Part shown: piece by piece, positions 1 through 64,000 of the stretch | Numbering within the stretch: the first letter of the stretch is position 1 | Layout of the letters: every line of letters starts with the position of its first letter | Assembly (NCBI RefSeq): GCF_021298855.1 | Contig: NZ_JAJTHI010000010.1 | Coordinates: 124,001-188,000 of the forward strand | Length of the DNA: 64,000 nucleotides | Source: Gemmatimonas sp. | Lineage (GTDB): Bacteria; Gemmatimonadota; Gemmatimonadetes; Gemmatimonadales; Gemmatimonadaceae | Direction: 5' to 3' | Notes under the pieces: model-generated | Databases searched by the model: none | Told to the model about the DNA's origin: nothing | Seen by the model: only the letters and a program-made list of their open reading frames with translations | Made by a program: the position numbers and the translations under genes

Positions 1-245
1 AACTCGCCATCACCTACGACTTCGGCGCCGACCTCGCCAAGAAGCTCGGTTTCCGCAACGCCAGCATCACGGCCGCCGGGCGCAACCTGTTCCTCTGGAC
101 GAGCTACCCGGGACAGGACCCCGAGTCGAACGAGAACGGCCGCGGCTCAGTCGGCGCACTGCAGGACAACTTCCAGAACGCGACGGACGGCTTCGGCCTC
201 CCGATTCCGCGTCGTGTCTCGCTCGCGCTGAACCTCAACTTCTGA
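1..245 (+). CDS. SusC/RagA-type TonB-linked outer-membrane receptor (3' end only)
   Basis: Only the last 80 codons are in the window; the first complete codon starts at base 3. The visible part has the SusC C-terminal pattern GRNLFLWTSYPGQDPESN, followed by a short acidic/Asn-rich turn and a last beta-strand ending in phenylalanine (LALNLNF), the usual end of an outer-membrane beta-barrel. The next gene, 19 nt downstream, is a SusD-like lipoprotein. SusC and SusD form a lidded outer-membrane importer for oligosaccharides or peptides, and the pair is normally co-transcribed. The substrate cannot be told from this fragment. The family call is strong because the tail motif and the neighbour agree. 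Confidence 0.85.
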   Translation, partial: LAITYDFGADLAKKLGFRNASITAAGRNLFLWTSYPGQDPESNENGRGSVGALQDNFQNATDGFGLPIPRRVSLALNLNF

Positions 246-264
246 TTCGGAGCACGATCCCTCT

Positions 265-1659
265 ATGCAGAAGCTTTTCAAGACGCAGGGAACGCGCTTC
301 CGTCGTGCGCTCGGCACCGCCACGGCGGTGCTGGGCACGATGGCGCTGGCCTCCTGCACCGTGTTCTCCACGGAAGTGAAGAACCCGAACGCCGTCACGG
401 AGGATGCCATCGCGACGTCGGCAGCCGCCGCCACGTCGCTCGTCAACGGCCTCTACGGCGCCGTGAACGCGGCCGGCAACCAGATCACCGGGACCAGCGG
501 TGCCGCCGCCGATGAACTCACCTGGGTGGGCTCGCGCGAGTACTGGAACCTGCTCGACGTGGGTGATATCGGCGACCCGCTCAATGAGTACACCGACGGC
601 CAGTACCCCTTCGTGAGTCAGGCGCGCTGGCTGACCAACTACGTCCTGCCCAAGCTCGAGGAGTACGACAAGGCCGGGGCGCTGCGCAACCGGGCCGACC
701 TGGCGCAGGCGTACTTTCTGGGGGCCACGATCTACACCATGATCGGCGAGAACTACGAGGACTTCATCATCTCGTCCGATCGCGTGAAGGAAGGGGCGCC
801 CGTCGGGGAGGCGAACATGCGCATCATGTTCGACTCCGCCATCGTGTACACCGGCAAGGGAGTGGCCATCGCCACGGCGCTCAACAACCAGCCGTTGCGG
901 GCCCGCCTGCTGGCCATGCAGGCGCGGGCGAAGTGGTCGAAGGCGGTGTGGGCCACGCTGCGCGCCCCGCGCGGCTTCCCGGCCCAGCCGCTGATCAACG
1001 ATGCGGGGGCCAACGCCGACGCGGCAGCCGCCATTGCAGCCTTCGGCAACAACGGGGCGCGCTACCGCTTCGACGTCATCGCGCAAAACGCCGGCGGCTG
1101 GTTCTCGACCGGGTCCGAAATGAACGGCCGCCTCGAGATCCGGGCCGGCAACCGCTACATCATCCCCACCGCGGCGGGGACGCGTCCGGTCGATGGCGCG
1201 GCGGGCATCGCCATGCGCGATCCCATCACCAACGAGATCGATCCGGTGACGCTCGCGAACATCAACGAGTGCTGCCGGCTCTCCTCCACGGTGAACGTGG
1301 GATGGACGGCCGTGTCGGCGAAGGATATGCACCTCATCCTCGCCGAGGCTGCGCTCGCCACGGGTAACACCACCGAATTTGCCAGCCGCATCAATGCGGT
1401 GCGCGCGGTGGACGCCCTCCCGGCGTGGACGCCGACCAGCACGGTGACGGCGCGTGACATCCTCATCCACGAGCGCAACGTGTCCCTGTTCCTGCAGGCG
1501 CGTCGCCTCATCGACCACTATCGCTTCCAGATCCGGGCGGATCGGTGGGTGAGCACGCGGGGAACCCGGCCGTGCTTCTTCCCCATCTCGTACAACGAGC
1601 GGCAGCAGAACCCGCTGGCGCCGCAGCCTGCGCAGGACCGGCCGGCGGCCTGTCAGTAA
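265..1659 (+). CDS. SusD/RagB-like nutrient-binding outer-membrane lipoprotein
   Basis: This protein has 464 residues, slightly short for SusD (usually about 500). It has a signal peptide and a lipobox LAS-C with Cys31, so it should be a surface lipoprotein sitting as a lid on the SusC barrel encoded just upstream. The early segment (VKNPNAVTEDAI) and the repeated helical regions match the TPR-rich SusD fold. A late SusD-type helix (ILIHERNVSLFLQARRLIDH) is also visible. It probably captures an oligomer before TonB-driven import. No adjacent hydrolase indicates the substrate; the next genes are a small lipoprotein and a peptidase, so peptides are as likely as glycans. The start ATG lies 19 nt after the SusC stop, without a strong ribosome-binding site. 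Confidence 0.85.
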   Translation: MQKLFKTQGTRFRRALGTATAVLGTMALASCTVFSTEVKNPNAVTEDAIATSAAAATSLVNGLYGAVNAAGNQITGTSGAAADELTWVGSREYWNLLDVGDIGDPLNEYTDGQYPFVSQARWLTNYVLPKLEEYDKAGALRNRADLAQAYFLGATIYTMIGENYEDFIISSDRVKEGAPVGEANMRIMFDSAIVYTGKGVAIATALNNQPLRARLLAMQARAKWSKAVWATLRAPRGFPAQPLINDAGANADAAAAIAAFGNNGARYRFDVIAQNAGGWFSTGSEMNGRLEIRAGNRYIIPTAAGTRPVDGAAGIAMRDPITNEIDPVTLANINECCRLSSTVNVGWTAVSAKDMHLILAEAALATGNTTEFASRINAVRAVDALPAWTPTSTVTARDILIHERNVSLFLQARRLIDHYRFQIRADRWVSTRGTRPCFFPISYNERQQNPLAPQPAQDRPAACQ

Positions 1660-1718
1660 GCAACTGACCCTCGTACCGGCGGGCTGGTGAACGCCGGTAG
1701 GTGGGATGGAGAAGCAGG

Positions 1719-1752
1719 AATCGGGGGCGACCGCGTGGCGGCGCCCCCGATT
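1719..1752 (+). terminator. Intrinsic terminator after susD
   Basis: A perfect 11-bp stem (1719-1729 with 1742-1752, arm AATCGGGGGCG) encloses a 12-nt loop and runs into a short T-containing tract (TTTCGTT). It lies 60 nt past the susD stop and fits the end of the susC-susD transcript. Confidence 0.7.
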
Positions 1753-1874
1753 TCGTTGGGAGGAGGCGTTGGGGTTGCGCGGTGAGGGGTGGGAGTCGGC
1801 CGCATTGGACTCTGACCCCGCGCGCGCCGGCGCCGTAACTTGAACTCGTACTCGTACCCGCACCCGGGATTCGC

Positions 1875-2354
1875 ATGGCTCACCCATTTCCTCGCCGCCG
1901 CCCGGCCGCATTCACGGCCCTCGCGCTCACCGCCTGGTCGCTCGTGCTGCCGCTGGTCGGCTGCTACCGCTACGTCCCGGTCGACACGAACGCCACGCCG
2001 GCGCTCGGTGAATCCTCGGTGATCCTCACCAGCGCCGGATCGGCCGCGGTGCAGGGGAAGCTCGGCGAGAACGTCCGTACGCTCGACGGTCCGATCACGC
2101 GCGTCACCGCCGACTCGATCGAACTCATCGTCACCGACGTCTTCACGCAAACCCGCGAACGCTTTCCGCAAAACGGGGTGCCGGTGGCCGTCGCCCGCGC
2201 CAACGTGGAGCAGGTGCAGACCAAGTCGTTCTCGAAGAAGCGCACGTGGACGCTCGTGGGCGTCATCGCCGCCGTCCTCGCCGTGGCCCTCGGCGCCGCC
2301 ACCGCCGCCAGCGCGTCGAGCAGCGGTGACGGGGGCGGGGGCATTCAGCCCTGA
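1875..2354 (+). CDS. Small lipoprotein of unknown function
   Basis: This 159-residue protein is not recognised as a named family. It has an Arg-rich N-terminus, a hydrophobic stretch and a lipobox PLVG-C (Cys30), so it should be lipid-anchored. The middle (about residues 45-115) alternates short strands with charged turns (VQGKLGENVRTLDGPITRV) and looks like a small beta-domain. Next comes a basic KKR segment, a hydrophobic helix (LVGVIAAVLAVALGAATAA) and a Ser/Gly-rich tail. That helix after the basic stretch could be a second membrane anchor. It lies between the susCD terminator and the peptidase gene and may share a transcript with the latter (61-nt gap). No function is proposed. Confidence 0.7.
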   Translation: MAHPFPRRRPAAFTALALTAWSLVLPLVGCYRYVPVDTNATPALGESSVILTSAGSAAVQGKLGENVRTLDGPITRVTADSIELIVTDVFTQTRERFPQNGVPVAVARANVEQVQTKSFSKKRTWTLVGVIAAVLAVALGAATAASASSSGDGGGGIQP

Positions 2355-2415
2355 ACCTTCGTCAGTTCGCCATCCTGTCCGCGGTTTCCCCTCTTCTCTC
2401 CCCTCGAGTCTTCCC

Positions 2416-3705
2416 ATGACCACCCGCCGCGATTTCCTCGCCACCTCCTCGGCGTCACTCGCGGCGCTCGCCGTGACCGGTTGCGATCAGGCCAACGCCC
2501 ACGTCGGCACCACGCCCGTGGCCAGTGACCTGCCGCCGGCCATTGCAGCGCTCACGCCCATGAAGGACGGGGTCGTCCCCATCTCGGTAGACGAACGCAA
2601 GGCACGGCTCGACAAGGCGCGGCGGCTCATGACTGACCAGCGCATTGACGCCCTCATGCTCGCCGGGGGCACCAGCATGGAGTACTTCACCGGAATGCGC
2701 TGGGGGAACAGCGAGCGGCTGCTGGCCGTGGTGATTCCGGCCAAGGGGGCGCCGTTTCTCGTCACACCGAAGTTCGAGGAGGAGCGAGCGCTCGAACAGG
2801 CCACCATGGGACCGCTCGGCCTGGACGCCACCGTGTACGCATGGGAAGAGCACGAGGATCCGTGGGCGTTCTTCGGCAAGGGGCTGCGTGACCGCGGGCT
2901 GGCGACCGCCACCATCGGGGTGGAGGAGACGGTCAAGTTTCAGTTCAGCGACGGCGCCGCACGCCTTCCCCAGGTGCGCACCGTGAGTGGAACGCCGGTG
3001 ACCGCTGGATGCCGCATCACGAAGGACGCGCACGAGTTGGCCCTCATGCGGCACGCCAGCAAGGTCACCCTGCTCGCCTACGAGGCGGCATACAAATCGC
3101 TCACGGAAGGGATGACACAGGATGACTTCGCGGATCTCGTCCAGCTCGCGCACAAGCGACTCGGCTATACCGGCAGTGCCGGTGTGCAGGTGGGCAAGTA
3201 CAGTGCCCTGCCCCACGGAAGCGCCACCCCGCAAGTCGTGCAGGAAGGCAGCATTCTCCTGATCGACGGCGGCTGCAAGGTGGAGGGCTACAGTTCGGAT
3301 ATCTCCCGCACGTTCGTCCTCGGCAAGGCAACGCAGCGGATGAAGGATGTTTTCGAAATCGAGTTCAGGGCGCAGACTGCCGCGCTGGCCGCGGCGAGGC
3401 CGGGGGTGCCCTGCGAAGCCGTCGATGCCGCCGCGCGCAAGGTCATCGTCGATGCCGGCTTCGGTCCCGACTATCAGTACTTCTCCCATCGGGTGGGGCA
3501 CGGCATGGGCATGGACGGCCACGAGTGGCCCTATCTGGTGCGCGGCAATACGCTGCCACTCGCGCCCGGCATGGTGTTCTCCGACGAACCGGGCATCTAC
3601 ATCCCCGGTGAGTTCGGCATTCGTCTCGAGGACGACATGGTCATCACGGAGAGCGGTGCCGAGCTGTTCACGCCCCAGTCGGAAAGCCTCGAACAGCCGT
3701 TCTGA
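2416..3705 (+). CDS. Exported Xaa-Pro aminopeptidase/dipeptidase (M24B family), Tat lipoprotein
   Basis: It hydrolyses peptides with proline in the second position, using two divalent metal ions. The 429-residue protein starts at 2416 with TTRRDFLAT, a twin-arginine signal followed by a lipobox (AVTG-C, Cys23), so it is probably exported folded and lipid-anchored. A longer in-frame start at 2326 would destroy this signal. Residues about 50-190 form the creatinase-like N-domain. The catalytic pita-bread domain shows all five M24 metal ligands: Asp284 and Asp295 (DGG...SSDISRTF), His in HGMGMDGHEWP, Glu in DEPGIYIPG and Glu in RLEDD. It is intact, so it should be active. Tat export fits a metalloenzyme loaded in the cytoplasm. 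It could help use peptides taken up by the SusCD-type system upstream, but that is inference. Confidence 0.9.
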   Translation: MTTRRDFLATSSASLAALAVTGCDQANAHVGTTPVASDLPPAIAALTPMKDGVVPISVDERKARLDKARRLMTDQRIDALMLAGGTSMEYFTGMRWGNSERLLAVVIPAKGAPFLVTPKFEEERALEQATMGPLGLDATVYAWEEHEDPWAFFGKGLRDRGLATATIGVEETVKFQFSDGAARLPQVRTVSGTPVTAGCRITKDAHELALMRHASKVTLLAYEAAYKSLTEGMTQDDFADLVQLAHKRLGYTGSAGVQVGKYSALPHGSATPQVVQEGSILLIDGGCKVEGYSSDISRTFVLGKATQRMKDVFEIEFRAQTAALAAARPGVPCEAVDAAARKVIVDAGFGPDYQYFSHRVGHGMGMDGHEWPYLVRGNTLPLAPGMVFSDEPGIYIPGEFGIRLEDDMVITESGAELFTPQSESLEQPF

Positions 3706-3746
3706 CGTCGCCGTGGGACGGTGTGGGACAGGCTAGCTTTCCCGGC

Positions 3747-4325
3747 ATGCCCGCGCTGATCGTGGCCTTCGACGGCGTTCTTGCCGACACCCTCCTGTTG
3801 CGGGCGCATGTGCTCGCCGACGCCGCGGCGGCCGAGTTCCAGCCGCGATCAATGGCGGCGGCGCTCGCCGTGCTTCCGGGGCGCACACTGCTGGAAGCCG
3901 CGCTGGCGCTGTTCGCAGACGAGACCGAGCGGGATCCCACACTTCCCGAACTCGTCGCCCTGCGTGCGCAACGGGGGTACCGCCAGCTCGTGACGCACGG
4001 CGTTCCGGTGCACCCGGCGGTTGTGGATGAAATGGAGGCCGCGGGGCGACGGGGCGACCGCGTCGTGGTACGGGCGGACAGCGAACGGCGCGACGTGGAG
4101 CCGCTGCTCGCGCTGCTTGGGCTCGACCACACGCTGGCCTTCCTTCGCTGCAGTGATGACCGGCCACACGGAGCCGCCGCGTCACTCGTACGGAGTTGGC
4201 AGGCCATTGATGGGCGTCTGAACGGACTGCGCCAGCCGCCCTCCGAGCGAGTCGCGTGGGAACCGCATGGGGTGACCACGACCGCCGTGGCCGGCGAGTT
4301 TGCGGCGCGCGTACGCGCCTTCTGA
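3747..4325 (+). CDS. HAD-superfamily-like protein lacking the catalytic nucleophile
   Basis: This 192-residue protein has the shape of a small HAD phosphatase with a helical cap (residues about 15-85). The normal motif I, DxDGxLxDT, reads VAFDGVLADT: the acid/base Asp9 is present, but the position of the phosphoryl-accepting nucleophile is Ala7 (codon GCC, one base from GAC). Later elements resemble motif II (VVRADSE) and the acidic motif near CSDD. As read, the enzyme could not form the aspartyl-phosphate intermediate. It may be a binding or regulatory protein, a degenerating gene, or the base may be a sequencing error. An in-frame GTG at 3723 is possible, but ATG at 3747 fits the family N-terminus. 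It sits between the peptidase and ygfZ on the same strand. Confidence 0.7.
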   Translation: MPALIVAFDGVLADTLLLRAHVLADAAAAEFQPRSMAAALAVLPGRTLLEAALALFADETERDPTLPELVALRAQRGYRQLVTHGVPVHPAVVDEMEAAGRRGDRVVVRADSERRDVEPLLALLGLDHTLAFLRCSDDRPHGAAASLVRSWQAIDGRLNGLRQPPSERVAWEPHGVTTTAVAGEFAARVRAF

Positions 4326-4455
4326 GGCACGGCATCGCATTGATTCGTTCGCAGGCCTCGTTACACTTGGAAACGGTGTTCAGCCACGCGTGCGGGATGG
4401 ACCGCGCGCCCCGTCACTCACCGGCCGCACCGACATCCCTGCGCCAAGGAGTTTC

Positions 4456-5559
4456 GTGAGCGATCCGTCCGTGAACCCTGCTGCCGCGACGACCGGCCTG
4501 CCGAACGGCGTGGAGTCACCATCCGTGGTGTACCCGGAACCGCTGAGCCGCGACGACGTCGAGGCGTATCACGACTTGCGGCGCGATGCGGCCTGGTTCG
4601 AGGCGCTGCACCACTGGAGCAGTATCGAAGGGCCGAAGGCCATGGAGGCGTTGAACGGCCTGATTACGAACGACGTGAGCGAACTGGCCGTGGGGAAGGG
4701 CCTGCACGCGGTGGCGCTGACGCCGAAGGGAAAGGTGGTGTGTGACATGTACGTGGTGCGCACCGCGGCCGACCGCTTCCTGCTCACGGTACTCGGGCCG
4801 AGCGCTCCGGCGTGGCTCGAGCTGGCGCGCAAGTACATCAATCCCCGGTTGGCCAAGGTGACCGACGAGTCGGACCAGTGGGCCACCTACATGCTGTATG
4901 GGGCGCGGGCGGCCGCTGCCGTGGCGGATCTGGGGGGCGGACCACCCGGTGCCGCGCCGCTCGGCGACGTCATGGGTGGCACACTCGACGAATGGCCCGT
5001 CTGGTCGCATGGCCTGTGGAACATCGGGCCGGCATCCGTGCGGCTCATTCGCGCTCCGGTCCTGGGTTCGCTGCCCGGCTTCGTCATCGTCGCCGATGCG
5101 CGCGACGCCGAGGTGGTGCGCGATCGGTTGCTGGCGTCCACGAAACGCCACGCCTCGCATGCAGTCTGGAACGTGGCGCGCATCGAGGGCGGACGTCCGG
5201 CATTCGGGGTTGATATGGACGAGCACACCATCCCGCAGGAAGCGAATCTCGACACCCTGGGCGCAATTTCCTTCACCAAAGGGTGCTACACCGGGCAGGA
5301 GACGGTGGCCCGGGTGCATTTCCGTGGCCACGTGAACCGCCACCTGCGTGGCCTGCGCGCGGACCAGCCGCTCCCGCAGTTTGCCCGGGTGTACGATGCC
5401 AACGGCAAGGATGTCGGCGATGTGCGCAGCTCGGTGCTGTCCCCGCGTCTTGGCCCGATCGCCCTGGCCATGATTCGCCGGGAGGTGGCGCCGGGAGACA
5501 CGGTGCGAGTGCACGACGGGATCACCGCCGCCGTCGAGGCGCTCCCCTTCCCCGAGTGA
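4456..5559 (+). CDS. ygfZ: YgfZ/GcvT-like folate-binding protein (Fe-S cluster maintenance)
   Basis: YgfZ proteins bind tetrahydrofolate and support repair or assembly of certain Fe-S enzymes. The 367-residue product has the family signature KGCYTGQE (here FTKGCYTGQETVARV) containing the conserved cysteine, in a GcvT-like three-domain fold. The GTG start at 4456 is chosen because AAGGAG stands 4 nt upstream; a longer in-frame opening to 4300 has no such site and adds unrelated sequence. The gene is probably monocistronic, ending just before a terminator shared with the convergent lipoprotein gene. The function is inferred from the family. Confidence 0.9.
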   Translation: MSDPSVNPAAATTGLPNGVESPSVVYPEPLSRDDVEAYHDLRRDAAWFEALHHWSSIEGPKAMEALNGLITNDVSELAVGKGLHAVALTPKGKVVCDMYVVRTAADRFLLTVLGPSAPAWLELARKYINPRLAKVTDESDQWATYMLYGARAAAAVADLGGGPPGAAPLGDVMGGTLDEWPVWSHGLWNIGPASVRLIRAPVLGSLPGFVIVADARDAEVVRDRLLASTKRHASHAVWNVARIEGGRPAFGVDMDEHTIPQEANLDTLGAISFTKGCYTGQETVARVHFRGHVNRHLRGLRADQPLPQFARVYDANGKDVGDVRSSVLSPRLGPIALAMIRREVAPGDTVRVHDGITAAVEALPFPE

Positions 5560-5586
5560 CCTGGGCAGCCTGCTGGGCCCGGAAAT

Positions 5587-5616
5587 AAAAAAGGGGCCGC
5601 ACCGAAGTGCGGCCCC
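5587..5616 (-). terminator. Strong intrinsic terminator with UUCG loop
   Basis: A perfect 10-bp stem (5593-5602 with 5607-5616) closes a 4-nt loop. On the minus strand it is the extra-stable C(UUCG)G tetraloop, followed directly by six U residues (complement of the A run 5587-5592). It lies 17 nt after the stop of the small lipoprotein gene. It may also stop read-through from ygfZ, since a T-rich stretch (TCTTCTT) follows on the plus strand. Confidence 0.9.
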
Positions 5617-5633
5617 TCTTCTTCACGACCAGC

Positions 5634-5837
5634 TTAGTGCTTGGCCGAGTCGGCCGGGGCGGCCGCGGCGGCCGAGTCAGGCTTGGCCGAGTCGGCCGGG
5701 GCAGCCATCGCGGCCGAGTCCATGGCCGGGGCGGCAGCAGCCGGGGCGGCCGCAGCGGTGTCAGCGGCGGGGGCCTCTTCCTTGGCGGAGCAGGCGGCGA
5801 GCACGATAGCAGCGGCGACGAGGGCGATGCGCTTCAT
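5634..5837 (-). CDS. Tiny alanine-rich lipoprotein
   Basis: This 67-residue protein starts with a clear lipoprotein signal (MKRIALVAAAIVLAAC, Cys16). The mature part is only about 50 residues, almost entirely Ala, Pro, Ser, Asp and Lys, with the unit APADSAK appearing twice. No folded domain is expected; such short, flexible, lipid-anchored peptides are known in many bacteria as envelope or spacer lipoproteins. The ATG at 5837 gives the full signal peptide; a longer opening to 5948 is less likely. It has its own consensus-like promoter (5932-5959) and a very strong terminator, which suggests a short, abundant mRNA. No specific function is claimed. Confidence 0.75.
   Translation of the reverse strand: MKRIALVAAAIVLAACSAKEEAPAADTAAAAPAAAAPAMDSAAMAAPADSAKPDSAAAAAPADSAKH
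5640..5723. repeat. Two-copy 42-bp tandem repeat inside the Ala-rich lipoprotein gene
   Basis: The units at 5640-5681 and 5682-5723 share the same first 21 bases and differ by a few substitutions afterwards, giving a 14-residue repeat in the protein. A recent in-frame duplication is the simplest explanation. Confidence 0.65.
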
Positions 5838-6199
5838 GATGTTGGACTCCAAACGGTGCGATGTGTGCGCCGTGCGTCCATAATGCGCACGGCCCCCCCG
5901 GCAGGTGTGCCGACGGGGATCAAGCGAGAGGAATGTACGGTGCCACACCCAGCTGTCAAGACACCGTAATCGGATTCTAACCTGTGGCGGTACGAGGAAA
6001 ACGCTTGCGGGACATGGATTTTCCCGTGTTTCTGAAACGCGAAGGCGGCGTACCCCTGTCCTCAGCTCGCGGGCACCGTTCGCAGGGTTCGTGCGCTATG
6101 CCTTGGTACCCTGCGAGGTCAGAACGGGACAGTCCGCCGCAAACAGGCGACGCCGTTCCCAGTCGCCTCTCCCCGTTTTCGTGTCCCTGATTGCTCACC
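5838..6199. other. Divergent intergenic region (362 nt)
   Basis: It holds the lipoprotein promoter described separately and the upstream region of the AAA ATPase gene. I find no convincing plus-strand promoter, RNA gene or coding ORF in the remainder. A GC-rich segment around 5880-5920 can fold but matches no known element. Confidence 0.5.
5932..5959 (-). promoter_or_regulatory. Sigma-70-type promoter for the Ala-rich lipoprotein gene
   Basis: On the minus strand a perfect -35 box TTGACA (5959-5954) is followed after 16 nt by TACATT (5937-5932), four of six matches to the -10 consensus. The predicted start near 5925 leaves a leader of about 88 nt before the ATG at 5837. Confidence 0.65.
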
Positions 6200-7654
6200 G
6201 TGTCCAGACTCCCCGATACTCTCGGCGCCCTCAAGCGCTCCGGCTACGCCACCAATCGTCCGCGGAACGTCAAGGACGAGATTCGCCGCAATCTCATTGC
6301 GCGCCTGCAGGACGGCGGGCCGCTCTTCCGCGGTGTCCTCGGGTACGAGGACACCGTGATGCCGCAGATCGTGAACGCCCTGCTGGCCCGCCACAACTTC
6401 ATCCTGCTCGGGCTGCGCGGTCAGGCCAAGTCGCGCATCCTGCGCGCACTCGCCTCGCTGCTCGATGAAGCCATGCCGGTGATCGCGGGGAGCGAGGTGA
6501 ACGATGATCCGTTCGCGCCCATCTCCAAGTACGCGCGCACCCTCATGGACGATGCCGGCGATGACACGCCCATTGCGTGGGTCTCGCGCGACCAGCGCTA
6601 CGTGGAGAAGCTCGCGACCCCCGACGTGACGGTCGCCGACATCATCGGTGATGTGGATCCCATCAAGGCCGCACGTGGTGGGCACCTGCTCAGCGACGAA
6701 CTGACCATTCACTATGGCATGCTCCCGCGGGCGAACCGTGGCATCTTCGCGTTGAACGAGCTGCCCGACCTCGCGGGCAAGGTGCAGGTCGGCCTCTTCA
6801 ACATCATGCAGGAGGGCGACGTCCAGATCAAAGGCTATCCGGTGCGTCTCGCACTCGATGTCCTCCTGTGCTTCACTGCCAATCCCGAAGACTATACGGC
6901 GCGCGGCAAGATCATCACGCCGCTCAAGGACCGCATCGGCAGCGAGATCATCACGCACTACCCGGAGTCGGTCGCGCTCGGGGTCTCCATTACCCGGCAG
7001 GAAGCGTGGACAAAGCGTGACCACGGCGTCGACATCCGCGTCCCCGACCTCATCGAGGAGGTCGTGGAGCGCATCGCCTTCGAGGCCCGTGACGACAAGC
7101 GCATCGACAAGCGGAGCGGCGTGTCGCAGCGCATGCCCATCACCGCCATGGAAAACGTCGTGTCGAACGCCGAGCAGCGTGCGCTGCGGAGCGGCGACGG
7201 CGAGGCGGTCCCGCGGGTGGCCGATGTCTATGCCGCGCTGCCTGCAATTACGGGCAAGATCGAGCTCGAGTACGAGGGGGAGCTGGTGGGCGGCAACGCC
7301 ATTGCCAAGGAGCTCATCCGTCGTGCCTGCGATGCCACGCTGCGCGAGCGGACGGGAGATCTCGACACCGACGACATCGTGATGTGGTTCGATCAGGGGA
7401 GCGCCCTGCAGGTCGGCGACGACATCGCCATCGACGTGGTACGGAAGGGCTTCGATCTGGTGCCCGGATTGGTGGACACCGTGGTGGCACTTGGCCTCGC
7501 CCGCAAGGGCGACGATGCCATGATCGTGGTGGCCTGCGAACTCGTCCTGGAAGCGCTGGTGGCACGACGCAAGATTTCGCGCTCGGACGCCGGCGCGTAT
7601 GGGCGTGCCGAGCGCGAACCGCGGCGGCGCCCCAACCAGGATTACTTCGGGTAA
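6200..7654 (+). CDS. MoxR-type AAA+ ATPase (magnesium-chelatase subunit I-like)
   Basis: MoxR-type AAA+ proteins form hexameric rings that work with VWA-domain proteins as chaperones or metal-insertion machines. The 484-residue product has Walker A GLRGQAKS (Lys77), a helix-2-insert type AAA core similar to ChlI/BchI, and a long C-terminal helical extension. It is longer than true BchI (about 340 residues) and no bacteriochlorophyll genes are nearby, so a pigment role is not supported. GTG at 6200 fits the conserved beginning; TTG at 6191 is an alternative. The likely partner is the VWA protein at 17620-18894, about 10 kb away on the same strand, with unrelated genes between them. Confidence 0.85.
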   Translation: MSRLPDTLGALKRSGYATNRPRNVKDEIRRNLIARLQDGGPLFRGVLGYEDTVMPQIVNALLARHNFILLGLRGQAKSRILRALASLLDEAMPVIAGSEVNDDPFAPISKYARTLMDDAGDDTPIAWVSRDQRYVEKLATPDVTVADIIGDVDPIKAARGGHLLSDELTIHYGMLPRANRGIFALNELPDLAGKVQVGLFNIMQEGDVQIKGYPVRLALDVLLCFTANPEDYTARGKIITPLKDRIGSEIITHYPESVALGVSITRQEAWTKRDHGVDIRVPDLIEEVVERIAFEARDDKRIDKRSGVSQRMPITAMENVVSNAEQRALRSGDGEAVPRVADVYAALPAITGKIELEYEGELVGGNAIAKELIRRACDATLRERTGDLDTDDIVMWFDQGSALQVGDDIAIDVVRKGFDLVPGLVDTVVALGLARKGDDAMIVVACELVLEALVARRKISRSDAGAYGRAEREPRRRPNQDYFG

Positions 7655-7705
7655 GCGCAGGCGGCAGTTAATCTCCGGTTAAGGGACAGGTCGTCAGAAT
7701 GCGGC

Positions 7706-9814
7706 ATGTCCCTTTTCCGTCGCTTTGCCTTTGTTGCCGGTGCGGCTGTTGCCAGTGGTGCAGGTGCCGCGCCGTTGTCCGCACAGCAGGACCGGCAGGA
7801 CTCCACCGCGCGCCGCATTGAGCCGATCACCGTACGCGGCGCGCGCGCGCCGTCGGTGACCGGTGGTGCCACGGTGGTCACCATTCGCCCCGATTCGCTC
7901 CCGGTACCCCTCGCGCCAGCCCCCCATATTGGCGATGTCCTGCGCCAGACGGCCTTCGTGCTGGTCCGCCAGAACTCGCGTGGCGAAATGGAAATCGGGG
8001 TGCGCGGCAGTGACTCCCGACAGGCCGCCGTGCTGCTCGACGGGTTGCCGCTCACCGTGGGGTGGGACTCCCGTACCGACCCGTCGCTCATTCCCACCAC
8101 CGGCGTGGAGCAGATCGTGGTGGTACGCGGACTGGCCTCACTCCTGAGCGGCGCCAATACGCTGGGCGGCGTGATTCGCATGGACCTCAACGGTCCGCTC
8201 GCCCGCGGTACCCGCCACGCCACATCGCTGCAGCTTGGCACCGGTGTGGACCAGTATGCCTCACGGGTACTTTCGCTCCATGCCGCCCGCCCCTTCGCAG
8301 TCCCGGGGGGCACGCTGCGCGTACGCGGCGGCGTGACGCACCGCCAGCGCGATGGCTTCGCCCTGCCCGCGTTCGGCGCCGGAGATGGACTCACCGGGGG
8401 GCTGCCCGACGCCGGGAGCCCCGGGAACGCGGCGTTGCGCACCAATTCCGACCAGCGCCAGCTCGACGGCTTTGCCACGCTGCGCTACGACCACCGGAGC
8501 GGCGCATTCGCCGGCTTCACGGCCACCGGCTACGACACCGAACGCGGGGTCGCGCCCGAGCAGCACATACAAACACCGCGGTACTGGCGGTACCCACGAC
8601 AGGCCCGCACGCTGGGCATGTTCACCCTGGGCACCGGTCTTCGGCGTACCCCATTTGGCTTCGGGTCGGTCCAGGCCAGTGCCGGCCGAAGCACGCAGGA
8701 CATCGAGATCGAAAGCTTCACCAATCGCAGCTACCGCACGGTGAGCACGCGCGAGCTGGGCGACGAAGTGAGCGATGTCTATCGCCTGGCGGCGAATCAC
8801 TCACTGCCACGGAACGCGCAGCTGCGGCTCGCCGTCACGGAAACCGGCGTCCGATACGACGAAACGCTCGACGCCCAGCTCGCCACCGCGCGCGCCACGC
8901 GCTACGAGCAGCGTCTCGGCAGTATCGGCGCGGAACTCGACATCCCCGTTCACGAGCGCCTGCTGGTAAGCGGTGGCATGGTGCACGATGAGGCCACGAC
9001 GCCGCAAAGCGGCGGCCGCCCTTCCCTGGGGCGTCTTGCGCGCACCGGCTGGCGGCTGGGCACGACGTTGCGTGTCAACGACGGCATCCGCCTGCACGCC
9101 TCCGCCAGCGAACGGGCACGTTTTGCCGCCCTGCGTGAACTGTACAGCGGGGCGCTCAACCGCTTCGACCCCAACCCGCTGCTGCGCCCGGAGCGACTGC
9201 TGGGCGTGGAAACGGGACTCACCCTCGATGGCGGCCGATTCGCCGAGTACGGCGTGCAGTTCCAGCTCGTGGGCTTTCAGCATCGCCTCGATGATGCCGT
9301 GGTGCGCATTGCCCTGCCGAATCGCCTCTTTCGCCGCGTGAACCGTGACGCCATCCGCAGCGCCGGCGTGGAGATGCTCGCTGCGTGGACACCACGGGCG
9401 CTGCGCGGAGCCACGATCAGCGGCGACGCCACCCTGCAGCGCATCCGGGTGTACGACCGGACGATCGTGGGGAACGCGAACAATGAACGCCGCGCCGAGC
9501 ACAATCCGGAACGCCGTGCGTCGCTGGCGGTGACCTCACCGACGGTCCTTGGTGTTCGCGGCAGCGTCATGGCCCGACATATCGGCGTACAATACTGCCA
9601 GCACCCCGACCTGGGCCGACAGGTGGAACTCAAGGCCCAGACAATCGGCGACGCCGCGATCACCCGCACGTTCGCCCTTCGCTCCCGCGGCCTGCTGCAG
9701 CGTCTCACGGCGCTGCTGGCCATCGACAACGTGGGCGATCGTGCCGCCTATGATCAGTGCGGGCTCCCCCAGCCCGGACGCACGCTGCGGGTGGGCCTCA
9801 CACTGGGATCGTGA
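7706..9814 (+). CDS. TonB-dependent outer-membrane receptor
   Basis: This 702-residue protein has a signal peptide ending at SAQ, then a TonB-box-like segment (RRIEPITVRGAR), a plug domain (about residues 60-160, with IGVRGSDSRQAAVLLDGLPL and VVRGLASLLSGANTLGGVI) and a 22-strand-type barrel to the C-terminus. It should import a scarce ligand such as a siderophore, cobalamin or metal complex using TonB energy. There is no SusC-type N-terminal carboxypeptidase-like domain. The ligand cannot be read from sequence; the EntS-like exporter and phosphopantetheinyl transferase 6 kb away weakly suggest siderophores. A hairpin follows between this gene and the convergent operon. Confidence 0.88.
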   Translation: MSLFRRFAFVAGAAVASGAGAAPLSAQQDRQDSTARRIEPITVRGARAPSVTGGATVVTIRPDSLPVPLAPAPHIGDVLRQTAFVLVRQNSRGEMEIGVRGSDSRQAAVLLDGLPLTVGWDSRTDPSLIPTTGVEQIVVVRGLASLLSGANTLGGVIRMDLNGPLARGTRHATSLQLGTGVDQYASRVLSLHAARPFAVPGGTLRVRGGVTHRQRDGFALPAFGAGDGLTGGLPDAGSPGNAALRTNSDQRQLDGFATLRYDHRSGAFAGFTATGYDTERGVAPEQHIQTPRYWRYPRQARTLGMFTLGTGLRRTPFGFGSVQASAGRSTQDIEIESFTNRSYRTVSTRELGDEVSDVYRLAANHSLPRNAQLRLAVTETGVRYDETLDAQLATARATRYEQRLGSIGAELDIPVHERLLVSGGMVHDEATTPQSGGRPSLGRLARTGWRLGTTLRVNDGIRLHASASERARFAALRELYSGALNRFDPNPLLRPERLLGVETGLTLDGGRFAEYGVQFQLVGFQHRLDDAVVRIALPNRLFRRVNRDAIRSAGVEMLAAWTPRALRGATISGDATLQRIRVYDRTIVGNANNERRAEHNPERRASLAVTSPTVLGVRGSVMARHIGVQYCQHPDLGRQVELKAQTIGDAAITRTFALRSRGLLQRLTALLAIDNVGDRAAYDQCGLPQPGRTLRVGLTLGS

Positions 9815-9822
9815 CCAGCACA

Positions 9823-9846
9823 CCGCCTCGCCACCGGGCGAGGCGG
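9823..9846. terminator. Hairpin between convergent genes (probable bidirectional terminator)
   Basis: A perfect 10-bp GC-rich stem (9823-9832 with 9837-9846) has the loop ACCG and fills most of the 37-nt gap between two convergent stop codons. There is no U-tract, so it may need Rho or act only as an mRNA end stabiliser. Confidence 0.5.
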
Positions 9847-9851
9847 CATGG

Positions 9852-12353
9852 TCAGCGTCGCGTCCCCACGCACGTCCCGGTGTTCTCGCCTACGGCATGC
9901 TTCAGCACGAGCAACGCGTCGAGCACCTGCATGCGTCCGTCGCAGTTGGCATCGGCGGCAGGGAACAGGGTCACGGTGGCCGGCAGCTGAATTCCCGCCA
10001 GCGCCTGCTGGATGAGCAAGGCGTCGGCCGCATCCACCTGATTGTCGCCGTTGACATCGCCGCGCAGCACCGCGGCCCCGGTGGCGAAGTCGTAGGCCCA
10101 GATGCCGCGCCCGTAGGTGGCGGCGACCAGCCGGTTGGTACGGGCGTTGTATACCAGGTCGGTGACGCGAATGGTGGGCATGCCAGGTTGACGCGTCCAC
10201 GACCGCCCTTCGTTGGCGCTTTCGTACACACCGAACATGTTGCCCACGTACAACCGGTTGTCAGGACCCCACGCCACCGCCTGCGTGGTGACATCGGGGA
10301 GGGAACCAGTGATGTCGTTCCATGTGGCGCCCGCATCCCGGGACAGGTACACATGGGGACTTCCCGAGCCGCCCACGGTGAGGACCACGGTGTTGGGATC
10401 CGTGGGCTTCACCGCGAAGTCGGTCATGGTACGCGCGGGCAACGTGGTCTGGGGCGCCAGCCATGTAATGCCGTAGTCGCGAGAAGAACGCACGTTGCCG
10501 TCGGTGGTCCCCACGTAGATCACGTTGGAATCCGTGGGTGCCACGGCAATGGCGTTGATGACCCCGGTCCCGCGGGTGAGGTCGGGCGAGATGGGGGCCC
10601 AGGTGGTACCCTGATTGTCGGTGCGGAACAGCCGCGACCCGCCGTAGTACAGCCGCGTGGGCCGCGTCACGTCGAGCACGAACGGCGTAATGAAGGCGCG
10701 GCGGAGATCCTGGAGCGTGTCGATCGAGGCGCGCGTGATCTGCCCGGTGGTGGCGTTCACCCGGTTGATGTTGCCGCGCTGGCTCGACACGTAGTATGTG
10801 GTGGGCGACTGGGGATCGATGGCGGTGAACGATCCGTCGCCACCGAACACGCCGTTCCACTGCAGCATGCCGTTGCGCGTGATGATCGTGCCATTGTCCT
10901 GCAGCCCGGTCAGCACCCCGCTCGGATCCGTCGGGTGCAGCGACATGCCGGGGTAATGCAACGTGGTGGTGAGCCCGGAGTTGAGTGCGCTCCAGGAGGC
11001 GCCGCGATCGCGCGAGAGGAATACGCCGCCGTCGTTCCCCGAGAGGACACGCTGCGGATTGTCGGGATCGACCGCGATGGCGTGCCAGTCGACGTGAATG
11101 CGCTCGGCCATCTCCCGGAACGTGGCCCCGCCGTCAGTGCTGCGGTACGCACGCACCCCGCCGATGTAGACGATGTTGGCATCGGCGTGATCCACGGCGA
11201 TCATGAGGTTGTAGCCACTCTGGGTGCCGAAGTTGAGTCGGCCGTTCGGTTCGGGCAATCGGGGGCCGATGGCGTCGAGCGTCGTGCGCGACGACGTGGC
11301 GTCATCCCAGCGCCAGACGCCGCCGAGTTGCTGGTCTGGGCGCCCCGCGACCATCCACACGCTGCCGGGTCGCGCGCGCGACACGGCAATCTCCATGCGT
11401 TGCACCGAGTCCACCGGGAAGGTCGTCACCGCGGCCCACGTGGCCCCGCGGTCGCTGGAACGCCAGAGCCCCGGCGGAAACGCGCTACCGGCCACGCCCA
11501 CGCGCGCCGCATACATCACGTTGGCGTCGGTGGGATGTTGCACGATGTCGCTGAACGTGAGCGCGGGCGTGACCACCGTCCACGACTGCCCGGAGTTCGT
11601 CGAGCGCATGATGCCGCGCAGGGTCGCCGCCACCACCGTCGTGGCGCTGGTGGTACCGGCGCTGGCGCGGTCCACCACCACGCCGTAAATGGGCCAGGCC
11701 GTGGCGGCATTCTGCGTGAAGACGTCGGCGCCGTACACCGTCCAGGAGGCGCCACCGTTCGTGCTGCGCAGCATGCCGCAGCCGGCCGTCACCTCGGACA
11801 CCTCACCCGTGCCCACGTACACGATGTCGGGATTGACCGGGTCGATGGCGATCGAGCCGGTCGTCAGGGAGCACTCCGTGTCGGTGAGCGGGACCCAGGT
11901 GGCCCCTTCGTTCGAGCTCTTCCACACGCCGCCCGCTGCCGTCCCCACGTACAGGGTGAAGCGATCGGTCGGGTGGAACGCCAGCGCCGATACCCGTCCG
12001 GCGTCCAGCTGCGGGAGCGAGCCGAAGAATCCATTGTCGCCGTACAGCCCGCGCGGCCCGATGCTGGTCCATTGCTGGGCCTGCGGCACCGTGACCGACG
12101 CGCGCACCGACGCGCGCATCCCCCCCACGGCCTGCAACCACTTGGTGAACGTTACGCCGTTGCCACCACCATTGAGCGGCGTGGCGCTGTCCCACTGCTC
12201 GAGCAGCGCCAGCCGACGCTGCTCGGCATCCCCTTCTCGTTCCTGGGCCACCAGCGACGACGCCCCGGCCATCACGGCCAGGAGCGCCAGCACCGAGTGG
12301 GCGAGCCGGCGGCGAGCGGGCTGCGGCAATTGCTGCGGGGTGCTGTGCATCAT
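9852..12353 (-). CDS. Secreted BNR/sialidase-like repeat protein with C-terminal dockerin
   Basis: This 833-residue protein has a signal peptide cut after LVAQ. Most of the chain is a series of BNR/Asp-box type beta-propeller blades (for example LWRSSDRGATWAAV, YLSRDAGATWNDI, RSSRDYGITWLAP), the fold of sialidases and related exo-enzymes or binding proteins. The last about 70 residues hold two calcium-loop units typical of type I dockerins: DVNGDNQVDAADALLIQQAL and DANCDGRMQVLDALLVLKHA. Dockerins dock onto cohesins, and the first and second genes of this operon have cohesin-like domains. The start ATG overlaps the upstream stop by 4 nt. No catalytic residues of a glycosidase can be pointed to, so an enzymatic role is open. 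Confidence 0.82.
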   Translation of the reverse strand: MMHSTPQQLPQPARRRLAHSVLALLAVMAGASSLVAQEREGDAEQRRLALLEQWDSATPLNGGGNGVTFTKWLQAVGGMRASVRASVTVPQAQQWTSIGPRGLYGDNGFFGSLPQLDAGRVSALAFHPTDRFTLYVGTAAGGVWKSSNEGATWVPLTDTECSLTTGSIAIDPVNPDIVYVGTGEVSEVTAGCGMLRSTNGGASWTVYGADVFTQNAATAWPIYGVVVDRASAGTTSATTVVAATLRGIMRSTNSGQSWTVVTPALTFSDIVQHPTDANVMYAARVGVAGSAFPPGLWRSSDRGATWAAVTTFPVDSVQRMEIAVSRARPGSVWMVAGRPDQQLGGVWRWDDATSSRTTLDAIGPRLPEPNGRLNFGTQSGYNLMIAVDHADANIVYIGGVRAYRSTDGGATFREMAERIHVDWHAIAVDPDNPQRVLSGNDGGVFLSRDRGASWSALNSGLTTTLHYPGMSLHPTDPSGVLTGLQDNGTIITRNGMLQWNGVFGGDGSFTAIDPQSPTTYYVSSQRGNINRVNATTGQITRASIDTLQDLRRAFITPFVLDVTRPTRLYYGGSRLFRTDNQGTTWAPISPDLTRGTGVINAIAVAPTDSNVIYVGTTDGNVRSSRDYGITWLAPQTTLPARTMTDFAVKPTDPNTVVLTVGGSGSPHVYLSRDAGATWNDITGSLPDVTTQAVAWGPDNRLYVGNMFGVYESANEGRSWTRQPGMPTIRVTDLVYNARTNRLVAATYGRGIWAYDFATGAAVLRGDVNGDNQVDAADALLIQQALAGIQLPATVTLFPAADANCDGRMQVLDALLVLKHAVGENTGTCVGTRR

Positions 12354-12754
12354 CGGGCCCCCTGGGCGGCGGTCACGGTCACCGCGAGCGCATTGGAGGT
12401 GCCACTCGCATTCTCGACACGAAGGTCGTACGTCCCCGACGCCAGCGGCAGCACCGGGGCGCCTCCGCGACCGGGAAGGAAGGCATCGTCGGCAGGAACG
12501 GCAAATCGCATAGTGCTGTCGTTGGTGCGCGGCACGCCCGGCACGCGAAGTCGGCCGAAGTGCACGGTGTTGAGCGAGTCAAAGCCACGGCCCCGCACCG
12601 TGAGCATCGCCACCGCGCCGCCCGTCAACGTGACTGCGGTTGGGGTGACGCTGGTGAGGAGGGGCGCGCCGCCGGGGCGGGCGTGACAGGCCACGAGCCA
12701 CATGGCCGTGGCGAAGGCTGGCACCGGGCGCGTGGACAAGACCGGGCGTGTCAC
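12350..12754 (-). CDS. Small lipoprotein with IPT/TIG domain
   Basis: The 134-residue product has a lipobox (WLVA-C, Cys23), then one IPT/TIG immunoglobulin-like domain (PLLTSVTPTAVTLTGGAV, then VRGRGFDSLNTVHFG and YDLRVENASGTSNALAVTV). Such domains are protein- or glycan-binding modules on the cell surface. The GTG start at 12754 overlaps the stop of the preceding gene by 4 nt (GTGA), which fixes the start; a much longer in-frame opening upstream is antisense-like and lacks a signal peptide. It is the third gene of the four-gene surface-protein operon, translationally coupled on both sides. A scaffold or anchoring role is inferred from the context. Confidence 0.72.
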   Translation of the reverse strand: MTRPVLSTRPVPAFATAMWLVACHARPGGAPLLTSVTPTAVTLTGGAVAMLTVRGRGFDSLNTVHFGRLRVPGVPRTNDSTMRFAVPADDAFLPGRGGAPVLPLASGTYDLRVENASGTSNALAVTVTAAQGAR

Positions 12755-13242
12755 GGCGCACCGCCGGCAACGACGCTCTGTCGCTTGACCTCGACACTGT
12801 CCAGCACGGCCATACCGCGCGCGCCATGCGCCTCGGAAACCGACAGCATGAAGGAGGGCGTGGCCGCGGGCGTGGTGCGCACGAACGCCAACCGTACCAG
12901 CGCCCCGGCGTGGGTGCCGCCTGCCCAGGCGGCCGCCACGCGTACCGTGGCGCCGTGCGCCTTGCAGGCCAGCAGCGCATCGGTCTGCTGCGCCTCGCAC
13001 TGGACGAACGTCCAGTCGCCCGCGTGCGCCACTTCACCGGTGATGCTGCCGAGCGTCTGGGGGGCCGCGCCGCCCAACACGACGTCAACGAAGACGCTGT
13101 CGTTCACGGGGCGCGCCTGCAGCGACAGCGACGTGGCCGCCACGGGCACCATGGCGTCGGTGAGATCGGTGCGGCGGCAGGCACCGGCCGTGAGCACGAC
13201 GGCGAGGATCGCGAGTCGGGGAAACCGGGAAGAGGTCATCAT
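12751..13242 (-). CDS. Lipoprotein with cohesin-like beta-sandwich domain
   Basis: This 163-residue protein has a signal with lipobox (LTAG-C, Cys22). The mature part has a strand pattern reminiscent of cohesins and related carbohydrate-binding folds: an early VFVDVVLGG strand, LGSITGEVAHAG, then AGALVRLAFVRT and a final strand near the C-terminus. No close named family is recognised and the cohesin similarity is by eye only. The start overlaps the previous gene by 4 nt (ATGA at 13242-13239; ATG at 13239 is also possible). Membership in an operon that ends with a dockerin protein makes a docking role plausible. Confidence 0.6.
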   Translation of the reverse strand: MMTSSRFPRLAILAVVLTAGACRRTDLTDAMVPVAATSLSLQARPVNDSVFVDVVLGGAAPQTLGSITGEVAHAGDWTFVQCEAQQTDALLACKAHGATVRVAAAWAGGTHAGALVRLAFVRTTPAATPSFMLSVSEAHGARGMAVLDSVEVKRQSVVAGGAP

Positions 13243-15290
13243 GGAATGATCACCGACGGATTGAAGATCGAGGTGGCCGCCGTGACATCGGTGAGGTCAC
13301 CCCGCAGCAACTGATTGAGCGTGATCACGAGTTGGTTGCCCTGACTGCGCTGGTTCACCCGTGCCTGCAAGCGAATGAGCTGGACGGGCCCGGTGACCGG
13401 TGTGGCGCTGGCCCAGGTCACCCGCAAGGACTGGGCAAGATCGACCTGCTGCGTGAACATGCCGGGGCGCAGCAGCGTGAATCCGGTGACGTTGAAGGGC
13501 GAAAACAGGAAGGCCCGATTGCCCGGCCACGCCACCTCGAAGTCTGCGGCCGTCAACGGGCGCCCATCGCGCGGGACGATTTCGAGGGTGATCGAGAAGG
13601 TGTCGGTGGCGATGCGATAGCTTGGCAGGGTGGCGCGGAGAATGGGCCCGGTGCCGCTCTTCGGTACGAAGACCAGCAGGGAATCGGCGACGCTGCTGGT
13701 TCGACTGGCCTGGGCCACGATGAACGTGCGACCGGCGCCGGCGCCGGTAATGCGACCGGTGGCCGACACCGTGGCCACCGAGGGATCGCGCGAGACCCAC
13801 CGCACACTGGCCGGGCTCGTGGGCTGCCCCTGCAGGTCGCGCGTCAGCAGAAATGGCGTCAGCGAGGAGGTCGCGCCATCGAGTTCGATCACGCGCACCG
13901 ACGTGTCGGCCTCCGAACGCGCTGTCACGATGCGAATGGGCTGCGTGGTGGTGTCGATGGCCCCCACGGCGATCGGGCGGGACGTCGCCGCCGTCAGCCC
14001 CTCGGCGCCAAAGCGCAGCGTCCGGGTCCCTGCCCCCGTGGCAAAGGTGAGCCCCGTGAAGGTGGCGCGCCCCACCGCGTCGGTAATGGCGGTCTCGCGA
14101 ACGAACGTCGCCCCGTCGCTGGTGACGCGCACCGTCACTCCGGACTCCTCCGAGAAGTTGTTCAACGCATCGACGAGCCGCACCACCGGCGCCGGCTGCA
14201 TCGCGATACCGGCGTCGATGGTGGCAGGAACATCGCGATCGATCACCACCCGGGTGGGGACGCCGCCGCTCAGCGTCACCGTGGCCGTGGCCGGTGTGGT
14301 AATGGAATCGGCCGCCACGGCCAGCGAGCGGGTACCGGCCGTGCCGGTCACCGTGAGGGCGCTGAAGACCGCCCGCCCCTGGGCATCGGTCGCGGTGGTG
14401 GTACCGCTCACGGTGGTGTTGCCAATGCCGCCCGTGACGGACGCCACCACGCGTCGCCCGCTCAGCGCCACGGCGTTGCCGTCCTGATCGCGCAGCTGCG
14501 CCACGACGCCGGTGGCGCCGGCCGGGACGCCGCTGCGCAGGCGGAGCGCGGAGCTCACCAGCGCGATGCTCGACACGGGGCCGGGCGCGAGGTCGATGCC
14601 CTCGGACGCCGCGGTGATGAGATTGCCGGCCGTGAAGAGCAGCGTGCGCGAGCCCGCCACGCCTTGCAGCGCCAGGTCGGTGAAGCGGGCGACCCCCTGC
14701 TGCGCCGGAACGGTGGTGGTCCCGGAGACCCCCCCAATGCTGGTCGTGACCGACACCGCGATGGTGCTCGACGTGACGAGGTTGTCGGCGGCATCCCGCA
14801 CCTCGACGACGGGTTGGGTGAGCAGCGGAGTGCGCTGGGCCGCACCGGCCGGCTGGCGTACGACCGTCAGCTTTGCCGCAGCACCCGCAGTAACCGTGAT
14901 GGGCAGGCTCCCCGTCGTGCCCGCGACCGTGGCGGTGATGGTGGCGGTGCCGGCCCTGGCACCGGTCACCAGCCCCGTGGCTGATACCGTGGCCACGGTG
15001 GCGTCGGCGGACCCCCACGTGATGGACGGGTTCGTGACCGGCCGGCCCTTGCTGTCGCGATAGGCGGCGGTGAGCTGGACCGTGGCCCCCGAGGTCACGG
15101 AGGTGGATCCGGTCGCCGTCACGGTTACCACGGCGGGCACATCAGGCTCTGCCGGATCACCACCGCAGGCGGTGATCGTGGCCGCAACGGCGGCCAGCAG
15201 GATGCTGGACCACGCGCGACCACCAGCGGGGGGACGCATGGCACGTGGCGGCACCGGCGCACGCCGGATCACACGGAAAAGGGCAGACAT
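13239..15290 (-). CDS. Multi-Ig-domain (BIG2-type) surface lipoprotein with cohesin-like C-terminus
   Basis: This 683-residue protein has a lipobox ATITA-C (Cys42; Cys25 if translation begins at the internal ATG at 15239). The first Ig-like domain is of BIG2 type (VTSGATVQLTAAYRDSKGRP ... VSATGLVTGARAGTATIT). Several filamin/invasin-like units follow, each with LRDQDGNAV or VVRLVDALNN type starts and DAQGRAVFSALTVTG type ends, then another BIG2 (ATVSATGRITGAGAGRTF). The last about 130 residues look cohesin-like (DTFSITLEIVPRDGRPLTAA, then SLRVTWASATPVTGPVQLI). It is the first gene of the operon and is probably a stalk that displays a docking head. An 80-nt gap separates it from the phosphopantetheinyl transferase gene upstream. 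Confidence 0.75.
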   Translation of the reverse strand: MSALFRVIRRAPVPPRAMRPPAGGRAWSSILLAAVAATITACGGDPAEPDVPAVVTVTATGSTSVTSGATVQLTAAYRDSKGRPVTNPSITWGSADATVATVSATGLVTGARAGTATITATVAGTTGSLPITVTAGAAAKLTVVRQPAGAAQRTPLLTQPVVEVRDAADNLVTSSTIAVSVTTSIGGVSGTTTVPAQQGVARFTDLALQGVAGSRTLLFTAGNLITAASEGIDLAPGPVSSIALVSSALRLRSGVPAGATGVVAQLRDQDGNAVALSGRRVVASVTGGIGNTTVSGTTTATDAQGRAVFSALTVTGTAGTRSLAVAADSITTPATATVTLSGGVPTRVVIDRDVPATIDAGIAMQPAPVVRLVDALNNFSEESGVTVRVTSDGATFVRETAITDAVGRATFTGLTFATGAGTRTLRFGAEGLTAATSRPIAVGAIDTTTQPIRIVTARSEADTSVRVIELDGATSSLTPFLLTRDLQGQPTSPASVRWVSRDPSVATVSATGRITGAGAGRTFIVAQASRTSSVADSLLVFVPKSGTGPILRATLPSYRIATDTFSITLEIVPRDGRPLTAADFEVAWPGNRAFLFSPFNVTGFTLLRPGMFTQQVDLAQSLRVTWASATPVTGPVQLIRLQARVNQRSQGNQLVITLNQLLRGDLTDVTAATSIFNPSVIIP

Positions 15291-15370
15291 GGAAATGGAG
15301 GGAGGGGCAGAATGGCCGACTGCGGTACACTACAGGGTAAGCAGCCGTTCATCCACCCTGCGGATGGGCC

Positions 15371-16159
15371 TCATGGCCCGGACCGGTGACCAGCCCCCTG
15401 TCCGTAGCGATCAGACTCGAGGCTGATTACCTCGACACCATCGGCCGCGCCCTCGAACGCAATGGCCGCCGGGAGCGCCGTTCCCGTGAGGGCCAGGGAG
15501 CGCACGCACCACGCGGCGGCCCTCTCCCCCTGCACGGTCAACGATTGCAGCGCGTTGTGCTCATGCTTGGCGCCGTCGCAGCAGATGCGGTCGAGACCCA
15601 CGAGCCCGATCCCCAGCGCCTTGGCGATCGCTTCCTTTCGCGTCCACAGCCGATAGAAGCAGGCGAGTTGCTCCTCCCCGGCCGCCGCCCGCACCTGCTC
15701 GACCTCGGCCGGTACGAACGCCGTAGTGGCCACGGACAAGAGATCATCGAGTGGCTGCGGTTCCTCGACATCCACCCCCACGCGCCCGAAGCGCGAGAAG
15801 GCCACGAGCACCACGTCACCGGAGTGCGAGACATTGAACCACGGACCGGAGGGGGTATCGGCCGGGGCCAGGACGGGCTTGCCTTCCCGGGTCCGCGTGA
15901 GCGGAACCGCCGCGGGCGGTACGCCCAGCCATTGCCCGAGCAGCGACCGACTCAGCGCGCTGCCGAGGGCCGATCGACGCCGATCCTCAGCGCGGCGCAG
16001 GCGCGCCACGCGCTGCTGTTCGTCGGCGCTGAGCACCGAAAGCAGGTCGTCGGTGCTGATGTCCACCGTCGACGGGCGGGCGAGCAGCACCACCACCTGA
16101 TCGGCGGCGCGTTCCCGCCAGCCCGCGTTCGGCCACGGGTGCGGCCGCCCCTGGCCCAT
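15371..16159 (-). CDS. Sfp-type 4'-phosphopantetheinyl transferase
   Basis: It transfers the 4'-phosphopantetheine arm of CoA to a conserved Ser of carrier proteins. The 262-residue product shows the family motifs WFNVSHSGDVVLVAF, VGVDVE (Mg-binding Asp/Glu) and RLWTRKEAIAKALG, all intact. ATG at 16159 lies 2 nt after the MFS stop, so the two are co-translated; a longer in-frame opening upstream is the shadow of the MFS gene. Sfp-type enzymes serve secondary-metabolite or special carrier proteins rather than only fatty-acid ACP. In this window the obvious client is the ACP at 41714-41953 in the exopolysaccharide operon, although an unseen NRPS/PKS elsewhere is equally possible. Confidence 0.85.
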   Translation of the reverse strand: MGQGRPHPWPNAGWRERAADQVVVLLARPSTVDISTDDLLSVLSADEQQRVARLRRAEDRRRSALGSALSRSLLGQWLGVPPAAVPLTRTREGKPVLAPADTPSGPWFNVSHSGDVVLVAFSRFGRVGVDVEEPQPLDDLLSVATTAFVPAEVEQVRAAAGEEQLACFYRLWTRKEAIAKALGIGLVGLDRICCDGAKHEHNALQSLTVQGERAAAWCVRSLALTGTALPAAIAFEGAADGVEVISLESDRYGQGAGHRSGP

Positions 16160-16161
16160 CG

Positions 16162-17499
16162 CTAGACCCGCCGCCAGAAGGATGCACGTCGCATGGTGAC
16201 CAGACTGGCGGCCAGCAGCACCACCGCGCAGCACGCGATGGCCGCCGGCGCCCCGATGAGACCCGCCACGACCCCGATGCCCAGCGAACCGAGCGCCTGC
16301 GACAGGCCGACGAAGACGAGGGCGTAGAAGGCCATGAGACGGCCGCGGTAGCGTTCCTCCACCATGAGCTGGAGCATACCATTCGACAGGGCATTCCACA
16401 TGATCATGGCCAGCCCCGAGCAGAACAGCAGCAGGTACGCGAGCAGGACGTGACGCGTATAGGCGAACGCCAGCAGCAGCAGGGGAAAGGCGATCGCCGC
16501 CGACATCAGCACGCCCCCCTTGCGCGGACGGTGGGAAATGGGGCCAGCCACGAGCAGCGCGGCCAGCAGTCCACCCACCCCCACCGTGGCCAGCATTCCG
16601 CCGTAGCCGCCGGCATCGAGCCCCAGCTGATCGCGCGCCACCACCGGCAGCAACGTGAGATAGGGCCCGCCAAACACGGCGCCGACCGTGACCAGCGCGA
16701 GCAGATCGCGCGCGTGTCCGGGACGGAGCAGATACCGCAGCCCATCGGCAGCACTGGCCGTCGTGTCGCGCAACACCTGCGGCAGCGTTGCGCGTCGCGC
16801 GCCCCTGGTTCCGGCGTCATCAACGGCCCCGGTCGGGGGCGTTCCCGCCGGCGGGGCCAGCAATTCGGTGCTGCTGATGCGGGCCAGTCCCAGCAGCACC
16901 GCGCCGAAGCTGGCCGCATTGAGTCCGAAGCACCAGGCAATGCCCAACGAGCCGATGACCGCCCCCCCGATGGCGGGCCCCACCACACGCGCCAGATTGA
17001 AGCCGCTCGAGTTGAGGGCAATGGCGGGCTGCAGGTCGTCCCGGCCCACGAGCTGAATCACCATGCTCTGCCGCGCCGGGATCTCGACCGCGCTCGCCAG
17101 CCCCTGGACGAACTGCAGGATCAGGAGAATGGCAATGGTGACCTGACCGCTCAGCGTCACCAGCCAGAGGACGCCGGCCTGCACCAGAAAGACCGCCTGC
17201 GTGGCCTGGACAATGCGGAACCGATTGCCGCGGTCGACCAGCGCACCCGCATGCATCCCGAAGAGCACGATGGGCAGGGCGCCGATACTGGCGACGAGGC
17301 CCACGATGAAGGCGGAATTGGAGAGATCGAGGGCGAGCCACCCCACCGCCATCGTCTGCATCCACGATCCAACAAGCGAGAGCGTCTGCCCGATCCAGAA
17401 GATGCGGTAACTCCGGTGACGCCGGAGGATGCGAAAGGGGTTGGCCGACGCTGCCGGCGCCGCCAGCGGCACCGAAGCCGCCCGTCCGGGCCCGGTCAC
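16162..17499 (-). CDS. MFS exporter, EntS-like
   Basis: The 445-residue product is a major-facilitator protein with about 12 hydrophobic segments. It starts with the typical RSYRIFWIGQTLSLVGSWMQ helix and has the DRGNRFRIV loop (motif A-like) after helix 2. The sequence type is that of MFS_3 (enterobactin exporter EntS and relatives), used for export of siderophores or drugs. The start is uncertain: GTG at 17499 is taken because upstream sequence loses coding character and lies opposite the divergent VWA gene. It is followed immediately by the phosphopantetheinyl transferase gene, a pairing often seen in siderophore clusters, although no NRPS gene is in the window. Confidence 0.82.
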   Translation of the reverse strand: MTGPGRAASVPLAAPAASANPFRILRRHRSYRIFWIGQTLSLVGSWMQTMAVGWLALDLSNSAFIVGLVASIGALPIVLFGMHAGALVDRGNRFRIVQATQAVFLVQAGVLWLVTLSGQVTIAILLILQFVQGLASAVEIPARQSMVIQLVGRDDLQPAIALNSSGFNLARVVGPAIGGAVIGSLGIAWCFGLNAASFGAVLLGLARISSTELLAPPAGTPPTGAVDDAGTRGARRATLPQVLRDTTASAADGLRYLLRPGHARDLLALVTVGAVFGGPYLTLLPVVARDQLGLDAGGYGGMLATVGVGGLLAALLVAGPISHRPRKGGVLMSAAIAFPLLLLAFAYTRHVLLAYLLLFCSGLAMIMWNALSNGMLQLMVEERYRGRLMAFYALVFVGLSQALGSLGIGVVAGLIGAPAAIACCAVVLLAASLVTMRRASFWRRV

Positions 17500-17619
17500 G
17501 CGGGAGCTGGTTGCCGTGTGGAGCGCAAAGCGGGAGCAGTTTCGAGAGAACGGGATCGCGCGCCGGGTATCGTGCGTAGAGTATCTGCTGCAACGTAGCG
17601 ACCTTTCCGGAGATGCCCC

Positions 17620-18894
17620 ATGCGGTTCCATACGTACACCAAGTTCAACCCTCAGCTGGCCGACGCCGTCGACTTGCAGTCGCTGCTCGACCAACTCGCC
17701 GATTTCCTGCTCCAGTCGGGGTTCGCCGGGGGCGAGCAGGGGTATTGGGGCGACCCGGGCGAGGAGGCCGACCGGTCGGTCGACTCGCTCAAGGAGGCCA
17801 TTCTCCGGGCACTCATCGAGAGCGGCCAGCTCACCCCGGAGATGCTGCAGGCGCTGCGGGGCGAGGGCGACGCGGTCAGCGAGGAGAAGCTGGCCGAGTT
17901 GCTGGACGGCTTGGTGCAGCGCCTCATCCAGGACGGGTTCCTCACCACGGATCAGGGGGCGAATGTGCCCGCCGGGCACCAGCCGGTCACCGGCAAAGGG
18001 TCCATTGCCCAGGCGGCCGCGCGCGATGTCCAGTTCAACCTGACCGACAAGGGCGTCGACTTCCTGGGCTTCAAGACGCTGCGGCATCTGCTGGGCAGTT
18101 TCGGCAAGTCCAGTCTGGGCAGCCATGATACCCCGCAACTGTCCACCGGCATCGAGAGTGACGCCTGGAGCAAGCCGTACGAGTTCGGCGACACGCTCAA
18201 TCTGGACGTGCCGGCTACGCTGGCGAACGCCTTGGGGCGCACCGGCTCACTCGACGTCCCCATCGATCTCGATTACCGGGACCTCATGGTGCGCCAGAGT
18301 GAGTATCGCTCGAGCTGCGCCACGGTGCTCATGCTGGACACCAGCCACAGCATGATCCTTTACGGCGAAGATCGCTTCACGCCGGCCAAGAAGGTGGCGC
18401 TCGCGCTGACACACCTCATCAAGACGCAGTTCCCCGGCGACACGATCCGTGTGGTCCTGTTCCACGACAGCGCCGAGGAGATTCCCATCGCCACGCTCGC
18501 CAAGGCCCAGGTGGGGCCCTACCACACCAACACGGCCGAAGGGCTCAAGCTGGCGCGACGCATTCTCATGGCGCAGAAGAAGGACATGCGCCAGATCATC
18601 ATGATCACCGACGGCAAACCGAGTGCACTCAGTCTGCCCGACGGGCGCATCTACAAGAACAGCATGGGGCTCGACGGGTATGTGATCGCCGAGACGCTGC
18701 GCGAGGTGGCCGCCTGCCGCAAGAGCAACATCATGATCAACACGTTCATGCTGGCGCGCGACCGGGCCCTGGTGGAGTTCGTGAAACAGATGAGCCAGAT
18801 CAGCCGGGGCAAGGCCTATTTCACGAACACCATGAGCCTCGGGCAGTTCGTGCTCATGGACTTCCTGAAGAAGCGGACCAAGCGGGTGAGTTGA
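17620..18894 (+). CDS. VWA-domain protein (partner of MoxR-type ATPase)
   Basis: The 424-residue protein has a helical, acidic N-terminal part (to about residue 130), a linker, and a C-terminal von Willebrand A domain. The MIDAS metal site is complete: DTSHS (Asp240), a threonine loop in [10 protein letters not shown], and ITDGKPS. It has no signal peptide or membrane helix, so it is cytoplasmic. Proteins of this layout act with MoxR/ChlI-like AAA ATPases, and the matching ATPase lies at 6200-7654. ATG 17620 has GGAG 8 nt upstream. The gene is divergent from the MFS gene and converges on rmlB with only 19 nt between stops. Confidence 0.85.
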
Positions 18895-18913
18895 AGGGAG
18901 CGGGCGGCGCGCG

Positions 18914-20044
18914 TCACCCCATCCGGTACTGGTCCTGCATCCACTGGCGATAACTGCCGTCCATCACGCCGCGCCACCACGCCTCATTCGCCAGGTACCA
19001 GTCCACCGTCCGCGCAAGGCCGGACGGCAGGGACTCGCTGGGTTCGAAGCGCAGCGCCGTGGCGATCTTGGTGGGATCGATGGCGTACCGGCGATCGTGG
19101 CCGGGGCGATCGGCCACGTGCGTGATGAGCGACGCGCACGATGCGCCCGTTGCGGCCGGACAATCGGGGAAACGCCGCGCCAGGTCGGCGTCGGCCGCAA
19201 AGCGGGTGTCGAGCAGCTGACACACCCCCTGCACGATCTCGATGTTCACGTGCTCGGCCCGTCCCCCCACGTTGTACGTCTCGCCGGCCTCGGCCGACTC
19301 CAGGATGAGCGCGATGGCGCGGCAGTGGTCTTCCACGAAGAGCCAGTCGCGCACCTGCAGACCGTCGCCGTACACCGGAAGCGGCTTCCCGTGCAGCGCA
19401 TTCACGATCATCAGCGGAATGAGCTTCTCCGGGAAGTGATACGGCCCGTAGTTGTTCGAGCAGTTGCTGATGGTGGCCGGCAGGCCGTAGGTATGGATCC
19501 AGGCGCGCACCAGGTGATCCGATCCCGCCTTGCTGGCGGCGTACGGCGAATTGGGCGCGTAGGGCGTACGCTCCGTGAAGGCGGGGTCGTGCGGTCCGAG
19601 CGTTCCGTAGACTTCGTCGGTGGAGACATGGTGGAAACGCACGCCGGGTCGCCACTGTCCGTCCACGTGCCAGGCGCGTCGGCACGCATCGAGAAGCGTA
19701 AGCGTCCCGACCACGTTGGTCTTCACGAACGCACCAGGGTCCACGATGGATCGGTCCACGTGCGATTCCGCGGCGAAGTGCACCACCGTGTCAATGGCGT
19801 GACTGGCCAGCAGCGAGGACACGAGCGAGGCCTCGGCAATGTCGCCATGCACGAACGCGATACGCTGCGTGTCGATCAGCGACGCAATGGTTGCGCGATT
19901 GCCGGCGTAGGTCAGCGCGTCGAGCACCACGACGCGGTCGCCCGGGCGGGATGCACACCAGTGGTGCACGAAGTTGCCACCAATGAATCCGGCGCCTCCG
20001 GTGACGAGCAGCCGACGGGTGCCCCGCGCGCTCCCCTCAGCCAT
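18914..20044 (-). CDS. rmlB: dTDP-glucose 4,6-dehydratase
   Basis: It converts dTDP-glucose to dTDP-4-keto-6-deoxyglucose with bound NAD, the branch point to rhamnose and to amino-deoxy sugars. The 376-residue product has the Rossmann motif TGGAGFIGGNFV, the HFAAESHVDRSI segment, YAPNSPYAASKAGSDHLVRA with the YxxxK catalytic pair, and NCSNNYGPYHFPEKLIPLMI, all characteristic of RmlB/RfbB. ATG 20044 overlaps the rmlD stop by 8 nt; an upstream ATG at 20062 is possible. It is the last gene of the operon aminotransferase-rmlA-rmlC-rmlD-rmlB. Confidence 0.95.
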   Translation of the reverse strand: MAEGSARGTRRLLVTGGAGFIGGNFVHHWCASRPGDRVVVLDALTYAGNRATIASLIDTQRIAFVHGDIAEASLVSSLLASHAIDTVVHFAAESHVDRSIVDPGAFVKTNVVGTLTLLDACRRAWHVDGQWRPGVRFHHVSTDEVYGTLGPHDPAFTERTPYAPNSPYAASKAGSDHLVRAWIHTYGLPATISNCSNNYGPYHFPEKLIPLMIVNALHGKPLPVYGDGLQVRDWLFVEDHCRAIALILESAEAGETYNVGGRAEHVNIEIVQGVCQLLDTRFAADADLARRFPDCPAATGASCASLITHVADRPGHDRRYAIDPTKIATALRFEPSESLPSGLARTVDWYLANEAWWRGVMDGSYRQWMQDQYRMG

Positions 20045-20942
20045 GGTCGCGCTTCTCGGCACGAGCCCGTGCGAGCCATTGCGTCGTTGATCGCATCACG
20101 CCCTCTCTCCAGTGCGGCGGTACCAATCCCAGTCGCGCACGCGTCCCGTGGGTGTCCAGCAGGGACACGCGCGGGCGCCGCGCGGGTCGGGGAAAGGCCT
20201 CGGTGCTGACGGGGGTCACGGTCACGTCGGAAGCAACCGCGCCGGCCTGCCGCAGGGTGTCCAGCACGCACCTGGCGACATCATACCATGAGGCCACGCC
20301 GCTGTCGGTGACATGTTCGATGCCCGTGATGTCTGTGCGCTGTGCGAGGCCGATGACGGCCTCCGCGAGCGTGCTCGCGGTGGTCGGCGCCCCGACCTGA
20401 TCATCCACGACGCGCATCGACGTGCCGGCCAGCAGCGTGCGGACCGCATTCCCGACGAAGTTGGTGCCTCCACCGCTGTGGAGCCACGAGGTGCGGACGA
20501 TCACGGCGTGCGGGTTTGCGCGGAGCACCAGTGCCTCACCGTCCCGCTTGCTGCGCCCGTACACATTGACGGGAGCCGTGACCGCAGAGGGCGCGTACGG
20601 CGCCTGCGCGCCATCGAACACGTAGTCCGTGGAGAGGTGCACGAATCGGCTGCCCGCGGCGGCGCAGAGCGCGGACAGGGCGGCGGGGGCGTCCCGGTTG
20701 ACCCGCATGACGCCCGCTTCATCCGTTTCGGCATCGTCGACGCGCGTGTAGGCGGCGGCGTTGATGACGACCTGCGGCGCGAATTGCGAGATCGTGCGGT
20801 GCAACGCGTCGGCATCCTGCAGAGGGAGCGCCGACGACGTCGGCGCATGCAGTGACCATGAGCCGGGGGCGAGTTCCTGAATGGCGCTCCCCAGCTGGCC
20901 TGCTCCCCCCAACAGCAGTACCCGGTGCGTGATGCGGCTCAT
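20037..20942 (-). CDS. rmlD: dTDP-4-dehydrorhamnose reductase
   Basis: It makes the last step to dTDP-L-rhamnose, reducing the 4-keto group with NAD(P)H. The 301-residue protein has the nucleotide-binding start VLLLGGAGQLGSAI, VVINAAAYTRVDDAETDE, STDYVFDG and VYGRSKRDGEALV (YxxxK). ATG 20942 overlaps the rmlC stop by 4 nt (ATGA), so the long in-frame extension upstream is rejected. The protein is intact and normal in length. Confidence 0.95.
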   Translation of the reverse strand: MSRITHRVLLLGGAGQLGSAIQELAPGSWSLHAPTSSALPLQDADALHRTISQFAPQVVINAAAYTRVDDAETDEAGVMRVNRDAPAALSALCAAAGSRFVHLSTDYVFDGAQAPYAPSAVTAPVNVYGRSKRDGEALVLRANPHAVIVRTSWLHSGGGTNFVGNAVRTLLAGTSMRVVDDQVGAPTTASTLAEAVIGLAQRTDITGIEHVTDSGVASWYDVARCVLDTLRQAGAVASDVTVTPVSTEAFPRPARRPRVSLLDTHGTRARLGLVPPHWREGVMRSTTQWLARARAEKRDHG

Positions 20943-21487
20943 TCGAAGAGGTCCGCCTGCGACAGCGGAGGGGCATGGGCATCCTTGGGCGACAGCAACG
21001 GTGCCCCATCGGCAAGGGGCCACGTGATGCCGATCGTGGGGTCGTTCCAGGCGACTGCACGGTCGCTGGCGGCGTCGAAGCAGGTGGTGCACTGATACCA
21101 GACGTCGGCGACGTCACTGAGCACCAGAAAGCCATGGGCAAAGCCAGGGGGCACGTACAGGGCGCGACCGTCCCCGGCTTCGAGCTCAGCCCCCATCCAC
21201 TCACCAAACCGGTCGGACGAGCGCCGCAGGTCGACCGCCACATCGAAGATGCGACCCGTGATCGGCCGCACCAGCTTGCCCTGTGGCTCATGCAACTGGT
21301 AATGCAGGCCGCGCAGCGTGCCGCGCGACGAGCGGCTGTGATTGCTCTGGGCAAAGGAGCGGGGCAGACCGAGCTGCGAAAACTTCTCGGCGTGAAACAG
21401 CTCGAGAAAGAACCCCCGTGCATCGGCATGGACGGGGGTCGTCACGAAGAGCACACCTGGGAGTGCCGTCTCCTGGATCCGAATCAT
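20939..21487 (-). CDS. rmlC: dTDP-4-dehydrorhamnose 3,5-epimerase
   Basis: This 182-residue cupin epimerises C3 and C5 of dTDP-4-keto-6-deoxyglucose on the way to L-rhamnose. Family motifs are clear: [33 protein letters not shown] (catalytic His region), VFDVAVDLR-type strand ([12 protein letters not shown]) and [14 protein letters not shown]. It starts with ATG overlapping the rmlA stop by 4 nt, and rmlD overlaps its end by 4 nt, giving a tightly coupled operon. Confidence 0.95.
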
Positions 21488-22362
21488 GGGGCCGTGTCAT
21501 CGGCAAGGTGACGCAGATAGGTACCGTAGGCGCTCTGGCCGAGGCCGTCCGCCAGGCGGTGCAGTTGCGCCCGGTCAATGTACTGCATGCGCAGCGCCAC
21601 TTCCTCCGGCGCCGCGATCTTCAGTCCCTGTCGCTGCTCCACCGTCTGCACGAACTGTCCCGCCTGCAGCAACGACTCGTGCGTGCCCGTGTCGAGCCAC
21701 GCACACCCCCGACCGAGGATCTCGACGGTCAACTGACCACGACGCAGATACTCGGCGTTGATGTCGGTGATTTCCAGCTCGCCGCGCGCCGAGGGCTGCA
21801 GATTTGCGGCAATGTCCACGACCGCTTCATCGTAGAAGTACAATCCCGTCACGGCGTAGTTCGATTTGGGGATCTTGGGTTTCTCCTCGATCGAGATCGC
21901 CTTCCCGGCATGGTCGAACTCCACGACCCCGTAGGCTTCCGGCGTGGCCACCCGATAGGCGAAGACGGTCGCGCCGTCGGCCTGGGCAGCGGCTCGCTGG
22001 ACCGAGGTCGGGAGCGTGTGCCCGTAAAACAGGTTGTCTCCGAGCACCAGGCACGAGCGGTGCCCTTCAACGAATGGCCGGCCGATGCGGAACGCCTCGG
22101 CCAAGCCGTTCGGCTGCGCCTGCGTTGCGTACTCGAGGCGCAGCCCCCACTGGGAACCGTCGCCGAGCAATGCGCGGAAGGCGGCGACATCACGGGGCGT
22201 GGTGATGACCAGAATATCCCGAATGCCGGCAAGCATGACCGTGGTGAGCGGATAGTAGATCATCGGTTTGTCGTACACGGGGAGCAGCTGTTTGCTCACC
22301 GCGCGCGTCACCGGGTGCAGGCGTGTGCCGGATCCGCCGGCCAAAATGATGCCACGAGTCAT
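21484..22362 (-). CDS. rmlA: Glucose-1-phosphate thymidylyltransferase
   Basis: It activates glucose-1-phosphate with dTTP, the first step of dTDP-sugar synthesis. The 292-residue product matches the family length and shows [14 protein letters not shown] (nucleotide-binding signature), [16 protein letters not shown], and later VLGDNLFYG and [19 protein letters not shown]. It lies 28 nt after the aminotransferase stop. Supplying dTDP-glucose here serves both the rhamnose branch (RmlC, RmlD) and the amino-sugar branch (aminotransferase, cupin, formyltransferase). Confidence 0.95.
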
Positions 22363-22390
22363 TGAAAAGTCCTGAGCGGGGAACGGGCGG

Positions 22391-23515
22391 TCAGCGCAAT
22401 ACGGCCTGGAGCGCGCGGATCACCAACGTGACCTGATCGTCGGTCATGACGGGCGACATGGGCAGACTGAGGAGCTCATGCGGCAGTGATCCGGCCACGG
22501 GAAGCCGTGTCCGATCGATGGGCAGGTGGGCATAGGCCACCTGATCGCCGGGGTTGCGCGGATAATGCACACTGGTCTCGATGCCAGCGCTCGTCAATGC
22601 CGCGCGCACGCGATCGCGCTCGGGGTGTCGGACCACGTACAGATGCCAGACCGGCTCGGCCTCGGGCGCAACCCATGGCAGGGTGAGCCCCAGCGACGCC
22701 AGTGCATGGCTGTACTGCTCCGCGATTTCGGCGCGACGGGCGTTCCACCGGTCGAGGTGGGGCAGCTTGACATCGAGGAACGCCGCTTGGAGCTCGTCGA
22801 GCCGTGAGTTGGCGCCCACGCGCTCGTGCTGGTACTTGACCTGCGCACCGTAGTTGCGCAGGCGCCGGACGGACTCCGCCAGTTCCGGATCGTTCGTCGT
22901 CACGGCGCCGCCGTCGCCCAGCGCGCCCAGGTTCTTGCCGGGGTAGAAGCTGAAGGCGGCCGCGTGTCCGCCCCCCCCCACGCGGCGCCCCGCCCATCGG
23001 GCGCCGTGCGCCTGCGCGGCATCCTCGATAAGTCGTAGTCCGTACTCATCAGCGAGGGATCGCAGCGCCGTCATGTCCGCCGGCTGGCCGTAGAGGTGCA
23101 CCGCAATGATGGCGCGTGTACGGGGGGTCACGGCGTCCCGCACCTTCGCGGGATCCATGTTGTAGCTCAGGGGGTGTACGTCCACCGGCACCGGCGTGGC
23201 GCCCACCCGTGTCACCGCCAGCCAGGTGGCGATGAAGGTGCAGCCCGGAACCAGCACGTCATCGCCCTGGCCTATGCCGAGCGCCTCCAGAATCAGCTGC
23301 AGGGCGTCCAGCCCGTTCGCCACGCCGACACACTCCCGAACGTCACAGTAGCGGGCGAATGCCTGCTCAAACTGCGCGAGGCGCGGGCCGAGGATGAGCT
23401 GGCCGCCGTCGAGGACGTCGCGATAGGCCGCGTCCAGTTCCGGACGGATCTGCCGGTGCAGCGCCGAGAGGTCATAGAAAGGCACCACGCTGGTCGGCGG
23501 TCCCGAAGCGGCCAT
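22391..23515 (-). CDS. dTDP-3-keto-6-deoxyhexose 3-aminotransferase (DegT/DnrJ/EryC1, FdtB/QdtB-like)
   Basis: This PLP enzyme puts an amino group on a nucleotide-linked keto sugar. The 374-residue product has the DegT landmarks: [47 protein letters not shown], and the PLP lysine in [17 protein letters not shown] (Lys194). These sequences resemble the FdtB/QdtB group that aminates C3. ATG at 23515 gives the usual N-terminus (VVPFYDL shortly after); an upstream start at 23551 is possible. It heads the rml operon, and a WxcM/FdtA-like cupin lies divergently at 25245, so a 3-amino-3,6-dideoxyhexose is the expected product. The regiochemistry is inference. Confidence 0.85.
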
Positions 23516-23772
23516 GAGTCGAAGATTGTTGTTGTCGGGGGAACGCGGCAATCGTCAGATAGACGGATGTGGCGTGAACGACGCAACCGCGGGCACGCCG
23601 GCGCGGGCCCCGTTATCGTCAATGAAGTCCCGGGCGCGCGCCCTGCGTCAATCCTTCTCGGCGTCGACGCCATGGTTTTCCATCTCTCGATGATGTTTAC
23701 AGACAGGGTTGCGGCGCCCTCCCCCACGGTGCATCGCCATCTGGCGGGGGACCGTTGACACGACCGCCAAGC

Positions 23773-25224
23773 ATGCGCGCCGGGCTCGCGTGGACGGCCG
23801 GCCTGCGCTGGACGGCCCAGCTGCTCAGCTGGGCCTCGACGTTGTTCCTCGTCCGCTTGCTGTCGCGCGAGGACTACGGCGTCGCGGGACTGGCGGGCAC
23901 CGTGGCGCTCTGGATCTCGGTGCTGGCCGATTTCGGCCTCGCGGGGGCAATCGTTCTGGGCGACGACCTGCCCCGGGCCGTGCACCGGAAACTCCACGGC
24001 CTGGCGATCACCGTTGGCCTCGTGGCCGGCGTGGCACTCGCGGGGCTGGGGCCCGCGGCAGCCGTGTTCTTCCGCAACGAGGCCGTGGGCAAGGTGGCGA
24101 TCGTCCTCGCCTTCGTCATGCTGGTGGACTTTGCCCGCGTCGTACCTGGCGCGTTGGCGTCGCGCCAGCTCCAGTACCCTGAGATTGCGAAGTGTGACCT
24201 GGTCCGATCATTGGTGCAGACGAGTGCCGTGCTCCTGCTGGCGATTTCCGGATTCGGGTTCTGGTCTCTGGCGGTCGGACAGCTCGCCGGTTCGATCATC
24301 AATACGCTGATGCTCTGGCGCGTCCACCCGATTCGACCGGATTTCGATCCGCGCGGCGTTCCGGTCGGCGTGTTCGGACGCGCGCGTCTGGTCCTCATGG
24401 GCTCTCTGGCGTGGCAGACCTATCGCAACCTCGACCTGTGGCTGCTGGGCCGCATGCTGGGCGCGGGCGCGGCGGGCAGCCTGTCCGCCGCCCGCACGCT
24501 GGCCTACGTGCCAATCGAAAAGCTCGTCACCGTGATCACCTCGGTGGCCCCGGGGTATCTGGTGGCCGCGCGGGACGATCTCCCGCGCCTGCGCATGCTG
24601 TTCGGCAGTTTGACGGAAGCGACCTTCCTTGCCGTGGCCGTGCCCTTGAGCGGCCTGATCCTGACCGCCGACCTCGCGGTCCCGATCATTCTGGGAGACC
24701 AGTGGGCCGATGCCATCCCCGCGACCCGGTGGCTGTGCGTGTCGGTCATGATCTGGACCGCGTCCATGATCGCCACGCAACTGTGTCAGATGACCAACAA
24801 GTTGCGCCAGACGTCGCTGGCCAGCGTGGTTGCCGTACCGATCGCCGCAGTGGCGTACTTCGTCGGGGTGAAGCTCGCCGGTTTGACCGGTGCCGCCGCG
24901 GCATCGGTCCTGGTGGTCTCCGTCGTCGCCGTGCCCACCGTGCAGGGGGCCCTCGTGGTCTCGGAGACCAGTTGGTGGCAGTTCTTCGGCTTCCTTCGGT
25001 CGGCCGCGCTGGCCTCCACCGCCATGGCCAGCGTTGTGCTGCCCCTGCGCATGTTCTTGCCCGGGAAACTCGGACCGATGCTGTCCCTGTTGATCCTGGT
25101 GGTGGCGGGTGCCATCGTAACCGCCGCGGCGCTGTGGTTCACCCCCTCGGGGGTGGTGGCCGAAGCCCGCGAGTGGCTGATGGGCAAATTGCGCAAGCGT
25201 CCGCCTGTCGTTCGTTCGACCTGA
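23773..25224 (+). CDS. Polysaccharide/lipid-linked oligosaccharide flippase (Wzx/MATE-like)
   Basis: The 483-residue protein is hydrophobic throughout, with about 12-14 predicted membrane helices. It starts AGLRWTAQLLSWASTLFLVRLLSREDYG, the typical beginning of the WzxC/RfbX group of the MOP superfamily. Its likely role is to flip undecaprenyl-linked repeat units across the inner membrane. ATG at 23773 is preferred over TTG at 23755. It is divergent from the aminotransferase-rml operon across a 257-nt gap in which I see no convincing promoter motif, and it leads a plus-strand group with the cupin and two glycosyltransferases. Confidence 0.85.
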   Translation: MRAGLAWTAGLRWTAQLLSWASTLFLVRLLSREDYGVAGLAGTVALWISVLADFGLAGAIVLGDDLPRAVHRKLHGLAITVGLVAGVALAGLGPAAAVFFRNEAVGKVAIVLAFVMLVDFARVVPGALASRQLQYPEIAKCDLVRSLVQTSAVLLLAISGFGFWSLAVGQLAGSIINTLMLWRVHPIRPDFDPRGVPVGVFGRARLVLMGSLAWQTYRNLDLWLLGRMLGAGAAGSLSAARTLAYVPIEKLVTVITSVAPGYLVAARDDLPRLRMLFGSLTEATFLAVAVPLSGLILTADLAVPIILGDQWADAIPATRWLCVSVMIWTASMIATQLCQMTNKLRQTSLASVVAVPIAAVAYFVGVKLAGLTGAAAASVLVVSVVAVPTVQGALVVSETSWWQFFGFLRSAALASTAMASVVLPLRMFLPGKLGPMLSLLILVVAGAIVTAAALWFTPSGVVAEAREWLMGKLRKRPPVVRST

Positions 25225-25244
25225 TCCAGAGTGCCTATCCTCCA

Positions 25245-25661
25245 ATGTCCGGTTCCTTTGTACAGCACATCCGTCTGCCGGTGCACCGCAATGCCGAGCG
25301 GCGCGGGCATCTGCTTTCGCTCGATATGGTGGCGGCCTTGCCATTCCCCGCCGTCCGTGTGTTCTGGGTCGACGATATCCATCGAGGGGATCGGCGTGCC
25401 GGTCACGCCAACACGATCGTCCACGAGGCCATCGCATGCCTGCGCGGATCGGTACGCGTGAACGCCCACTGTGCCGGCACTACCGATGTCACGACCCTCG
25501 ACGACCCGGCCCACATTGCCGTGTTCCCGCCGGGCACGTGGATCGACATCGAGGTCCTCGACGATGACTCGCTGTATCTGGTCATTGCGAGTCACGACTT
25601 CGCGACCGCACAGCATCATTACGTGCGCGACGTGAACGCCTTGCGGAAAGGGGAGCACTGA
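25245..25661 (+). CDS. WxcM/FdtA-like sugar 3,4-ketoisomerase-type cupin
   Basis: FdtA and QdtA isomerise dTDP-4-keto-6-deoxyglucose to the 3-keto form, the substrate for 3-aminotransferases. The 138-residue product aligns with this family by eye: RRGHLLSLDMVAALPFPAVRVFWV, then a strand with RAGHANT, IACLRGSVRV, and the C-terminal PPGTWIDIEVLDDDSLYLVIAS and HHYVRDV. In characterised enzymes the third strand reads RGxHAHK with two His; here it is GHAN (His54 kept, second position Asn56), so activity is uncertain. The real start is ATG 25245; an in-frame opening far upstream overlaps the flippase in another frame. Its stop overlaps the next ATG by one base (TGATG). Confidence 0.75.
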   Translation: MSGSFVQHIRLPVHRNAERRGHLLSLDMVAALPFPAVRVFWVDDIHRGDRRAGHANTIVHEAIACLRGSVRVNAHCAGTTDVTTLDDPAHIAVFPPGTWIDIEVLDDDSLYLVIASHDFATAQHHYVRDVNALRKGEH

Positions 25662-26614
25662 TGCCGCGCGTGAGCGTCATTGCGCAGTGCTACAACCATG
25701 CGCGCTTTCTGGTCGAATGCCTCGAATCCGTCGAGGCGCAGACGTTTCGCGATTTCGAGCTGATCATCGTGGACGATGCCTCCACCGATGATTCCGTGGA
25801 GCGCATCCGCGACTGGGTCGCGCGCCGCCGCCCCGCGGCGCGTGTGCTGGCGCTTGCCGCCAATCACGGGGTGGCGGGTGCCCTCAACGCGGCGCTGGCG
25901 GCGACGACAGGTTCGCTGGTTATCCGCGTGGCAACCGACGACATCTGGCATCCGGCACTGCTCGACCGGCTCGTCGCAGCGCTCGACGCGGCGCCGGCGC
26001 AGGCCCCCATGGCATTCAGCGACGCGGCGTGCGTGGATGCCGAGTCGCGCGACCTGGGACGCCGTTTCATTGCGATGCACCGGCCGGGGTTCGTCCCCCG
26101 CAGCGGCGCGATGCTCGACGAACTCGCCGTGGGCAACTTCATTCCGGCGCCCACCGTGCTCATGCGCAAGGCGGCACTCGATGCGGTCGGCACCTTCGAT
26201 GCGCGCCTGATGTACGAAGACTGGGACATGTGGCTGCGACTGGCAACGCGCGGTCCCCTGGTCTTCGTGCCCGAGGTGTTGGCGCAATACCGGATTGTGG
26301 ATGGCTCCCTCGCGCGCACACTGTTCGAGTCTCCCGATGCCGTCACCAGCACCCGGCTGGCACAGACGCACTGCCTGATGGCCGAGAAGGTCCTGACGTT
26401 CCCCGTCGTGCACGAATCCGGTCGGCGGTTCTGGCGCACGGTGCACTTCGAAAACGCCCTGAAGCTGTTCCTTCGCCCGGAATCGGATCGTCGCCCGCTC
26501 CGGAAGGGGCTGCGATGGTACCGGAGTCCGCGACACGTGGCCGTCAGCATGACGGCCAGTCTCGGACTGCCGCGCACGTGGGTCGAACGCGTGAGGGGTC
26601 TTGCCCGCGTCTGA
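25661..26614 (+). CDS. Family 2 glycosyltransferase
   Basis: The 317-residue cytoplasmic protein has the GT-A start VSVIAQCYNHARFLVECLES, the donor-binding FELIIVDDASTDDSVERI, and RVATDDIWHPALL, where the usual DxD is replaced by TDD. It lacks membrane helices. It probably adds one sugar to the lipid-linked repeat unit. It is translationally coupled to the cupin gene before it (TGATG) and overlaps the next glycosyltransferase gene by 14 nt. Confidence 0.88.
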   Translation: MPRVSVIAQCYNHARFLVECLESVEAQTFRDFELIIVDDASTDDSVERIRDWVARRRPAARVLALAANHGVAGALNAALAATTGSLVIRVATDDIWHPALLDRLVAALDAAPAQAPMAFSDAACVDAESRDLGRRFIAMHRPGFVPRSGAMLDELAVGNFIPAPTVLMRKAALDAVGTFDARLMYEDWDMWLRLATRGPLVFVPEVLAQYRIVDGSLARTLFESPDAVTSTRLAQTHCLMAEKVLTFPVVHESGRRFWRTVHFENALKLFLRPESDRRPLRKGLRWYRSPRHVAVSMTASLGLPRTWVERVRGLARV

Positions 26615-27605
26615 CGCCCGCCCGACGGCGTCCATCTCCGTGGTGATCCCCACCTTCAATGGTGCCCGCTTCCTGGCCGACACCATTGCCACGGTGCGCT
26701 CGCAAACGGTGCAGCCGTCTGAAATCATCGTCGTCGACGACGGTTCGACGGATGACTCGGCGGTCGTGGCCGAGCAGTGTGGTGCGACCGTCGTGCGGCA
26801 GGCAAACCGCGGTATCGGTGCGGCGCGCAACGCCGGCATTGAGGCAGCAACACAACCGTGGGTCGCGTTTCTCGATCACGACGATCAGTGGACCCCCGAC
26901 AAGCTGGAACGCCAGTGGCGGGCCATGGAGCGCTTTCCGGAGGCGGTGCTGATTGCCGCCGATTGCGCCGCCGTCGCGCCGAATGGCGAGGTGCTCATCG
27001 CATCGTATGCGTCGCGATCCGTCGTGCACTACGACCGGCTGACCATTCACGCGCGAGACGGCGACACGGTGCTGCATCGCCACGCGTTCGACGAGCTCGC
27101 AACCACCGGGTGGTTCCTCATGCCGAGCGCCGCGCTGGTGCGTCGGGATGTGCTCGTACGGGCCGGCGCGTTCGATGTCCGCACCCGTCGCTGGGAGGAC
27201 ACGAGCTGCTTCCTCCGGGTGCTCAAGTACGGGGCGCTGGCGTTCATCCAGCGCCCCCTGACGCTCTGGGTCGTTCACGACGGCAACAGCCACAAGGACG
27301 GAGTGGCGATGCTGCAGGGCTTCATGGAGCTGCACGCACTCATGCGGCTCGACCCGGAGGCCTACCCGGAGAGCTACCGGCGCCGGATGGACGCGGAGCG
27401 CCCGGAGCGGCTGCGGGAGTTGGCCCGTGCGGAGCTCGACACCGACGGCCGCGCGGCTGCGGCACACGCGTGGGAGTCGCTGCGACTCGCGCCATCGCTT
27501 CGTGCCCTCCTGTTGCTTGGCCTGGCGGTCGTGCCCCCAGCGCTGCGTCGCGTTCTCATTGGCGGCCAGCGCCGCCTGCGAGGCATCCAGCCGCCCCCGC
27601 GCTGA
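26601..27605 (+). CDS. Family 2 glycosyltransferase
   Basis: The 334-residue protein has a GT-A fold: ISVVIPTFNGARFLADTI, IIVVDDGSTDDSAVVAE, NRGIGAARNAGIEAATQPWV and FLDHDDQW (metal-binding DHDD). The TTG start at 26601 (GAGGGG just upstream) gives overlap with the previous gene and a full N-terminus; GTG at 26641 is an alternative. It is the last gene of the plus-strand group and converges on the membrane glycosyltransferase with 7 nt between stops. Confidence 0.87.
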   Translation: MPASDARPTASISVVIPTFNGARFLADTIATVRSQTVQPSEIIVVDDGSTDDSAVVAEQCGATVVRQANRGIGAARNAGIEAATQPWVAFLDHDDQWTPDKLERQWRAMERFPEAVLIAADCAAVAPNGEVLIASYASRSVVHYDRLTIHARDGDTVLHRHAFDELATTGWFLMPSAALVRRDVLVRAGAFDVRTRRWEDTSCFLRVLKYGALAFIQRPLTLWVVHDGNSHKDGVAMLQGFMELHALMRLDPEAYPESYRRRMDAERPERLRELARAELDTDGRAAAAHAWESLRLAPSLRALLLLGLAVVPPALRRVLIGGQRRLRGIQPPPR

Positions 27606-27612
27606 CCCGCCG

Positions 27613-28797
27613 TCAGGCCAGCGGAGCCTCGGTGACCGGACGTTGGGTCGGCTCCCACATCGCGCTCTTTTCCTGCTTCAGCAGATGCAGCCAGGCCTTC
27701 CAACCGGCCACGATGCTGATGAAGACATATCCGGGAAAGGCCACGAGCTTCGGCAGCTTGCGATCGTCCGGCCACGTGAGCACCAGCCGGGCAAGCGCCA
27801 GCCCCACCAGCATCCCGGCCGTGAGCAGCAGCGCCCACGGCGCCCGCTCGAGCAGGAACAGCGGCCCGACGATCCATCCGAGAAAGGCGGGGAACAGCAT
27901 CCACCGCACCAGCTTGTGCGAGGCCATCATCCACGCGTAGCTGCCGTACCGGAATGGGTTCATCATCCCCCGCAGGAACAGCAGCGTATCGAGTCCGCGA
28001 CCCATCGTGCGGCTCTTGCGTCGCAGTTCCGCCTTGAGCGTGGGGGTGCGGGGCACGAGGCACGTGGCCTCGTCCACGGAGACCGCCCGGTAGCCGTGGG
28101 CCCGTGCCACGCTGGCCGCCGCAAAATCGCGGGCCAGCTCCTCCGGCAGCTGCACCTGATGCAGGTGCCGGCGCGCCGCATAGAAGCAGCCACTGGCGCC
28201 CACGATGCTGTGCACGCGCGTTTCCATGGCCCGCAGCTGCATCTCGAGGCCCACGTAGGACGATTCGGCCTTGTTGCCCTCGCGCGTCTCGTCGCCCACG
28301 CTGATGTCCCGTCCGGAGGCAAGCCCCACCGCGGGATCCATCAACGCACGCACGAGGGGCTTCAGCGACCCGGGGGGGATGAGGATGGAGGCGTCGATCG
28401 AGACCACGATCTCGCCGCGCAGATGCGCCGAGGAGGCGTTCTCGCCGGCCGCCTTGCCCTTGCGCTCGGGCATGCGCAGCAGCCGCACCCGCGGATCACC
28501 AAAGTCCCGCACCAGCGCATCGGTCCCATCCGTCGAGGCATCGGACACGACCAGGACGTCGAGCTTGTCGGCGGGATACTCCGTATCGAGCGCCTTTTCG
28601 AGGGTGCGACGCAGCCGCCGCTCCTCGTTGTACGCGACGATCAGGATGGTGACGAGCGGCCACTCAGCCGGCTCCGGCGGCAGGGTATACGACGGACGAA
28701 GGCGGGCCCAGGCGCCCACGAGCACGGGATACACCACGAAGGCGTAGCCCCCCAACAGCACCGGTAGCGCCACCAGAAACCAGCCGAACCCTTCCAC
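27613..28797 (-). CDS. Membrane-bound family 2 glycosyltransferase (cellulose-synthase-like)
   Basis: The 394-residue protein has one N-terminal helix (FLVALPVLLGGYAFVVYPVL), a cytoplasmic GT2 domain (VTILIVAYNEERRLRRTLEK, VLVVSDASTDGTDALV, IVVSIDASILI) and three or four C-terminal helices. The processive GT2 layout suits synthesis or extension of a polymer at the membrane. GTG at 28797 is chosen because GGAGGAG stands 4 nt upstream; the much longer in-frame opening (to 29661) is antisense to the next gene. It is divergent from the DegT-like gene and convergent with the previous glycosyltransferase. Confidence 0.85.
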   Translation of the reverse strand: MEGFGWFLVALPVLLGGYAFVVYPVLVGAWARLRPSYTLPPEPAEWPLVTILIVAYNEERRLRRTLEKALDTEYPADKLDVLVVSDASTDGTDALVRDFGDPRVRLLRMPERKGKAAGENASSAHLRGEIVVSIDASILIPPGSLKPLVRALMDPAVGLASGRDISVGDETREGNKAESSYVGLEMQLRAMETRVHSIVGASGCFYAARRHLHQVQLPEELARDFAAASVARAHGYRAVSVDEATCLVPRTPTLKAELRRKSRTMGRGLDTLLFLRGMMNPFRYGSYAWMMASHKLVRWMLFPAFLGWIVGPLFLLERAPWALLLTAGMLVGLALARLVLTWPDDRKLPKLVAFPGYVFISIVAGWKAWLHLLKQEKSAMWEPTQRPVTEAPLA

Positions 28798-28905
28798 CGA
28801 ACTCCTCCGCTCGCGGGCAGAAATGACACGGGACCCAACGTGAAGCATGGACGCATGGGGTGACTGCGAGCAACTTGCAGGCCGCGTCCACCCTTGCCCC
28901 GCGTC

Positions 28906-30081
28906 GTGCCACGTTACCTGCCCCCCGTACATTTCCCCCTGCCGCCCACGGCCGTACTTGCGTCGTTGGGAGCGGCATGGCGTGACCGCGGGCAACAGGA
29001 AGAACGTGCCCTGGCCGTGTTGGCCACGCGCTTTCCCGGCCGCTCCATCACGCTGACCGACAGCGGCACCTCGGCACTGTCGCTGGCGATCTCGGCGAGC
29101 GCGGCCCTGAAGCCGGCGCGCGCGCCATTGGTCGCGCTCCCCGCGTACGGGTGCCCCGACCTCGGCACGGCGGCCGTGGGCGCCGGCGCCCACGTGGTGC
29201 TCTACGATCTCGACCCCGGGACGCTCCAGCCTGATTTCGACTCCCTGGGCGACGCACTCGAAGCGGGCGCCACCCACGTGGTGATCGCGCATCTGTACGG
29301 ACGAGCGGCGGATGTGGGCACAGCGCGCCTGCTCGCCGCGGCGACCGGTGCCATTGTCATCGAGGACGCGGCACAGGGGGCCGATGCGTTCTGGGGTGGC
29401 GTGAGCGCCGGCAATCTGGCCGACTGGTCCATCCTGAGCCTCGGGCGCGGCAAGGGCTACAATGCCGGCGGCGGTGGGATCCTCCTGGGCCCCATGGAGC
29501 AAGCCGGCCGCGTCCTGCCGGACGACGCGGGGGCCCCCACGTGGCGCCGGGAACTGCGCCATACCGCCACGGCGATGCTCACGCAGTGGCTGTCGCATCC
29601 GGCGCTCTACGGGATTCCTGCCGGCATGCCGGCGCTCGGGCTGGGCGACACCCGATATCATCCGCCATCGCCGCCGACGCTCATCACGCGCGGCGCGTTA
29701 TCACTGCTCGGCAGTGCCCTCCAGCAATCGGCAGGGGCTGCCGAGGCCCGCCGCCGCCGCGAGCAGCAGTATCGGAACGCGCTGCATGCCTGTCCCGGCG
29801 TGCAGCTCCCGGTGCCGCACCCGTCGTCGCTCTCCGGTGCCCTGCGCGTCCCGGTACTCGTTGAACCATCGCGTGCGGCCCCGCTGCACCATCTGGGCGT
29901 GGTACGCTCCTATCCGCGGACGTTGGATGCGTACCCCGAAATCGCCGCGCGGGTATCCGACCTCCGAAGCATGCCCGGCGCACTCCAGTTGGCCGCCCTG
30001 ATGCACACGCTGCCGACCCACCAGCAGGTGCGCGCGCGCGACATCGACCGCATCGTGCAGACGCTCACCCGGCAACCGTAA
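28906..30081 (+). CDS. DegT/DnrJ/EryC1-family PLP enzyme
   Basis: This 391-residue relative of sugar aminotransferases is more divergent than the one at 22391. Landmarks are LTDSGTSALSLAISA, VALPAYGCPDLGTAAV, HVVIAHLYGRAADV, VIEDAAQGADAF and the probable PLP lysine in LSLGRGKGYNAGGGG. The glycine-rich loop differs from the usual [13 protein letters not shown], so substrate and reaction may differ. Its start is uncertain (GTG 28906, or TTG 28894). No ketoisomerase or dehydratase is adjacent. It could act on another nucleotide sugar, or on an amino-acid-like substrate. Confidence 0.75.
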   Translation: MPRYLPPVHFPLPPTAVLASLGAAWRDRGQQEERALAVLATRFPGRSITLTDSGTSALSLAISASAALKPARAPLVALPAYGCPDLGTAAVGAGAHVVLYDLDPGTLQPDFDSLGDALEAGATHVVIAHLYGRAADVGTARLLAAATGAIVIEDAAQGADAFWGGVSAGNLADWSILSLGRGKGYNAGGGGILLGPMEQAGRVLPDDAGAPTWRRELRHTATAMLTQWLSHPALYGIPAGMPALGLGDTRYHPPSPPTLITRGALSLLGSALQQSAGAAEARRRREQQYRNALHACPGVQLPVPHPSSLSGALRVPVLVEPSRAAPLHHLGVVRSYPRTLDAYPEIAARVSDLRSMPGALQLAALMHTLPTHQQVRARDIDRIVQTLTRQP

Positions 30082-30228
30082 CGCCGCAGATTGCCTCGCG
30101 GTTGCGCCACCGATGTGACCGTCTCGCGCTCCCTACCGTCTCTGACAGTGCGCGGCCATGACCGGCCGGCGAGACACCGCACAGCCTCACGCTGCTCGGA
30201 GGACGCGTCTCCCCTTATCGTGTAGTGC

Positions 30229-31650
30229 ATGCCCGTTCCCATTGTCGTACTGGTCTTCGCTGTGGTTGCCGCCGGGTTCGCCTCGACGTGGCGCAGCCTC
30301 TTCGTCGCATGGACCGACTTCTACTCGCACGGCTTCCTCGTCGCCCCGTACGGCTTCTGGCTAGCCTGGTCGAGACGGCATGAAGTGCCGTCGCCCGCCC
30401 GCCCGTGGTTCGCCATCGTGGGCGTGGCGCTCGTCCTGTCGCTGGGCTGGTTGCTTGGCCGGATTGCGTTACTGCAGATCGTTCACCAGACCATGCTGCC
30501 GCTCATCCTGGCGAGCTGGGCGCTGGCGGTGTTCGGGCGTGGGGCACTACCGGTGGTGGCCGCGGCCACGGTCATGCTGCTCCTCGCCGTTCCGCTGCTC
30601 ACGGCGTTCGTGCCGCTCCTGCAGTCGGTCACGGTATCGGCGAATGCCGCCCTGTTGGCCGTCTCTGGACTCAAGGCCGAAATCACGGGCACCTTCATTC
30701 GTATCCCGGAAGGGTTGTTCGAGGTGGCCGACGGCTGCGCCGGTTCCGCCTTCTTTGCCGCCGGCATCAGTCTGGCCGCCATGTATGTGAGCCTGATGCG
30801 CACCTCCCGGCAGGCCGCTGTCGTGGTCGTCCTGTCGGCCGTGGTCCTGTCGCTGGTGACGAACTGGCTCCGCGTGTTCGGACTCATCCTCGTGGGGCAC
30901 TGGACCAACATGCAGCACCCCCTGATCAACGACCACGGCTGGTACGGCTGGGTGATCTTCGCCGCGGTACAGCCCCTGTGGTTGTGGATCTCCGCCAAAG
31001 CCGAGAAGCGCTGGCCCCACGCGCCACACGAGATCGGCGGCGAGTCGCCGCTCAGCGGCGTGGACTGGCGGGTGGTGGCTGGCGCATCGCTCGCCTGCCT
31101 GACGGGTCCGGCGCTGGCCTTGGCCCTGCAGGCCAGGCCGCGTGCGGCAGCGCCGGCAACACTGCCGGATCTGGCGGCCATTTCGCTGTCGGACGCGCCG
31201 GCTCTCGTGCAGCCCGGCCAGTGGACGCCCAGCGCAATCGCGGGGCAGCAACACCTGCAGGCGATCGTGCGCAACGGCCCCACCGCCGTGCAAGTCGACC
31301 GGGTGATCTTCTCGAATCAGCAGCAGGGCGCCGAACTCGTTGGTACCGATCGCCATCTTGGCGACAGCGTGGAGGTGCTGACCGACGAGGTCACCGCGTT
31401 CTCCACGACTCCGGTGCGACTTGTTCGTCAGGCCATCGTGCGGTACAAAGGCGGGGTCCGCCTGGTGTGGTATTGGTACCGGGTGGCCGGGGTCGGCACC
31501 ACGCAATCGATGAAGGCCAAGCTGCTCGAGATTCCTGCGGGGATCATCGGCAGCTCCCCGTCGGAGTTCGTTGCCGTCAGCACCCCGTGTGGCCCGCGGG
31601 ATTGCGCCGATGCGGCGCGCGCGTTGCGGGCGGTGCTCACACGGCCGTGA
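30229..31650 (+). CDS. xrtA: Exosortase (XrtA type) fused to an EpsI-like domain
   Basis: Exosortases are membrane transpeptidase-like enzymes that process PEP-CTERM proteins and are encoded in exopolysaccharide loci. Residues 1-260 carry about eight helices with the conserved DFYSHGFLVAPYG start and the catalytic triad: Cys170 (EVADGCAGSAFF), Arg215 (TNWLRVFG) and His236 (NDHGWYGW). Residues about 270-473 are the periplasmic EpsI/DUF3485-type domain (VQPGQWTPSAIAG ... VRLVWYWYRVAG), typical of the exosortase A-EpsI fusion. The 147-nt upstream region shows no clear promoter or ribosome-binding site. It overlaps the convergent glycosyltransferase gene by 14 nt. No PEP-CTERM protein is in the window. 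Confidence 0.88.
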   Translation: MPVPIVVLVFAVVAAGFASTWRSLFVAWTDFYSHGFLVAPYGFWLAWSRRHEVPSPARPWFAIVGVALVLSLGWLLGRIALLQIVHQTMLPLILASWALAVFGRGALPVVAAATVMLLLAVPLLTAFVPLLQSVTVSANAALLAVSGLKAEITGTFIRIPEGLFEVADGCAGSAFFAAGISLAAMYVSLMRTSRQAAVVVVLSAVVLSLVTNWLRVFGLILVGHWTNMQHPLINDHGWYGWVIFAAVQPLWLWISAKAEKRWPHAPHEIGGESPLSGVDWRVVAGASLACLTGPALALALQARPRAAAPATLPDLAAISLSDAPALVQPGQWTPSAIAGQQHLQAIVRNGPTAVQVDRVIFSNQQQGAELVGTDRHLGDSVEVLTDEVTAFSTTPVRLVRQAIVRYKGGVRLVWYWYRVAGVGTTQSMKAKLLEIPAGIIGSSPSEFVAVSTPCGPRDCADAARALRAVLTRP

Positions 31651-32872
31651 TCGCACGAGGTGGCAGGTCGTCGATATAGCCGAGGAACGTCTGTACCCGC
31701 TGTTCCCACGTGTGCTTGGCGGCCACGGCCTGCCGCGCGTCCCGATCCGCCGGGGTTCGCGCGTCCAGGGCCCGCGCCACGGCGTCGGCGAATGCCGCGC
31801 CGCCGTCTGCCACCTCGACGACCGTGGCGTACTTCTGCACCTCGCGCAGTCCGGTGGACACCACCGGAATCCCCGCCGCCAGGTACTCGAGCACCTTCAA
31901 CGGGTCGACGGCGGCCGTGTGCGCGTTGTGGACGTACGGCACCAGGCCCACGTCGAATGCCTGCACGTACGCGGGCAGGACATCGTAGCTGCGGGCACCG
32001 AGGAAGTGCGTGCCCTCCGGCCAGGCGGCGGGATCGATCTCCTCCTGGTGCATACCGACCAGCACGATGGAGGCCGAGGGGAAACGATCGCGAACGGCCT
32101 GGAGCAGCCCACGGTCGATCACCGGTCCCACGCCACCGGCAAAGCCGATGATGGGTCGTGGCAGGTTGGCCAGCTCCGGCGGCGCCTCCCGTGGGGTCGC
32201 GAAGTGGGCGTAGTTCACGCCCTGGGGAAGATGCAGCGTGCGGCCCGATGCGGGGCGCTTGCTGTGGGTCAGGCTTTCCGCCGTGGCAATCGTGGCGTCC
32301 ACCCGCGCGAGCAGCCGTGCCTCGTATGGCACGAGCAGGTTGCGCTCGACGCCCGGCAACTGGTCGTAGTCGTCGAGACAAAGGTACACGGCGGCACGCT
32401 CGCCAAAGGCACCGACCAGATCGGCACCGAGCGGCGTGGCGGTGACGAAGATGGGCGTGCGTCCCGGTGCGACGGCGGCAAGCGCCCGCTGCACCTCGGC
32501 GAGAACGACGCCTCGGTTCCAGCGCCGGACCCATTCGATGTTGTGCCATGGCAGTGCACGCGGATTGATGATCAGGCGCGGGCCCTCACCATCGGTGGGC
32601 GGTGCCTTCCGCGCTGACACCATCTTGGCGACCTTCGAAAGCGCCCGGCGGAAATCGTACCAGGTCAGTTGCGGTCTTCGGTGACCGAAACTGTTCACCC
32701 AGATCACGTCGTGCGAGCGCACGATGCGACGGAAGAGGTGCTGGGTCGTCGATACGTGGCGCCCCCAATCGTCAGCGATGACGATCACCGGCGGCTGCGC
32801 CCCTGTGGGCGCCGCCGGGTCCTGCGGCCCGCGAGCCGCCTCAGCTGATGTGATGGAATCCGGTCCTGACAT
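31637..32872 (-). CDS. GT-B glycosyltransferase, exosortase-locus type (Stp1-like)
   Basis: This 411-residue cytoplasmic glycosyltransferase has the N-terminal IVIADDWGRHVSTTQHLFRR and HDVIWVNSFGHRRP, a pattern common in the glycosyltransferases of XrtA loci. The C-terminal Rossmann half shows IIGFAGGVGPVIDRGLL, GARSYDVLPAYVQAFDVGLV and PLKVLEYLAAGIPVVST (donor-binding E near YLAAG). It starts at ATG 32872 (GTG 32878 possible). It is divergent from the formyltransferase gene across about 80 nt, which contains a weak TATTCT/TAGAAT AT-rich core. Confidence 0.82.
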   Translation of the reverse strand: MSGPDSITSAEAARGPQDPAAPTGAQPPVIVIADDWGRHVSTTQHLFRRIVRSHDVIWVNSFGHRRPQLTWYDFRRALSKVAKMVSARKAPPTDGEGPRLIINPRALPWHNIEWVRRWNRGVVLAEVQRALAAVAPGRTPIFVTATPLGADLVGAFGERAAVYLCLDDYDQLPGVERNLLVPYEARLLARVDATIATAESLTHSKRPASGRTLHLPQGVNYAHFATPREAPPELANLPRPIIGFAGGVGPVIDRGLLQAVRDRFPSASIVLVGMHQEEIDPAAWPEGTHFLGARSYDVLPAYVQAFDVGLVPYVHNAHTAAVDPLKVLEYLAAGIPVVSTGLREVQKYATVVEVADGGAAFADAVARALDARTPADRDARQAVAAKHTWEQRVQTFLGYIDDLPPRAITAV

Positions 32873-32956
32873 GATCACCCGTGAACGTTCCGCTGCCGGT
32901 GCGGAGATACGCTGCTATTCTAAACGACCTCTCCACACCCGTGCGATCCCTCCCCG

Positions 32957-33787
32957 ATGTCTGACACCGTGACCCCGCCCTCCGTGCGTGTGGTCGTCCT
33001 ATCCAAGCCGCACCCTCTCACACGCCACCTGCTGAGCAGGCTGGCGGAGCGGCACGCATTGGTCGGGGTGATCTACGAGGACCGATTCCGCTCGGTGGGA
33101 GACCGGCTCCGGTATCTCCGGCGCAATGCCCGACGGGAGGGATGGTGGCACACGGCGTGGGTCCTCGCCTACGAGGTGTTCGATCGGCTGACGCGCCCCT
33201 CGGCCTTGGGCGACGCAGTGGCCCGGGTCCTTCCCCCGGCGCAACCGCTTCCGGACGACGTACCGGTCCGGACGGTCCGCTCGCTGAACGGTGCCGAGGC
33301 CCGCGCACTCATCACCGAATGGGCGCCGGATCTGCTGGTCGTGCACGCCACCGGGATTCTCAACCGGGCGACCTTCGAGCTGGCACGCGTGGCGGCACTG
33401 AACATCCATTGCGGTGTGCTCCCGGAGTATCGCGGACACGCGAGCACGTTCCATGCGCTCGCCCGCGGCGACCTCGACAACCTCGGGGTGACCGTGCACC
33501 ACATCGCCCCCACCGTGGACACCGGTGCCGCGGTGGCGGTGGCGCGTGTGCCCTTCGGCCGAGAGGACGACGACGTGACCATCTGGTGTCGCGCGTTCGC
33601 CGCGGGCACCGACGTGGTGCTCCGGCAAGTCGATCGGCTGTCCCGCGGTGAGCCTGTCGACGCCGTTCCCTACGAAGGGCAGTTCGGCCCGCACTACCGA
33701 CGTCGGGCGCTACCGGAACATCTGCGCTTCACCTGGTTTGCCCTGCCGCGACTCCGGCGCCGCGCCGGCCAGCAGGGAGGACGCTGA
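32957..33787 (+). CDS. Formyltransferase (nucleotide-sugar N-formyltransferase-like)
   Basis: The 276-residue protein has the formyl-transfer core with the catalytic Asn149-His151-Asp188 set: LNIHCGVLPEYRGHAS and HHIAPTVDTGAAV. These enzymes move a formyl group from N10-formyl-THF to an amine. It is not methionyl-tRNA formyltransferase: no tRNA-binding C-terminal domain is seen, and it sits in a polysaccharide locus. With RmlA, RmlB, an FdtB/QdtB-like aminotransferase and an FdtA/QdtA-like cupin nearby, formylation of a dTDP-3-amino sugar (as with QdtF-type enzymes) is the best guess. It is followed 4 nt later by the GNAT gene. Confidence 0.83.
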   Translation: MSDTVTPPSVRVVVLSKPHPLTRHLLSRLAERHALVGVIYEDRFRSVGDRLRYLRRNARREGWWHTAWVLAYEVFDRLTRPSALGDAVARVLPPAQPLPDDVPVRTVRSLNGAEARALITEWAPDLLVVHATGILNRATFELARVAALNIHCGVLPEYRGHASTFHALARGDLDNLGVTVHHIAPTVDTGAAVAVARVPFGREDDDVTIWCRAFAAGTDVVLRQVDRLSRGEPVDAVPYEGQFGPHYRRRALPEHLRFTWFALPRLRRRAGQQGGR

Positions 33788-33791
33788 CGCG

Positions 33792-34916
33792 ATGGGGCTG
33801 CAGATCCGACTGGCCCGCCCCGACGACGCCGAGGCCATCGCGCGGCTCAACGCGCGCCTCAGGGCGGGTGGTGTGGATACCCTGGTGTATCCGCCGGACG
33901 TCGTTCCCGCCGCCCAGCCGGACGAGCCGCAGGAGTCCTACTACGTTGTGGCCGACGGCGACGAGATTCGCGGCAGCGTCTACCTGCGGCGCAGCCGACT
34001 CTGGCTGGCCGAGCGTTCGATCCCCGTGGGCTGGATCAAGTACCCGGTCGCCGAAAGCCTGGTGGAGCGACGATTTGCGGGGGTGCCGGCCGCCATGATC
34101 ATGCACCTCCAACGCGAGCTGCCGACGCTCCTTGCCGTGGGCATGGGAGGCCTGCAGGGACAGTTCGCCAAGCTGCTGCAGGCCCTTCGCTGGTCGGGGG
34201 CCGTCGTGCCGACGTACGTGCTGCCCGTCGATCCACTGCCGGTGCTGACGGAGCTCCCACAGCTCGCCTCGCGCCCTCGCGTGCGACGCGCCGCGTCGGT
34301 GCTGCGCCTGTGCGGTGCCGCTCCCGTGACGCGCGGGGCGCTTCGTGCGTGGAATGCGATCCGCGGGATCGGCACCCTCCGCGATATCCGGGTCTCGCCA
34401 TACGCCGCTCCGGATGCCGGGTGGGATGCGCTCTTTCGCCAGATCCGGGGGAGCTATCGGGCCATGGCCGACCGCGGCCAACGCGCGGTAACATGGGCGA
34501 TCCCTCCGGCAGCGCCGGGTGTCGGCTTCTGGACGGTCGAGCGGCAAGGTCAGCGGCTCGGCTGGTTTGCCGCGCAGCAGTTCGACTTTCGGCGCGCACG
34601 CCATCGGCCGTATGGCGCCCTGCGCGTGGGGATGCTGCACGACATGCTGGCGGATCCCGCCAACGCCGGCGCTGTCGTGACGGCAGCGGTTCGCACACTG
34701 GTGAAGGGTGGGGCGCAATTGCTCGTGGGAAACCACAGCGCGCCGGAGTGGCGCCCCGCCTTTCGCGCGGCAGGCTTTCTGGAAGCGCCGCCGTCCTTTG
34801 CCTGCCTGGCTTCACCGGCGCTTGTCCGTGTACTTGCGGAGGCGGGCCTCACCCCGGCACAGCTCTATGTCACCCGCGGTGATGACGGGGTCATGAACCC
34901 CGAGGTCGTCGAATGA
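33792..34916 (+). CDS. GNAT-family N-acyltransferase
   Basis: The 374-residue protein begins with a classic GNAT start (IRLARPDDAEAIARLNARLR) and has GNAT-like character again in its C-terminal half (VERQGQRLGWFAAQQFDF ... AVVTAAVRTLVKGG), suggesting two tandem domains. Acyl-CoA or acyl-ACP is the likely donor; the acceptor could be the amino sugar or the growing chain. ATG 33792 lies 4 nt after the formyltransferase stop; an earlier in-frame start at 33648 would overlap that gene. It overlaps the next gene by 4 nt (ATGA). Confidence 0.75.
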   Translation: MGLQIRLARPDDAEAIARLNARLRAGGVDTLVYPPDVVPAAQPDEPQESYYVVADGDEIRGSVYLRRSRLWLAERSIPVGWIKYPVAESLVERRFAGVPAAMIMHLQRELPTLLAVGMGGLQGQFAKLLQALRWSGAVVPTYVLPVDPLPVLTELPQLASRPRVRRAASVLRLCGAAPVTRGALRAWNAIRGIGTLRDIRVSPYAAPDAGWDALFRQIRGSYRAMADRGQRAVTWAIPPAAPGVGFWTVERQGQRLGWFAAQQFDFRRARHRPYGALRVGMLHDMLADPANAGAVVTAAVRTLVKGGAQLLVGNHSAPEWRPAFRAAGFLEAPPSFACLASPALVRVLAEAGLTPAQLYVTRGDDGVMNPEVVE

Positions 34917-36052
34917 GCGCGACGACGGGCACGCCGGACCTGGCGCATGTCGTGCATGTGGTGGAAACGCTGGGCATGGGGGGAATGGAGCGTGCCATCG
35001 CCACGCTGTGCCGAACGCTGCGAGCACGGCAGATCCGCACCAGCGTGATCGCCATGAAGCAGCTGGGCGCGGTGGCTGACGAACTGCGGGACATGGGCGT
35101 GCCCGTGCACCTCGCGGGCGTACCGGTCTCACCACCGGACTACTTCGCGTGGCGGTGCCTGGTGCCGGTGCTCCGTGAGGTGCGCCCCACCGTGGTGCAT
35201 ACCCACAATTCGGCACCCCTGATCTACGGTGCCCCGTCAGCCCGCTGGTGTGGAGTGCGCCGCATCGTGCATACCGACCACGGTCGTGTGCTGCCCGACC
35301 GGCGACACATCATGATCGCCGAACGGTGGGCCGCCTCCGTTGTGCACGCAATGGTCGCCGTCTCCGCACCATTGGCGGAACAGCTCGCCGCTCACCTGCA
35401 CATCGGGCCGCACAAGCTGCACGTGATCGTCAATGGCGTGAACGCCGTGGTTCCCGTGGCGCCTGCGCAGCGCGATCGGACACGCGCTGCATGGTTCGGG
35501 GCAACCGACGGGCCGATCGTGGGGTTGGCCGCCAGGTTGGTATGGGAGAAGGGGCTGAACGTGCTGCTCGCCGCCTGGCCGCAGGTCCTGGCGGTCCATC
35601 CCGGTGCCCGCCTGCTGATCGGTGGTGACGGTCCCGAGCGCGCGGCGCTCGAGCGGATCATCGAACAGCAGGCGCTTGGCGCCTCGGTGTGCATGCCCGG
35701 GATGGTATCCGACATGGCGGCGTTCTATAGCGCCCTCGACGTGTTTGTGCTGCCCTCGGTATCGGAGGGACTGCCGCTCGCGCTGCTCGAGGCCATGTCG
35801 ATGGGGTTGCCCATTGTCGCGTCGGCAGTGGGCGGAATGCCGGCGGCACTGGGGCCGTCGCAAGCAGGCGTCCTTGTTCCGCCGTCCGATGTGGCGGCGC
35901 TGGCACGGGCCCTCTGCGAAACGCTGGATGGACTCGGCCGCGCCGACGGGGCCATCGCACTCGGTGCACGCGCCCGCGCCACATTCGCCCGCGAGTTCAC
36001 GGCCGAGGCGATGACCTCCGCCTACATGTCGCTGTACGGCATCAGGACGTGA
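34913..36052 (+). CDS. Family 4 glycosyltransferase (Stp2-like, exosortase-locus type)
   Basis: This 379-residue GT-B enzyme has the N-terminal HVVHVVETLGMGGMERAIATL (glycine-rich loop with the GGMER motif) and RPTVVHTHNSAP. The C-terminal half has GLAARLVWEKGLNVLL, LLIGGDGPERAAL and the donor-site SVSEGLPLALLEAMSMGLPI (EGLPLALLEA type). Close relatives occur in XrtA EPS loci. The start overlaps the GNAT stop (ATGA), and the gene converges on the AsnB-like gene (19 nt apart). Confidence 0.88.
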   Translation: MSATTGTPDLAHVVHVVETLGMGGMERAIATLCRTLRARQIRTSVIAMKQLGAVADELRDMGVPVHLAGVPVSPPDYFAWRCLVPVLREVRPTVVHTHNSAPLIYGAPSARWCGVRRIVHTDHGRVLPDRRHIMIAERWAASVVHAMVAVSAPLAEQLAAHLHIGPHKLHVIVNGVNAVVPVAPAQRDRTRAAWFGATDGPIVGLAARLVWEKGLNVLLAAWPQVLAVHPGARLLIGGDGPERAALERIIEQQALGASVCMPGMVSDMAAFYSALDVFVLPSVSEGLPLALLEAMSMGLPIVASAVGGMPAALGPSQAGVLVPPSDVAALARALCETLDGLGRADGAIALGARARATFAREFTAEAMTSAYMSLYGIRT

Positions 36053-36071
36053 CGCCGCGATACGACACGCC

Positions 36072-37985
36072 TCAGGGCGCGAGTCGCGGCACCGTGAGTT
36101 GCGGCACCGCCGGTTGCTGTTCGACGTAGTGGCCGTGCCAGAGCGAGAACACCATGAGGGCCCACAAGGTGCTCTCGTGGTTGGCGCGACGGGTGGTGTG
36201 CGCCTGAAGCAGTTCGCCAATGGCGCGCACATCGAAGAGCCCCAGACGCTGCATGCGCGCCGCCGCCAGTTCGTCCTCCAGCACCGCGCGCATCTCGTTG
36301 CGCAGCCAGGAGGCCGTCGGTCCGACGAAACCACGCTTGGGCGCCGTGAAGTGATTTGGGGTGAGACGTGGCCGAACGGCCTCACGGAGCACCCATTTCT
36401 GCACCGACCCGCGAATGCGATAGTGATCGGGCAAGGTGAAGAGCCGTTCGACGAGCCGCACGTCCACGAATGGCACCCGGACTTCGAGTGAGTGTGCCGA
36501 CGAGACGCGGTCACTGAGGGCAAGGATGTCGTCGGGGAGATAGCAGCCGTAGTCGATCCGCAGCGCACTGCGCAGCGCACCATCAGCCGTGCCAGGTGCC
36601 CCGAGTGCACCGAAATGCGCGGTGTGTCGATCGCCGCGACCCTGTGGGCGCACGGCGGTGAACTCCGCCGGTCCGAGCCGCGCCACGAAATCCGCGTACC
36701 GTTCCACCGGCGTGCCATTGCCGGCCCGTACGAATCGCTTGAGTCGGGTGATGGAGAGCGAGCCGTTCCGGGGTTCGGGGATCGCCTGGGCAAGGCGGCT
36801 CACACCGCGACGCACGAGTGGCGGGACACGATTCCACCGGTCGGCCAGTGCCAGACCGCGATGCCGGCGGTATCCGCCGAACAACTCGTCACCGCCAGTA
36901 CCGGCAAGCACGACCTTGTATGAGGCGGCTACGGCCTGGGAGAGTATCCACGTTGGTACCGCCGATTCGTCGGCCAGCGGCTCATCGAGGGCGTGGCAGA
37001 TGGGACTCAGCAAGTCCTGCACGGCCGGTTCCACGTCGACCACGGTCAGCGGCAGGCCATAGCGATTGGCGAGGGCCCGAGCCAAGGGCACCTCATCGGT
37101 CCCCTCCGCACCACTCCCGTGGTAGCGGGCCGTGAAGGCACGCGAGGCGTAGCCCATGCCGGCCATGCCGCTCACGACGGCCGAGGAATCGATGCCCCCA
37201 CTGAGGAACGCGGCGATCGGTACGTCGGCCACCAGATGCGCCGCCACGGCATCGTCGAGCGCCTCGCGCACGTATGCCACGACATCTCCCCCCGGATCCA
37301 CGGTGCCCGTGGGCAGCTGCCAGTAACAGCGCTGTCGCGGGGATTCACCGCGGCGGATCGTCAGGGTATGCGCAGGTAGCAGCTTCCTTACGTCCCGGAA
37401 GATGCTCCAGGGCGCGGGCACGTAGCCCAACTGGAGGTAGAGATCGAGCGCCTCGCCATCGATTTCCCGTGACGTGGCGCCGACGGCGACCAGCGCCTTG
37501 AGTTCCGAGGCGAAGGCCACGAAGCCATGGCCCTCCGCGACATACAGCGGCTTGATGCCGAAATGATCGCGGCCAAGCAGCAGGGTGCCCCGATCGGCAT
37601 CCCAGATCGCGAAGGCGAACATGCCACGCAAGTGCTCCACCAGATGCTCACCGTAGTCCTCGTACAGGTGCACCAGCACTTCCGTGTCGCTGTGCGTGCG
37701 CAGCACGTGACCACGCGCCAGCAATTGCTCACGCAACGCCCGGTAATTGTAGATCTCGCCGTTCATCACGACACCGATCCGGCCGGTTTCGTTGAAGATC
37801 GGCTGATGTCCGCCGGCGAGGTCGATGATGGACAGTCGCCGCATGCCGATAGCGGCCGGGCCGTCGGCCCACACCCCCTCGTCGTCCGGCCCGCGATGGC
37901 GCAAGGCATCGCACATCGCCCCCACGAGGGTGGCGTCGCCCGCCCGCTGCCCGTCTCGCCACAGCAGTCCCGCTATGCCGCACAT
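36072..37985 (-). CDS. AsnB-like glutamine-dependent amidotransferase (XrtA-system type)
   Basis: The 637-residue protein has class-II glutamine amidotransferase and asparagine-synthetase domains. Cys2 (MCGIAGLL) is the glutaminase nucleophile, with RHRGPDDEG and MNGEIYNYRALR. The synthetase part has the PP-loop SGGIDSS (about residue 263) and GTGGDELFGGYRRH. Such proteins are a constant member of exosortase-linked EPS loci and probably amidate a uronic acid or similar acid in the polymer rather than making asparagine. It is the last gene of the ten-gene minus-strand operon, 12 nt after the FemAB gene. Confidence 0.88.
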   Translation of the reverse strand: MCGIAGLLWRDGQRAGDATLVGAMCDALRHRGPDDEGVWADGPAAIGMRRLSIIDLAGGHQPIFNETGRIGVVMNGEIYNYRALREQLLARGHVLRTHSDTEVLVHLYEDYGEHLVEHLRGMFAFAIWDADRGTLLLGRDHFGIKPLYVAEGHGFVAFASELKALVAVGATSREIDGEALDLYLQLGYVPAPWSIFRDVRKLLPAHTLTIRRGESPRQRCYWQLPTGTVDPGGDVVAYVREALDDAVAAHLVADVPIAAFLSGGIDSSAVVSGMAGMGYASRAFTARYHGSGAEGTDEVPLARALANRYGLPLTVVDVEPAVQDLLSPICHALDEPLADESAVPTWILSQAVAASYKVVLAGTGGDELFGGYRRHRGLALADRWNRVPPLVRRGVSRLAQAIPEPRNGSLSITRLKRFVRAGNGTPVERYADFVARLGPAEFTAVRPQGRGDRHTAHFGALGAPGTADGALRSALRIDYGCYLPDDILALSDRVSSAHSLEVRVPFVDVRLVERLFTLPDHYRIRGSVQKWVLREAVRPRLTPNHFTAPKRGFVGPTASWLRNEMRAVLEDELAAARMQRLGLFDVRAIGELLQAHTTRRANHESTLWALMVFSLWHGHYVEQQPAVPQLTVPRLAP

Positions 37986-37997
37986 GGTGGTCGTCTC

Positions 37998-39044
37998 TCA
38001 GGGAATGAGCCGGACTACGAGCGGCCCCAGGCGATTGGCGAGCGGCAGCGGCAGACGCCGCCACACGCGTGGGGCGTACGACATCATGCCGGAGTCGGGG
38101 TTGGGCGTTGCGGTGCGCCCACCCTTGGCAACCTGATACCAGTGCAGCATTTCGTCGTGTCCGCCCCATTGCAGCTTGAACTTGTGGGTGCTGGCACCCG
38201 GCGTCGATCGCCCGAAGTTGAAGCGCGCACATCCCGCGGCCATGGCCCGCTGCATGAACTCCCAGTACAGCAGCATGTTCGGCGCCACGCGGTTGTAGGC
38301 GCGAAGCGATGACGCCCAGGTGATCTCGAACTCCCGGTCCCAGCGAAAGCCCATACCGCAGGCGATCGGCGTGCCGTTGTGGTAGGCCACACCCGTCCAC
38401 GCATCATCGCCAAAGGCGTCCGCGAGGGCCTCGAACAGGCGCACACCGTGGGTGGGCGTGCCCAGATCACGCATGTGCGACGAGAACACCCGATGGAAGT
38501 CCGCCACACAGTCGCGGCCGAAGCGCACCGTGACGCCCTCCTTCTGCGGGCGTCGCACCTGACTCCGCAGCTTGGCGGGGAACGCCTTGAACAACGCATC
38601 GGGCGAATCGGGCAACGGCAACAGTACGGCCACCTTGCGATGCGACACCGCAAGGTCGATCGGCTGTGGCGTGCGACTGCGCAGTTCCAGCAGATCCACC
38701 TCATCATCGGCGGCCATGCGTACCGCCTCGGCCACCAGCGCCTGCACGACCTCATCCGAGCCGAGCGGCCCCCCGTGATTCACGAAGGGCATGGAGACGA
38801 GAAAGTGCCCGAAGAGGGGACTGCGAATGCGCATCAGCGGGAGCACCCCCCGTACGCGCCCCTGCGAGTCACAGGCAGCGAGGCGGCAGTCCTCGTGTCC
38901 CAGCACGTCGCGAAAGACACGGGACCAGCCCGAGAGATGGAAGTGCGTCCAGGTGGGCTGGGTGCGCACGAAGGCGTCCCACGCCCCATCATCGGCGTAG
39001 CCGCGCACGATACGCGCGCCCGACGGCATGGCCTCGGTGCCCAT
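37998..39044 (-). CDS. FemAB-family acyltransferase (XrtA-system type)
   Basis: The 348-residue protein has two GNAT-like halves of FemAB/peptidoglycan-bridge type: THFHLSGWSRVFRDVLGHED, then PLPDSPDALFKAFPAKLRSQ and VRRPQKEGVTVR, and a C-terminal DREFEITWASSLRAYNRVAP. Conserved in XrtA-associated polysaccharide loci, it probably transfers an aminoacyl or acyl group in building the EPS or linking it to protein; the substrate is unknown. ATG 39044 overlaps the deacetylase stop by one base (TGATG). Confidence 0.85.
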   Translation of the reverse strand: MGTEAMPSGARIVRGYADDGAWDAFVRTQPTWTHFHLSGWSRVFRDVLGHEDCRLAACDSQGRVRGVLPLMRIRSPLFGHFLVSMPFVNHGGPLGSDEVVQALVAEAVRMAADDEVDLLELRSRTPQPIDLAVSHRKVAVLLPLPDSPDALFKAFPAKLRSQVRRPQKEGVTVRFGRDCVADFHRVFSSHMRDLGTPTHGVRLFEALADAFGDDAWTGVAYHNGTPIACGMGFRWDREFEITWASSLRAYNRVAPNMLLYWEFMQRAMAAGCARFNFGRSTPGASTHKFKLQWGGHDEMLHWYQVAKGGRTATPNPDSGMMSYAPRVWRRLPLPLANRLGPLVVRLIP

Positions 39045-39895
39045 CAGGCTGCCACCGCGTGGCTGGTGCGATAGTCCCGCACCGAGGTAAAGGCGGCCGA
39101 CGCCAGCAGGGCGTCGAGACGGGGCAATGCGGTGGCAAGGCCGCTGTAGTGGCGAACGCGCGTCAGCCACCCGGCGGCAAGCCGGGGCTGCTCCGGATCG
39201 ATCTCCCACGGGTGGATGTAGCACATGGCGGGTGCCCCACGCGCTGCCGCCTCACGAACCGCCCGATGCAGCAGCGCCGGTGGCAGCATGCGCAGATAGC
39301 CGCCGCCGGCGCCCGGCAGCCGCATCGAACCGAACGACGCGGTCGCCAGTGGATATTGGTGTAGCGGTCCACTGGGCGTGGGAATCACGTACGGATCCCG
39401 CGGCGCGCCCGGGTTGCCGTAGCCTGGACGCACGATGGGAAAGGCGCTGGAATCGTACGTGAATCCTTCTTCGACGAGGATCTCCCATGCCCACTCCACG
39501 CCAGGGACGATGGAAAACGAGGGGGCCCGGTAACCGGTGATCGCCTCGCCGGTCACCGCCTCGAGTACGGCCTTCGAGCGACGCAGATCCTCGCGAAAGG
39601 CTTCGGGCGTGAGCGTCGTGACCCGGCGATGCCAGAAGGAATGGGAGGCCACCTCGTGTCCGGCCCGTGCAATGTCGCGCACCAGTTCCGGAAAGCGCTC
39701 CGCGACCCAGCCCAGGGTGAAGAACGTGGCCCGTGCGTCGTGCTTGGCCAGCAGGTCGAGCAACCGGCGCGTGTTCGTGTCGACACGCGTGGGGAACCGG
39801 TCCCAGGTGGCGATCGGCGCGATCGCCTCGAAGGCGCTGACCTGGAAGTAATCCTCCACGTCCACGCTGAAGAGATGCTGCGGCCGGGTCGTCAT
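39044..39895 (-). CDS. Polysaccharide deacetylase, XrtA-system type (DUF3473-like)
   Basis: The 283-residue NodB-fold enzyme starts with LFSVDVEDYFQVSAF (the DVED metal-binding variant seen in exosortase-linked deacetylases). It has ATFFTLGWVAERFPELV, HEVASHSFWHRRV (HSFWH metal His pair) and GYRAPSFSI, then a C-terminal extension (YIHPWEIDPEQPRL) of the DUF3473 kind. It should remove N-acetyl groups from the EPS or its precursor. It has no signal peptide. ATG 39895 overlaps the FkbH-like stop by 4 nt. A second, different deacetylase is four genes up the operon. Confidence 0.88.
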   Translation of the reverse strand: MTTRPQHLFSVDVEDYFQVSAFEAIAPIATWDRFPTRVDTNTRRLLDLLAKHDARATFFTLGWVAERFPELVRDIARAGHEVASHSFWHRRVTTLTPEAFREDLRRSKAVLEAVTGEAITGYRAPSFSIVPGVEWAWEILVEEGFTYDSSAFPIVRPGYGNPGAPRDPYVIPTPSGPLHQYPLATASFGSMRLPGAGGGYLRMLPPALLHRAVREAAARGAPAMCYIHPWEIDPEQPRLAAGWLTRVRHYSGLATALPRLDALLASAAFTSVRDYRTSHAVAA

Positions 39896-41721
39896 GCGGT
39901 ACGCCGGATTGCGGCCGGCCACGGCAGCGCGGTATCGGTGAGCGCCACGCCGAAGCACATGGTGTCGGTCGTGGGCATCGCCGGCTCCGGCTCGAACCCC
40001 AGCGCGGGGTACAGGTCGGCCACCACGCTGTTCCGCGGCCCCGGCACGTATTCGCCCAGCAGTCGCGTGCATCCCCACTGGCGAGCGACCTCCGCGGCAA
40101 ACGACAGGAATGCGTGCTCGGCACGGCGATTCATGACCCGGCAGCTCATGACCAGCACCTCGATGCGCGCCGTCTCCCCATGACGCGCAAGGACGGCGGC
40201 CGCGATGATGCCGTGGTCACCGAAGCGATCGGCCAGTCGCATGTGCAGCACGCGGTGGGTATCCGGCGTGGACATCCACTCCGTCACCTGCGCCTCGGAC
40301 GGGCGGCGCAGCGTGAGGTTGAACTGATTGGTCTTGGCGATCAGCTGTGCGACCCGTTGCCGTTCGAGCGCCGAGGTGGCCATCGCCTGTGCCGTCAGCT
40401 CGAGCGATCCGAGATACTCCTCGACGGTGGCGTAGGCACCCGCCACTGTCTGCCGTTGGCGCTCTTCCGCGTACTGACTGGCCCGACGCAGGTCCTCGGC
40501 CGAGGCGGCCAACTGGTCGAACCACGGTGCGGCAGCGAGTGCGCGCGGCAACGATCCCCACGGCTCGACATCGATCACGCGCACCGCCGGGAGCATCGAC
40601 TGCACTTCCGCCCGCTCCACCGGGTTGTCATCGAGAAACACGAGCGCATCGAGTCCGAGGCCCAACTGCTCAGCCATCCGCGCGAGGCCGGCGGACTTCG
40701 GCTCCCAGCTCACCGCGTGGGCCGCGAAGTCGTCCCATCGCAGGAGGAATTCGGGGTGTCGCGCGAAGGCATCGCGCACGACCTCCTCATCGTTCTTGCT
40801 CGCGATGGCGAGCAGCACACCGCGGTCGCGCAATCCGCGGGCGTGACGTTGCACCGCCTTGAACACGTTGCCCGGATAGTCGTCGCCCACCTTGAGTGCC
40901 TCGACGCCATCGTCGCCGACCACGCCGCCCCAGAGCGTGTTGTCGAGATCGAGTACCAGCACCTTGGCCGACGGCTGCACGGCCGCGCGAATCGTGCGCG
41001 CCAGATGCTGCGCCGCTGCAGGGTGGTGGATCGCCGCCACGGGTATGCGTCCGAGAAACCACAGGCGATCATCGCGCCAGACGCCGGCGCCGTGCGCCGC
41101 CACCAGACCAGCGTAATCCCAGACGTAGGCGCCACCGACCGCCGATACGGCTTCCCGCAGCGAATGATTCGCGTACGCGACCGCTTCCTGGCGTGAGGCG
41201 GCGACGGAGGCGTCACCCACGCCGAATGGCGACGCGGCGACGGGGGCGAAATTGGCCACCAGCGTCGTCCATCGGCCCGCGGTCCCGGCGCCGTCTCCGG
41301 CCCGTGCCTGCAGCAGTGCGGAGAGGCGCTGGACCAATGCGTCGAAGGACGAGCGCAACGTGGCCCCGGTGGCATCGGCTACCCGAATCGCGGCGTCGGG
41401 GCTCATGTCCTCGAGCCGCACCGCCACCACCACGACATCAGGCTGGAAGGCATGCAGCGCACTCGACTCGTCCAGCCACAGCGACTCGACCTCGCCGTAT
41501 CCGCCAATGAACAGATCCACGTCGAGACCGAGCCGGCCGAGTTCGACCCGCAGGAACGGCTCGATGAAGCCGAACGTGAACGAGGCGAGCAGGGCCACGC
41601 GCAAGGGGCGCGTGCCACCGCGCACCTTGAGCTCGCGAGCCAGGCGATGGTATGCGGAGGCGTCGGTGAACGGGGGGCCGTGGCGCAGCGATGCCGCTTC
41701 GCCGGGCGCGTGATCAGGCAC
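39892..41721 (-). CDS. FkbH-like HAD-IIIC protein with C-terminal GNAT-like domain (glyceryl-ACP type)
   Basis: FkbH proteins dephosphorylate 1,3-bisphosphoglycerate and load the glyceryl group onto an ACP. The 609-residue protein has an N-terminal SGNH-like region (about residues 40-240), the HAD nucleophile motif VLVLDLDNTLWGGVVGDDG (near residue 258), SKNDEEVV, LDDNPVERAEV, and a C-terminal acyltransferase-like part with MSCRVMNRRAEHAFL (conserved in this family). The partner ACP gene overlaps it by 8 nt directly upstream. This points to a glyceryl (or similar hydroxyacyl) decoration of the polysaccharide. The product is inferred from the family. Confidence 0.87.
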   Translation of the reverse strand: MPDHAPGEAASLRHGPPFTDASAYHRLARELKVRGGTRPLRVALLASFTFGFIEPFLRVELGRLGLDVDLFIGGYGEVESLWLDESSALHAFQPDVVVVAVRLEDMSPDAAIRVADATGATLRSSFDALVQRLSALLQARAGDGAGTAGRWTTLVANFAPVAASPFGVGDASVAASRQEAVAYANHSLREAVSAVGGAYVWDYAGLVAAHGAGVWRDDRLWFLGRIPVAAIHHPAAAQHLARTIRAAVQPSAKVLVLDLDNTLWGGVVGDDGVEALKVGDDYPGNVFKAVQRHARGLRDRGVLLAIASKNDEEVVRDAFARHPEFLLRWDDFAAHAVSWEPKSAGLARMAEQLGLGLDALVFLDDNPVERAEVQSMLPAVRVIDVEPWGSLPRALAAAPWFDQLAASAEDLRRASQYAEERQRQTVAGAYATVEEYLGSLELTAQAMATSALERQRVAQLIAKTNQFNLTLRRPSEAQVTEWMSTPDTHRVLHMRLADRFGDHGIIAAAVLARHGETARIEVLVMSCRVMNRRAEHAFLSFAAEVARQWGCTRLLGEYVPGPRNSVVADLYPALGFEPEPAMPTTDTMCFGVALTDTALPWPAAIRRTA

Positions 41722-41953
41722 GGGCCGCTACGACCCGCTGCACCACCGCGCCCACGGTACGCAGTTCCATCAGCTCGTCGGGTTCGAACTGCACACCGCA
41801 CGCGCCTTCGATGGCCAGCATGAGATTGATGTGCGTGAGCGAGTCCCACGACGGAATCGTGTCGGGAGACGCGTCATCGGAAAGCTGTTCGGCAGGGACA
41901 CCGAGCACACTGGTGAATACCGCGCGAACCTGGAGGGCCGTGCTCTCGCTCAT
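41714..41953 (-). CDS. Acyl carrier protein
   Basis: This 79-residue, acidic, helical protein has the phosphopantetheine attachment motif DSLTHINL (Ser in D-S-L) in a PP-binding domain. Its placement just before the FkbH-like gene (8-nt overlap) marks it as the dedicated carrier for the glyceryl or acyl group. It needs modification by a phosphopantetheinyl transferase; one is encoded at 15371-16159. It is an intact ordinary ACP, not a fatty-acid synthase ACP by context. Confidence 0.88.
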   Translation of the reverse strand: MSESTALQVRAVFTSVLGVPAEQLSDDASPDTIPSWDSLTHINLMLAIEGACGVQFEPDELMELRTVGAVVQRVVAARA

Positions 41954-41972
41954 CTACAGGGCAAGGGAATGG

Positions 41973-42779
41973 TCAAGGCGGAGGCGTCATGCCGGCGGCG
42001 GGTGCGGCCGCGCGACGTTCCACGAGATAGCGCCGAAGGGCGCCGTATCGGCGGACCCCGAGCGCACTGCGCACCAGCGACAACGTGGACAGGCGCAGCG
42101 ATTCGCGTGACAGCGTTCCCGGCAGCTGCCTCACCATGGATTCGAACGCCTCCGGCATGGTACCTCGCCGCACCGTGTACCGCCCGAAGACGCCGCGACG
42201 CCGTTCCGCGTCACCATTCGCATGCCAGCGGCTGGTGGCGATGTGGCGATATCCACTGTCGTGCAAGAGGTGACGAAAGCGCCGCCGGGGCCAGTCGCCG
42301 TTCGGCAGGGCCAGGGTCACGACCGGTGCACCGATGTTGTCCTCGATCTCCCGCCGGCTGTCCACCAGTTCGCGTGTCACCGCGGCGGCATCGAGTGTCG
42401 AGAGGAACGGATGAGTCTGCGTATGCGACTGGATGGACCAGCCACCGGCCTGCAGTTCGCGCAGCTGCGACCACGTGCAGTACCCCGTCCGTCCCACCCA
42501 CGCCGGCACCACGAAGATCGTGGCGGACATACCCGCTTCGGCGAAGAGGGGGAAGGCCACGTCATAGTTGGACCGGTGCGCGTCGTCGAAGGTGATGGCC
42601 ACGCCGTGCGACTCGGCGCCGGCGTCGAGCACAGCCTCGAGCGAACGCCCGGCGATGGCGCGCTCCCGCAACCACGTCAGCTGCCGCGCCAACGCCGGCG
42701 CCGGAACGGCGAAGTAGTCGGCATCCTCGTGGCGCGCGGGGGTGGCATGGTACATCAGGGCCGCCCAGTGGGGTGTCAC
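41973..42779 (-). CDS. Polysaccharide deacetylase (NodB family)
   Basis: The 268-residue protein has VAITFDDAHRSNYDVAFPLF (metal Asp pair), MSATIFVVPAWVG, and WSIQSHTQTHPFLSTL (SHTQTH metal His pair). It differs from the DUF3473-type enzyme in the same operon and is closer to generic chitin/GlcNAc deacetylases. It starts at GTG 42779, one nt after the ligase stop. No signal peptide is visible, so it probably acts on the cytoplasmic side or on lipid-linked units. Confidence 0.85.
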   Translation of the reverse strand: MTPHWAALMYHATPARHEDADYFAVPAPALARQLTWLRERAIAGRSLEAVLDAGAESHGVAITFDDAHRSNYDVAFPLFAEAGMSATIFVVPAWVGRTGYCTWSQLRELQAGGWSIQSHTQTHPFLSTLDAAAVTRELVDSRREIEDNIGAPVVTLALPNGDWPRRRFRHLLHDSGYRHIATSRWHANGDAERRRGVFGRYTVRRGTMPEAFESMVRQLPGTLSRESLRLSTLSLVRSALGVRRYGALRRYLVERRAAAPAAGMTPPP

Positions 42780-42780
42780 C

Positions 42781-44217
42781 TCAGCCTCCCGTCGCCATTC
42801 CGGCAGGGACGGCGGTTGGCACCGCCCGCGCGCCCCGGCGTGACGAACGCCCGGGACGAGCGCGCCCCACGAATCGGGCCGCCTGCGGCACCGTGCGCAG
42901 CGCTATGCCGAGCGCCGTGAGCAGCATGACCATCGGGCTGAAGGTGGCACTCAGGAACATCGCACCAACCATGAACGTGATCACCGCCACCGCTACCGTT
43001 TCCACCTGCCGCTGGTACTGCAACTCATCGTCCGATCGGGGGGGGTGGGCGCGTACGCGCCACCACAGGGTCACGCTCGGCACCAACATGCCCAACAAGC
43101 TGAGGAAACCCGGCAGCCCGATTTCCGCCAGGCTTTCGACGTACATGTTGTGCGCCGCCGACCATTTCCAGCCCGCGTTCCGCCCAAGCTCCTCACGACC
43201 ATACCGCCCTTCCGCCTGACCGAACTGTCCGGCCCCGACCCCGGTGAGCGGTCGGGACAGGAAGTAGCCGATGCCACGCTTCCAGATCTTGGTGCGTCCG
43301 GTCTCGTCGGTGATGTTGTAGTCCTGACTGACGGTACCCAGGGTGCTGAGCCGCTCGATGTACTTCTGTGGGGCCAACAGCAACGCGGCTGCGACGGCCG
43401 GGAACATGGCCAGCCGCAGCCACATGGGCACGGCGCGACGCGCCAGCACCAGCGACATGATCACCATCACGGCGAAGGAGATCGCCCCGCCCCGGGAGTA
43501 GGTGCGGATGATGACATACATGCCAAGGACGAGGCCGATGAGGCCTGCGAAGCGCCACACCAGCTTGTTGTCGCGCAGCGCCCAGAGCGAGGCCGCACCG
43601 CACGAGGCCATCACCAGGGCCAGGTCGTTCGGGTCGTAGCTGCCAGCCAGCGTGGTGCGCGCGCCGTCGGCCCCATTGAGCACAACGCCGAAACCGGCGG
43701 CAATCAGCACCCCCATGAGGACCTGCATCACCACCATGCTGCGGAGCAGACGGCTCACGTCCCCCACGCCACGTACGGCCACCAGCATGATGAGGATGAA
43801 GGGTATGGTGCGCGTCACGAAGGCGAACGCGATCGCGAGCGTGTCACTGCGCAGCAGCGAAAAGGGCAGCGAGAGGTACAGCGCGGCGCTGAAGATGACG
43901 AGCGACTTCCCGATGGGTGTGGCCCAGCTGCGTCGCACGATGGCCAAGGTCGGCCCGGTGAGGAGAGCGATGGCGCCGAGGCCGAGCAGGATCTTGCCGG
44001 CCGGAATCGTCCCTTCGCCCACGGCATCGTGAATGCGTCCGACTATGGCCAGCACGATACCGATCGACAGCACGGACGCGAGCGTCCACGTGGACGATGC
44101 ACTGGCAGGAAAAGCCCCACGGCCCGCACGGCGCCGCGCAGCGGTGAAGCGCCCGCGCGGCCGTCCGGGCGCCGGGACTGGCGCCACCTGACGGGACATG
44201 GGCGATGGCGCCGTCAC
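42781..44217 (-). CDS. O-antigen ligase/polymerase-family membrane protein (Wzy/WaaL-like)
   Basis: The 478-residue protein has about 12 hydrophobic segments and a large periplasmic loop in the C-terminal half (LTGVGAGQFGQAEGRYG and WSAAHNMYVESLAEIGLPG), the Wzy_C signature with a conserved RxGxA-like/HNxYxE element (AHNMYVE). It should polymerise repeat units or transfer the polymer. It lies between the priming transferase and a deacetylase gene, each within 4 nt. Confidence 0.85.
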   Translation of the reverse strand: MTAPSPMSRQVAPVPAPGRPRGRFTAARRRAGRGAFPASASSTWTLASVLSIGIVLAIVGRIHDAVGEGTIPAGKILLGLGAIALLTGPTLAIVRRSWATPIGKSLVIFSAALYLSLPFSLLRSDTLAIAFAFVTRTIPFILIMLVAVRGVGDVSRLLRSMVVMQVLMGVLIAAGFGVVLNGADGARTTLAGSYDPNDLALVMASCGAASLWALRDNKLVWRFAGLIGLVLGMYVIIRTYSRGGAISFAVMVIMSLVLARRAVPMWLRLAMFPAVAAALLLAPQKYIERLSTLGTVSQDYNITDETGRTKIWKRGIGYFLSRPLTGVGAGQFGQAEGRYGREELGRNAGWKWSAAHNMYVESLAEIGLPGFLSLLGMLVPSVTLWWRVRAHPPRSDDELQYQRQVETVAVAVITFMVGAMFLSATFSPMVMLLTALGIALRTVPQAARFVGRARPGRSSRRGARAVPTAVPAGMATGG

Positions 44218-44221
44218 CGGA

Positions 44222-45013
44222 CTACCGCCCGCCGATGCGGAAAATCATGACCGGGACGGTGCGCAGCATGATGCGGACATCTTCCACGATGGACTGCCGC
44301 TGCATGTACTGAATGTCGAAAGCCACTTTGCGCCGAACGTCGTCGAGGTCGGTGTCGTAGGGGTTGGACACCTGCGCCAACCCGGTGATTCCGGGCTTGA
44401 CCCGCTGCCGCACGGGATAATCGGCGATCTGCTCCCGCAGGCGGACAAAGATGCTCGGGCGCTCCGGACGCGGGCCCACGATGTTCATGTCGCCACGCAG
44501 CACGTTGAACAGCTGCGGCAGTTCATCGATGCGGGACTTGCGGATGATGCCGCCGATCACCGTCACCCGATCGTCGTTCTGCTTGGCCCAGACCGCCTGC
44601 CCGTTCACTTCCGCGTCGACGCGCATCGAGCGGAACTTGTAGATCGTGAACGGCGTGCCCCCGAGGTCTTCCCGACGACGTTCGTTGAGCGCCCGCGTGC
44701 GATGCCATCGGCGGTCGAGTCCGACGCGGACCTGCGTGTAGAACACCGGGCCACGCGAACTCAGGCGGATGAGCAGCGCCGTGATGAGCATGACCGGCAG
44801 CGACGCCGTGAGCATGAGCAGCGCCACGACCACGTTGAAGACGCGACTCGCGAGCTCGGAACGGCGACGTGGTTCGAAGTCATCGCCGGGTCCCGTCTCG
44901 GACATCGCCTCCGCCGCGGCGGGCTCACCCGCCAACTCCGGGGAGCCGCTGGCACGCGACACCGTGCGTCCAGCTCCGGAAACCGGGATGGTCGATACGC
45001 GGGGATCCCTCAT
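44222..45013 (-). CDS. Priming undecaprenyl-phosphate sugar-1-phosphate transferase (short PglC-like form)
   Basis: The 263-residue protein has a short N-terminal cytoplasmic part, one re-entrant or membrane helix (VFNVVVALLMLTASLPVML) and the bacterial sugar transferase domain: RGPVFYTQVRVG, FTIYKFRSMRVDAE, RKSRIDELPQLFNVLRGDMN, VGPRPERP, and RVKPGITGLAQV. It starts repeat-unit assembly by moving a sugar-1-phosphate to undecaprenyl phosphate. It lacks the large four-helix region and CoA-like domain of the WcaJ/TIGR03013 type common in XrtA loci. ATG 45013 is chosen, 11 nt after the export-protein stop. Confidence 0.9.
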   Translation of the reverse strand: MRDPRVSTIPVSGAGRTVSRASGSPELAGEPAAAEAMSETGPGDDFEPRRRSELASRVFNVVVALLMLTASLPVMLITALLIRLSSRGPVFYTQVRVGLDRRWHRTRALNERRREDLGGTPFTIYKFRSMRVDAEVNGQAVWAKQNDDRVTVIGGIIRKSRIDELPQLFNVLRGDMNIVGPRPERPSIFVRLREQIADYPVRQRVKPGITGLAQVSNPYDTDLDDVRRKVAFDIQYMQRQSIVEDVRIMLRTVPVMIFRIGGR

Positions 45014-45024
45014 GGGCACGGTGC

Positions 45025-45888
45025 TCAGTTGTCCTGACGGCTGTAGTACCATTGAATGAACTGCAAGGCCGCAAAGAAGAGCGACGAGGCGACGAAGGCG
45101 AGCTGAACGACGAGACCCCAATTGACCTTGCGGCGCTGGGTGAAGCGTACCTCATCGCCGCTCTGGATGTCCACCTCTTCCAGCGTGCTGCCGTCCTTCA
45201 CGATGCGCTTGGCCGCCTTGGAGTCCACGAGCTTCGTGGCACCGCGCGTGGCCTCGAACTGATCGGTTTTGGCGTCCGGCAGCGGGCCGCCGGCCAGCAT
45301 CAGCAGATCGCTCACAGGACGGTCCGGTGCGGCATAATAGAAGCCCGGGCGCAGGACGGCCCCCAGCACGGACACCCGCGTGAGCACGCTGGTCCGGACA
45401 CTCGCATTACGGACGAATCGTGCCACGTGCGCGTTGATGTGCGTCTCCAATTCCGATCGCAAGACGCCGGCCACCGACACCTCGGGGAGGTTGAGCACGA
45501 GGACACGCAAGCTGTCCCGGACCAGCACCGTATCGGTGCGCACGCTATCCATGCGCACGGACACCACGAAGCGGTCGCCCACCCGGAAATCGCCCGTCTG
45601 CAGTCGCTGCTGGATGGCGGACCCTTCGCGACGCAGTCGACCCAGCGACGCACCTTGCGCCGAGCTCTGCTGACGCTGCAAATCGGCAACGCGTGCGGTG
45701 AGCTCGGCGCGCGTCGCCCGCTGGGGCCCGGCCACCACGATGTCCTGCGCTCCGGCTGCCGCACCGAAGCGGCTCAGCATGGCCCCGACGAGGAGAGCAC
45801 GTGCCACCACGGCCCGGCCGGATACTCCCCCGATGGCACTCCACGGGTTTCGAATGGTCAGCATGATACGGGCACCAGAGTTCATCAT
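45025..45888 (-). CDS. Wza-like polysaccharide export protein with C-terminal helix
   Basis: The 287-residue protein has a signal sequence (ALLVGAMLSRFGAAAGA) without lipobox Cys. It then has a Poly_export domain (RLQTGDFRVGDRFVVSV), an SLBB-type strand (VSVLGAVLRPGFYYAAPD) and DLLMLAGGPL. A hydrophobic C-terminal helix (GLVVQLAFVASSLFFAALQF) may be the outer-membrane pore helix, as in Wza. ATG 45888 overlaps the kinase stop by one base (TGATG); GTG 45891 is also possible. It forms the outer part of the export channel with the Wzc-type kinase next to it. Confidence 0.85.
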   Translation of the reverse strand: MMNSGARIMLTIRNPWSAIGGVSGRAVVARALLVGAMLSRFGAAAGAQDIVVAGPQRATRAELTARVADLQRQQSSAQGASLGRLRREGSAIQQRLQTGDFRVGDRFVVSVRMDSVRTDTVLVRDSLRVLVLNLPEVSVAGVLRSELETHINAHVARFVRNASVRTSVLTRVSVLGAVLRPGFYYAAPDRPVSDLLMLAGGPLPDAKTDQFEATRGATKLVDSKAAKRIVKDGSTLEEVDIQSGDEVRFTQRRKVNWGLVVQLAFVASSLFFAALQFIQWYYSRQDN

Positions 45889-48326
45889 CACGACCGCCCG
45901 CTGGGCAGCGCCGTGGTCTTGCGCGTGCCTTCCGGGAGGCGTTCCGTCGGCTCGTCCTTCGCCTCGTACTCCTGATAGTACGAGTAGTACTGATACGCGC
46001 CCTTGAGTTCGATGCCATTCAGGATGGCACCCATCACCCGGACGGGGAGCGTATCGACCACGGCCATCTTGGCTTCGGCCATCTTCCGGTCGGTGATGCC
46101 GACACGCATCACGAGCGCCATGTTGCCGGTGGCCGTGGCCAGCGCGTAGGCATCGAATCCGGCGCCCAGCGGCGGGGAGTCGATGATGACGACATCGTAC
46201 TCGGCCGCCATCTGGCTCACCAACTGAGTCAGGCGCGGCGTCGCCAGCAGTTCCGGCGCCTTGCGGCGACGGGCCCCACCGGGCAGGACCGTCAGATTCG
46301 GGTGCGCCTCGACCGGATGCAGCACCTCGGCAATGAGGGCCGTGCCGTCGAGGTACTCGACCAGCCCCGGCTTGGAGGGGATGTTGAAGGTCTTGGCGAG
46401 CTCGCCGCGGCGGATGTCGCCGTCAATGAGCAAGGTGCGCGCACCGGATTCCGCGAAGCTGAGGGCCAGGTTGCTCGACACCAGGCTCTTGCCATCCCCC
46501 GGCCCCGGGCTGGTGATGGTCATGGTGAGCGGGCGCCGCGGATCGGCCGCATAGCGCACGTTCATGCGCACGGTGCGGAAGGCCTCCACCACTTGGGCCG
46601 CCTGATCCGACTTGCTGCGACGCCCCTTGGCCGATACCACGGGCACCGCGCCGAGCACATAGAGCCCCAGATCACCGGTGACCTGCTCCGGGTACCGGAA
46701 ACGGCGGTCGGTCTGGTCCAGCACTATGGCCAGGAGGATTCCCAGCAGCAACATCGCGCCGGTACAGGCAAGAATGAGCACGGGGGCCGTGTTGCGCGTC
46801 GGGCGCAGCGGCGGCACCGCACCATCAAGGATGCTCACATCGGGAATGGTCGCCGCCTCGGCCAGCTTGGCTTCTGCCGCCTTGAGGTTGAGGCTCTTGT
46901 ACATCTCTTCACTCACCTCGACCTGCCGCTTGAGACGCTGCTCCTCAATGGTGCGGGTCGGAATGGTACGCAGGTCGCGACTGCTGCGCGCAATGCTGGC
47001 CGTGAGGCTCTGCTCGCGCTGCCGCAACTGACCGAGATAGGCTTCCAGCGCCGCCGGCACGGTCACGGTGCGCAACGCGGTCAGCGCCGCCTGCGCTTCC
47101 TTGACCTTGGAGAATTCATCGGTGTAGCTCTCGCGCAACTGCCGGAGCGCGAACTCCCGTTCCGCCTGATCCTTGAGCACGCTGCGCAGGTTCTCGGCGG
47201 CGGGGTCGGCATTCACATTGGGCACCGACAGCACCGCTTCCCGCGTGATGAGCTCCCCGCGGCGCGCGCCCTCGAGGATGCGATCGAGGGCTTCACGATC
47301 GCGCTGATAGGCGTCGGCCTGGATCTTGTCCCGGAAGTAGTTCTCGAAGACCGGACTGTTGGTCATCTCGATGCCAGGCTGAATCGTCTGCCGCTCCGTG
47401 GGTTCGGTGACCGTGCGCACACGAAAGCTCTCCAGCGCCGATTCCGCGGCTGCCAGATCCCGTGCCGCATACTCCCGCTGTCCCTCGAGGATGGCCGCCA
47501 CTGAGGTGACGTTCTTCTTCTTGAGCGCGGTCGCGGTGGCGACGAACTGCTCCACCCAGGCGTTCAGCGTGGTCGCGGTCCGCTGGGCATTGCTCCCGCG
47601 AAGCGAGATCGACAGGAACGAGGACCCATCCACCAGGTTCATCTGCAACTTCTTGATGAGCGCGATGGAGGCTTCACGCGGCGTCTGCACGCTGAAGCCG
47701 ATTTCGTCGCGGTTGCCCAGCGCCTCCAACGTGGGTTGCCAGACAAAGCCGATGCGTGCCCCGATGGAATCCCCAACGGCCCCCTGCTCCACTTCGAGCC
47801 CCTCCGCCGTGGCAAGCACGTAGCGTGGGCCATTCACCTTCAGCACGTAGCTGCCCGGGCGCAGCGACTGCTGCTCGCTGACGCGGAACGAGCGAAAGAG
47901 CGTGCTGTCGGCATCGCGGGCCGGCTGGACGAACAGCGCGAGGCTGTTGACCACCGGATCCGAAACGGCGAACGAGCGCATCAGATCCTGCCATCCCGAC
48001 GCCTTGAGCAGCTCCTCGGCCTGGATGGGGCCCCGATTCTGCCCGTTCACGGCCGTTCCCTGCTCCAGCAGGACGGTGGCCTGCACCTCGTACTCCGGCG
48101 TGATGAAGCGCGTCGCGGCCACACCCAGACCCGCCCCAAGAGCCGTCAACAGGAGGATGAGCCACTTGAAGCGGTTGATGGCCGCCAGATACCGCCCCAG
48201 CGAAGGCCCCTTGGGTTCGCTGGCGGACTCTTGCTCGCTCCCCCAATCAGCGGGAGGTGGCCCCTCCTGATAAGGGGCCGGCGCAAGGTCTCGCGATTCT
48301 ACAGGCTGGATCTGCTGTCCGGACAT
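45888..48326 (-). CDS. Wzc-type tyrosine autokinase/chain-length protein
   Basis: The 812-residue inner-membrane protein controls chain length and export. It has a Wzz N-domain with a first helix (FKWLILLLTALGAGLGVAA), a long coiled-coil/GNVR region to about residue 490, a second helix (LILACTGAMLLLGILLAIVL), and a cytoplasmic BY-kinase: Walker A SPGPGDGKSLVSSNLA (Lys near 613), Walker A' LLIDGDIRRGEL and Walker B VVIIDSPPLG. A C-terminal tyrosine cluster (YQYYSYYQEYEA) is the autophosphorylation tail. Fused Wzz and kinase contrasts with the split pair common in XrtA loci. It is the first gene of the operon, just after a sigma-54-like promoter. Confidence 0.92.
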   Translation of the reverse strand: MSGQQIQPVESRDLAPAPYQEGPPPADWGSEQESASEPKGPSLGRYLAAINRFKWLILLLTALGAGLGVAATRFITPEYEVQATVLLEQGTAVNGQNRGPIQAEELLKASGWQDLMRSFAVSDPVVNSLALFVQPARDADSTLFRSFRVSEQQSLRPGSYVLKVNGPRYVLATAEGLEVEQGAVGDSIGARIGFVWQPTLEALGNRDEIGFSVQTPREASIALIKKLQMNLVDGSSFLSISLRGSNAQRTATTLNAWVEQFVATATALKKKNVTSVAAILEGQREYAARDLAAAESALESFRVRTVTEPTERQTIQPGIEMTNSPVFENYFRDKIQADAYQRDREALDRILEGARRGELITREAVLSVPNVNADPAAENLRSVLKDQAEREFALRQLRESYTDEFSKVKEAQAALTALRTVTVPAALEAYLGQLRQREQSLTASIARSSRDLRTIPTRTIEEQRLKRQVEVSEEMYKSLNLKAAEAKLAEAATIPDVSILDGAVPPLRPTRNTAPVLILACTGAMLLLGILLAIVLDQTDRRFRYPEQVTGDLGLYVLGAVPVVSAKGRRSKSDQAAQVVEAFRTVRMNVRYAADPRRPLTMTITSPGPGDGKSLVSSNLALSFAESGARTLLIDGDIRRGELAKTFNIPSKPGLVEYLDGTALIAEVLHPVEAHPNLTVLPGGARRRKAPELLATPRLTQLVSQMAAEYDVVIIDSPPLGAGFDAYALATATGNMALVMRVGITDRKMAEAKMAVVDTLPVRVMGAILNGIELKGAYQYYSYYQEYEAKDEPTERLPEGTRKTTALPSGRS

Positions 48327-48350
48327 TGAGATGACGGCGTAGGGATCTGG

Positions 48351-48366
48351 CGCAACAATCGTGCTA
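48351..48366 (-). promoter_or_regulatory. Sigma-54-like -24/-12 promoter for the Wzc-EPS operon
   Basis: Read on the minus strand, TAGCACGATTGTTGCG matches TGGCACG-N4-TTGC with correct spacing; only one of the two -24 guanines differs (AG for GG). The predicted start is near 48340, about 14 nt before the kinase ATG at 48326. The nearest upstream regulator gene encodes a GAFTGA-containing sigma-54 activator. Confidence 0.55.
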
Positions 48367-48508
48367 ATGACGGCTCATGAATCTCGTCCGCAACACGGTG
48401 CTGCGTAAGCGCACGGGTAGCGCAGCGCTGAGGCAACAATTGCGTGACGTTTTGCCCAGTGTTGCAGTCACGACACGAAGACTGTTGAGGAAAAGCCACG
48501 GAAATGCA

Positions 48509-48537
48509 TTGACGCGCGACGCGCGTCACCGTATTTC
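48509..48537 (+). promoter_or_regulatory. Sigma-70-like promoter toward the response-regulator gene
   Basis: TTGACG (48509-48514), 17-nt spacer, TATTTC (48532-48537). The leader to ATG 48713 would be about 170 nt. The palindrome covers most of the -35 box and spacer. Confidence 0.4.
48510..48528. promoter_or_regulatory. Perfect 19-bp palindrome, candidate operator/enhancer site
   Basis: TGACGCGCGACGCGCGTCA is a perfect inverted repeat of 9-bp arms around a single A. It lies about 170 bp upstream of the predicted sigma-54 start of the EPS operon (normal enhancer distance) and over the regulator's own sigma-70-like promoter. Binding by the regulator encoded next door is inferred. Confidence 0.5.
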
Positions 48538-48712
48538 GCAGGCGTTGGCGCTCGCGAATACATGGACGGGCGCCACAGGTAGTCGCTGTATAGTAGTAAG
48601 GGCGCGACGTCATGTGTCGTACTGCTGCACCACTGTTCAAGCCACCAGCGGCGGCCCCAGCCATTGAGACCGCGCGCGACCTCGGTGACGGATGTAATCG
48701 ATACCCTACGCA

Positions 48713-50206
48713 ATGACCGATCCATTTCTCCCTGACTCCGGCGCTGCCGTCATTCCAGACAAAGGAACCGGTCTGCGCATTCTCGTGGTCGACGATGACC
48801 GTACGCTACGGGAAGGGTGTGTCTCCGTGTTGCAGATGGACGGACACAGCGTCGTCAGCACCGGGCGCGGTGACGAAGCCCTCGACTTCGTCCGGCGCCG
48901 TCGGTTCGACCTCGTTCTCGTGGACCTCTTCCTGAACAATGTCTCGGGAATGGAGGTCCTGAAGGCGGCCGTGGAGGCGCACAAGGGGATCATCGTGGTG
49001 GTGATGACCGGCAATCCGTCGGTACAGTCGAGTATCGAGGCGTTGCGAGCCGGTGCGTGGGATTATCTGCCCAAGCCGTTTTCGGCCAGCCACCTGCAGG
49101 TGCTGGTTGGCCGGGCCGCCCATGCGGCAGCCGCCACGCGCGAAACACGGGAGAGTATCAAACCCTCCGCCCTGATGACGCAGAACGGCGCGGGCGAGTC
49201 GATGGAACTTCTCGGCATCTCCCCCACCTTCCGCAAGGCCGTCGAACTGGCGCAGAAAGTCGCGGCCACCGATGCCAGCGTGATGATCAGCGGCGAGAGC
49301 GGTACCGGCAAGGAAATGATCGCGCAGTTCATTCACAAGCACAGCCGCCGCACGCAGCGCAAGCTGGTACCCGTGAACTGCGCGGCCCTGCCGGACAATC
49401 TTCTCGAGTCCGAGATGTTCGGATACCGCAAGGGCGCCTTCACGGGGGCCGATCGCGACAAGGCCGGACTGCTCGAAGTCGCCAACGGGGGTACGCTCTT
49501 CCTCGACGAACTCACCGAGATGACCATGCCGCTGCAGGCCAAGCTGTTGCGGGTGCTGCAGGATGGGGTCGTGCGTCGCCTTGGCAGCGAAACACAGGAT
49601 GCCGTGGTCGACGTGCGTTTCATCAGCGCCACCAATCGCGATCCGCAGGAGAGCGTCCAACAGGGACTCCTGCGCGAGGACCTGTTCTATCGGCTGCGCG
49701 TGGTGCCCATCAAGTTGCCGCCCCTGCGCAAGCGGCTGGAGGACATCCCGCTGCTGGCCGACTTCTTCCTCAAGCGATCCTGGGAGCGCCACCGCGCCAG
49801 CGGGGCGCCGGCGCCGGTGTTCGAGGCGGAGACCATCGCCTTCCTGCAATCGCGTCCGTGGCGGGGCAATGTGCGTGAGTTGCAGAACGTCATCGAGCAT
49901 CTCGCGGTGATTGCGGATGCGGGACGCAGCATCACGCCCGACGACATTCCGGTCTACGACGACCGCGCCGCGGAAGAGACGATGGAGCCGGGCCTCCCGA
50001 CCGGGATCATGAACGAGGCCTTCCATATCGCCAAGGACAACCTCATCACCCACTTCGAGAGGGAGTACCTGCTGCGTCTGACGACGCGCGCCGGCGGCAA
50101 CATGTCGAAGGCCGCGCGGCTCGCCGGCATCGATCGGACCACGCTCTATCGCCTGATGGAGAAGCACGGCTTCAAGCGTGATGCGCTCTCCGGTACCCAC
50201 GAGTGA
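48713..50206 (+). CDS. Sigma-54-dependent response regulator (NtrC/PrsR-like)
   Basis: The 497-residue activator has a receiver domain (residues about 20-140, acidic VVDDD, phospho-acceptor Asp71, Lys in LPKPF), a sigma-54 AAA+ domain (Walker A GESGTGKE, GAFTGA loop in GYRKGAFTGAD, Walker B-type GGTLFLDELTEM), and a Fis-type HTH at the C-terminus (AARLAGIDRTTLYRLMEKHG). It is complete. Location beside an XrtA-type EPS operon parallels the PrsR regulators of exosortase systems. It should act at the -24/-12 element upstream of the kinase gene. The histidine kinase gene overlaps its stop by 4 nt. Confidence 0.93.
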   Translation: MTDPFLPDSGAAVIPDKGTGLRILVVDDDRTLREGCVSVLQMDGHSVVSTGRGDEALDFVRRRRFDLVLVDLFLNNVSGMEVLKAAVEAHKGIIVVVMTGNPSVQSSIEALRAGAWDYLPKPFSASHLQVLVGRAAHAAAATRETRESIKPSALMTQNGAGESMELLGISPTFRKAVELAQKVAATDASVMISGESGTGKEMIAQFIHKHSRRTQRKLVPVNCAALPDNLLESEMFGYRKGAFTGADRDKAGLLEVANGGTLFLDELTEMTMPLQAKLLRVLQDGVVRRLGSETQDAVVDVRFISATNRDPQESVQQGLLREDLFYRLRVVPIKLPPLRKRLEDIPLLADFFLKRSWERHRASGAPAPVFEAETIAFLQSRPWRGNVRELQNVIEHLAVIADAGRSITPDDIPVYDDRAAEETMEPGLPTGIMNEAFHIAKDNLITHFEREYLLRLTTRAGGNMSKAARLAGIDRTTLYRLMEKHGFKRDALSGTHE

Positions 50207-51054
50207 CCTCTCGCCATCCCGCCGGCCTGCCTCCCGTACCACCACCGGCCCCCGCCGCCGCGTCCGTTCGTGAGGGCGCGGATGCAGACCTCGACACGAG
50301 CCCCGAAGCCGTCCACGCATTGATGGCGGCCGGCACCGCCGCCCTGCCATGGTCTCGCCGTGACGCCCCGCTCCCCGACGACAGCGATCATGATCTGCTG
50401 CTGCTCAGCCTGACGCACGATCTCAAGTCGCCGCTGGGTGGGCTCCTGCTCGCCCTCGATCAGCTGGATTCCGGCGTGGCGGGTCCGCTCACGCCAGCGC
50501 AGGAGCGCCTGTTGGGCCGCGCACGGAGTGCCGCGCACGGCATGGCGATTCTCATCGGCAGTACGGGAGAGGTGGCCGCACAGGGCCCGACGCTGGCCTC
50601 CGTCGATCGTGTCTTCTCGCTCCGCGACGTTCTCGAAGATGTACGGGCCGCCACGCGCCAGCTGATGGAAGACCGGCAGCTCTATCTGCGCGCGACCATC
50701 GACAGGGCGGATCACTGCCGAAGCAATCCGCTGATCTTTCACCGGGTCCTGCTCAATCTGGTCGTGAACGCCATCACGTTCACCGACGGGGGTGGCATCA
50801 CCATTACGGTGGGTGATGACGGCAACGGGACACTCGTCACCGAGGTCATCGATACGGGCGTCGGACTGTCGGGCAGCCGCGATCTGCGGAACCGTCCGCG
50901 CGAGGATCGCGGCATCCCCGTCATGCCCTCGGGGATCGGGTTGGGCATCTGTGTACGCCTCCTCGATCTGGTTGGCGGCACCCTGTCGCTCCGGGGCAAC
51001 GCCGGTGCCGGAACCACAGCGACCTTCCGTTTGCCGCTGCGCTGCATGTCCTAG
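50203..51054 (+). CDS. Soluble histidine kinase, partner of the response regulator
   Basis: The 283-residue protein has an H-box LSLTHDLKSPLGG (His72), N-box LLNLVVNAITFTDGG, G1 VIDTGVGLSG and G2 GIGLGICVRL. There is no membrane helix and no PAS/GAF domain; the first about 60 residues are Pro/Ala-rich and probably disordered. The input must come from another protein or a cytoplasmic signal. GTG 50203 overlaps the regulator stop (GTGA), so the two are co-translated. It is far shorter than PrsK of exosortase systems (about 680 residues with membrane and GAF parts). Confidence 0.87.
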   Translation: MTSRHPAGLPPVPPPAPAAASVREGADADLDTSPEAVHALMAAGTAALPWSRRDAPLPDDSDHDLLLLSLTHDLKSPLGGLLLALDQLDSGVAGPLTPAQERLLGRARSAAHGMAILIGSTGEVAAQGPTLASVDRVFSLRDVLEDVRAATRQLMEDRQLYLRATIDRADHCRSNPLIFHRVLLNLVVNAITFTDGGGITITVGDDGNGTLVTEVIDTGVGLSGSRDLRNRPREDRGIPVMPSGIGLGICVRLLDLVGGTLSLRGNAGAGTTATFRLPLRCMS

Positions 51055-51134
51055 GACGACGCTCAGGTCTCCTGTTCTCATGGCGGGATGTTCTCGCGTT
51101 CCCGGCCTTCCGTACTTCGCCCGGTTGAGACGGC

Positions 51135-52532
51135 GTGCTCTTCAACAGCATAGAATTCATCTTCGCGTTCCTCCCCATTGCGTACGTCGTCTTCTGGATG
51201 CTGCCGACGGCGTCGTGGCGGTACCGGTGGCTGACGCTGACCGGCTATGTGTTTTACGGGTGGTGGGATCCGCGATTCTGCCTGCTCATGGCCTTCTCGA
51301 CGCTCGTGAGCTACGTGGCGGGCCTCGGCATGCTGCGATCGCCCGTGGGTTCGCGGGCGCGCACGATGTACCTCGTGGTTCCCATCGCCATTGACCTCAG
51401 TCTGCTGGCGTTCTTCAAGTACACGAATTTCGCCCTCGACACGGTCCGGTCGCTGTCGACCGCCGCCGGCGCGCCCATCGCGGTGCCGCATCTCGACATC
51501 ATCCTGCCGATCGGCATCTCGTTCTACACGTTCCACACCATCAGCTACATCGTGGATGCGTACCGGGGCACCATCACCCCCACGCGCAACGTGTGGGAGT
51601 TCGCCACGTACGTGTCACTGTTCTCGCAACTGGTGGCGGGACCGATCGTGCGCTTTCGCCAGATCGAGGAGGATCTCGAGGCGCTGGGACGTAGCAGTCG
51701 CACGCGCTGGCTGACCAAGGGCATATCCTATTTCTGCATCGGTCTCGTCGAGAAGGTCCTTGTCGCCGACACGCTGGCCGCGCTGGTCGATCCCTCGTTC
51801 GCCAACTGGCGGGAACTCTCCTCGAGCGGGGCGTGGCTGGCGGTGATCGGCTACACCTTCCAGCTGCTGTTCGATTTCTCCGGCTACAGCACCATGGCCG
51901 TCGGTCTCGGGTTCCTGTTCGGCATACGCATTCCGCAGAACTTCAATTCGCCGTACAAGGCCCTCAATCCGTCCGACTTCTGGGAGCGCTGGCACATCTC
52001 GCTCTCCTCGTGCCTGCGCGATTACCTGTACATCCCCCTCGGCGGCAACCGGTTCGGCACGTTCAACACCTACCGGAACCTCATGCTCACCATGCTCTTC
52101 GGTGGGCTCTGGCATGGCGCGTCATGGACCTTCGTCTTCTGGGGCTTCTACCACGGGCTGCTCCTCTGCGTCTACCGGGTCTTCAAGGCGTCATGGGATG
52201 GGCTGCCACGACTCGTGCAACAGCTTGGCATGTTCGTGGCCGTGATGGTGGGATGGGTCTTCTTCCGCGCCACGTCGTTCGGGGAGGCCTTGCACATCCT
52301 CCGCCTGCTGGTCATTCCCACGGACGGGCTGCGCTTCACCGAGGTGAATCTCGGGCTGGCGCTGTTCACGATGGGGATGGCCGCGTGGTGGAGCATGGCG
52401 GGGCCGAATGCGTTCGAGATGCAGCATGAGTGGACCTGGCGCCGGCGGCTCGGTCTCGCCGCCGCCTTCGGGGCCGGTCTGGCGATGATCGTGACGGCCC
52501 GCCCCTCCCCATTCCTCTACTTCCAGTTCTGA
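51135..52532 (+). CDS. MBOAT O-acyltransferase (AlgI-like)
   Basis: The 465-residue membrane protein moves acyl (often acetyl) groups across the membrane for polysaccharide O-acetylation. It has the family start MLFNSIEFIFAFLPIAYVVF, FFKYTNF, LPIGISFYTFHTISYIVD, RFRQIEEDL, FDFSGYSTMAVGLG, WERWHISLSSCLRDYLYIPL and LWHGASWTFVFWG with the catalytic His. It starts at GTG 51135. The SGNH protein gene follows with a TGATG overlap, the usual AlgI-AlgJ/X kind of pairing. It closes the EPS locus. Confidence 0.92.
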   Translation: MLFNSIEFIFAFLPIAYVVFWMLPTASWRYRWLTLTGYVFYGWWDPRFCLLMAFSTLVSYVAGLGMLRSPVGSRARTMYLVVPIAIDLSLLAFFKYTNFALDTVRSLSTAAGAPIAVPHLDIILPIGISFYTFHTISYIVDAYRGTITPTRNVWEFATYVSLFSQLVAGPIVRFRQIEEDLEALGRSSRTRWLTKGISYFCIGLVEKVLVADTLAALVDPSFANWRELSSSGAWLAVIGYTFQLLFDFSGYSTMAVGLGFLFGIRIPQNFNSPYKALNPSDFWERWHISLSSCLRDYLYIPLGGNRFGTFNTYRNLMLTMLFGGLWHGASWTFVFWGFYHGLLLCVYRVFKASWDGLPRLVQQLGMFVAVMVGWVFFRATSFGEALHILRLLVIPTDGLRFTEVNLGLALFTMGMAAWWSMAGPNAFEMQHEWTWRRRLGLAAAFGAGLAMIVTARPSPFLYFQF

Positions 52533-53614
52533 TGCGCGCCGTGCGTTCGCGGGTCGGGTCAGCGGTCGCGGCCAGTCTGGTTGCCGCCTCCGCACTCGAG
52601 TTTACCGTGCGCCTTGACGACTGGGCGCAGTTTGGCGTGCCCCTTGCCGCTCCTGCCGTGTCGATGGCTGAACTTGCCGTGCGTGACTCGCTGGGCTTTC
52701 ATGCGCGGGCCGGCGTGCATTTCCGGCAGTATCGCATCAACCGCTGGGGGTTTCGCGGTGACGACGTCGATCCCCGCAGCGGACGCGGGCCGCTGGTGTT
52801 TGCGGCGGGGGCCTCGGAAACGTTCGGCCTGTACGAGTCACCCGGCCGCGACTGGCCGCAGCAGTTGCAGGACAGCCTGAGCCAGTGTGCAGGCCCGGTG
52901 CGCGTGCTGAACGCGGCCTTCGCGGGCATGTCACTGCCAACGGTACGGCAGGACTTCGTGCGCCGACTGCAGCCGCATGCGCCCACGGTGTGGGTGTACT
53001 ACCCCACCCCCATGCAGTACCTCACGACGCCGCTTCCCACACCGGCGGAACCGCTGCCGGGTGCCATTCCCCCGTTATCACCGTGGCGCTCCCGGGCGCT
53101 GCCTCGCTTCCGGGATGCCATCAAGCGCGGCATCCCCGAACCGCTGCTCGACCTTGGCCGGACGCTCATGACGGCACGGGCGCGAAAGGCCGACGCAATC
53201 ACGGCGCGCACGACGGTGGACCAGGATCGTCTCGACGCCTTTGAACGGGATTTGCGCGCCCTCGTGGGCACCGTGCGCGGCGCCGGCACAACCCCGGTGC
53301 TGGTGGTGCATGCCAATCGCTTTGCCGACACCACGTCAGCGGACGCCCGCCGCATGCTCACGGCCTGGGAGCGCTTCTATCCGGAGTTCACCGGCACGGC
53401 CATCGTGCGCTTCGATGCAGCGGCGGCCGAGCGCACGCGCACGGTGGCGGCCGACTCGGGCATCATGCTCGTGGATCCACGCCCGCGCCTGCGCACTCTG
53501 GGGACGTCAGCCTTCCGCGATTTCGGGCATTTCAACGATTCGGGCGCCGCCGCTGTTGCCGGCGAGACCGCCCGGGCGGTGTCCCCTCTCGTGTGCCGGA
53601 GCAGCGCCCGGTAA
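52532..53614 (+). CDS. SGNH/GDSL-like protein (AlgJ/AlgX-type acetylation partner)
   Basis: The 360-residue protein has a short signal/anchor (VGSAVAASLVAASALEF) and an SGNH-hydrolase fold. Block I is VFAAGASETFGL (the GDS position reads GAS, with Ser nucleophile), a mid-domain Asn-containing VLNAAFAGMSLPT, and the C-terminal DFGHFNDSGAAAVA supplying the Asp/His pair. Placed after the MBOAT gene with a one-base overlap, it probably accepts the acyl group in the periplasm and passes it to the polymer. Esterase activity instead is possible. Confidence 0.8.
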   Translation: MRAVRSRVGSAVAASLVAASALEFTVRLDDWAQFGVPLAAPAVSMAELAVRDSLGFHARAGVHFRQYRINRWGFRGDDVDPRSGRGPLVFAAGASETFGLYESPGRDWPQQLQDSLSQCAGPVRVLNAAFAGMSLPTVRQDFVRRLQPHAPTVWVYYPTPMQYLTTPLPTPAEPLPGAIPPLSPWRSRALPRFRDAIKRGIPEPLLDLGRTLMTARARKADAITARTTVDQDRLDAFERDLRALVGTVRGAGTTPVLVVHANRFADTTSADARRMLTAWERFYPEFTGTAIVRFDAAAAERTRTVAADSGIMLVDPRPRLRTLGTSAFRDFGHFNDSGAAAVAGETARAVSPLVCRSSAR

Positions 53615-53814
53615 CCGGCCTGTTGGAGCTCTCCGAGCGGCGTGAGTGCCACAGATCGTTGAGGATCGGGGAAGAGCGCAGCCTCCAACCGGGGCGCCTC
53701 ATGGGCTCGCGTGTCCGAGGACTTTGGACGTTCAGGGTGACGTTGCCGGAGATGAGCCGCACGTTCGTCCGCTCGTCGCGGCGTCTGCGCTCGTGGAGAC
53801 CGTGCCCCGAAAAG

Positions 53815-53848
53815 AACGGGCCGCCACATGTTCGTGGCGGCCCGTTTT
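53815..53848. terminator. Bidirectional intrinsic terminator
   Basis: A perfect 13-bp stem (53815-53827 with 53834-53846) with a 6-nt loop is flanked by TTTT on the plus side and AAAAG on the other. It lies between the SGNH gene and the convergent Ig-repeat lipoprotein gene. The 200 nt before it hold no believable gene. Confidence 0.85.
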
Positions 53849-53864
53849 CCCTGTGCACGTTGGG

Positions 53865-55727
53865 TCAGTTGCCTGAGTAGAACGCCAGCCGGTCCACGTC
53901 CACCCATTGCCCGCCAAGCGGCGTGAGAACCGTGGAGGGGCCGCCGCCACGTGTGAAGTCGAGACGCCCACGCAAGAACATCACTTGCGAGCCATGCACC
54001 ACGAAACTCACGTTCCGACGGTCCAGTACCAAGCGCCCATCCACCCACACCCGCTGCTCGCCGTCCGACTGGCCCGGGCTGTTGAGGCGCGTGTAATACT
54101 CGATGTGGAACCATCGGCCGATGGGGATGACGCCGGCCGGTGATAGCGTGGCAACAAGCGGTGCAACCGGTCCGTTCATGGGGCCGTTGAATCCGGCAAG
54201 CTCCCCATTGCGCCCAACGTTGAGCAGCGGCGCCCCCGCGCCTGGCGCCACAAGCACCGGGTAGAGCAGCTTTTCGGTGTTCGTATGGAACTGGTAGTTC
54301 GCACTGTAGCGCAGTCGCACCGACATGTAGTGGGACCGGGTATTCATTTCGCCCGTCGTGATCGTCATCGGCCCGACGCCGTTCCCCGCGTGCCGCTCCG
54401 GGAACCATGCCCGCACTACGGAGCGCCCATCCACGTTCATCAGCGCCACGCCGTGCGTCGTGGGCGACTGCACCGTGTTGCGGTCCCAGTTGATGATTTC
54501 GATGCCGGGAACGGTCGGGCTGTCGAAATCGGAGTCACCCACCAGCCGCATGCCGCTCGGGAGGTTGGGGGTGAACGCGGTGGGGACTGGGGCGGGCGGC
54601 GGCGTCGTCGCCGTCACCGTCACCGTGGCCGTGTCGCGCAGCGAGCCGCCGGTGTGCGCCACGATCACACGGAATGTGCCGCTCGTGGCCGGGGCAACCC
54701 AGAGTCCCGTGCTGGCATTGATGCTCCCGCCATCAGGTGCCTGGTAGGTGACCGGCGGCAACGTGGTGGCACCCGTGGACCACGAGGCGGTCGCCGAGAA
54801 CTGCACCGACGCGCCACCGGCCACCGAACTGGTGCGCGGCGCGATGCGCAGCGTGACCAGCTGAGCCGCGGCCACCGTGATGCTCGCCGTGTCGCGCACC
54901 GGCGTCGCCGTGCTGCTCACCACGACGCGGTAGCGACCAGCCGTGGCCGGCGCGACAAAGGCACCACTGGTCGCGTTGACCGTGCCCCCGTCAAGGGCGG
55001 CGTAGCTGATGGGGGGCAGCGTGGTGGCCCCATTCGACCAGCTGGCGGACGTGGACAGCTGCACGGTCGCACTTGCCGCCACGGACACGTCCTTCGGCGA
55101 GATCCGGAGCGCGGTGACGGTGGGTGCCGGTGCGGCCGTTTGGATGGCAACGGCCGACGTGTCCGCCACGCCGCAGGCGCAGGTAGCCACTACCATGAAC
55201 GTGCCGGCAAGGCTGCCCGCCGTATACAATCCAGAAGAAGAAATGGTGCCTCCCGTTGCTGAATACGTCACCGGCGGCAATGCGGTGCTGCCATCGGACC
55301 AGCGGGCGGACACGGCAAACTGCTGCCTGCCGCCGGTGGAAAGTTGAGCAGTCCCGGGGCTCAGCGTAAGGCTTGTCACCGTGGGCGTCGCACTGGCCAC
55401 CGAGACGGTGGTCCGTTCGAGTCCGTTCCCGCCGGACGCCGTGATGAGGGCCGTCCCCCCAGCCACGCCGACCACCATGCCGCTGCGGGAAACCCCCGCC
55501 ACTCCAGGGTTGCTGCTGCTCCAGCGAACCGACCGCTTGAGGTTCACCGGCGTCAACTGAACCGAATCCCGGACGCGCAGGGACACCGCGCTGCCGGTTC
55601 GGGCCGTCACCAGGGACGCGCTGGGAATCCCGGTGACGAGTTCGCTGGTGGCTCGATCGCCGGCGCAGGCCGAGACGAGCAGGGTGGCGGCGAGGGCGCC
55701 GGTGAGACGCGCATAGCGGATGTGCAC
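53865..55727 (-). CDS. Ig-repeat lipoprotein with C-terminal jelly-roll (polysaccharide-lyase-like) domain
   Basis: This 620-residue surface lipoprotein has lipobox LLVSA-C (Cys21). A BIG2-like domain (VQLTPVNLKRSVRWSSSNPG) is followed by three tandem repeats of about 85 residues with TALRISP or TLRIAP starts and ASWSxGATTLPP cores. The C-terminal about 230 residues look like a concanavalin-type jelly-roll (MTITTGEMNTRSHYMSVRLR ... WFHIEYYTRLNSPGQSDGEQ and WVDGRLVLDRRNV), resembling polysaccharide lyase or lectin domains. It starts with GTG 55727 behind AGGAG. A c-di-GMP riboswitch-like leader precedes it, so it is probably an adhesin or matrix protein under c-di-GMP control. Enzymatic activity is not shown. 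Confidence 0.8.
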   Translation of the reverse strand: MHIRYARLTGALAATLLVSACAGDRATSELVTGIPSASLVTARTGSAVSLRVRDSVQLTPVNLKRSVRWSSSNPGVAGVSRSGMVVGVAGGTALITASGGNGLERTTVSVASATPTVTSLTLSPGTAQLSTGGRQQFAVSARWSDGSTALPPVTYSATGGTISSSGLYTAGSLAGTFMVVATCACGVADTSAVAIQTAAPAPTVTALRISPKDVSVAASATVQLSTSASWSNGATTLPPISYAALDGGTVNATSGAFVAPATAGRYRVVVSSTATPVRDTASITVAAAQLVTLRIAPRTSSVAGGASVQFSATASWSTGATTLPPVTYQAPDGGSINASTGLWVAPATSGTFRVIVAHTGGSLRDTATVTVTATTPPPAPVPTAFTPNLPSGMRLVGDSDFDSPTVPGIEIINWDRNTVQSPTTHGVALMNVDGRSVVRAWFPERHAGNGVGPMTITTGEMNTRSHYMSVRLRYSANYQFHTNTEKLLYPVLVAPGAGAPLLNVGRNGELAGFNGPMNGPVAPLVATLSPAGVIPIGRWFHIEYYTRLNSPGQSDGEQRVWVDGRLVLDRRNVSFVVHGSQVMFLRGRLDFTRGGGPSTVLTPLGGQWVDVDRLAFYSGN

Positions 55728-55733
55728 TGACTT

Positions 55734-55753
55734 CTCCTGATCCGGTCCCGGAT
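55734..55753 (-). promoter_or_regulatory. Expression-platform hairpin and ribosome-binding site
   Basis: On the minus strand ATCCGG-GA-CCGGAT (55753-55740), a perfect 6-nt inverted pair, ends one base before AGGAG (55738-55734), 6 nt upstream of the GTG start 55727. It also abuts the 3' end of the aptamer. This is the layout of a translational switch. The way ligand binding changes the pairing is not worked out. Confidence 0.55.
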
Positions 55754-55845
55754 TCGGTAGCCCAGCCGGCGTGGCGACCTTCGTCGCGGTAGCCCCGAGG
55801 CTTTGCGTCCCCGCCTTTCGGCGGGTATGCCGTTTCGTCGATGAG
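55750..55845 (-). promoter_or_regulatory. Cyclic-di-GMP-I (GEMM) riboswitch aptamer
   Basis: The minus strand closely follows the class I consensus: AAACGGCATACC, a P2 stem CCCGCC/GGCGGG capped by a GAAA tetraloop, the conserved GGACGCAAAGCC, a P3 arm ending in the hairpin GCGAC-GAAG-GTCGC, then GCCGGCTGGGCTACCGA. By hand alignment with the Vibrio Vc2 RNA, the guanine that reads the ligand (G20) and the cytosine C92 are both kept, favouring c-di-GMP over cGAMP. It sits 23-120 nt upstream of the lipoprotein start, in the correct direction. Confidence 0.82.
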
Positions 55846-56187
55846 TCGGGTCGCGGTGTGCACCATCACACAACCTCGGCCTGAGGTCCGACTCGCATGA
55901 GCGACGATATGGATAAGCCGCCCGTCACCGCGTTTCAGTGACTCAAAACACAGAGGCCATCCGATGTGACAACTCGTGCCGTCACGCGCTCGCGGCATCA
56001 CAATTCTGGCCGTTTTCCTCACGTTGGAAGTCGTATGTCCCATGGCAGCGTGGCGCCCACGAACACGCGCACTGGTGACTCCAAGGCGGCCTGAACCGTA
56101 TTACGGGTGATGGGTTGGTTGGCTCCGTTCCGTAGCGATACCCCGCCATGGGCTGCCGTACCGCGGCGCCTCTCCGTTTCTTGATCA
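55846..56187. other. Intergenic region upstream of riboswitch and quinoprotein gene (342 nt)
   Basis: It must contain two divergent promoters. On the minus strand GGCTTATCCATATCG is a possible -10 region for the riboswitch transcript. Nothing convincing was found for the plus-strand gene. No coding ORF or RNA gene is supported. Confidence 0.4.
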
Positions 56188-58510
56188 ATGCCCCGAAGCC
56201 TTCTTCGACGCACCGTAATGCTGGCGGCGGTCGCCGCTGCGGTCGCCGTTCCCACCGCATGGATTGCGCGCCCCGATCTCGTGCAGAAAGCGCGTGCGCT
56301 GGGCGTGCGTCGTACCGTGGCCAAAGCGTGGGACCGCGTCCGGCGAGGCGGCATCACGGCCGTGGTCGGTGAAGCCCTGTCGGTCTCCACGGACTACATT
56401 CCGACGTCCGGGAGTACGCTGCAGTACTCCTTGGCCGATACCACGGGTGTGCCCCCGCGCGAGGATTCCGCAGCCCGTCGTTCCCTGCCGGAAATCGTCG
56501 ATGTGCCCGGCGTCGACGTGGCGCTGCTGCCGCCAGGCAGCCCGCCGGAACCAACTGAACGCGGTTGGCATCGGAGTGGCGCCGATGCCGCGTCGACGAA
56601 GTACTCCGCGCTGGACCAGATCACGGTGCGCAACGTGCGGCAGCTCCAGGTGGCGTGGACCTACTCCCTGGGAACCGACGTTGGCGATTCCACCAAGACC
56701 GGCCCCACCGTCCAGACGAACCCGGTGGTCGTGGGCACCCACCTCTTTCTGACGAGCGTGGAGGGGGACCTCGTCGCCGTCCACGCGGCAACCGGCAAGG
56801 AGCTGTGGCGCACGCCGCTACCGGCACCGGTGGCCAAACGCGGCCTGGTGTGGGAGCCCAATGCGGACTTCGCGGCGTCACGGCTGTTCGTGCCCACCAG
56901 CCGCGGGGTGTACGCCGTCCGGGCCGCCGATGGCACCGTGATCACGGAGTTCGGCAAGGCCGGCGTGGTGGGCACCAGCAGCTCGTTGATTGCTCCCGTG
57001 ATCGTCGGGGATCGCCTGATCATTGCCACGCTCGAGCCGGCCGTGGAGGCCTACGATCTGCGTACGGGCGCTCGCGTCTGGACGCGCTCCCTCCTGGAGA
57101 AGCCGGGAGGACAGCCGGCCGCACTCGGCGGGGCGTCCCCGTGGGGTGGCATGTCGGCAGATGTGCGGCGGGGCATGGCCTACGTGTCGACAGGCAATCC
57201 GCGACCCGCCATGATCGGGTCCAGCCGACCGGGCCGAAACGACTATTCGTGCAGCGTGGTGGCCATCGATACGAAAACCGGGGAGATTCGCTGGAGCTTT
57301 CAGGAAGTCGAACACGATCTGTGGGATCTCGATCTGCCGGCGGCCCCCGTGCTGACCAGCATCACACGAGCAGGGCGAAGGGTGGACGTCGTGGCCGTGC
57401 TGACCAAGCGCGGCAACACCCTGCTGCTCGATCGTGATGGCGGGCGGCCGATTTTCGGGTATCAGCGGCGACGCACCCCCGCGTCCACGATCCCGGGAGA
57501 ACAGACGGCCGCCTACCAACCCGTATTCACGCTGCCCGAGCCGTTTTCGCGGCAGGAGTTCTCCCGCGACCAGATCACGGATGTTTCGGCAAGCGCCCGG
57601 CAAACGGCTGAGCGGAAGCTGCGGGACGCGCGTTTCGGATTCTTCGAACCGCCGGTGATCGGCGGCGCGATCGCGTTCTACGGCGTGCACGGTGGCGCCG
57701 AGTGGCCTGGTGGCGCCGTCGATCCCGGCAAGGGCATCCTGTACGTGCCGTCCTCCCAGGTGCCGTGGGTGATTCGCGTCCAGTACGCCGATGTGAAGGC
57801 CACCAGCAAGTCGGGAGCGGATCTCCCGGGTGACGCGCTCTACCAGTCCACCTGCGCCTCGTGCCACGGCGCCAGTCGGAGCGGGTCCTTCGAGTGGGAG
57901 GGAGCGGGCGACGGCTACGTACCCTCGCTCGTCGGAATCACCTTCCTTCGTCGCCGTGAGCAACTGGAGTCGGCCGCGTCGTTCGCCGAGCAGCACGAGG
58001 GAGCCGGCAACCGTCCTGCCGTTACGGCCACGCAGCTTCGGCAACTGTACGATTACTTTGCCGCGCTCGATCAACGCACGGACCGGCAACGCGCCTTTTC
58101 CCTGAGCGCTTTCTGGCAGCTGGTCCTCGACGATCGTGGCCACCCGGCCAGCCGCCCGCCCTGGGGGCAGCTGACCGCGCTGGATCTCAATAACGGACGC
58201 AAACTGTGGCAGATCCCGTTCGGACGGCTGGACGGTATTCGCGCTGACGGCAAACCGGTGCTGGGGTTGCAGAACATCGGCGGCGTAGCGGCGACGGCCG
58301 GCGGCCTGCTCTTTGCCACGGGCACGACCGACAACATGGTTCGTGCGTTCGACGCCGCCACCGGTGCCGAGCTCTGGGCACATCGGTTGCCCGCCGCCGG
58401 TTCCACCATTCCCACGGTGTACGACGTGAACGGCACGCAGTATCTGGTGGTGGTGGCGACCGGCGGGGTCTACAAGGGCTTCTCGGGGCGCTCCAATCGC
58501 GTCATCGCCT

Positions 58511-58536
<26 letters not shown>
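56188..58536 (+). CDS. PQQ-type quinoprotein dehydrogenase with embedded cytochrome c site
   Basis: The 782-residue exported or membrane-anchored protein has an N-terminal hydrophobic segment ([17 protein letters not shown]) and a beta-propeller of PQQ-dehydrogenase type ([73 protein letters not shown]). Between the last blades, near residues 556-560, lies a CASCH haem-binding motif in a cytochrome c-like insert ([17 protein letters not shown]). Electrons would pass from substrate to PQQ to haem. It may oxidise sugars or alcohols in the periplasm; the substrate is unknown. No PQQ synthesis genes are in the window. Its 3' end overlaps metH by 26 nt, tail to tail. Confidence 0.85.
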
Positions 58537-62239
<3,703 letters not shown>

Positions 62240-62288
62240 ATCCTTAACTTATTCATACCGGGCGCATCCGAGCACCCGAGGGTCGGCC

Positions 62289-63455
62289 ATGAGCGACGCG
62301 CACCAGGCGCTCGGGCTCGAGTATCGCCGGAGGGTGCAGGCCTTGAGTGAATCGATGCGTGTCGTGGTGGTGAACCAGAGTGGCGGGCTGTACGGCATCG
62401 AGCGCATGCTGCTCGCGCTGCTGCCGGCGCTGCAGGACCGCGGGGTCCGCGTGACCTTCCTGGCGTTGTGCCGGGCGGAGGACGAGGGCGGAGCGCTGGG
62501 GCGGTTGCTGCGCGAGCGGGGCATTCCCGTGCACTTCGTGCCGATCAGCCGGTTTGTGGGTCTCGCGCCCCTGCGCCGCATGGTCGCCACCCTGCGGGCG
62601 TGCGATCCGCAGGTCATACACGTGCATGGATACAAGGCCGCCACGGCGATCGGTCTCGCCCGCCTGTTCTGGCGCCGGCCGGTCCTCGCCACCGTGCACA
62701 GCGAATCGGTGTCGTCCACCGACATGCGTGCCGCGATGCTCGCGGAGACGACCTTCTGCAAGAGGTTCGAACGCGTCATCGCCGTGTCGCAGGGGGTGGC
62801 GCGCGATCTGGAGCAGCGTGGCATTCCGAGCGACCGGCTTGCCATCATTCAGAATGGCATCGTGGATCGATTTGCGCCGTGCGCCGCAGATCTGTTGAGC
62901 GCACGGGATCCCACGCGCATCGTCGTGGTCGGCCGCCTCGTTGCCGTCAAGCGCTTTGCCGCCGCCATCCAGTCCGTTGCCGCGCTCGTTCGTCAGGGAC
63001 GCCGCTGTACCCTGCAGATCGTCGGGGACGGACCCCTGCGTCCGGAACTGGAGCGCCTTGTGAAGGAGCTGGGCGTGTCCGATCAGGTCCGATTCGCGGG
63101 ATTCGTGGAGGACGTGACCCCGTTCCTCGCGGAGGCGTCGATCTTCGCCATGCCCTCGGCGACCGAAGGGGCACCGATTGCCCTGATCGAGGCCATGGCG
63201 GCCGGGTGCGCGATCGTGGCATCACGTGTGGGGGGCATTCCCGACATCGTCCGCGACGAGGTGGACGGGCTGCTCATCGAGCCGGCGCACGAAGGCGATC
63301 TGCCGAGGGCCCTCGAACGGCTGCTGGTTGATGAGTCGCTCCGTCACCGGCTGGCGGCGAGCGCTCGCCGTCGTTTCCTCGAGGAATTCGAGGTGCAGCG
63401 CATGACGGCCCGGTATCTGGAGGCCTACACCGCCATGGGCGCCGGCGACGCATAG
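62289..63455 (+). CDS. Family 4 glycosyltransferase
   Basis: This 388-residue GT-B enzyme has VVVNQSGGLYGIERMLLALL (glycine-rich loop), DPQVIHVHGYKAATAI, VVGRLVAVKRFAAAI, LQIVGDGPLRPELERL and SATEGAPIALIEAMAAGCAI (donor site). It starts at ATG 62289; translation from 62355 would also leave the fold intact. A longer opening to 62100 is opposite metH and rejected. It stands apart from the main EPS locus between metH and a homocysteine methyltransferase gene, so it may serve lipopolysaccharide or glycolipid synthesis. Confidence 0.85.
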   Translation: MSDAHQALGLEYRRRVQALSESMRVVVVNQSGGLYGIERMLLALLPALQDRGVRVTFLALCRAEDEGGALGRLLRERGIPVHFVPISRFVGLAPLRRMVATLRACDPQVIHVHGYKAATAIGLARLFWRRPVLATVHSESVSSTDMRAAMLAETTFCKRFERVIAVSQGVARDLEQRGIPSDRLAIIQNGIVDRFAPCAADLLSARDPTRIVVVGRLVAVKRFAAAIQSVAALVRQGRRCTLQIVGDGPLRPELERLVKELGVSDQVRFAGFVEDVTPFLAEASIFAMPSATEGAPIALIEAMAAGCAIVASRVGGIPDIVRDEVDGLLIEPAHEGDLPRALERLLVDESLRHRLAASARRRFLEEFEVQRMTARYLEAYTAMGAGDA

Positions 63456-63468
63456 GCGCAAGGCGACT

Positions 63469-64000
63469 ATGTTTCGCGGAGCCATGCCCAGCCTGCCCCC
63501 TTCGACCGTGTCTGCCGCCTCGTCGGCCTCCTCCGCACGCGCCGCACTCCTGGCCCGTCTGCTGGCCCCCGATCAAGTCATCGTGTTCGACGGCGCCATG
63601 GGGACCATGCTGTACGCCAAGGGGGTGTTCATCAACCAGTGTTACGATGAACTCGTCCTGCGTGCCCCTGACATGGTCCGCGAGATCCACGCGGCCTACG
63701 TCAAGGCCGGCGCCGAGGTCATCGAGACCAATACCTTTGGCGCCAACCATGCCAAGCTGGCCCACTATGGCCTCGAATCGCGGGTGGCGGAGATCAACCG
63801 GCGGGCGGCTGCCGTAGCGCGTGAGGCTGCCGGCGCGGACCGCCTGGTGGCGGGCGCTGTGGGTCCGTTGGGGGTACGGCTCGAACCCTACGGTCCAACC
63901 AGTCGCGAAGAGGCACGCGCGATGTTTCGGGAGCAAATGGAGGCGCTCGCGGAAGGTGGCGCTGACTGCTTCATCCTCGAGACCTTCGCCGATCTCGAGG
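63469..64000 (+). CDS. Homocysteine S-methyltransferase-domain protein (5' part, runs off edge)
   Basis: About 177 codons are visible. The segment [38 protein letters not shown] and VIETNTFGANHAKLA is the N-terminal part of the Pfam S-methyltransferase domain, here of the type found in proteins fused to methylenetetrahydrofolate reductase (YitJ-like) as well as stand-alone enzymes. The zinc-site cysteines would be beyond the window. ATG 63469 has AAGG upstream; ATG 63484 in the same frame is an alternative. The gap to the glycosyltransferase stop is 13 nt. Confidence 0.82.
   Translation, partial: MFRGAMPSLPPSTVSAASSASSARAALLARLLAPDQVIVFDGAMGTMLYAKGVFINQCYDELVLRAPDMVREIHAAYVKAGAEVIETNTFGANHAKLAHYGLESRVAEINRRAAAVAREAAGADRLVAGAVGPLGVRLEPYGPTSREEARAMFREQMEALAEGGADCFILETFADLE

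Follow-up and report, generated by a model that had tools for sequence, protein, structure and literature searches.

A putative glyceryl-ACP loading module in an XrtA exopolysaccharide operon of Gemmatimonas and its candidate deacetylase and N-acyltransferase partners

Why should an FkbH protein, a loader known from antibiotic biosynthesis, be encoded with its own acyl carrier protein (ACP) among the genes of an exopolysaccharide (EPS)? The question arises from a 64,000-nucleotide stretch of a Gemmatimonas genome (hereafter the window), in which a sequence-only reading had noticed such a pair and proposed that the polymer carries glyceryl or related hydroxyacyl groups. Our analysis confirms that observation and supports the interpretation in part; it sharpens it by pointing to an orphan GNAT protein and a NodB-family deacetylase as the likely partners of the loader. 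We propose that these proteins act on an amino sugar of the XrtA polysaccharide as a deacetylate-then-reacylate module, yielding an N-glyceroyl sugar, a reading to which we give about even credence.

The loader and its carrier are real. The 609-residue product of 39892..41721 (minus strand, GTG start) scores 307.5 bits against the FkbH model TIGR01686, whose curated cut-off is 146.65, and 76.5 bits for HAD-IIIC. An N-terminal part that resembles BF1531 (PDB 3slr, E 8.7e-37) is followed by the HAD-IIIC domain and a GNAT-like C-terminal part. Residues D258, D260, D364, D365, N465, Q466 and S526-C527-R528, which include the HAD aspartates and the cysteine of the SCR motif, show no variation across 59 aligned homologs of the phylum. 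The protein, a putative loader of glyceryl from 1,3-bisphosphoglycerate onto ACP, is the only FkbH of the genome (4.09 Mb, 91 contigs). The stand-alone ACP (79 residues; 41714..41953, minus strand) scores 37 bits against PF00550, for which the cut-off is 20.8, and has its phosphopantetheine site at Ser38 within a DSL motif; the ACP and FkbH frames share 8 nt.

Both genes belong to the EPS operon and are not chance neighbors, since they lie in a series of ten genes of common orientation whose spacing ranges from -97 to 19 nt, with several overlaps. From the Wzc end at 48326 to the AsnB end at 36072, the minus-strand order is Wzc, Wza, PGT, ligase, PDA2, ACP, FkbH, XrtA deacetylase, FemAB and AsnB. 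The Wzc-type chain-length/tyrosine kinase protein (45888..48326; TIGR01007, 124 bits) is above cut-off, and the Wza-type export protein (45025..45891; TIGR03027/03028, 28-29 bits) and the polyprenyl glycosylphosphotransferase PGT (44222..45121; TIGR03025, 257 bits) are below theirs. Next come an O-antigen-ligase/polymerase-like membrane protein (42781..44217; PF04932, 76 bits) and, on the other side of the loader, the 283-residue XrtA-system deacetylase (39044..39895; TIGR03006, 323.8 bits), which overlaps the end of FkbH by 4 nt, the XrtA-associated FemAB protein (37998..39044; TIGR03019, 303.9 bits) and an asparagine-synthase-like XrtA amidotransferase, AsnB (36072..37985; PF00733, 274.6 bits; TIGR03108, 513.7 bits, below cut-off). 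TIGR03006, TIGR03019 and TIGR02602 all score above cut-off, marking an XrtA locus. The exosortase itself (30229-31650) scores above the general exosortase cut-off and reaches 182 of the 208 bits required by the XrtA model. The exosortase-type operon described in the earlier reading is thus borne out.

If the operon supplies an ACP-borne acyl group, which protein transfers it? Three candidates had been named: the C-terminal GNAT-like part of FkbH, the FemAB protein and the separate GNAT protein at 33792. The first was rejected as a transferase to the polymer; the TIGR01686 match spans residues 251-578 and includes the GNAT-like part, which is therefore a portion of the FkbH domain itself and no extra domain.

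The FemAB protein was also set aside as a partner. FemAB, or a transfer of some other hydroxyacyl group such as lactyl, could in principle account for the operon, with the GNAT protein acting elsewhere, for example in N-acetylation after aminotransfer. The FemAB gene shares the operon with FkbH and is the second gene after it, and polyketide pathways are known to use FkbH relatives that differ in acyl specificity. However, FemAB is an XrtA-wide gene that occurs where FkbH is absent (for example G065 and the EPS locus L054), whereas the GNAT is found solely in FkbH-positive genomes of the family. We consider this explanation rather improbable.

The GNAT protein, by contrast with FemAB, tracks the loader across genomes. 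Among 148 genomes of the family, 18 encode FkbH; GNAT homologs (E<=1e-5) occur in six, and all six are among the 18 (hypergeometric P 1.4e-6). Some co-occurrence is to be expected, since EPS loci have many genes in common. The third suggestion of the earlier reading, that the GNAT protein at 33792 is a candidate transferase, is strengthened by this distribution.

A different transferase, one that the earlier reading had overlooked, must be weighed here. The window encodes an MBOAT O-acyltransferase of the DltB/AlgI superfamily (51135..52532, plus strand; PF03062, 93.8 bits) and an SGNH-like protein (52430..53614, plus strand; weak PF13472 match, below cut-off), whose true start is later than the ORF start and whose relatives pair with MBOATs in related loci. 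In a Dlt-like route, the ACP would hand its acyl group to this MBOAT for passage across the membrane and, with the SGNH protein, for attachment to the exported polysaccharide as an O-glyceryl ester. DltB, whose donor is a carrier protein, provides the only PDB sequence matches of the window MBOAT (6bug, E 3.3e-31), and contiguous FkbH-ACP-(SGNH)-MBOAT cassettes exist elsewhere in Gemmatimonadota (L032, L033, L034 and L086; also L074, L078 and L079). MBOAT, present in 43 of the 148 family genomes, also co-occurs mildly with FkbH (11 of the 18 FkbH-positive genomes, P 0.0026). But the window MBOAT shares 85% and 81% identity with its counterparts in two FkbH-less genomes of the same genus (G133, G142), compared with only about 31-34% for the FkbH-linked ones, and it adjoins PrsR/HK in FkbH-positive and FkbH-less genomes alike. 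MBOAT is thus not restricted to genomes with the loader, and it is the GNAT, confined to FkbH-positive genomes, that tracks FkbH in the family. Judged by these sequence relationships, the window MBOAT would more simply be an acetyltransferase that genomes carry whether or not they have FkbH. The MBOAT/SGNH pair is the partner of FkbH in other Gemmatimonadota loci, though probably not here, and the Dlt-like route is an unlikely explanation of this operon.

The GNAT gene (33792..34916, plus strand) lies in a separate operon on the opposite strand, about 5 kb from FkbH, which counts against a partnership. A formyltransferase-like gene (32957..33787, plus strand; PF00551, 49.3 bits) ends 4 nt upstream of it and possibly encodes a second acyl modification; a GT4 glycosyltransferase gene (34913..36052, plus strand; resembling XrtA stp2, TIGR03088, 218 bits, below cut-off) overlaps its end by 4 nt. 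The 374-residue product has no family match in a scan of Pfam and NCBIfam. In its structural model (pLDDT 85.5), two GNAT domains in tandem match N-myristoyltransferase (NMT) along the entire chain, with a Foldseek E value of 4.6e-12 and a VIA Z score of 19.3 (305 aligned positions over residues 1-365, rmsd 5.0). This modeled resemblance is one of fold, which need not mean homology; it would fit amide formation from an acyl thioester and leaves function a separate matter. We propose that the protein is a glyceryl-ACP:amino-sugar N-acyltransferase.

An N-acyltransferase needs a free amine, and we propose that PDA2 would provide it for later acylation. This NodB-family deacetylase (268 residues; 41973..42779, minus strand; PF01522, 80 bits) is encoded directly upstream of ACP, 19 nt away, and was likewise overlooked in the earlier reading. 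Its TFDD (residue 63) and HxxxH (119-123) motifs, which form a NodB-type metal site, are kept in 8 of 8 aligned members. PDA2, ACP, FkbH and GNAT all lack membrane segments, and they could therefore meet in the cytoplasm.

The arrangement of GNAT loci elsewhere supports a link between acyltransferase, deacetylase and ACP loader. Several of these loci are compact. One genome (G057, L030) has ACP-FkbH-GNAT with PDA2 upstream, and another (G016, L047) has PDA2/GNAT/ACP/FkbH; in a third (G109; L031, L112), FkbH-ACP-GNAT reaches a contig end, and PDA2-AsnB lies beside a GNAT end on another contig. FkbH, ACP, GNAT and deacetylase occur together in G260 (L110), an unassigned gene separates GNAT from the deacetylase in G251 (L087; FkbH-ACP-GNAT-?-deacetylase), and the genes overlap in G240 (L113), where the order is ACP-GNAT-VOC-FkbH-deacetylase and the VOC protein resembles methylmalonyl-CoA epimerase. 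GNAT has a deacetylase no more than 4.5 kb away in 10 of 11 loci, whereas 229 kb of EPS loci without FkbH hold five deacetylases; the associated P of 1e-7 is only rough, because the profiles were partly made from the tested loci, some of which are close relatives. In some loci the deacetylase belongs to a second family, whose lower-confidence model (pLDDT 70) has NodB/CE4-like folds as its top matches. In a quick tree, the FkbH proteins of GNAT loci are spread over three or more supported branches, and at least three separate lineages are required to account for them.

GNAT does not always accompany FkbH. In the FkbH-positive genome G119, the GNAT gene is in a different cluster (L111), where genes for a PDH-like E1, a lipoyl E2, an ACP and a deacetylase precede it; another loader thus replaces FkbH there. 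Its separation from FkbH counts against the GNAT model, its pairing with a second kind of loader in favor. Deacetylase-GNAT pairs also occur without a loader (G301, G219; loci L115 and L116, with neither FkbH nor ACP close by), which shows that the GNAT family is not tied to ACP donors and likewise counts against the model. A search of genome contigs with a four-row GNAT alignment returned three loci only. One of them (L121) is labelled Chloroflexi and is probably mis-binned, because it hardly differs from a Gemmatimonadetes contig whose scaffolds are named in a similar way. Conversely, FkbH is found with other transferases: about ten loci with FkbH, ACP, deacetylase and a hexapeptide acyltransferase form a separate clade. 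As GNAT, hexapeptide acyltransferase and MBOAT arrangements all occur in the phylum, FkbH-ACP looks like a portable acyl supply that serves exchangeable transferases, either for cytoplasmic N-acylation after deacetylation or for O-acylation at the membrane.

These data suggest a scheme in which we infer the glyceryl group, the amine acceptor, the sugar and the order of steps. FkbH would take D-glyceryl from 1,3-bisphosphoglycerate with its HAD aspartates, hold it as a thioester on Cys527 and pass it to the phosphopantetheine arm of ACP. Cytoplasmic PDA2 would strip the acetyl group from a HexNAc residue of an intermediate linked to a nucleotide or to undecaprenyl. The GNAT protein would then move glyceryl from ACP onto the freed amine to give an N-glyceroyl amide, after which the XrtA EPS machinery would polymerize and export the product. 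FkbH loading of D-glyceryl from 1,3-bisphosphoglycerate onto ACP has been proposed for tetronate and methoxymalonyl pathways (PMC7489565). An N-glyceroyl product is plausible because such sugars are known from bacterial glycans, namely GATDH in Neisseria (PMC6959607) and Pse in Tannerella (PMC9912281).

Other genes of the window could bear on the fate of the amine. A DegT aminotransferase is encoded at 22391; this gene and the formyltransferase gene beside GNAT represent other sources and fates of an amine. The window further encodes MBOAT, FemAB and a second deacetylase. All of these count against the GNAT model.

The ACP will have to be activated, and the earlier reading had pointed to an Sfp-type phosphopantetheinyl transferase (PPTase) in the window. 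The gene is real (15371..16399, minus strand; PF01648, 55.7 bits). Its assignment to the ACP is less secure, as it lies 24 kb away and a hybrid NRPS/PKS past the window end needs such an enzyme too; from its family the protein could activate the ACP, the NRPS/PKS or both. The same neighborhood allows that glyceryl-ACP feeds the NRPS/PKS, or becomes a methoxymalonyl or tetronate unit, and that FkbH lies in the EPS operon by chance. The same contig encodes NRPS (formyl-A-LLM-PCP) and PKS proteins (C31:192-203 kb), from 4 kb past the window end, and the PPTase would suit them. The PKS, however, carries its own AT, and among the scanned neighbors of FkbH we found neither an FkbG/I/K-like set of dehydrogenases with an O-methyltransferase nor a FabH-like tetronate gene. 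Relatives of the NRPS are present in FkbH-less genomes (G018, G024, G034), two genomes with both FkbH and GNAT (G109, G016) have no full-length NRPS, and FkbH is co-operonic with EPS genes. A role in NRPS/PKS biosynthesis is very improbable.

The N-glyceroyl module that we propose shares parts with several known systems. Mad7/Mad8 and Mad14/Mad12 are FkbH/ACP glyceryl loaders of polyketide and tetronate pathways (PMC7489565). Like these, the window encodes an FkbH-like HAD protein with conserved catalytic motifs and a dedicated stand-alone ACP, and 1,3-bisphosphoglycerate is the assumed source; unlike these, its FkbH has no dehydrogenases, methyltransferase or FabH-like protein among the neighbors scanned, is part of an EPS operon and has a deacetylase and a GNAT as candidate partners. 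In Neisseria, a PglB2 domain is proposed to add the glyceramido group to a UDP-4-amino sugar (PMC6959607). The proposed end product is alike, an N-glyceroyl amino sugar, but no FkbH, ACP or deacetylase is described for that system.

Nod factor synthesis follows a NodB-NodA-NodF logic of deacetylase, ACP-dependent N-acyltransferase and ACP. The window has a NodB-family deacetylase, an ACP and an acyltransferase, and here too an amine would be exposed and re-acylated. The 374-residue tandem GNAT, however, has no match to the NodA family in Pfam or NCBIfam and is NodA-like in its proposed role only; the acyl group would be a short C3 hydroxyacyl rather than a fatty acid, and the product a polymer rather than a lipochitooligosaccharide. 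D-alanylation by DltA/B/C/D also uses a carrier protein with a loader, and the window has MBOAT and SGNH proteins, but FkbH stands in place of the adenylating DltA and the window MBOAT has close orthologs in FkbH-less genomes. Eukaryotic NMT, a tandem GNAT that makes an amide from an acyl thioester, shares the predicted fold of the window GNAT (residues 1-366, Z about 19); identity is about 10%, acceptor and donor differ, and no sequence relation was found.

In the open-access literature, with subscription papers outside the search, we did not find the proposed acetyl-to-glyceryl route, nor papers that join FkbH with glyceric acid and polysaccharide, or FkbH with O-antigen and acyl carrier protein; the one FkbH-exopolysaccharide match was a bioinformatics paper. 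The swap of acetyl for glyceryl on an amino sugar by this route is apparently undescribed.

If the scheme is correct, it would define a route by which a bacterium turns the glycolytic intermediate 1,3-bisphosphoglycerate into an amide-linked polysaccharide substituent, put a loader known from antibiotic biosynthesis to polysaccharide use and assign a role to an orphan acyltransferase family. The gene set is small and concrete, and can be expressed and tested. More tentatively, Gemmatimonadota may possess a general acyl-swap module for amino sugars, in which a NodB-type deacetylase and an NMT-fold tandem GNAT are served by interchangeable ACP loaders (FkbH drawing on glycolysis, a PDH-like E1/E2 and possibly an AMP ligase), giving EPS with N-glyceroyl or N-glycolyl sugars from central metabolites. 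The scheme would also suggest that the ACP-borne acyl groups of polysaccharide loci can be exchanged by swapping loaders.

Compact cassettes that join FkbH and its ACP to SGNH and MBOAT genes (L034:6690-11450; also at loci L033, L032 and L086) look like a Dlt-type pathway in which FkbH replaces DltA, the adenylating loader of D-alanylation. Formyltransferase-like genes also recur near FkbH, at 32957-33787 in the window and, by BLAST, at loci L030, L032, L036, L075 and L088, where some of the labels derive from a fused non-formyltransferase region in the L030 ORF; none were seen among the FkbH-less EPS loci examined.

At the G240 locus (L113), a methylmalonyl-CoA-epimerase-like VOC protein (L113:8791-9276; 57.8 bits, below the cut-off of 114.95) is encoded between the orphan tandem-GNAT protein and FkbH. 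It could be an epimerase for the ACP-bound hydroxyacyl group. Near-identity of L121 (VBHJ01000129.1), which is labelled Chloroflexi, to a Gemmatimonadetes contig indicates that this contig is probably mis-binned.

A hybrid NRPS and type I PKS lies 4 kb beyond the window end (L002:8175-18678, C31:192-203 kb), with formyltransferase, A, luciferase-like LLM and PCP domains in the NRPS. A few genomes of the family, both FkbH-positive and FkbH-less, encode near-full-length relatives of this NRPS.

At L111:2524-7943, where GNAT occurs without FkbH alongside, the genes for a PDH-like E1 fusion and a lipoyl E2 lie immediately 5' of those for an ACP, a deacetylase of NodB fold and GNAT, a set reminiscent of the glycolyl-ACP loaders of naphthyridinomycin-type pathways. 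The window's contig carries a second ACP (L004:5570-8977) with one KASIII-like, two SDR-like and one hexapeptide-acyltransferase-like gene, as assigned by reading the sequences; this group looks like a further acyl-ACP supply that would serve a sugar acyltransferase.

Follow-up and report, generated by a model that had tools for sequence, protein, structure and literature searches.

A Gemmatimonas-type genome of 4.1 Mb in 91 contigs (G000) contains a gap of 386 bp (positions 48327–48712) between an EPS operon, on the minus strand, and a response regulator and kinase, both on the plus strand, which raises the question of which DNA element in the gap links the regulator to the polysaccharide genes. 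A preliminary description of the locus had assigned this role to a perfect 19-bp palindrome, acting both as enhancer for the operon and as repressor site for the regulator's own gene in the manner of glnA-ntrC. The present analysis points instead to an enhancer and a sigma-54 regulon, both predicted, that would serve EPS and PEP-CTERM genes throughout the phylum, with the enhancer adjoining the palindrome and not located at it. Taken as a whole, the locus is best explained, and in our judgment likely explained, as a divergent control region in which the NtrC-type regulator acts via dyad sites to activate the EPS operon and a PEP-CTERM regulon.

All positions refer to the window, that is, the entire 64-kb (64,000-nucleotide) stretch of DNA that was analyzed. 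The matrices, shuffles, and cut-offs were devised for this analysis, and orthologues are not independent samples, so the p-values given below are optimistic.

The divergent locus and its gene products

30259–30984, plus strand: exosortase (PF09721), the sole exosortase match in the genome
36072–48326, minus strand: exosortase-A-type EPS operon of ten genes (NCBIfam)
41714–41953: acyl-carrier-like ORF of 79 aa inside the EPS operon
48713–50206, plus strand: NtrC-type response regulator (79 orthologues compared)
50203–51054, plus strand: histidine kinase of 283 aa, overlapping the end of the regulator gene; HATPase_c above and HisKA below the cut-off

The ten-gene extent of the operon was confirmed, running from 48326 down to 36072 with the 79-aa acyl-carrier-like ORF counted in. 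Its products comprise a chain-length protein fused to a tyrosine kinase, an export protein, a sugar transferase, a ligase, two deacetylases, an ACP-like protein, FkbH, FemAB, and an amidotransferase. The FemAB protein (TIGR03019) and a deacetylase (TIGR03006) both score above their NCBIfam cut-offs, supporting the earlier designation of these genes as exosortase-type. An rpoN gene, on which the earlier sigma-54 proposal depended, was looked for and is present in the genome.

The regulator has the domain composition of a sigma-54 activator, as had been proposed: a receiver, an AAA+ domain with GAFTGA, and a Fis-type helix-turn-helix (Pfam). GAFTGA is found in 73 of the 79 regulator sequences, including that of the window, and the recognition helix is near-invariant among these orthologues. 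Throughout the phylum Gemmatimonadota, the EPS kinase and the regulator retain their divergent order, in 51 distinct gaps (the window counted, one duplicate contig removed). The kinase that follows the regulator is only 35–38% identical among genus members whose regulators are 85–91% identical, a fast divergence that looks as if its input had been altered repeatedly.

Predicted enhancer and promoter elements in the gap

48350–48367, minus strand: predicted sigma-54 promoter of the EPS operon, TTAGCACGATTGTTGCGC; predicted transcription start about 48341
48420–48439, no strand: possible third, weaker dyad, GCGCAGCGCTGAGGCAACAA; 10.3 bits, p=0.07, with a GCnACA half-site conserved in the genus
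48459–48478, no strand: predicted enhancer dyad A, GTGTTGCAGTCACGACACGA; 11.0 bits with the held-out matrix, conserved in the genus
48482–48501, no strand: predicted enhancer dyad B, CTGTTGAGGAAAAGCCACGG; 15.2 bits, the best site of the 64 kb
48509–48537, plus strand: predicted sigma-70 promoter of the regulator, TTGACG (48509–48514)-N17-TATTTC (48532–48537)
48510–48528, no strand: perfect 19-bp palindrome, TGACGCGCGACGCGCGTCA, over the -35 and spacer of the regulator's sigma-70 promoter

Comparison of the orthologous gaps establishes statistically both a conserved dyad and its tandem form. The most enriched hexamer, GCAACA, occurs in 39 of the 51 gaps against 12 expected, and expectation maximization on 41 gaps yields the dyad YTGTTGC-N6-GCAACAR with a log-likelihood of 201, compared with 37–54 in shuffles. 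The dyad matrix was trained on these 41 non-Gemmatimonas gaps only, with the window held out. Dyads A and B form a tandem of TGTTGC-N6-GCAACA sites 23 bp apart, whose joint score of 26.2 bits lies above all 1000 shuffles (p<0.001); many orthologues carry two or three copies spaced 21–24 bp. Scored singly under a matrix derived from PEP-CTERM regions alone, the window dyads reach p=0.05–0.15. Distances from dyad to -12 element fall on one helix face (period 10.9 bp, R=0.78, p=0.0012, with distances chosen by rule and each distance counted once for the p-value). Dyad A lies 116 bp from the -12 element, in phase, and dyad B 139 bp, about 55 degrees off. A predicted enhancer at a suitable distance, as envisaged in the preliminary description, is thus present, but at 48459–48501, 10–50 bp from the palindrome; that description missed the conserved tandem dyads, which adjoin the palindrome and do not coincide with it.

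A further conserved element, CGCAACACGGTGCTGCG (48389–48405, no strand), has the form CGCAACAC-n-GTGnTGCG, with GCAACA half-sites facing inwards, opposite to those of the enhancer dyad. A minus-strand CCGTC, likewise conserved, lies about 16 bp away, and the GCAAC of the element is kept in 18 of the 18 genus rows listed. A near-copy of a conserved block, TGTTGCAGTCACGACACG, at C31:188739 was rejected as it falls within a coding region.

On the regulator side, the genus alignment keeps TTGAC and TATTTC while the 17-bp spacer varies freely; selection therefore maintains a sigma-70 promoter. Sigma-70 sites facing the regulator are also enriched over the 51 loci (p=2e-6), and the suggestion of a sigma-70-like promoter driving the regulator is borne out by the conservation of TTGACG-N17-TATTTC in the genus. 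Dyad centers cluster 16–17, 38–40, and 57–63 bp upstream of the start of the -35 hexamer in orthologues, the window's lying at 17 and 40 bp. The tandem enhancer ends 7 bp before the hexamer, abutting it without overlap, and this geometry recurs in the majority of orthologues whose promoter is strong. At four distant loci (L032, L033, L055, and L073), a dyad overlaps a candidate -35.

On the operon side, the -24/-12 element, TAGCACGATTGTTGCG, lies where it had been placed, on the minus strand at 48366–48351. It reads AG-N10-GC as opposed to the usual GG at -24 and GC at -12, 10 bp apart, with A replacing the first G; in the PEP-CTERM gene pair L150 versus L152, TAGCACG likewise stands in place of TGGCACG. 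Scored with a matrix from distant orthologues, the element reaches 6.1 bits (p=0.27), and with one from genus PEP-CTERM promoters 12.6 bits (p=0.01 within the gap), where it is the top match on both strands of the 64-kb window. A sigma-54 promoter for the EPS operon is accordingly plausible under the genus matrix. The element is unusually near the start, at 24 bp, and within the genus it is recognizable only in its own species and in G015, the nearest relative; a convincing sigma-54 site near the EPS kinase start was absent from the other 16 of the 18 genus orthologues scanned, and two matrices found no element common to the rest of the genus. Among distant orthologues, sigma-54 sites facing the EPS kinase are enriched (p=1e-11), typically 46–120 bp from its start. 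As read from these comparisons, either the EPS sigma-54 promoter of other genus members has drifted past recognition or its control has been rewired. Searching with a strict pattern, TGG[CT]N[CT]N5TTGC, left most sites undetected and was abandoned.

PEP-CTERM genes and the predicted regulon

Recurrence of the dyad at PEP-CTERM genes is likewise established by the sequence statistics. For these genes, start codons were reassigned according to the signal-peptide stretch, since taking the longest frame was misleading. The matrix derived from the EPS gaps exceeds 12 bits upstream of 50% of 32 genus PEP-CTERM genes, compared with 2.2% of shuffles (p=3e-10), and upstream of 41% of 22 order-level genes, compared with 1.3% of shuffles (p=2e-5). 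PEP-CTERM upstream regions analyzed alone from random seeds return the same dyad (log-likelihood 157 versus 36–48 in seeded shuffles), and those of the genus yield de novo the sigma-54 motif tGGcAcg-N4-tTGC. The genome under study contains five PEP-CTERM genes, all with a sigma-54 site 43–60 bp before the start. Their dyads score 19.1 bits at C83, 16.7 bits at C31:212194, 11.4 bits at C71, and a weak 8.3 bits at C31:214388; upstream of the gene on C10, the promoter is present and no dyad was found. This C10 gene (L124; start 3353, minus strand) carries a strong sigma-54 site, TGGAACGGGTTTTGCA, and is perhaps driven by another activator.

A tandem model was built from 16 loci, with the window gap in the training set and the C21 and C83 loci outside it. 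Across the whole genome at E<10, it matched only the window gap, as its first match, C21:4321, which precedes a Polysacc_synt_2 gene, and C83:9166, which precedes a PEP-CTERM gene; the resulting regulon list is non-exhaustive. The C21 gene (L127:4705–6723) encodes a polysaccharide-synthesis epimerase/dehydratase; before it lie tandem dyads at 4321 and 4343, a weaker dyad at 4457 and, at 4565, a sigma-54-like site, CCGGCACGGTCGTTGCCG. Scanning the genome with a simple dyad pattern gave a count below its own control and was uninformative apart from the tandem at C21.

Together, these features suggest that the exosortase-type EPS operon and the PEP-CTERM regulon are probably under sigma-54-dependent activation by the NtrC-type regulator. 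The sigma-70 promoter at 48509–48537 would produce the regulator, which the adjacent kinase presumably phosphorylates; the phosphorylated protein would bind the tandem dyads at 48459–48501, contact sigma-54 polymerase about 116–139 bp away at 48350–48367, and thereby switch on the EPS operon. Elsewhere in the genome, a polysaccharide gene and PEP-CTERM genes are likewise preceded by a dyad paired with a sigma-54 site, so that production of the polymer would be coupled to that of the PEP-CTERM surface proteins. We infer the identity of the binder, its phosphorylation, the direction of control, and the use of the window's -24/-12 element from this arrangement. A broader proposal, which we advance tentatively and with slightly more doubt than conviction, is that Gemmatimonadota possess an operator code of their own, TGTTGC-N6-GCAACA, that together with sigma-54 co-regulates EPS and PEP-CTERM genes, the EPS promoter having been rewired in the genus while the enhancer was kept.

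Alternative explanations and related systems

The palindrome, TGACGCGCGACGCGCGTCA, is exactly where it had been described and, going by the alignment, is mostly the spacer of the conserved sigma-70 promoter TTGACG-N17-TATTTC. It is only mildly unusual, because perfect dyads with arms of at least 9 and a loop of 0–2 arise in 1.1% of shuffles of the 386-bp gap and the window contains two perfect 19-bp odd palindromes. That figure and its location over the -35 and spacer could favor a shared operator that, as in glnA-ntrC, enhances the operon and represses the regulator, and G015, whose regulator is 95% identical, retains 7 of the 9 pairs. However, the perfect form is specific to this species, L002 (regulator 91% identical) keeps 5 of 9, the alignment reveals no recognizable palindrome at that spot in more distant genus members although the promoter persists, and the sequence scores about -27 bits as a site of the conserved operator. 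It also lies 166.5 bp from the -12 element, roughly 115 degrees out of helical phase, and a genome-wide search for copies returned a single exact one, the window's own. Near matches, itself included, did not exceed a reversed-pattern control, which for a palindromic pattern is nearly identical to the query. An operator or enhancer role for the palindrome thus finds no support, and the shared-operator explanation appears very improbable. In glnA-ntrC (glnALG), NtrC-type sites are situated between a sigma-54 target and the sigma-70 promoter of the regulator, which they overlap; the dyads here occupy a similar intermediate position but end before reaching the regulator promoter, and transcription of the regulator is divergent. 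With centers 17 and 40 bp upstream of the -35 start, no overlap of activator site and regulator promoter was found, and since the enhancer ends before the hexamer, as in most strong-promoter orthologues, a single site activating the operon and repressing the regulator gene is not supported. The predicted geometry allows an effect of either sign on the regulator's own gene. Alternatively, the palindrome could be a young, lineage-specific operator for a different repressor of the regulator gene, in view of its position and of G015, where 7 of 9 pairs are kept and one is changed on both sides; the absence of a second exact copy from the genome and its mild statistical surprise make this improbable, if less so than a shared operator.

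Doubts of another kind concern the operon promoter and the protein that binds the dyads. The dyads may be genuine while the EPS operon of this genome uses a promoter other than the -24/-12 element, the sigma-54 link of the genus lying mainly at PEP-CTERM genes; the broken GG, the very short leader, the p-value of 0.27 with the distant-orthologue matrix, and the absence of the element from 16 of 18 genus orthologues scanned all agree with this. Yet the element is the best sigma-54 match in the window under the genus matrix and stands directly before the operon, with dyad A at an in-phase distance; distant orthologues retain strong sites at the EPS kinase gene, and sigma-70 promoters facing that kinase are not enriched (p=0.35). 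We therefore rate this explanation as unlikely, though the most serious of those considered. As for the binder, the genome encodes about ten activators of the regulator's class. The adjacent regulator scores 369.7 bits against PrsR (TIGR02915; cut-off 502.6) and is the fourth-best match, three other proteins outscoring it and none passing the cut-off, so that one of these activators might occupy the dyads. Set against this, 51 loci have the dyads next to the regulator gene, and the recognition helix of the protein hardly varies. Because about nine other activators exist, assignment of the dyad to the adjacent regulator relies on this conserved neighborhood and helix; binding by another activator seems improbable, a little less so than a separate repressor at the palindrome.

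The preferred reading, activation of EPS and PEP-CTERM genes by the adjacent regulator through tandem dyads, has partial counterparts elsewhere. Aquincola tertiaricarbonis is a betaproteobacterium with a PEP-CTERM gene, pepA, that is under RpoN, as is predicted for those considered here, and differs in its betaproteobacterial host and proteobacterial-type enhancer. This pepA needs RpoN, a prsK-prsR pair lies in the floc-formation cluster, and the enhancer was described as the previously predicted proteobacterial one (PMC9850573). PrsK/PrsR (TIGR02915/TIGR02916) is the PEP-CTERM regulatory system of Proteobacteria, and the 2006 study found its motifs in Proteobacteria only (Haft et al. 2006, PMC1569441). 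In both systems, an NtrC-type regulator is encoded next to a kinase and to EPS genes of the exosortase type, and PEP-CTERM genes are preceded by an activator motif and by a sigma-54 promoter lying some tens of bp from their start. They differ in the operator (TGTTGC-N6-GCAACA, found de novo, versus a 17-nt motif 1 ending in TTTACA), in the regulator (370 bits versus a cut-off of 503), and in the kinase, which here is short and not PrsK (HATPase_c and a weak HisKA alone in Pfam; 31.8 bits against TIGR02916, cut-off 300). The phylum also differs, and here the EPS operon itself has an enhancer. The Gemmatimonas system may thus work like proteobacterial PrsK/PrsR, which it resembles without belonging to it by the features compared. 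In Desulfovibrio vulgaris, the response regulator DVUA0057 is encoded among EPS genes and its DAP-chip targets include predicted PEP-CTERM genes (PMC3333781). It is comparable as an EPS-gene-encoded regulator tied to PEP-CTERM genes, but is plasmid-borne, belongs to another phylum, and was reported without a validated binding motif (PMC3333781).

These elements would provide a testable cis-code for when Gemmatimonadota, a widespread and little-studied phylum of soil and freshwater, make extracellular matrix, and would extend sigma-54 control of PEP-CTERM proteins beyond Proteobacteria. In the literature searched, mostly outside subscription journals, Gemmatimonas and PEP-CTERM are named together in one paper, which leaves such regulation aside, and no paper linking Gemmatimonadota with sigma-54 was found. 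The orthologous loci also form a natural promoter series for comparing enhancer distance, helical phase, and promoter loss. Across 30 genus genomes, PEP-CTERM genes number 0 to 30 per genome, both zeros being incomplete assemblies. At the genus loci L130–L158 and L169–L180, the -12 half of the PEP-CTERM sigma-54 site is relaxed (TTGC, TTGA, ATGA, or GTGC), and the -24 half stays near TGGCACG.

Follow-up and report, generated by a model that had tools for sequence, protein, structure and literature searches.

Class I cyclic di-GMP (c-di-GMP) riboswitches that control secreted adhesins are already known. Vc1, upstream of gbpA in Vibrio cholerae (PMC4744006), and Bc2, upstream of cap in Bacillus thuringiensis (PMC4933901), are ON switches for secreted adhesins, and adhesins of C. 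difficile are also under c-di-GMP riboswitch control (PMC6366702). Vc2, the best-studied translational switch of the class, is an OFF switch with the P1 helix as its key (PMC9262584); known class I switches act in both directions (PMC6366702). The Gemmatimonas element described here adds one more to this set. It resembles Vc1-gbpA in its class I aptamer with the same contact bases, in not being terminator-based and in its place in the leader of a surface protein, GbpA being a secreted polysaccharide-binding surface protein (PMC4744006). However, it belongs to another phylum, and whereas GbpA is chitin-binding with a 225-nt leader, the present leader places its start codon 25 nt past the aptamer and serves an Ig-repeat lipoprotein encoded beside an exopolysaccharide (EPS) locus. 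Bc2-cap likewise has a class I aptamer, and its target is a surface adhesin with a role in EPS and biofilm, but it uses a terminator/anti-terminator (PMC4933901), which the present leader lacks. As in Vc2, P1 stability is the proposed switching element and the proposed mode is translational, although platform sequence and target gene differ from those of Vc2 (PMC9262584).

The aptamer (positions 55,753–55,841, minus strand) matches the Rfam model RF01051 (c-di-GMP-I, GEMM-I) from 55,841 to 55,753 over its full length (cmscan, model positions 1–87 of 87, E 6.6e-13), with 75.1 bits against a gathering cut-off of 35 bits, and is the sole match in the window (the whole 64-kb stretch analysed here), no second Rfam family rising above its cut-off. 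It comprises P2 and P3, with the GAAA tetraloop of P2 seen as CCGAAAGG in the covariance-model alignment, and is identical to the consensus at 32 of 36 strongly conserved positions. The preliminary description, which placed a c-di-GMP-I riboswitch at 55,734–55,845, proposed a covariance-model search and held that the GEMM core is reproduced almost base for base, is thus borne out by a wide margin, and its coordinates correctly span aptamer, hairpin and Shine-Dalgarno sequence. The aptamer lies on the same strand as its gene, with the GTG start 25 nt downstream of the aptamer end. Immediately 5′ of it, an inverted repeat, GAGTCGG...CCGACTC (55,843–55,894, minus strand), is, from sequence and folding, a candidate RNA hairpin or operator.

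The leader ends, as first described, in a hairpin abutting AGGAG. This hairpin, H1 (AUCCG-GGAC-CGGAU, 55,740–55,753, minus strand), is seen in the sequence and in constrained folding, keeps its stem in the corresponding sister-genome locus (L035) and stops one base ahead of the Shine-Dalgarno sequence (AGGAG, 55,734–55,738, minus strand), itself 6 nt before the GTG at 55,727. The putative inner 5′ strand of P1, GACG (55,836–55,839, minus strand), would pair with CG (55,756–55,755) and UC (55,752–55,751) across the AA bulge that marks P1 family-wide, and a possible outer strand, CCCG (55,847–55,850, minus strand), would pair with CGGG (55,750–55,747) according to constrained folding. Because P1 3′ strand and H1 5′ arm share bases, P1 and H1 are mutually exclusive. 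A weaker candidate is AUCCG in codons 3–4 (55,717–55,721, minus strand), which could pair with the H1 3′ arm, CGGAU, enclosing the Shine-Dalgarno sequence and start codon. Only one close orthologue of the window leader was found. Across the family, AA-bulged P1 extends outward by a mean of 2.03 contiguous pairs in 38 non-redundant loci, against 1.02 ± 0.14 when partners are permuted (500 permutations, maximum 1.47; 41 loci off the anchor pattern left out), and by 0.03 pairs in the same loci without the bulge.

From these elements we infer, with a probability of about 0.8, that the surface-lipoprotein mRNA is controlled, most likely at translation, by a c-di-GMP-I riboswitch in its 5′ leader that alternates between P1 and H1, and that the product acts on or anchors to EPS. 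c-di-GMP would bind the P2/P3 scaffold and stabilize the short P1, in which GACG pairs with CG-aa-UC and CCCG:CGGG probably lengthens the helix. P1 would take bases of the H1 5′ arm, ligand binding would thereby unfold the Shine-Dalgarno-abutting hairpin, and the freed 3′ arm, CCGGAU, could pair around the ribosome-binding site. The product would be a surface Ig-repeat lipoprotein, glycan-binding or a degenerate lyase, acting on or anchored to the neighbouring exopolysaccharide.

Control of the lipoprotein gene is probably translational, since the leader contains no terminator-like site and the start codon follows the aptamer by 25 nt, and a spacing of 10–29 nt recurs in 94 of the 116 loci sampled across the family for which a downstream gene was called. 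A terminator-based platform was rejected for want of such a site. When aptamer and P1 are enforced in constrained folding, opening the ribosome-binding region becomes costlier in six of eight sequence/length combinations and easier in the other two; the enforcement itself costs 7–10 kcal/mol, an amount that ligand binding together with tertiary contacts would need to supply. Constrained folding thus tilts slightly towards a ligand-bound OFF state, but unconstrained folding gives no clean Shine-Dalgarno switch, accessibility staying at ~0.5 in most states and barely changing. The same aptamer could instead form an ON switch, in which H1, touching the Shine-Dalgarno sequence, blocks 30S loading until ligand-stabilized P1 removes it and translation rises with c-di-GMP. 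The position of H1 inside the expected ribosome footprint, the two folding comparisons with easier opening, and Vc1-gbpA and Bc2-cap, both ON for secreted adhesins (PMC4744006, PMC4933901), argue for such a switch, and the six comparisons that lean OFF and the translational, P1-keyed OFF switch Vc2 (PMC9262584) argue against it; we regard it as a real possibility, somewhat short of even odds. Regulation at translation, with OFF weakly favoured, would remain the preferred reading.

Other platforms were considered. Pairing between an upstream anti-Shine-Dalgarno segment and the Shine-Dalgarno sequence gives a weak family-wide signal (mean −1.47 kcal/mol, p 0.003, 65 non-redundant loci) and is not present in the window leader (rank 0.83), for which it was rejected. 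Sequestration of the start codon by an upstream GUGCAC appears in some folds of two related sequences only and is not relied on. RNAalifold on eight leaders of the genus gives the other paralogues a long-range GGG:CCC pairing close to the start codon, which in the window leader shrinks to two AU pairs. Paralogous lipoproteins of the genus (L032–L034, L036, L037 and L048) all begin (A/G)TGCACCCC despite differing signal peptides; a pairing in the RNA between CCC and a GGG that lies 5′ of the aptamer may be the cause. In leaders from other genera (L054, L057, L059, L060 and L062), the aptamer is immediately preceded by a GGCAGGATCGC-type motif and by a hairpin of C-rich and G-rich arms, and the C-rich arm could pair with the Shine-Dalgarno sequence. 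Two or three c-di-GMP-I aptamers stand in tandem in genomes G037 (contigs C3 and C36), G054 (C246, C176 and C1) and G052 (C17), and T-runs that resemble terminators follow those of G037. No sigma-70 promoter was found near the window leader, and sigma-54 patterns occur in the window at a count near chance, with no site within the leader.

The gene downstream (53,865–55,727, minus strand, GTG start) encodes a 620-aa lipoprotein with the lipobox LLVSAC (within ALAATLLVSAC) ending at Cys21, as assigned by a pattern rule. A Big_2 domain (residues 55–108; 35 bits against a Pfam cut-off of 22.8) and, from Pfam and the sister-genome comparison, additional Ig-like repeats that reach approximately residue 370 (54,618–55,565, minus strand) precede a C-terminal jelly roll related to PL14, PL36 and PL20 lyases (53,868–54,581, minus strand), which together confirm the Ig-repeat/jelly-roll architecture originally proposed. 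A search for related loci with the whole lipoprotein sequence returned no relatives. For the domain made up of the C-terminal 238 residues, 13 of 61 related genomes contain matches, and many of these matches adjoin c-di-GMP-I riboswitches (G015, G031, G033, G014, G052 and G054). Against the PDB, a 19-member profile of this domain matches PL36 (E ~1e-8) and PL14 (E ~4e-5) alginate lyases. The AlphaFold2 model (pLDDT 77, pTM 0.82) is nearest to PL36 Aly36B, PL14 vAL-1 and AkAly30, and a glucuronan lyase (TM 0.56–0.64, 12–16% identity), with TM scores of 0.64 to vAL-1 and 0.61 to AkAly30 that place it among jelly rolls. The lipoprotein thus resembles AkAly30, vAL-1 and Aly36B in fold, in the profile match of its C-terminal half and in one aligned active-site lysine, but differs from them in its low identity and in the remaining active-site residues, which were not found. 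We take the PL14 active site in AkAly30 to be K99/S126/R128/Y140/Y142, which fits the numbering offset in the chain. In the alignment to AkAly30, the lysine is matched by lysine, and the serine, arginine and Tyr-x-Tyr positions fall in gaps of a gappy region; a PL14-type active site is not recognisably intact in the lipoprotein. An active polysaccharide lyase that cuts EPS, in place of a binding or structural matrix protein, would fit the lyase profiles, the lyases among the best structural matches and the aligned catalytic lysine. The gapped positions and the Pfam PL14 score (PF21294, 21 bits, below the cut-off of 27) make such an enzyme unlikely. A binding or degenerate-lyase role is favoured, because the lysine is aligned but the serine, arginine and tyrosine pair are not.

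Ligand-contacting bases were mapped through the 27-nt G20–A47 spacing shared by Vc2, Vc1 and Bc1 (PMC4744006, PMC11218506). They are kept, as the preliminary description had claimed: the window aptamer has G at model position 11 (Vc2 G20), A at position 38 (Vc2 A47) and CC at positions 83–84, which includes the equivalent of Vc2 C92. It is predicted to bind c-di-GMP and not 3′,3′-cGAMP, because G and not A occupies the G20 position and the A47 equivalent and the C92-containing CC are retained. A 3′,3′-cGAMP (GEMM-Ib) sensor would belong to the same fold family and differ at just this position, but the cGAMP-type base is A, as in the complex of the G20A variant with 3′,3′-cGAMP (PMC6274999), and with G in the window aptamer this ligand was rejected as very improbable. 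That the aptamer is a degenerate, functionless relic, to which its four differing conserved positions might point, is hardly credible given the full-length 75-bit match, the near-identical aptamer of the sister genome and the widespread association across the family. Elsewhere in the family, 8 of 119 sampled riboswitches show the G20-to-A change that is associated with 3′,3′-cGAMP sensing (L147, L154, L164, L052, L066–L068 and L163), and L147, L154 and L164 precede short genes, that of L147, the one checked, with a STAS domain.

The lipoprotein gene adjoins an exosortase-type EPS locus (18,914–53,614), whose presence had been asserted earlier and is real. It encodes exosortase EpsH, FemAB, asparagine synthase, polysaccharide deacetylase, O-antigen ligase, sugar transferase, an SLBB protein, Wzz/BY-kinase, a sigma-54 regulator and MBOAT; the divergent neighbour of the lipoprotein gene encodes a PQQ-type dehydrogenase. 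In the sister genome (G015), the nearly identical riboswitch aptamer, lipoprotein, neighbours and EPS genes stand in the same order, and the lipoprotein is longer (710 aa) because of one extra Ig-like repeat. A 683-aa Big_2 protein at 13,239–15,290 of the window, on the same (minus) strand as the riboswitch gene, has no riboswitch. The host genome (4.09 Mb, 91 contigs) contains 10 GGDEF matches, 3 EAL matches (2 above the EAL cut-off) and two c-di-GMP-I riboswitches, the second of which, on contig C83, precedes a gene for a 272-aa lipoprotein. The nearest named relatives of a riboswitch-linked protein from this genus come from Gemmatimonas and Gemmatimonadaceae genomes, consistent with a host in Gemmatimonadota. 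For the second aptamer (L039, C83:3890–3979), the RF03167 (GGC) variant model gives the highest score. Every sampled gene for a conserved lipoprotein of 244–289 aa with a GWELGKRDPAYPGGQRF-like motif follows a c-di-GMP-I riboswitch (L039, L038, L041–L047, L090, L093 and L123).

RF01051 matches are present in 123 of 179 Gemmatimonadaceae genomes, from 30 of 35 genera; the 14 control genomes contain none. Related genomes in the family sample are not independent. A lipobox was detected in 94 of 116 target genes by a permissive rule and in 82 by a strict one (about 71–81%), in a sample drawn mainly from better-scoring matches and hence under-representing weak and variant riboswitches, compared with 4 of 38 other window genes under the strict rule (a small comparison set that admitted every start codon). 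The 108 targets scanned for domains include Big_2 (55), subtilase (12), GGDEF (4) and STAS (4), as well as PKD, beta-helix, ricin-type lectin and PL14-type domains. Riboswitches ahead of response-regulator-GGDEF or GGDEF genes (L055, L100–L102 and L124; L069) suggest feedback on c-di-GMP synthesis.

We consider it reasonably probable that the Gemmatimonadaceae possess a lineage-wide c-di-GMP riboswitch regulon, mostly of secreted surface lipoproteins, with targets that would include Ig repeats, lyase-like jelly rolls, subtilases, PKD domains, beta-helices and lectins, and that it sets surface and matrix composition at the mRNA level, gene by gene, through translational platforms built on AA-bulged P1. 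Such a regulon appears to be undescribed; a search of the open-access literature found no paper on c-di-GMP-I riboswitches in Gemmatimonadetes or Gemmatimonadota. The family-wide association of riboswitch and lipoprotein is the interesting part of the result. If the pattern holds, these bacteria of soil and fresh water, for which little genetics exists, link c-di-GMP directly to surface lipoproteins via a class I riboswitch, a link that would be testable with reporters and would provide functional hints for a large set of uncharacterised surface proteins.
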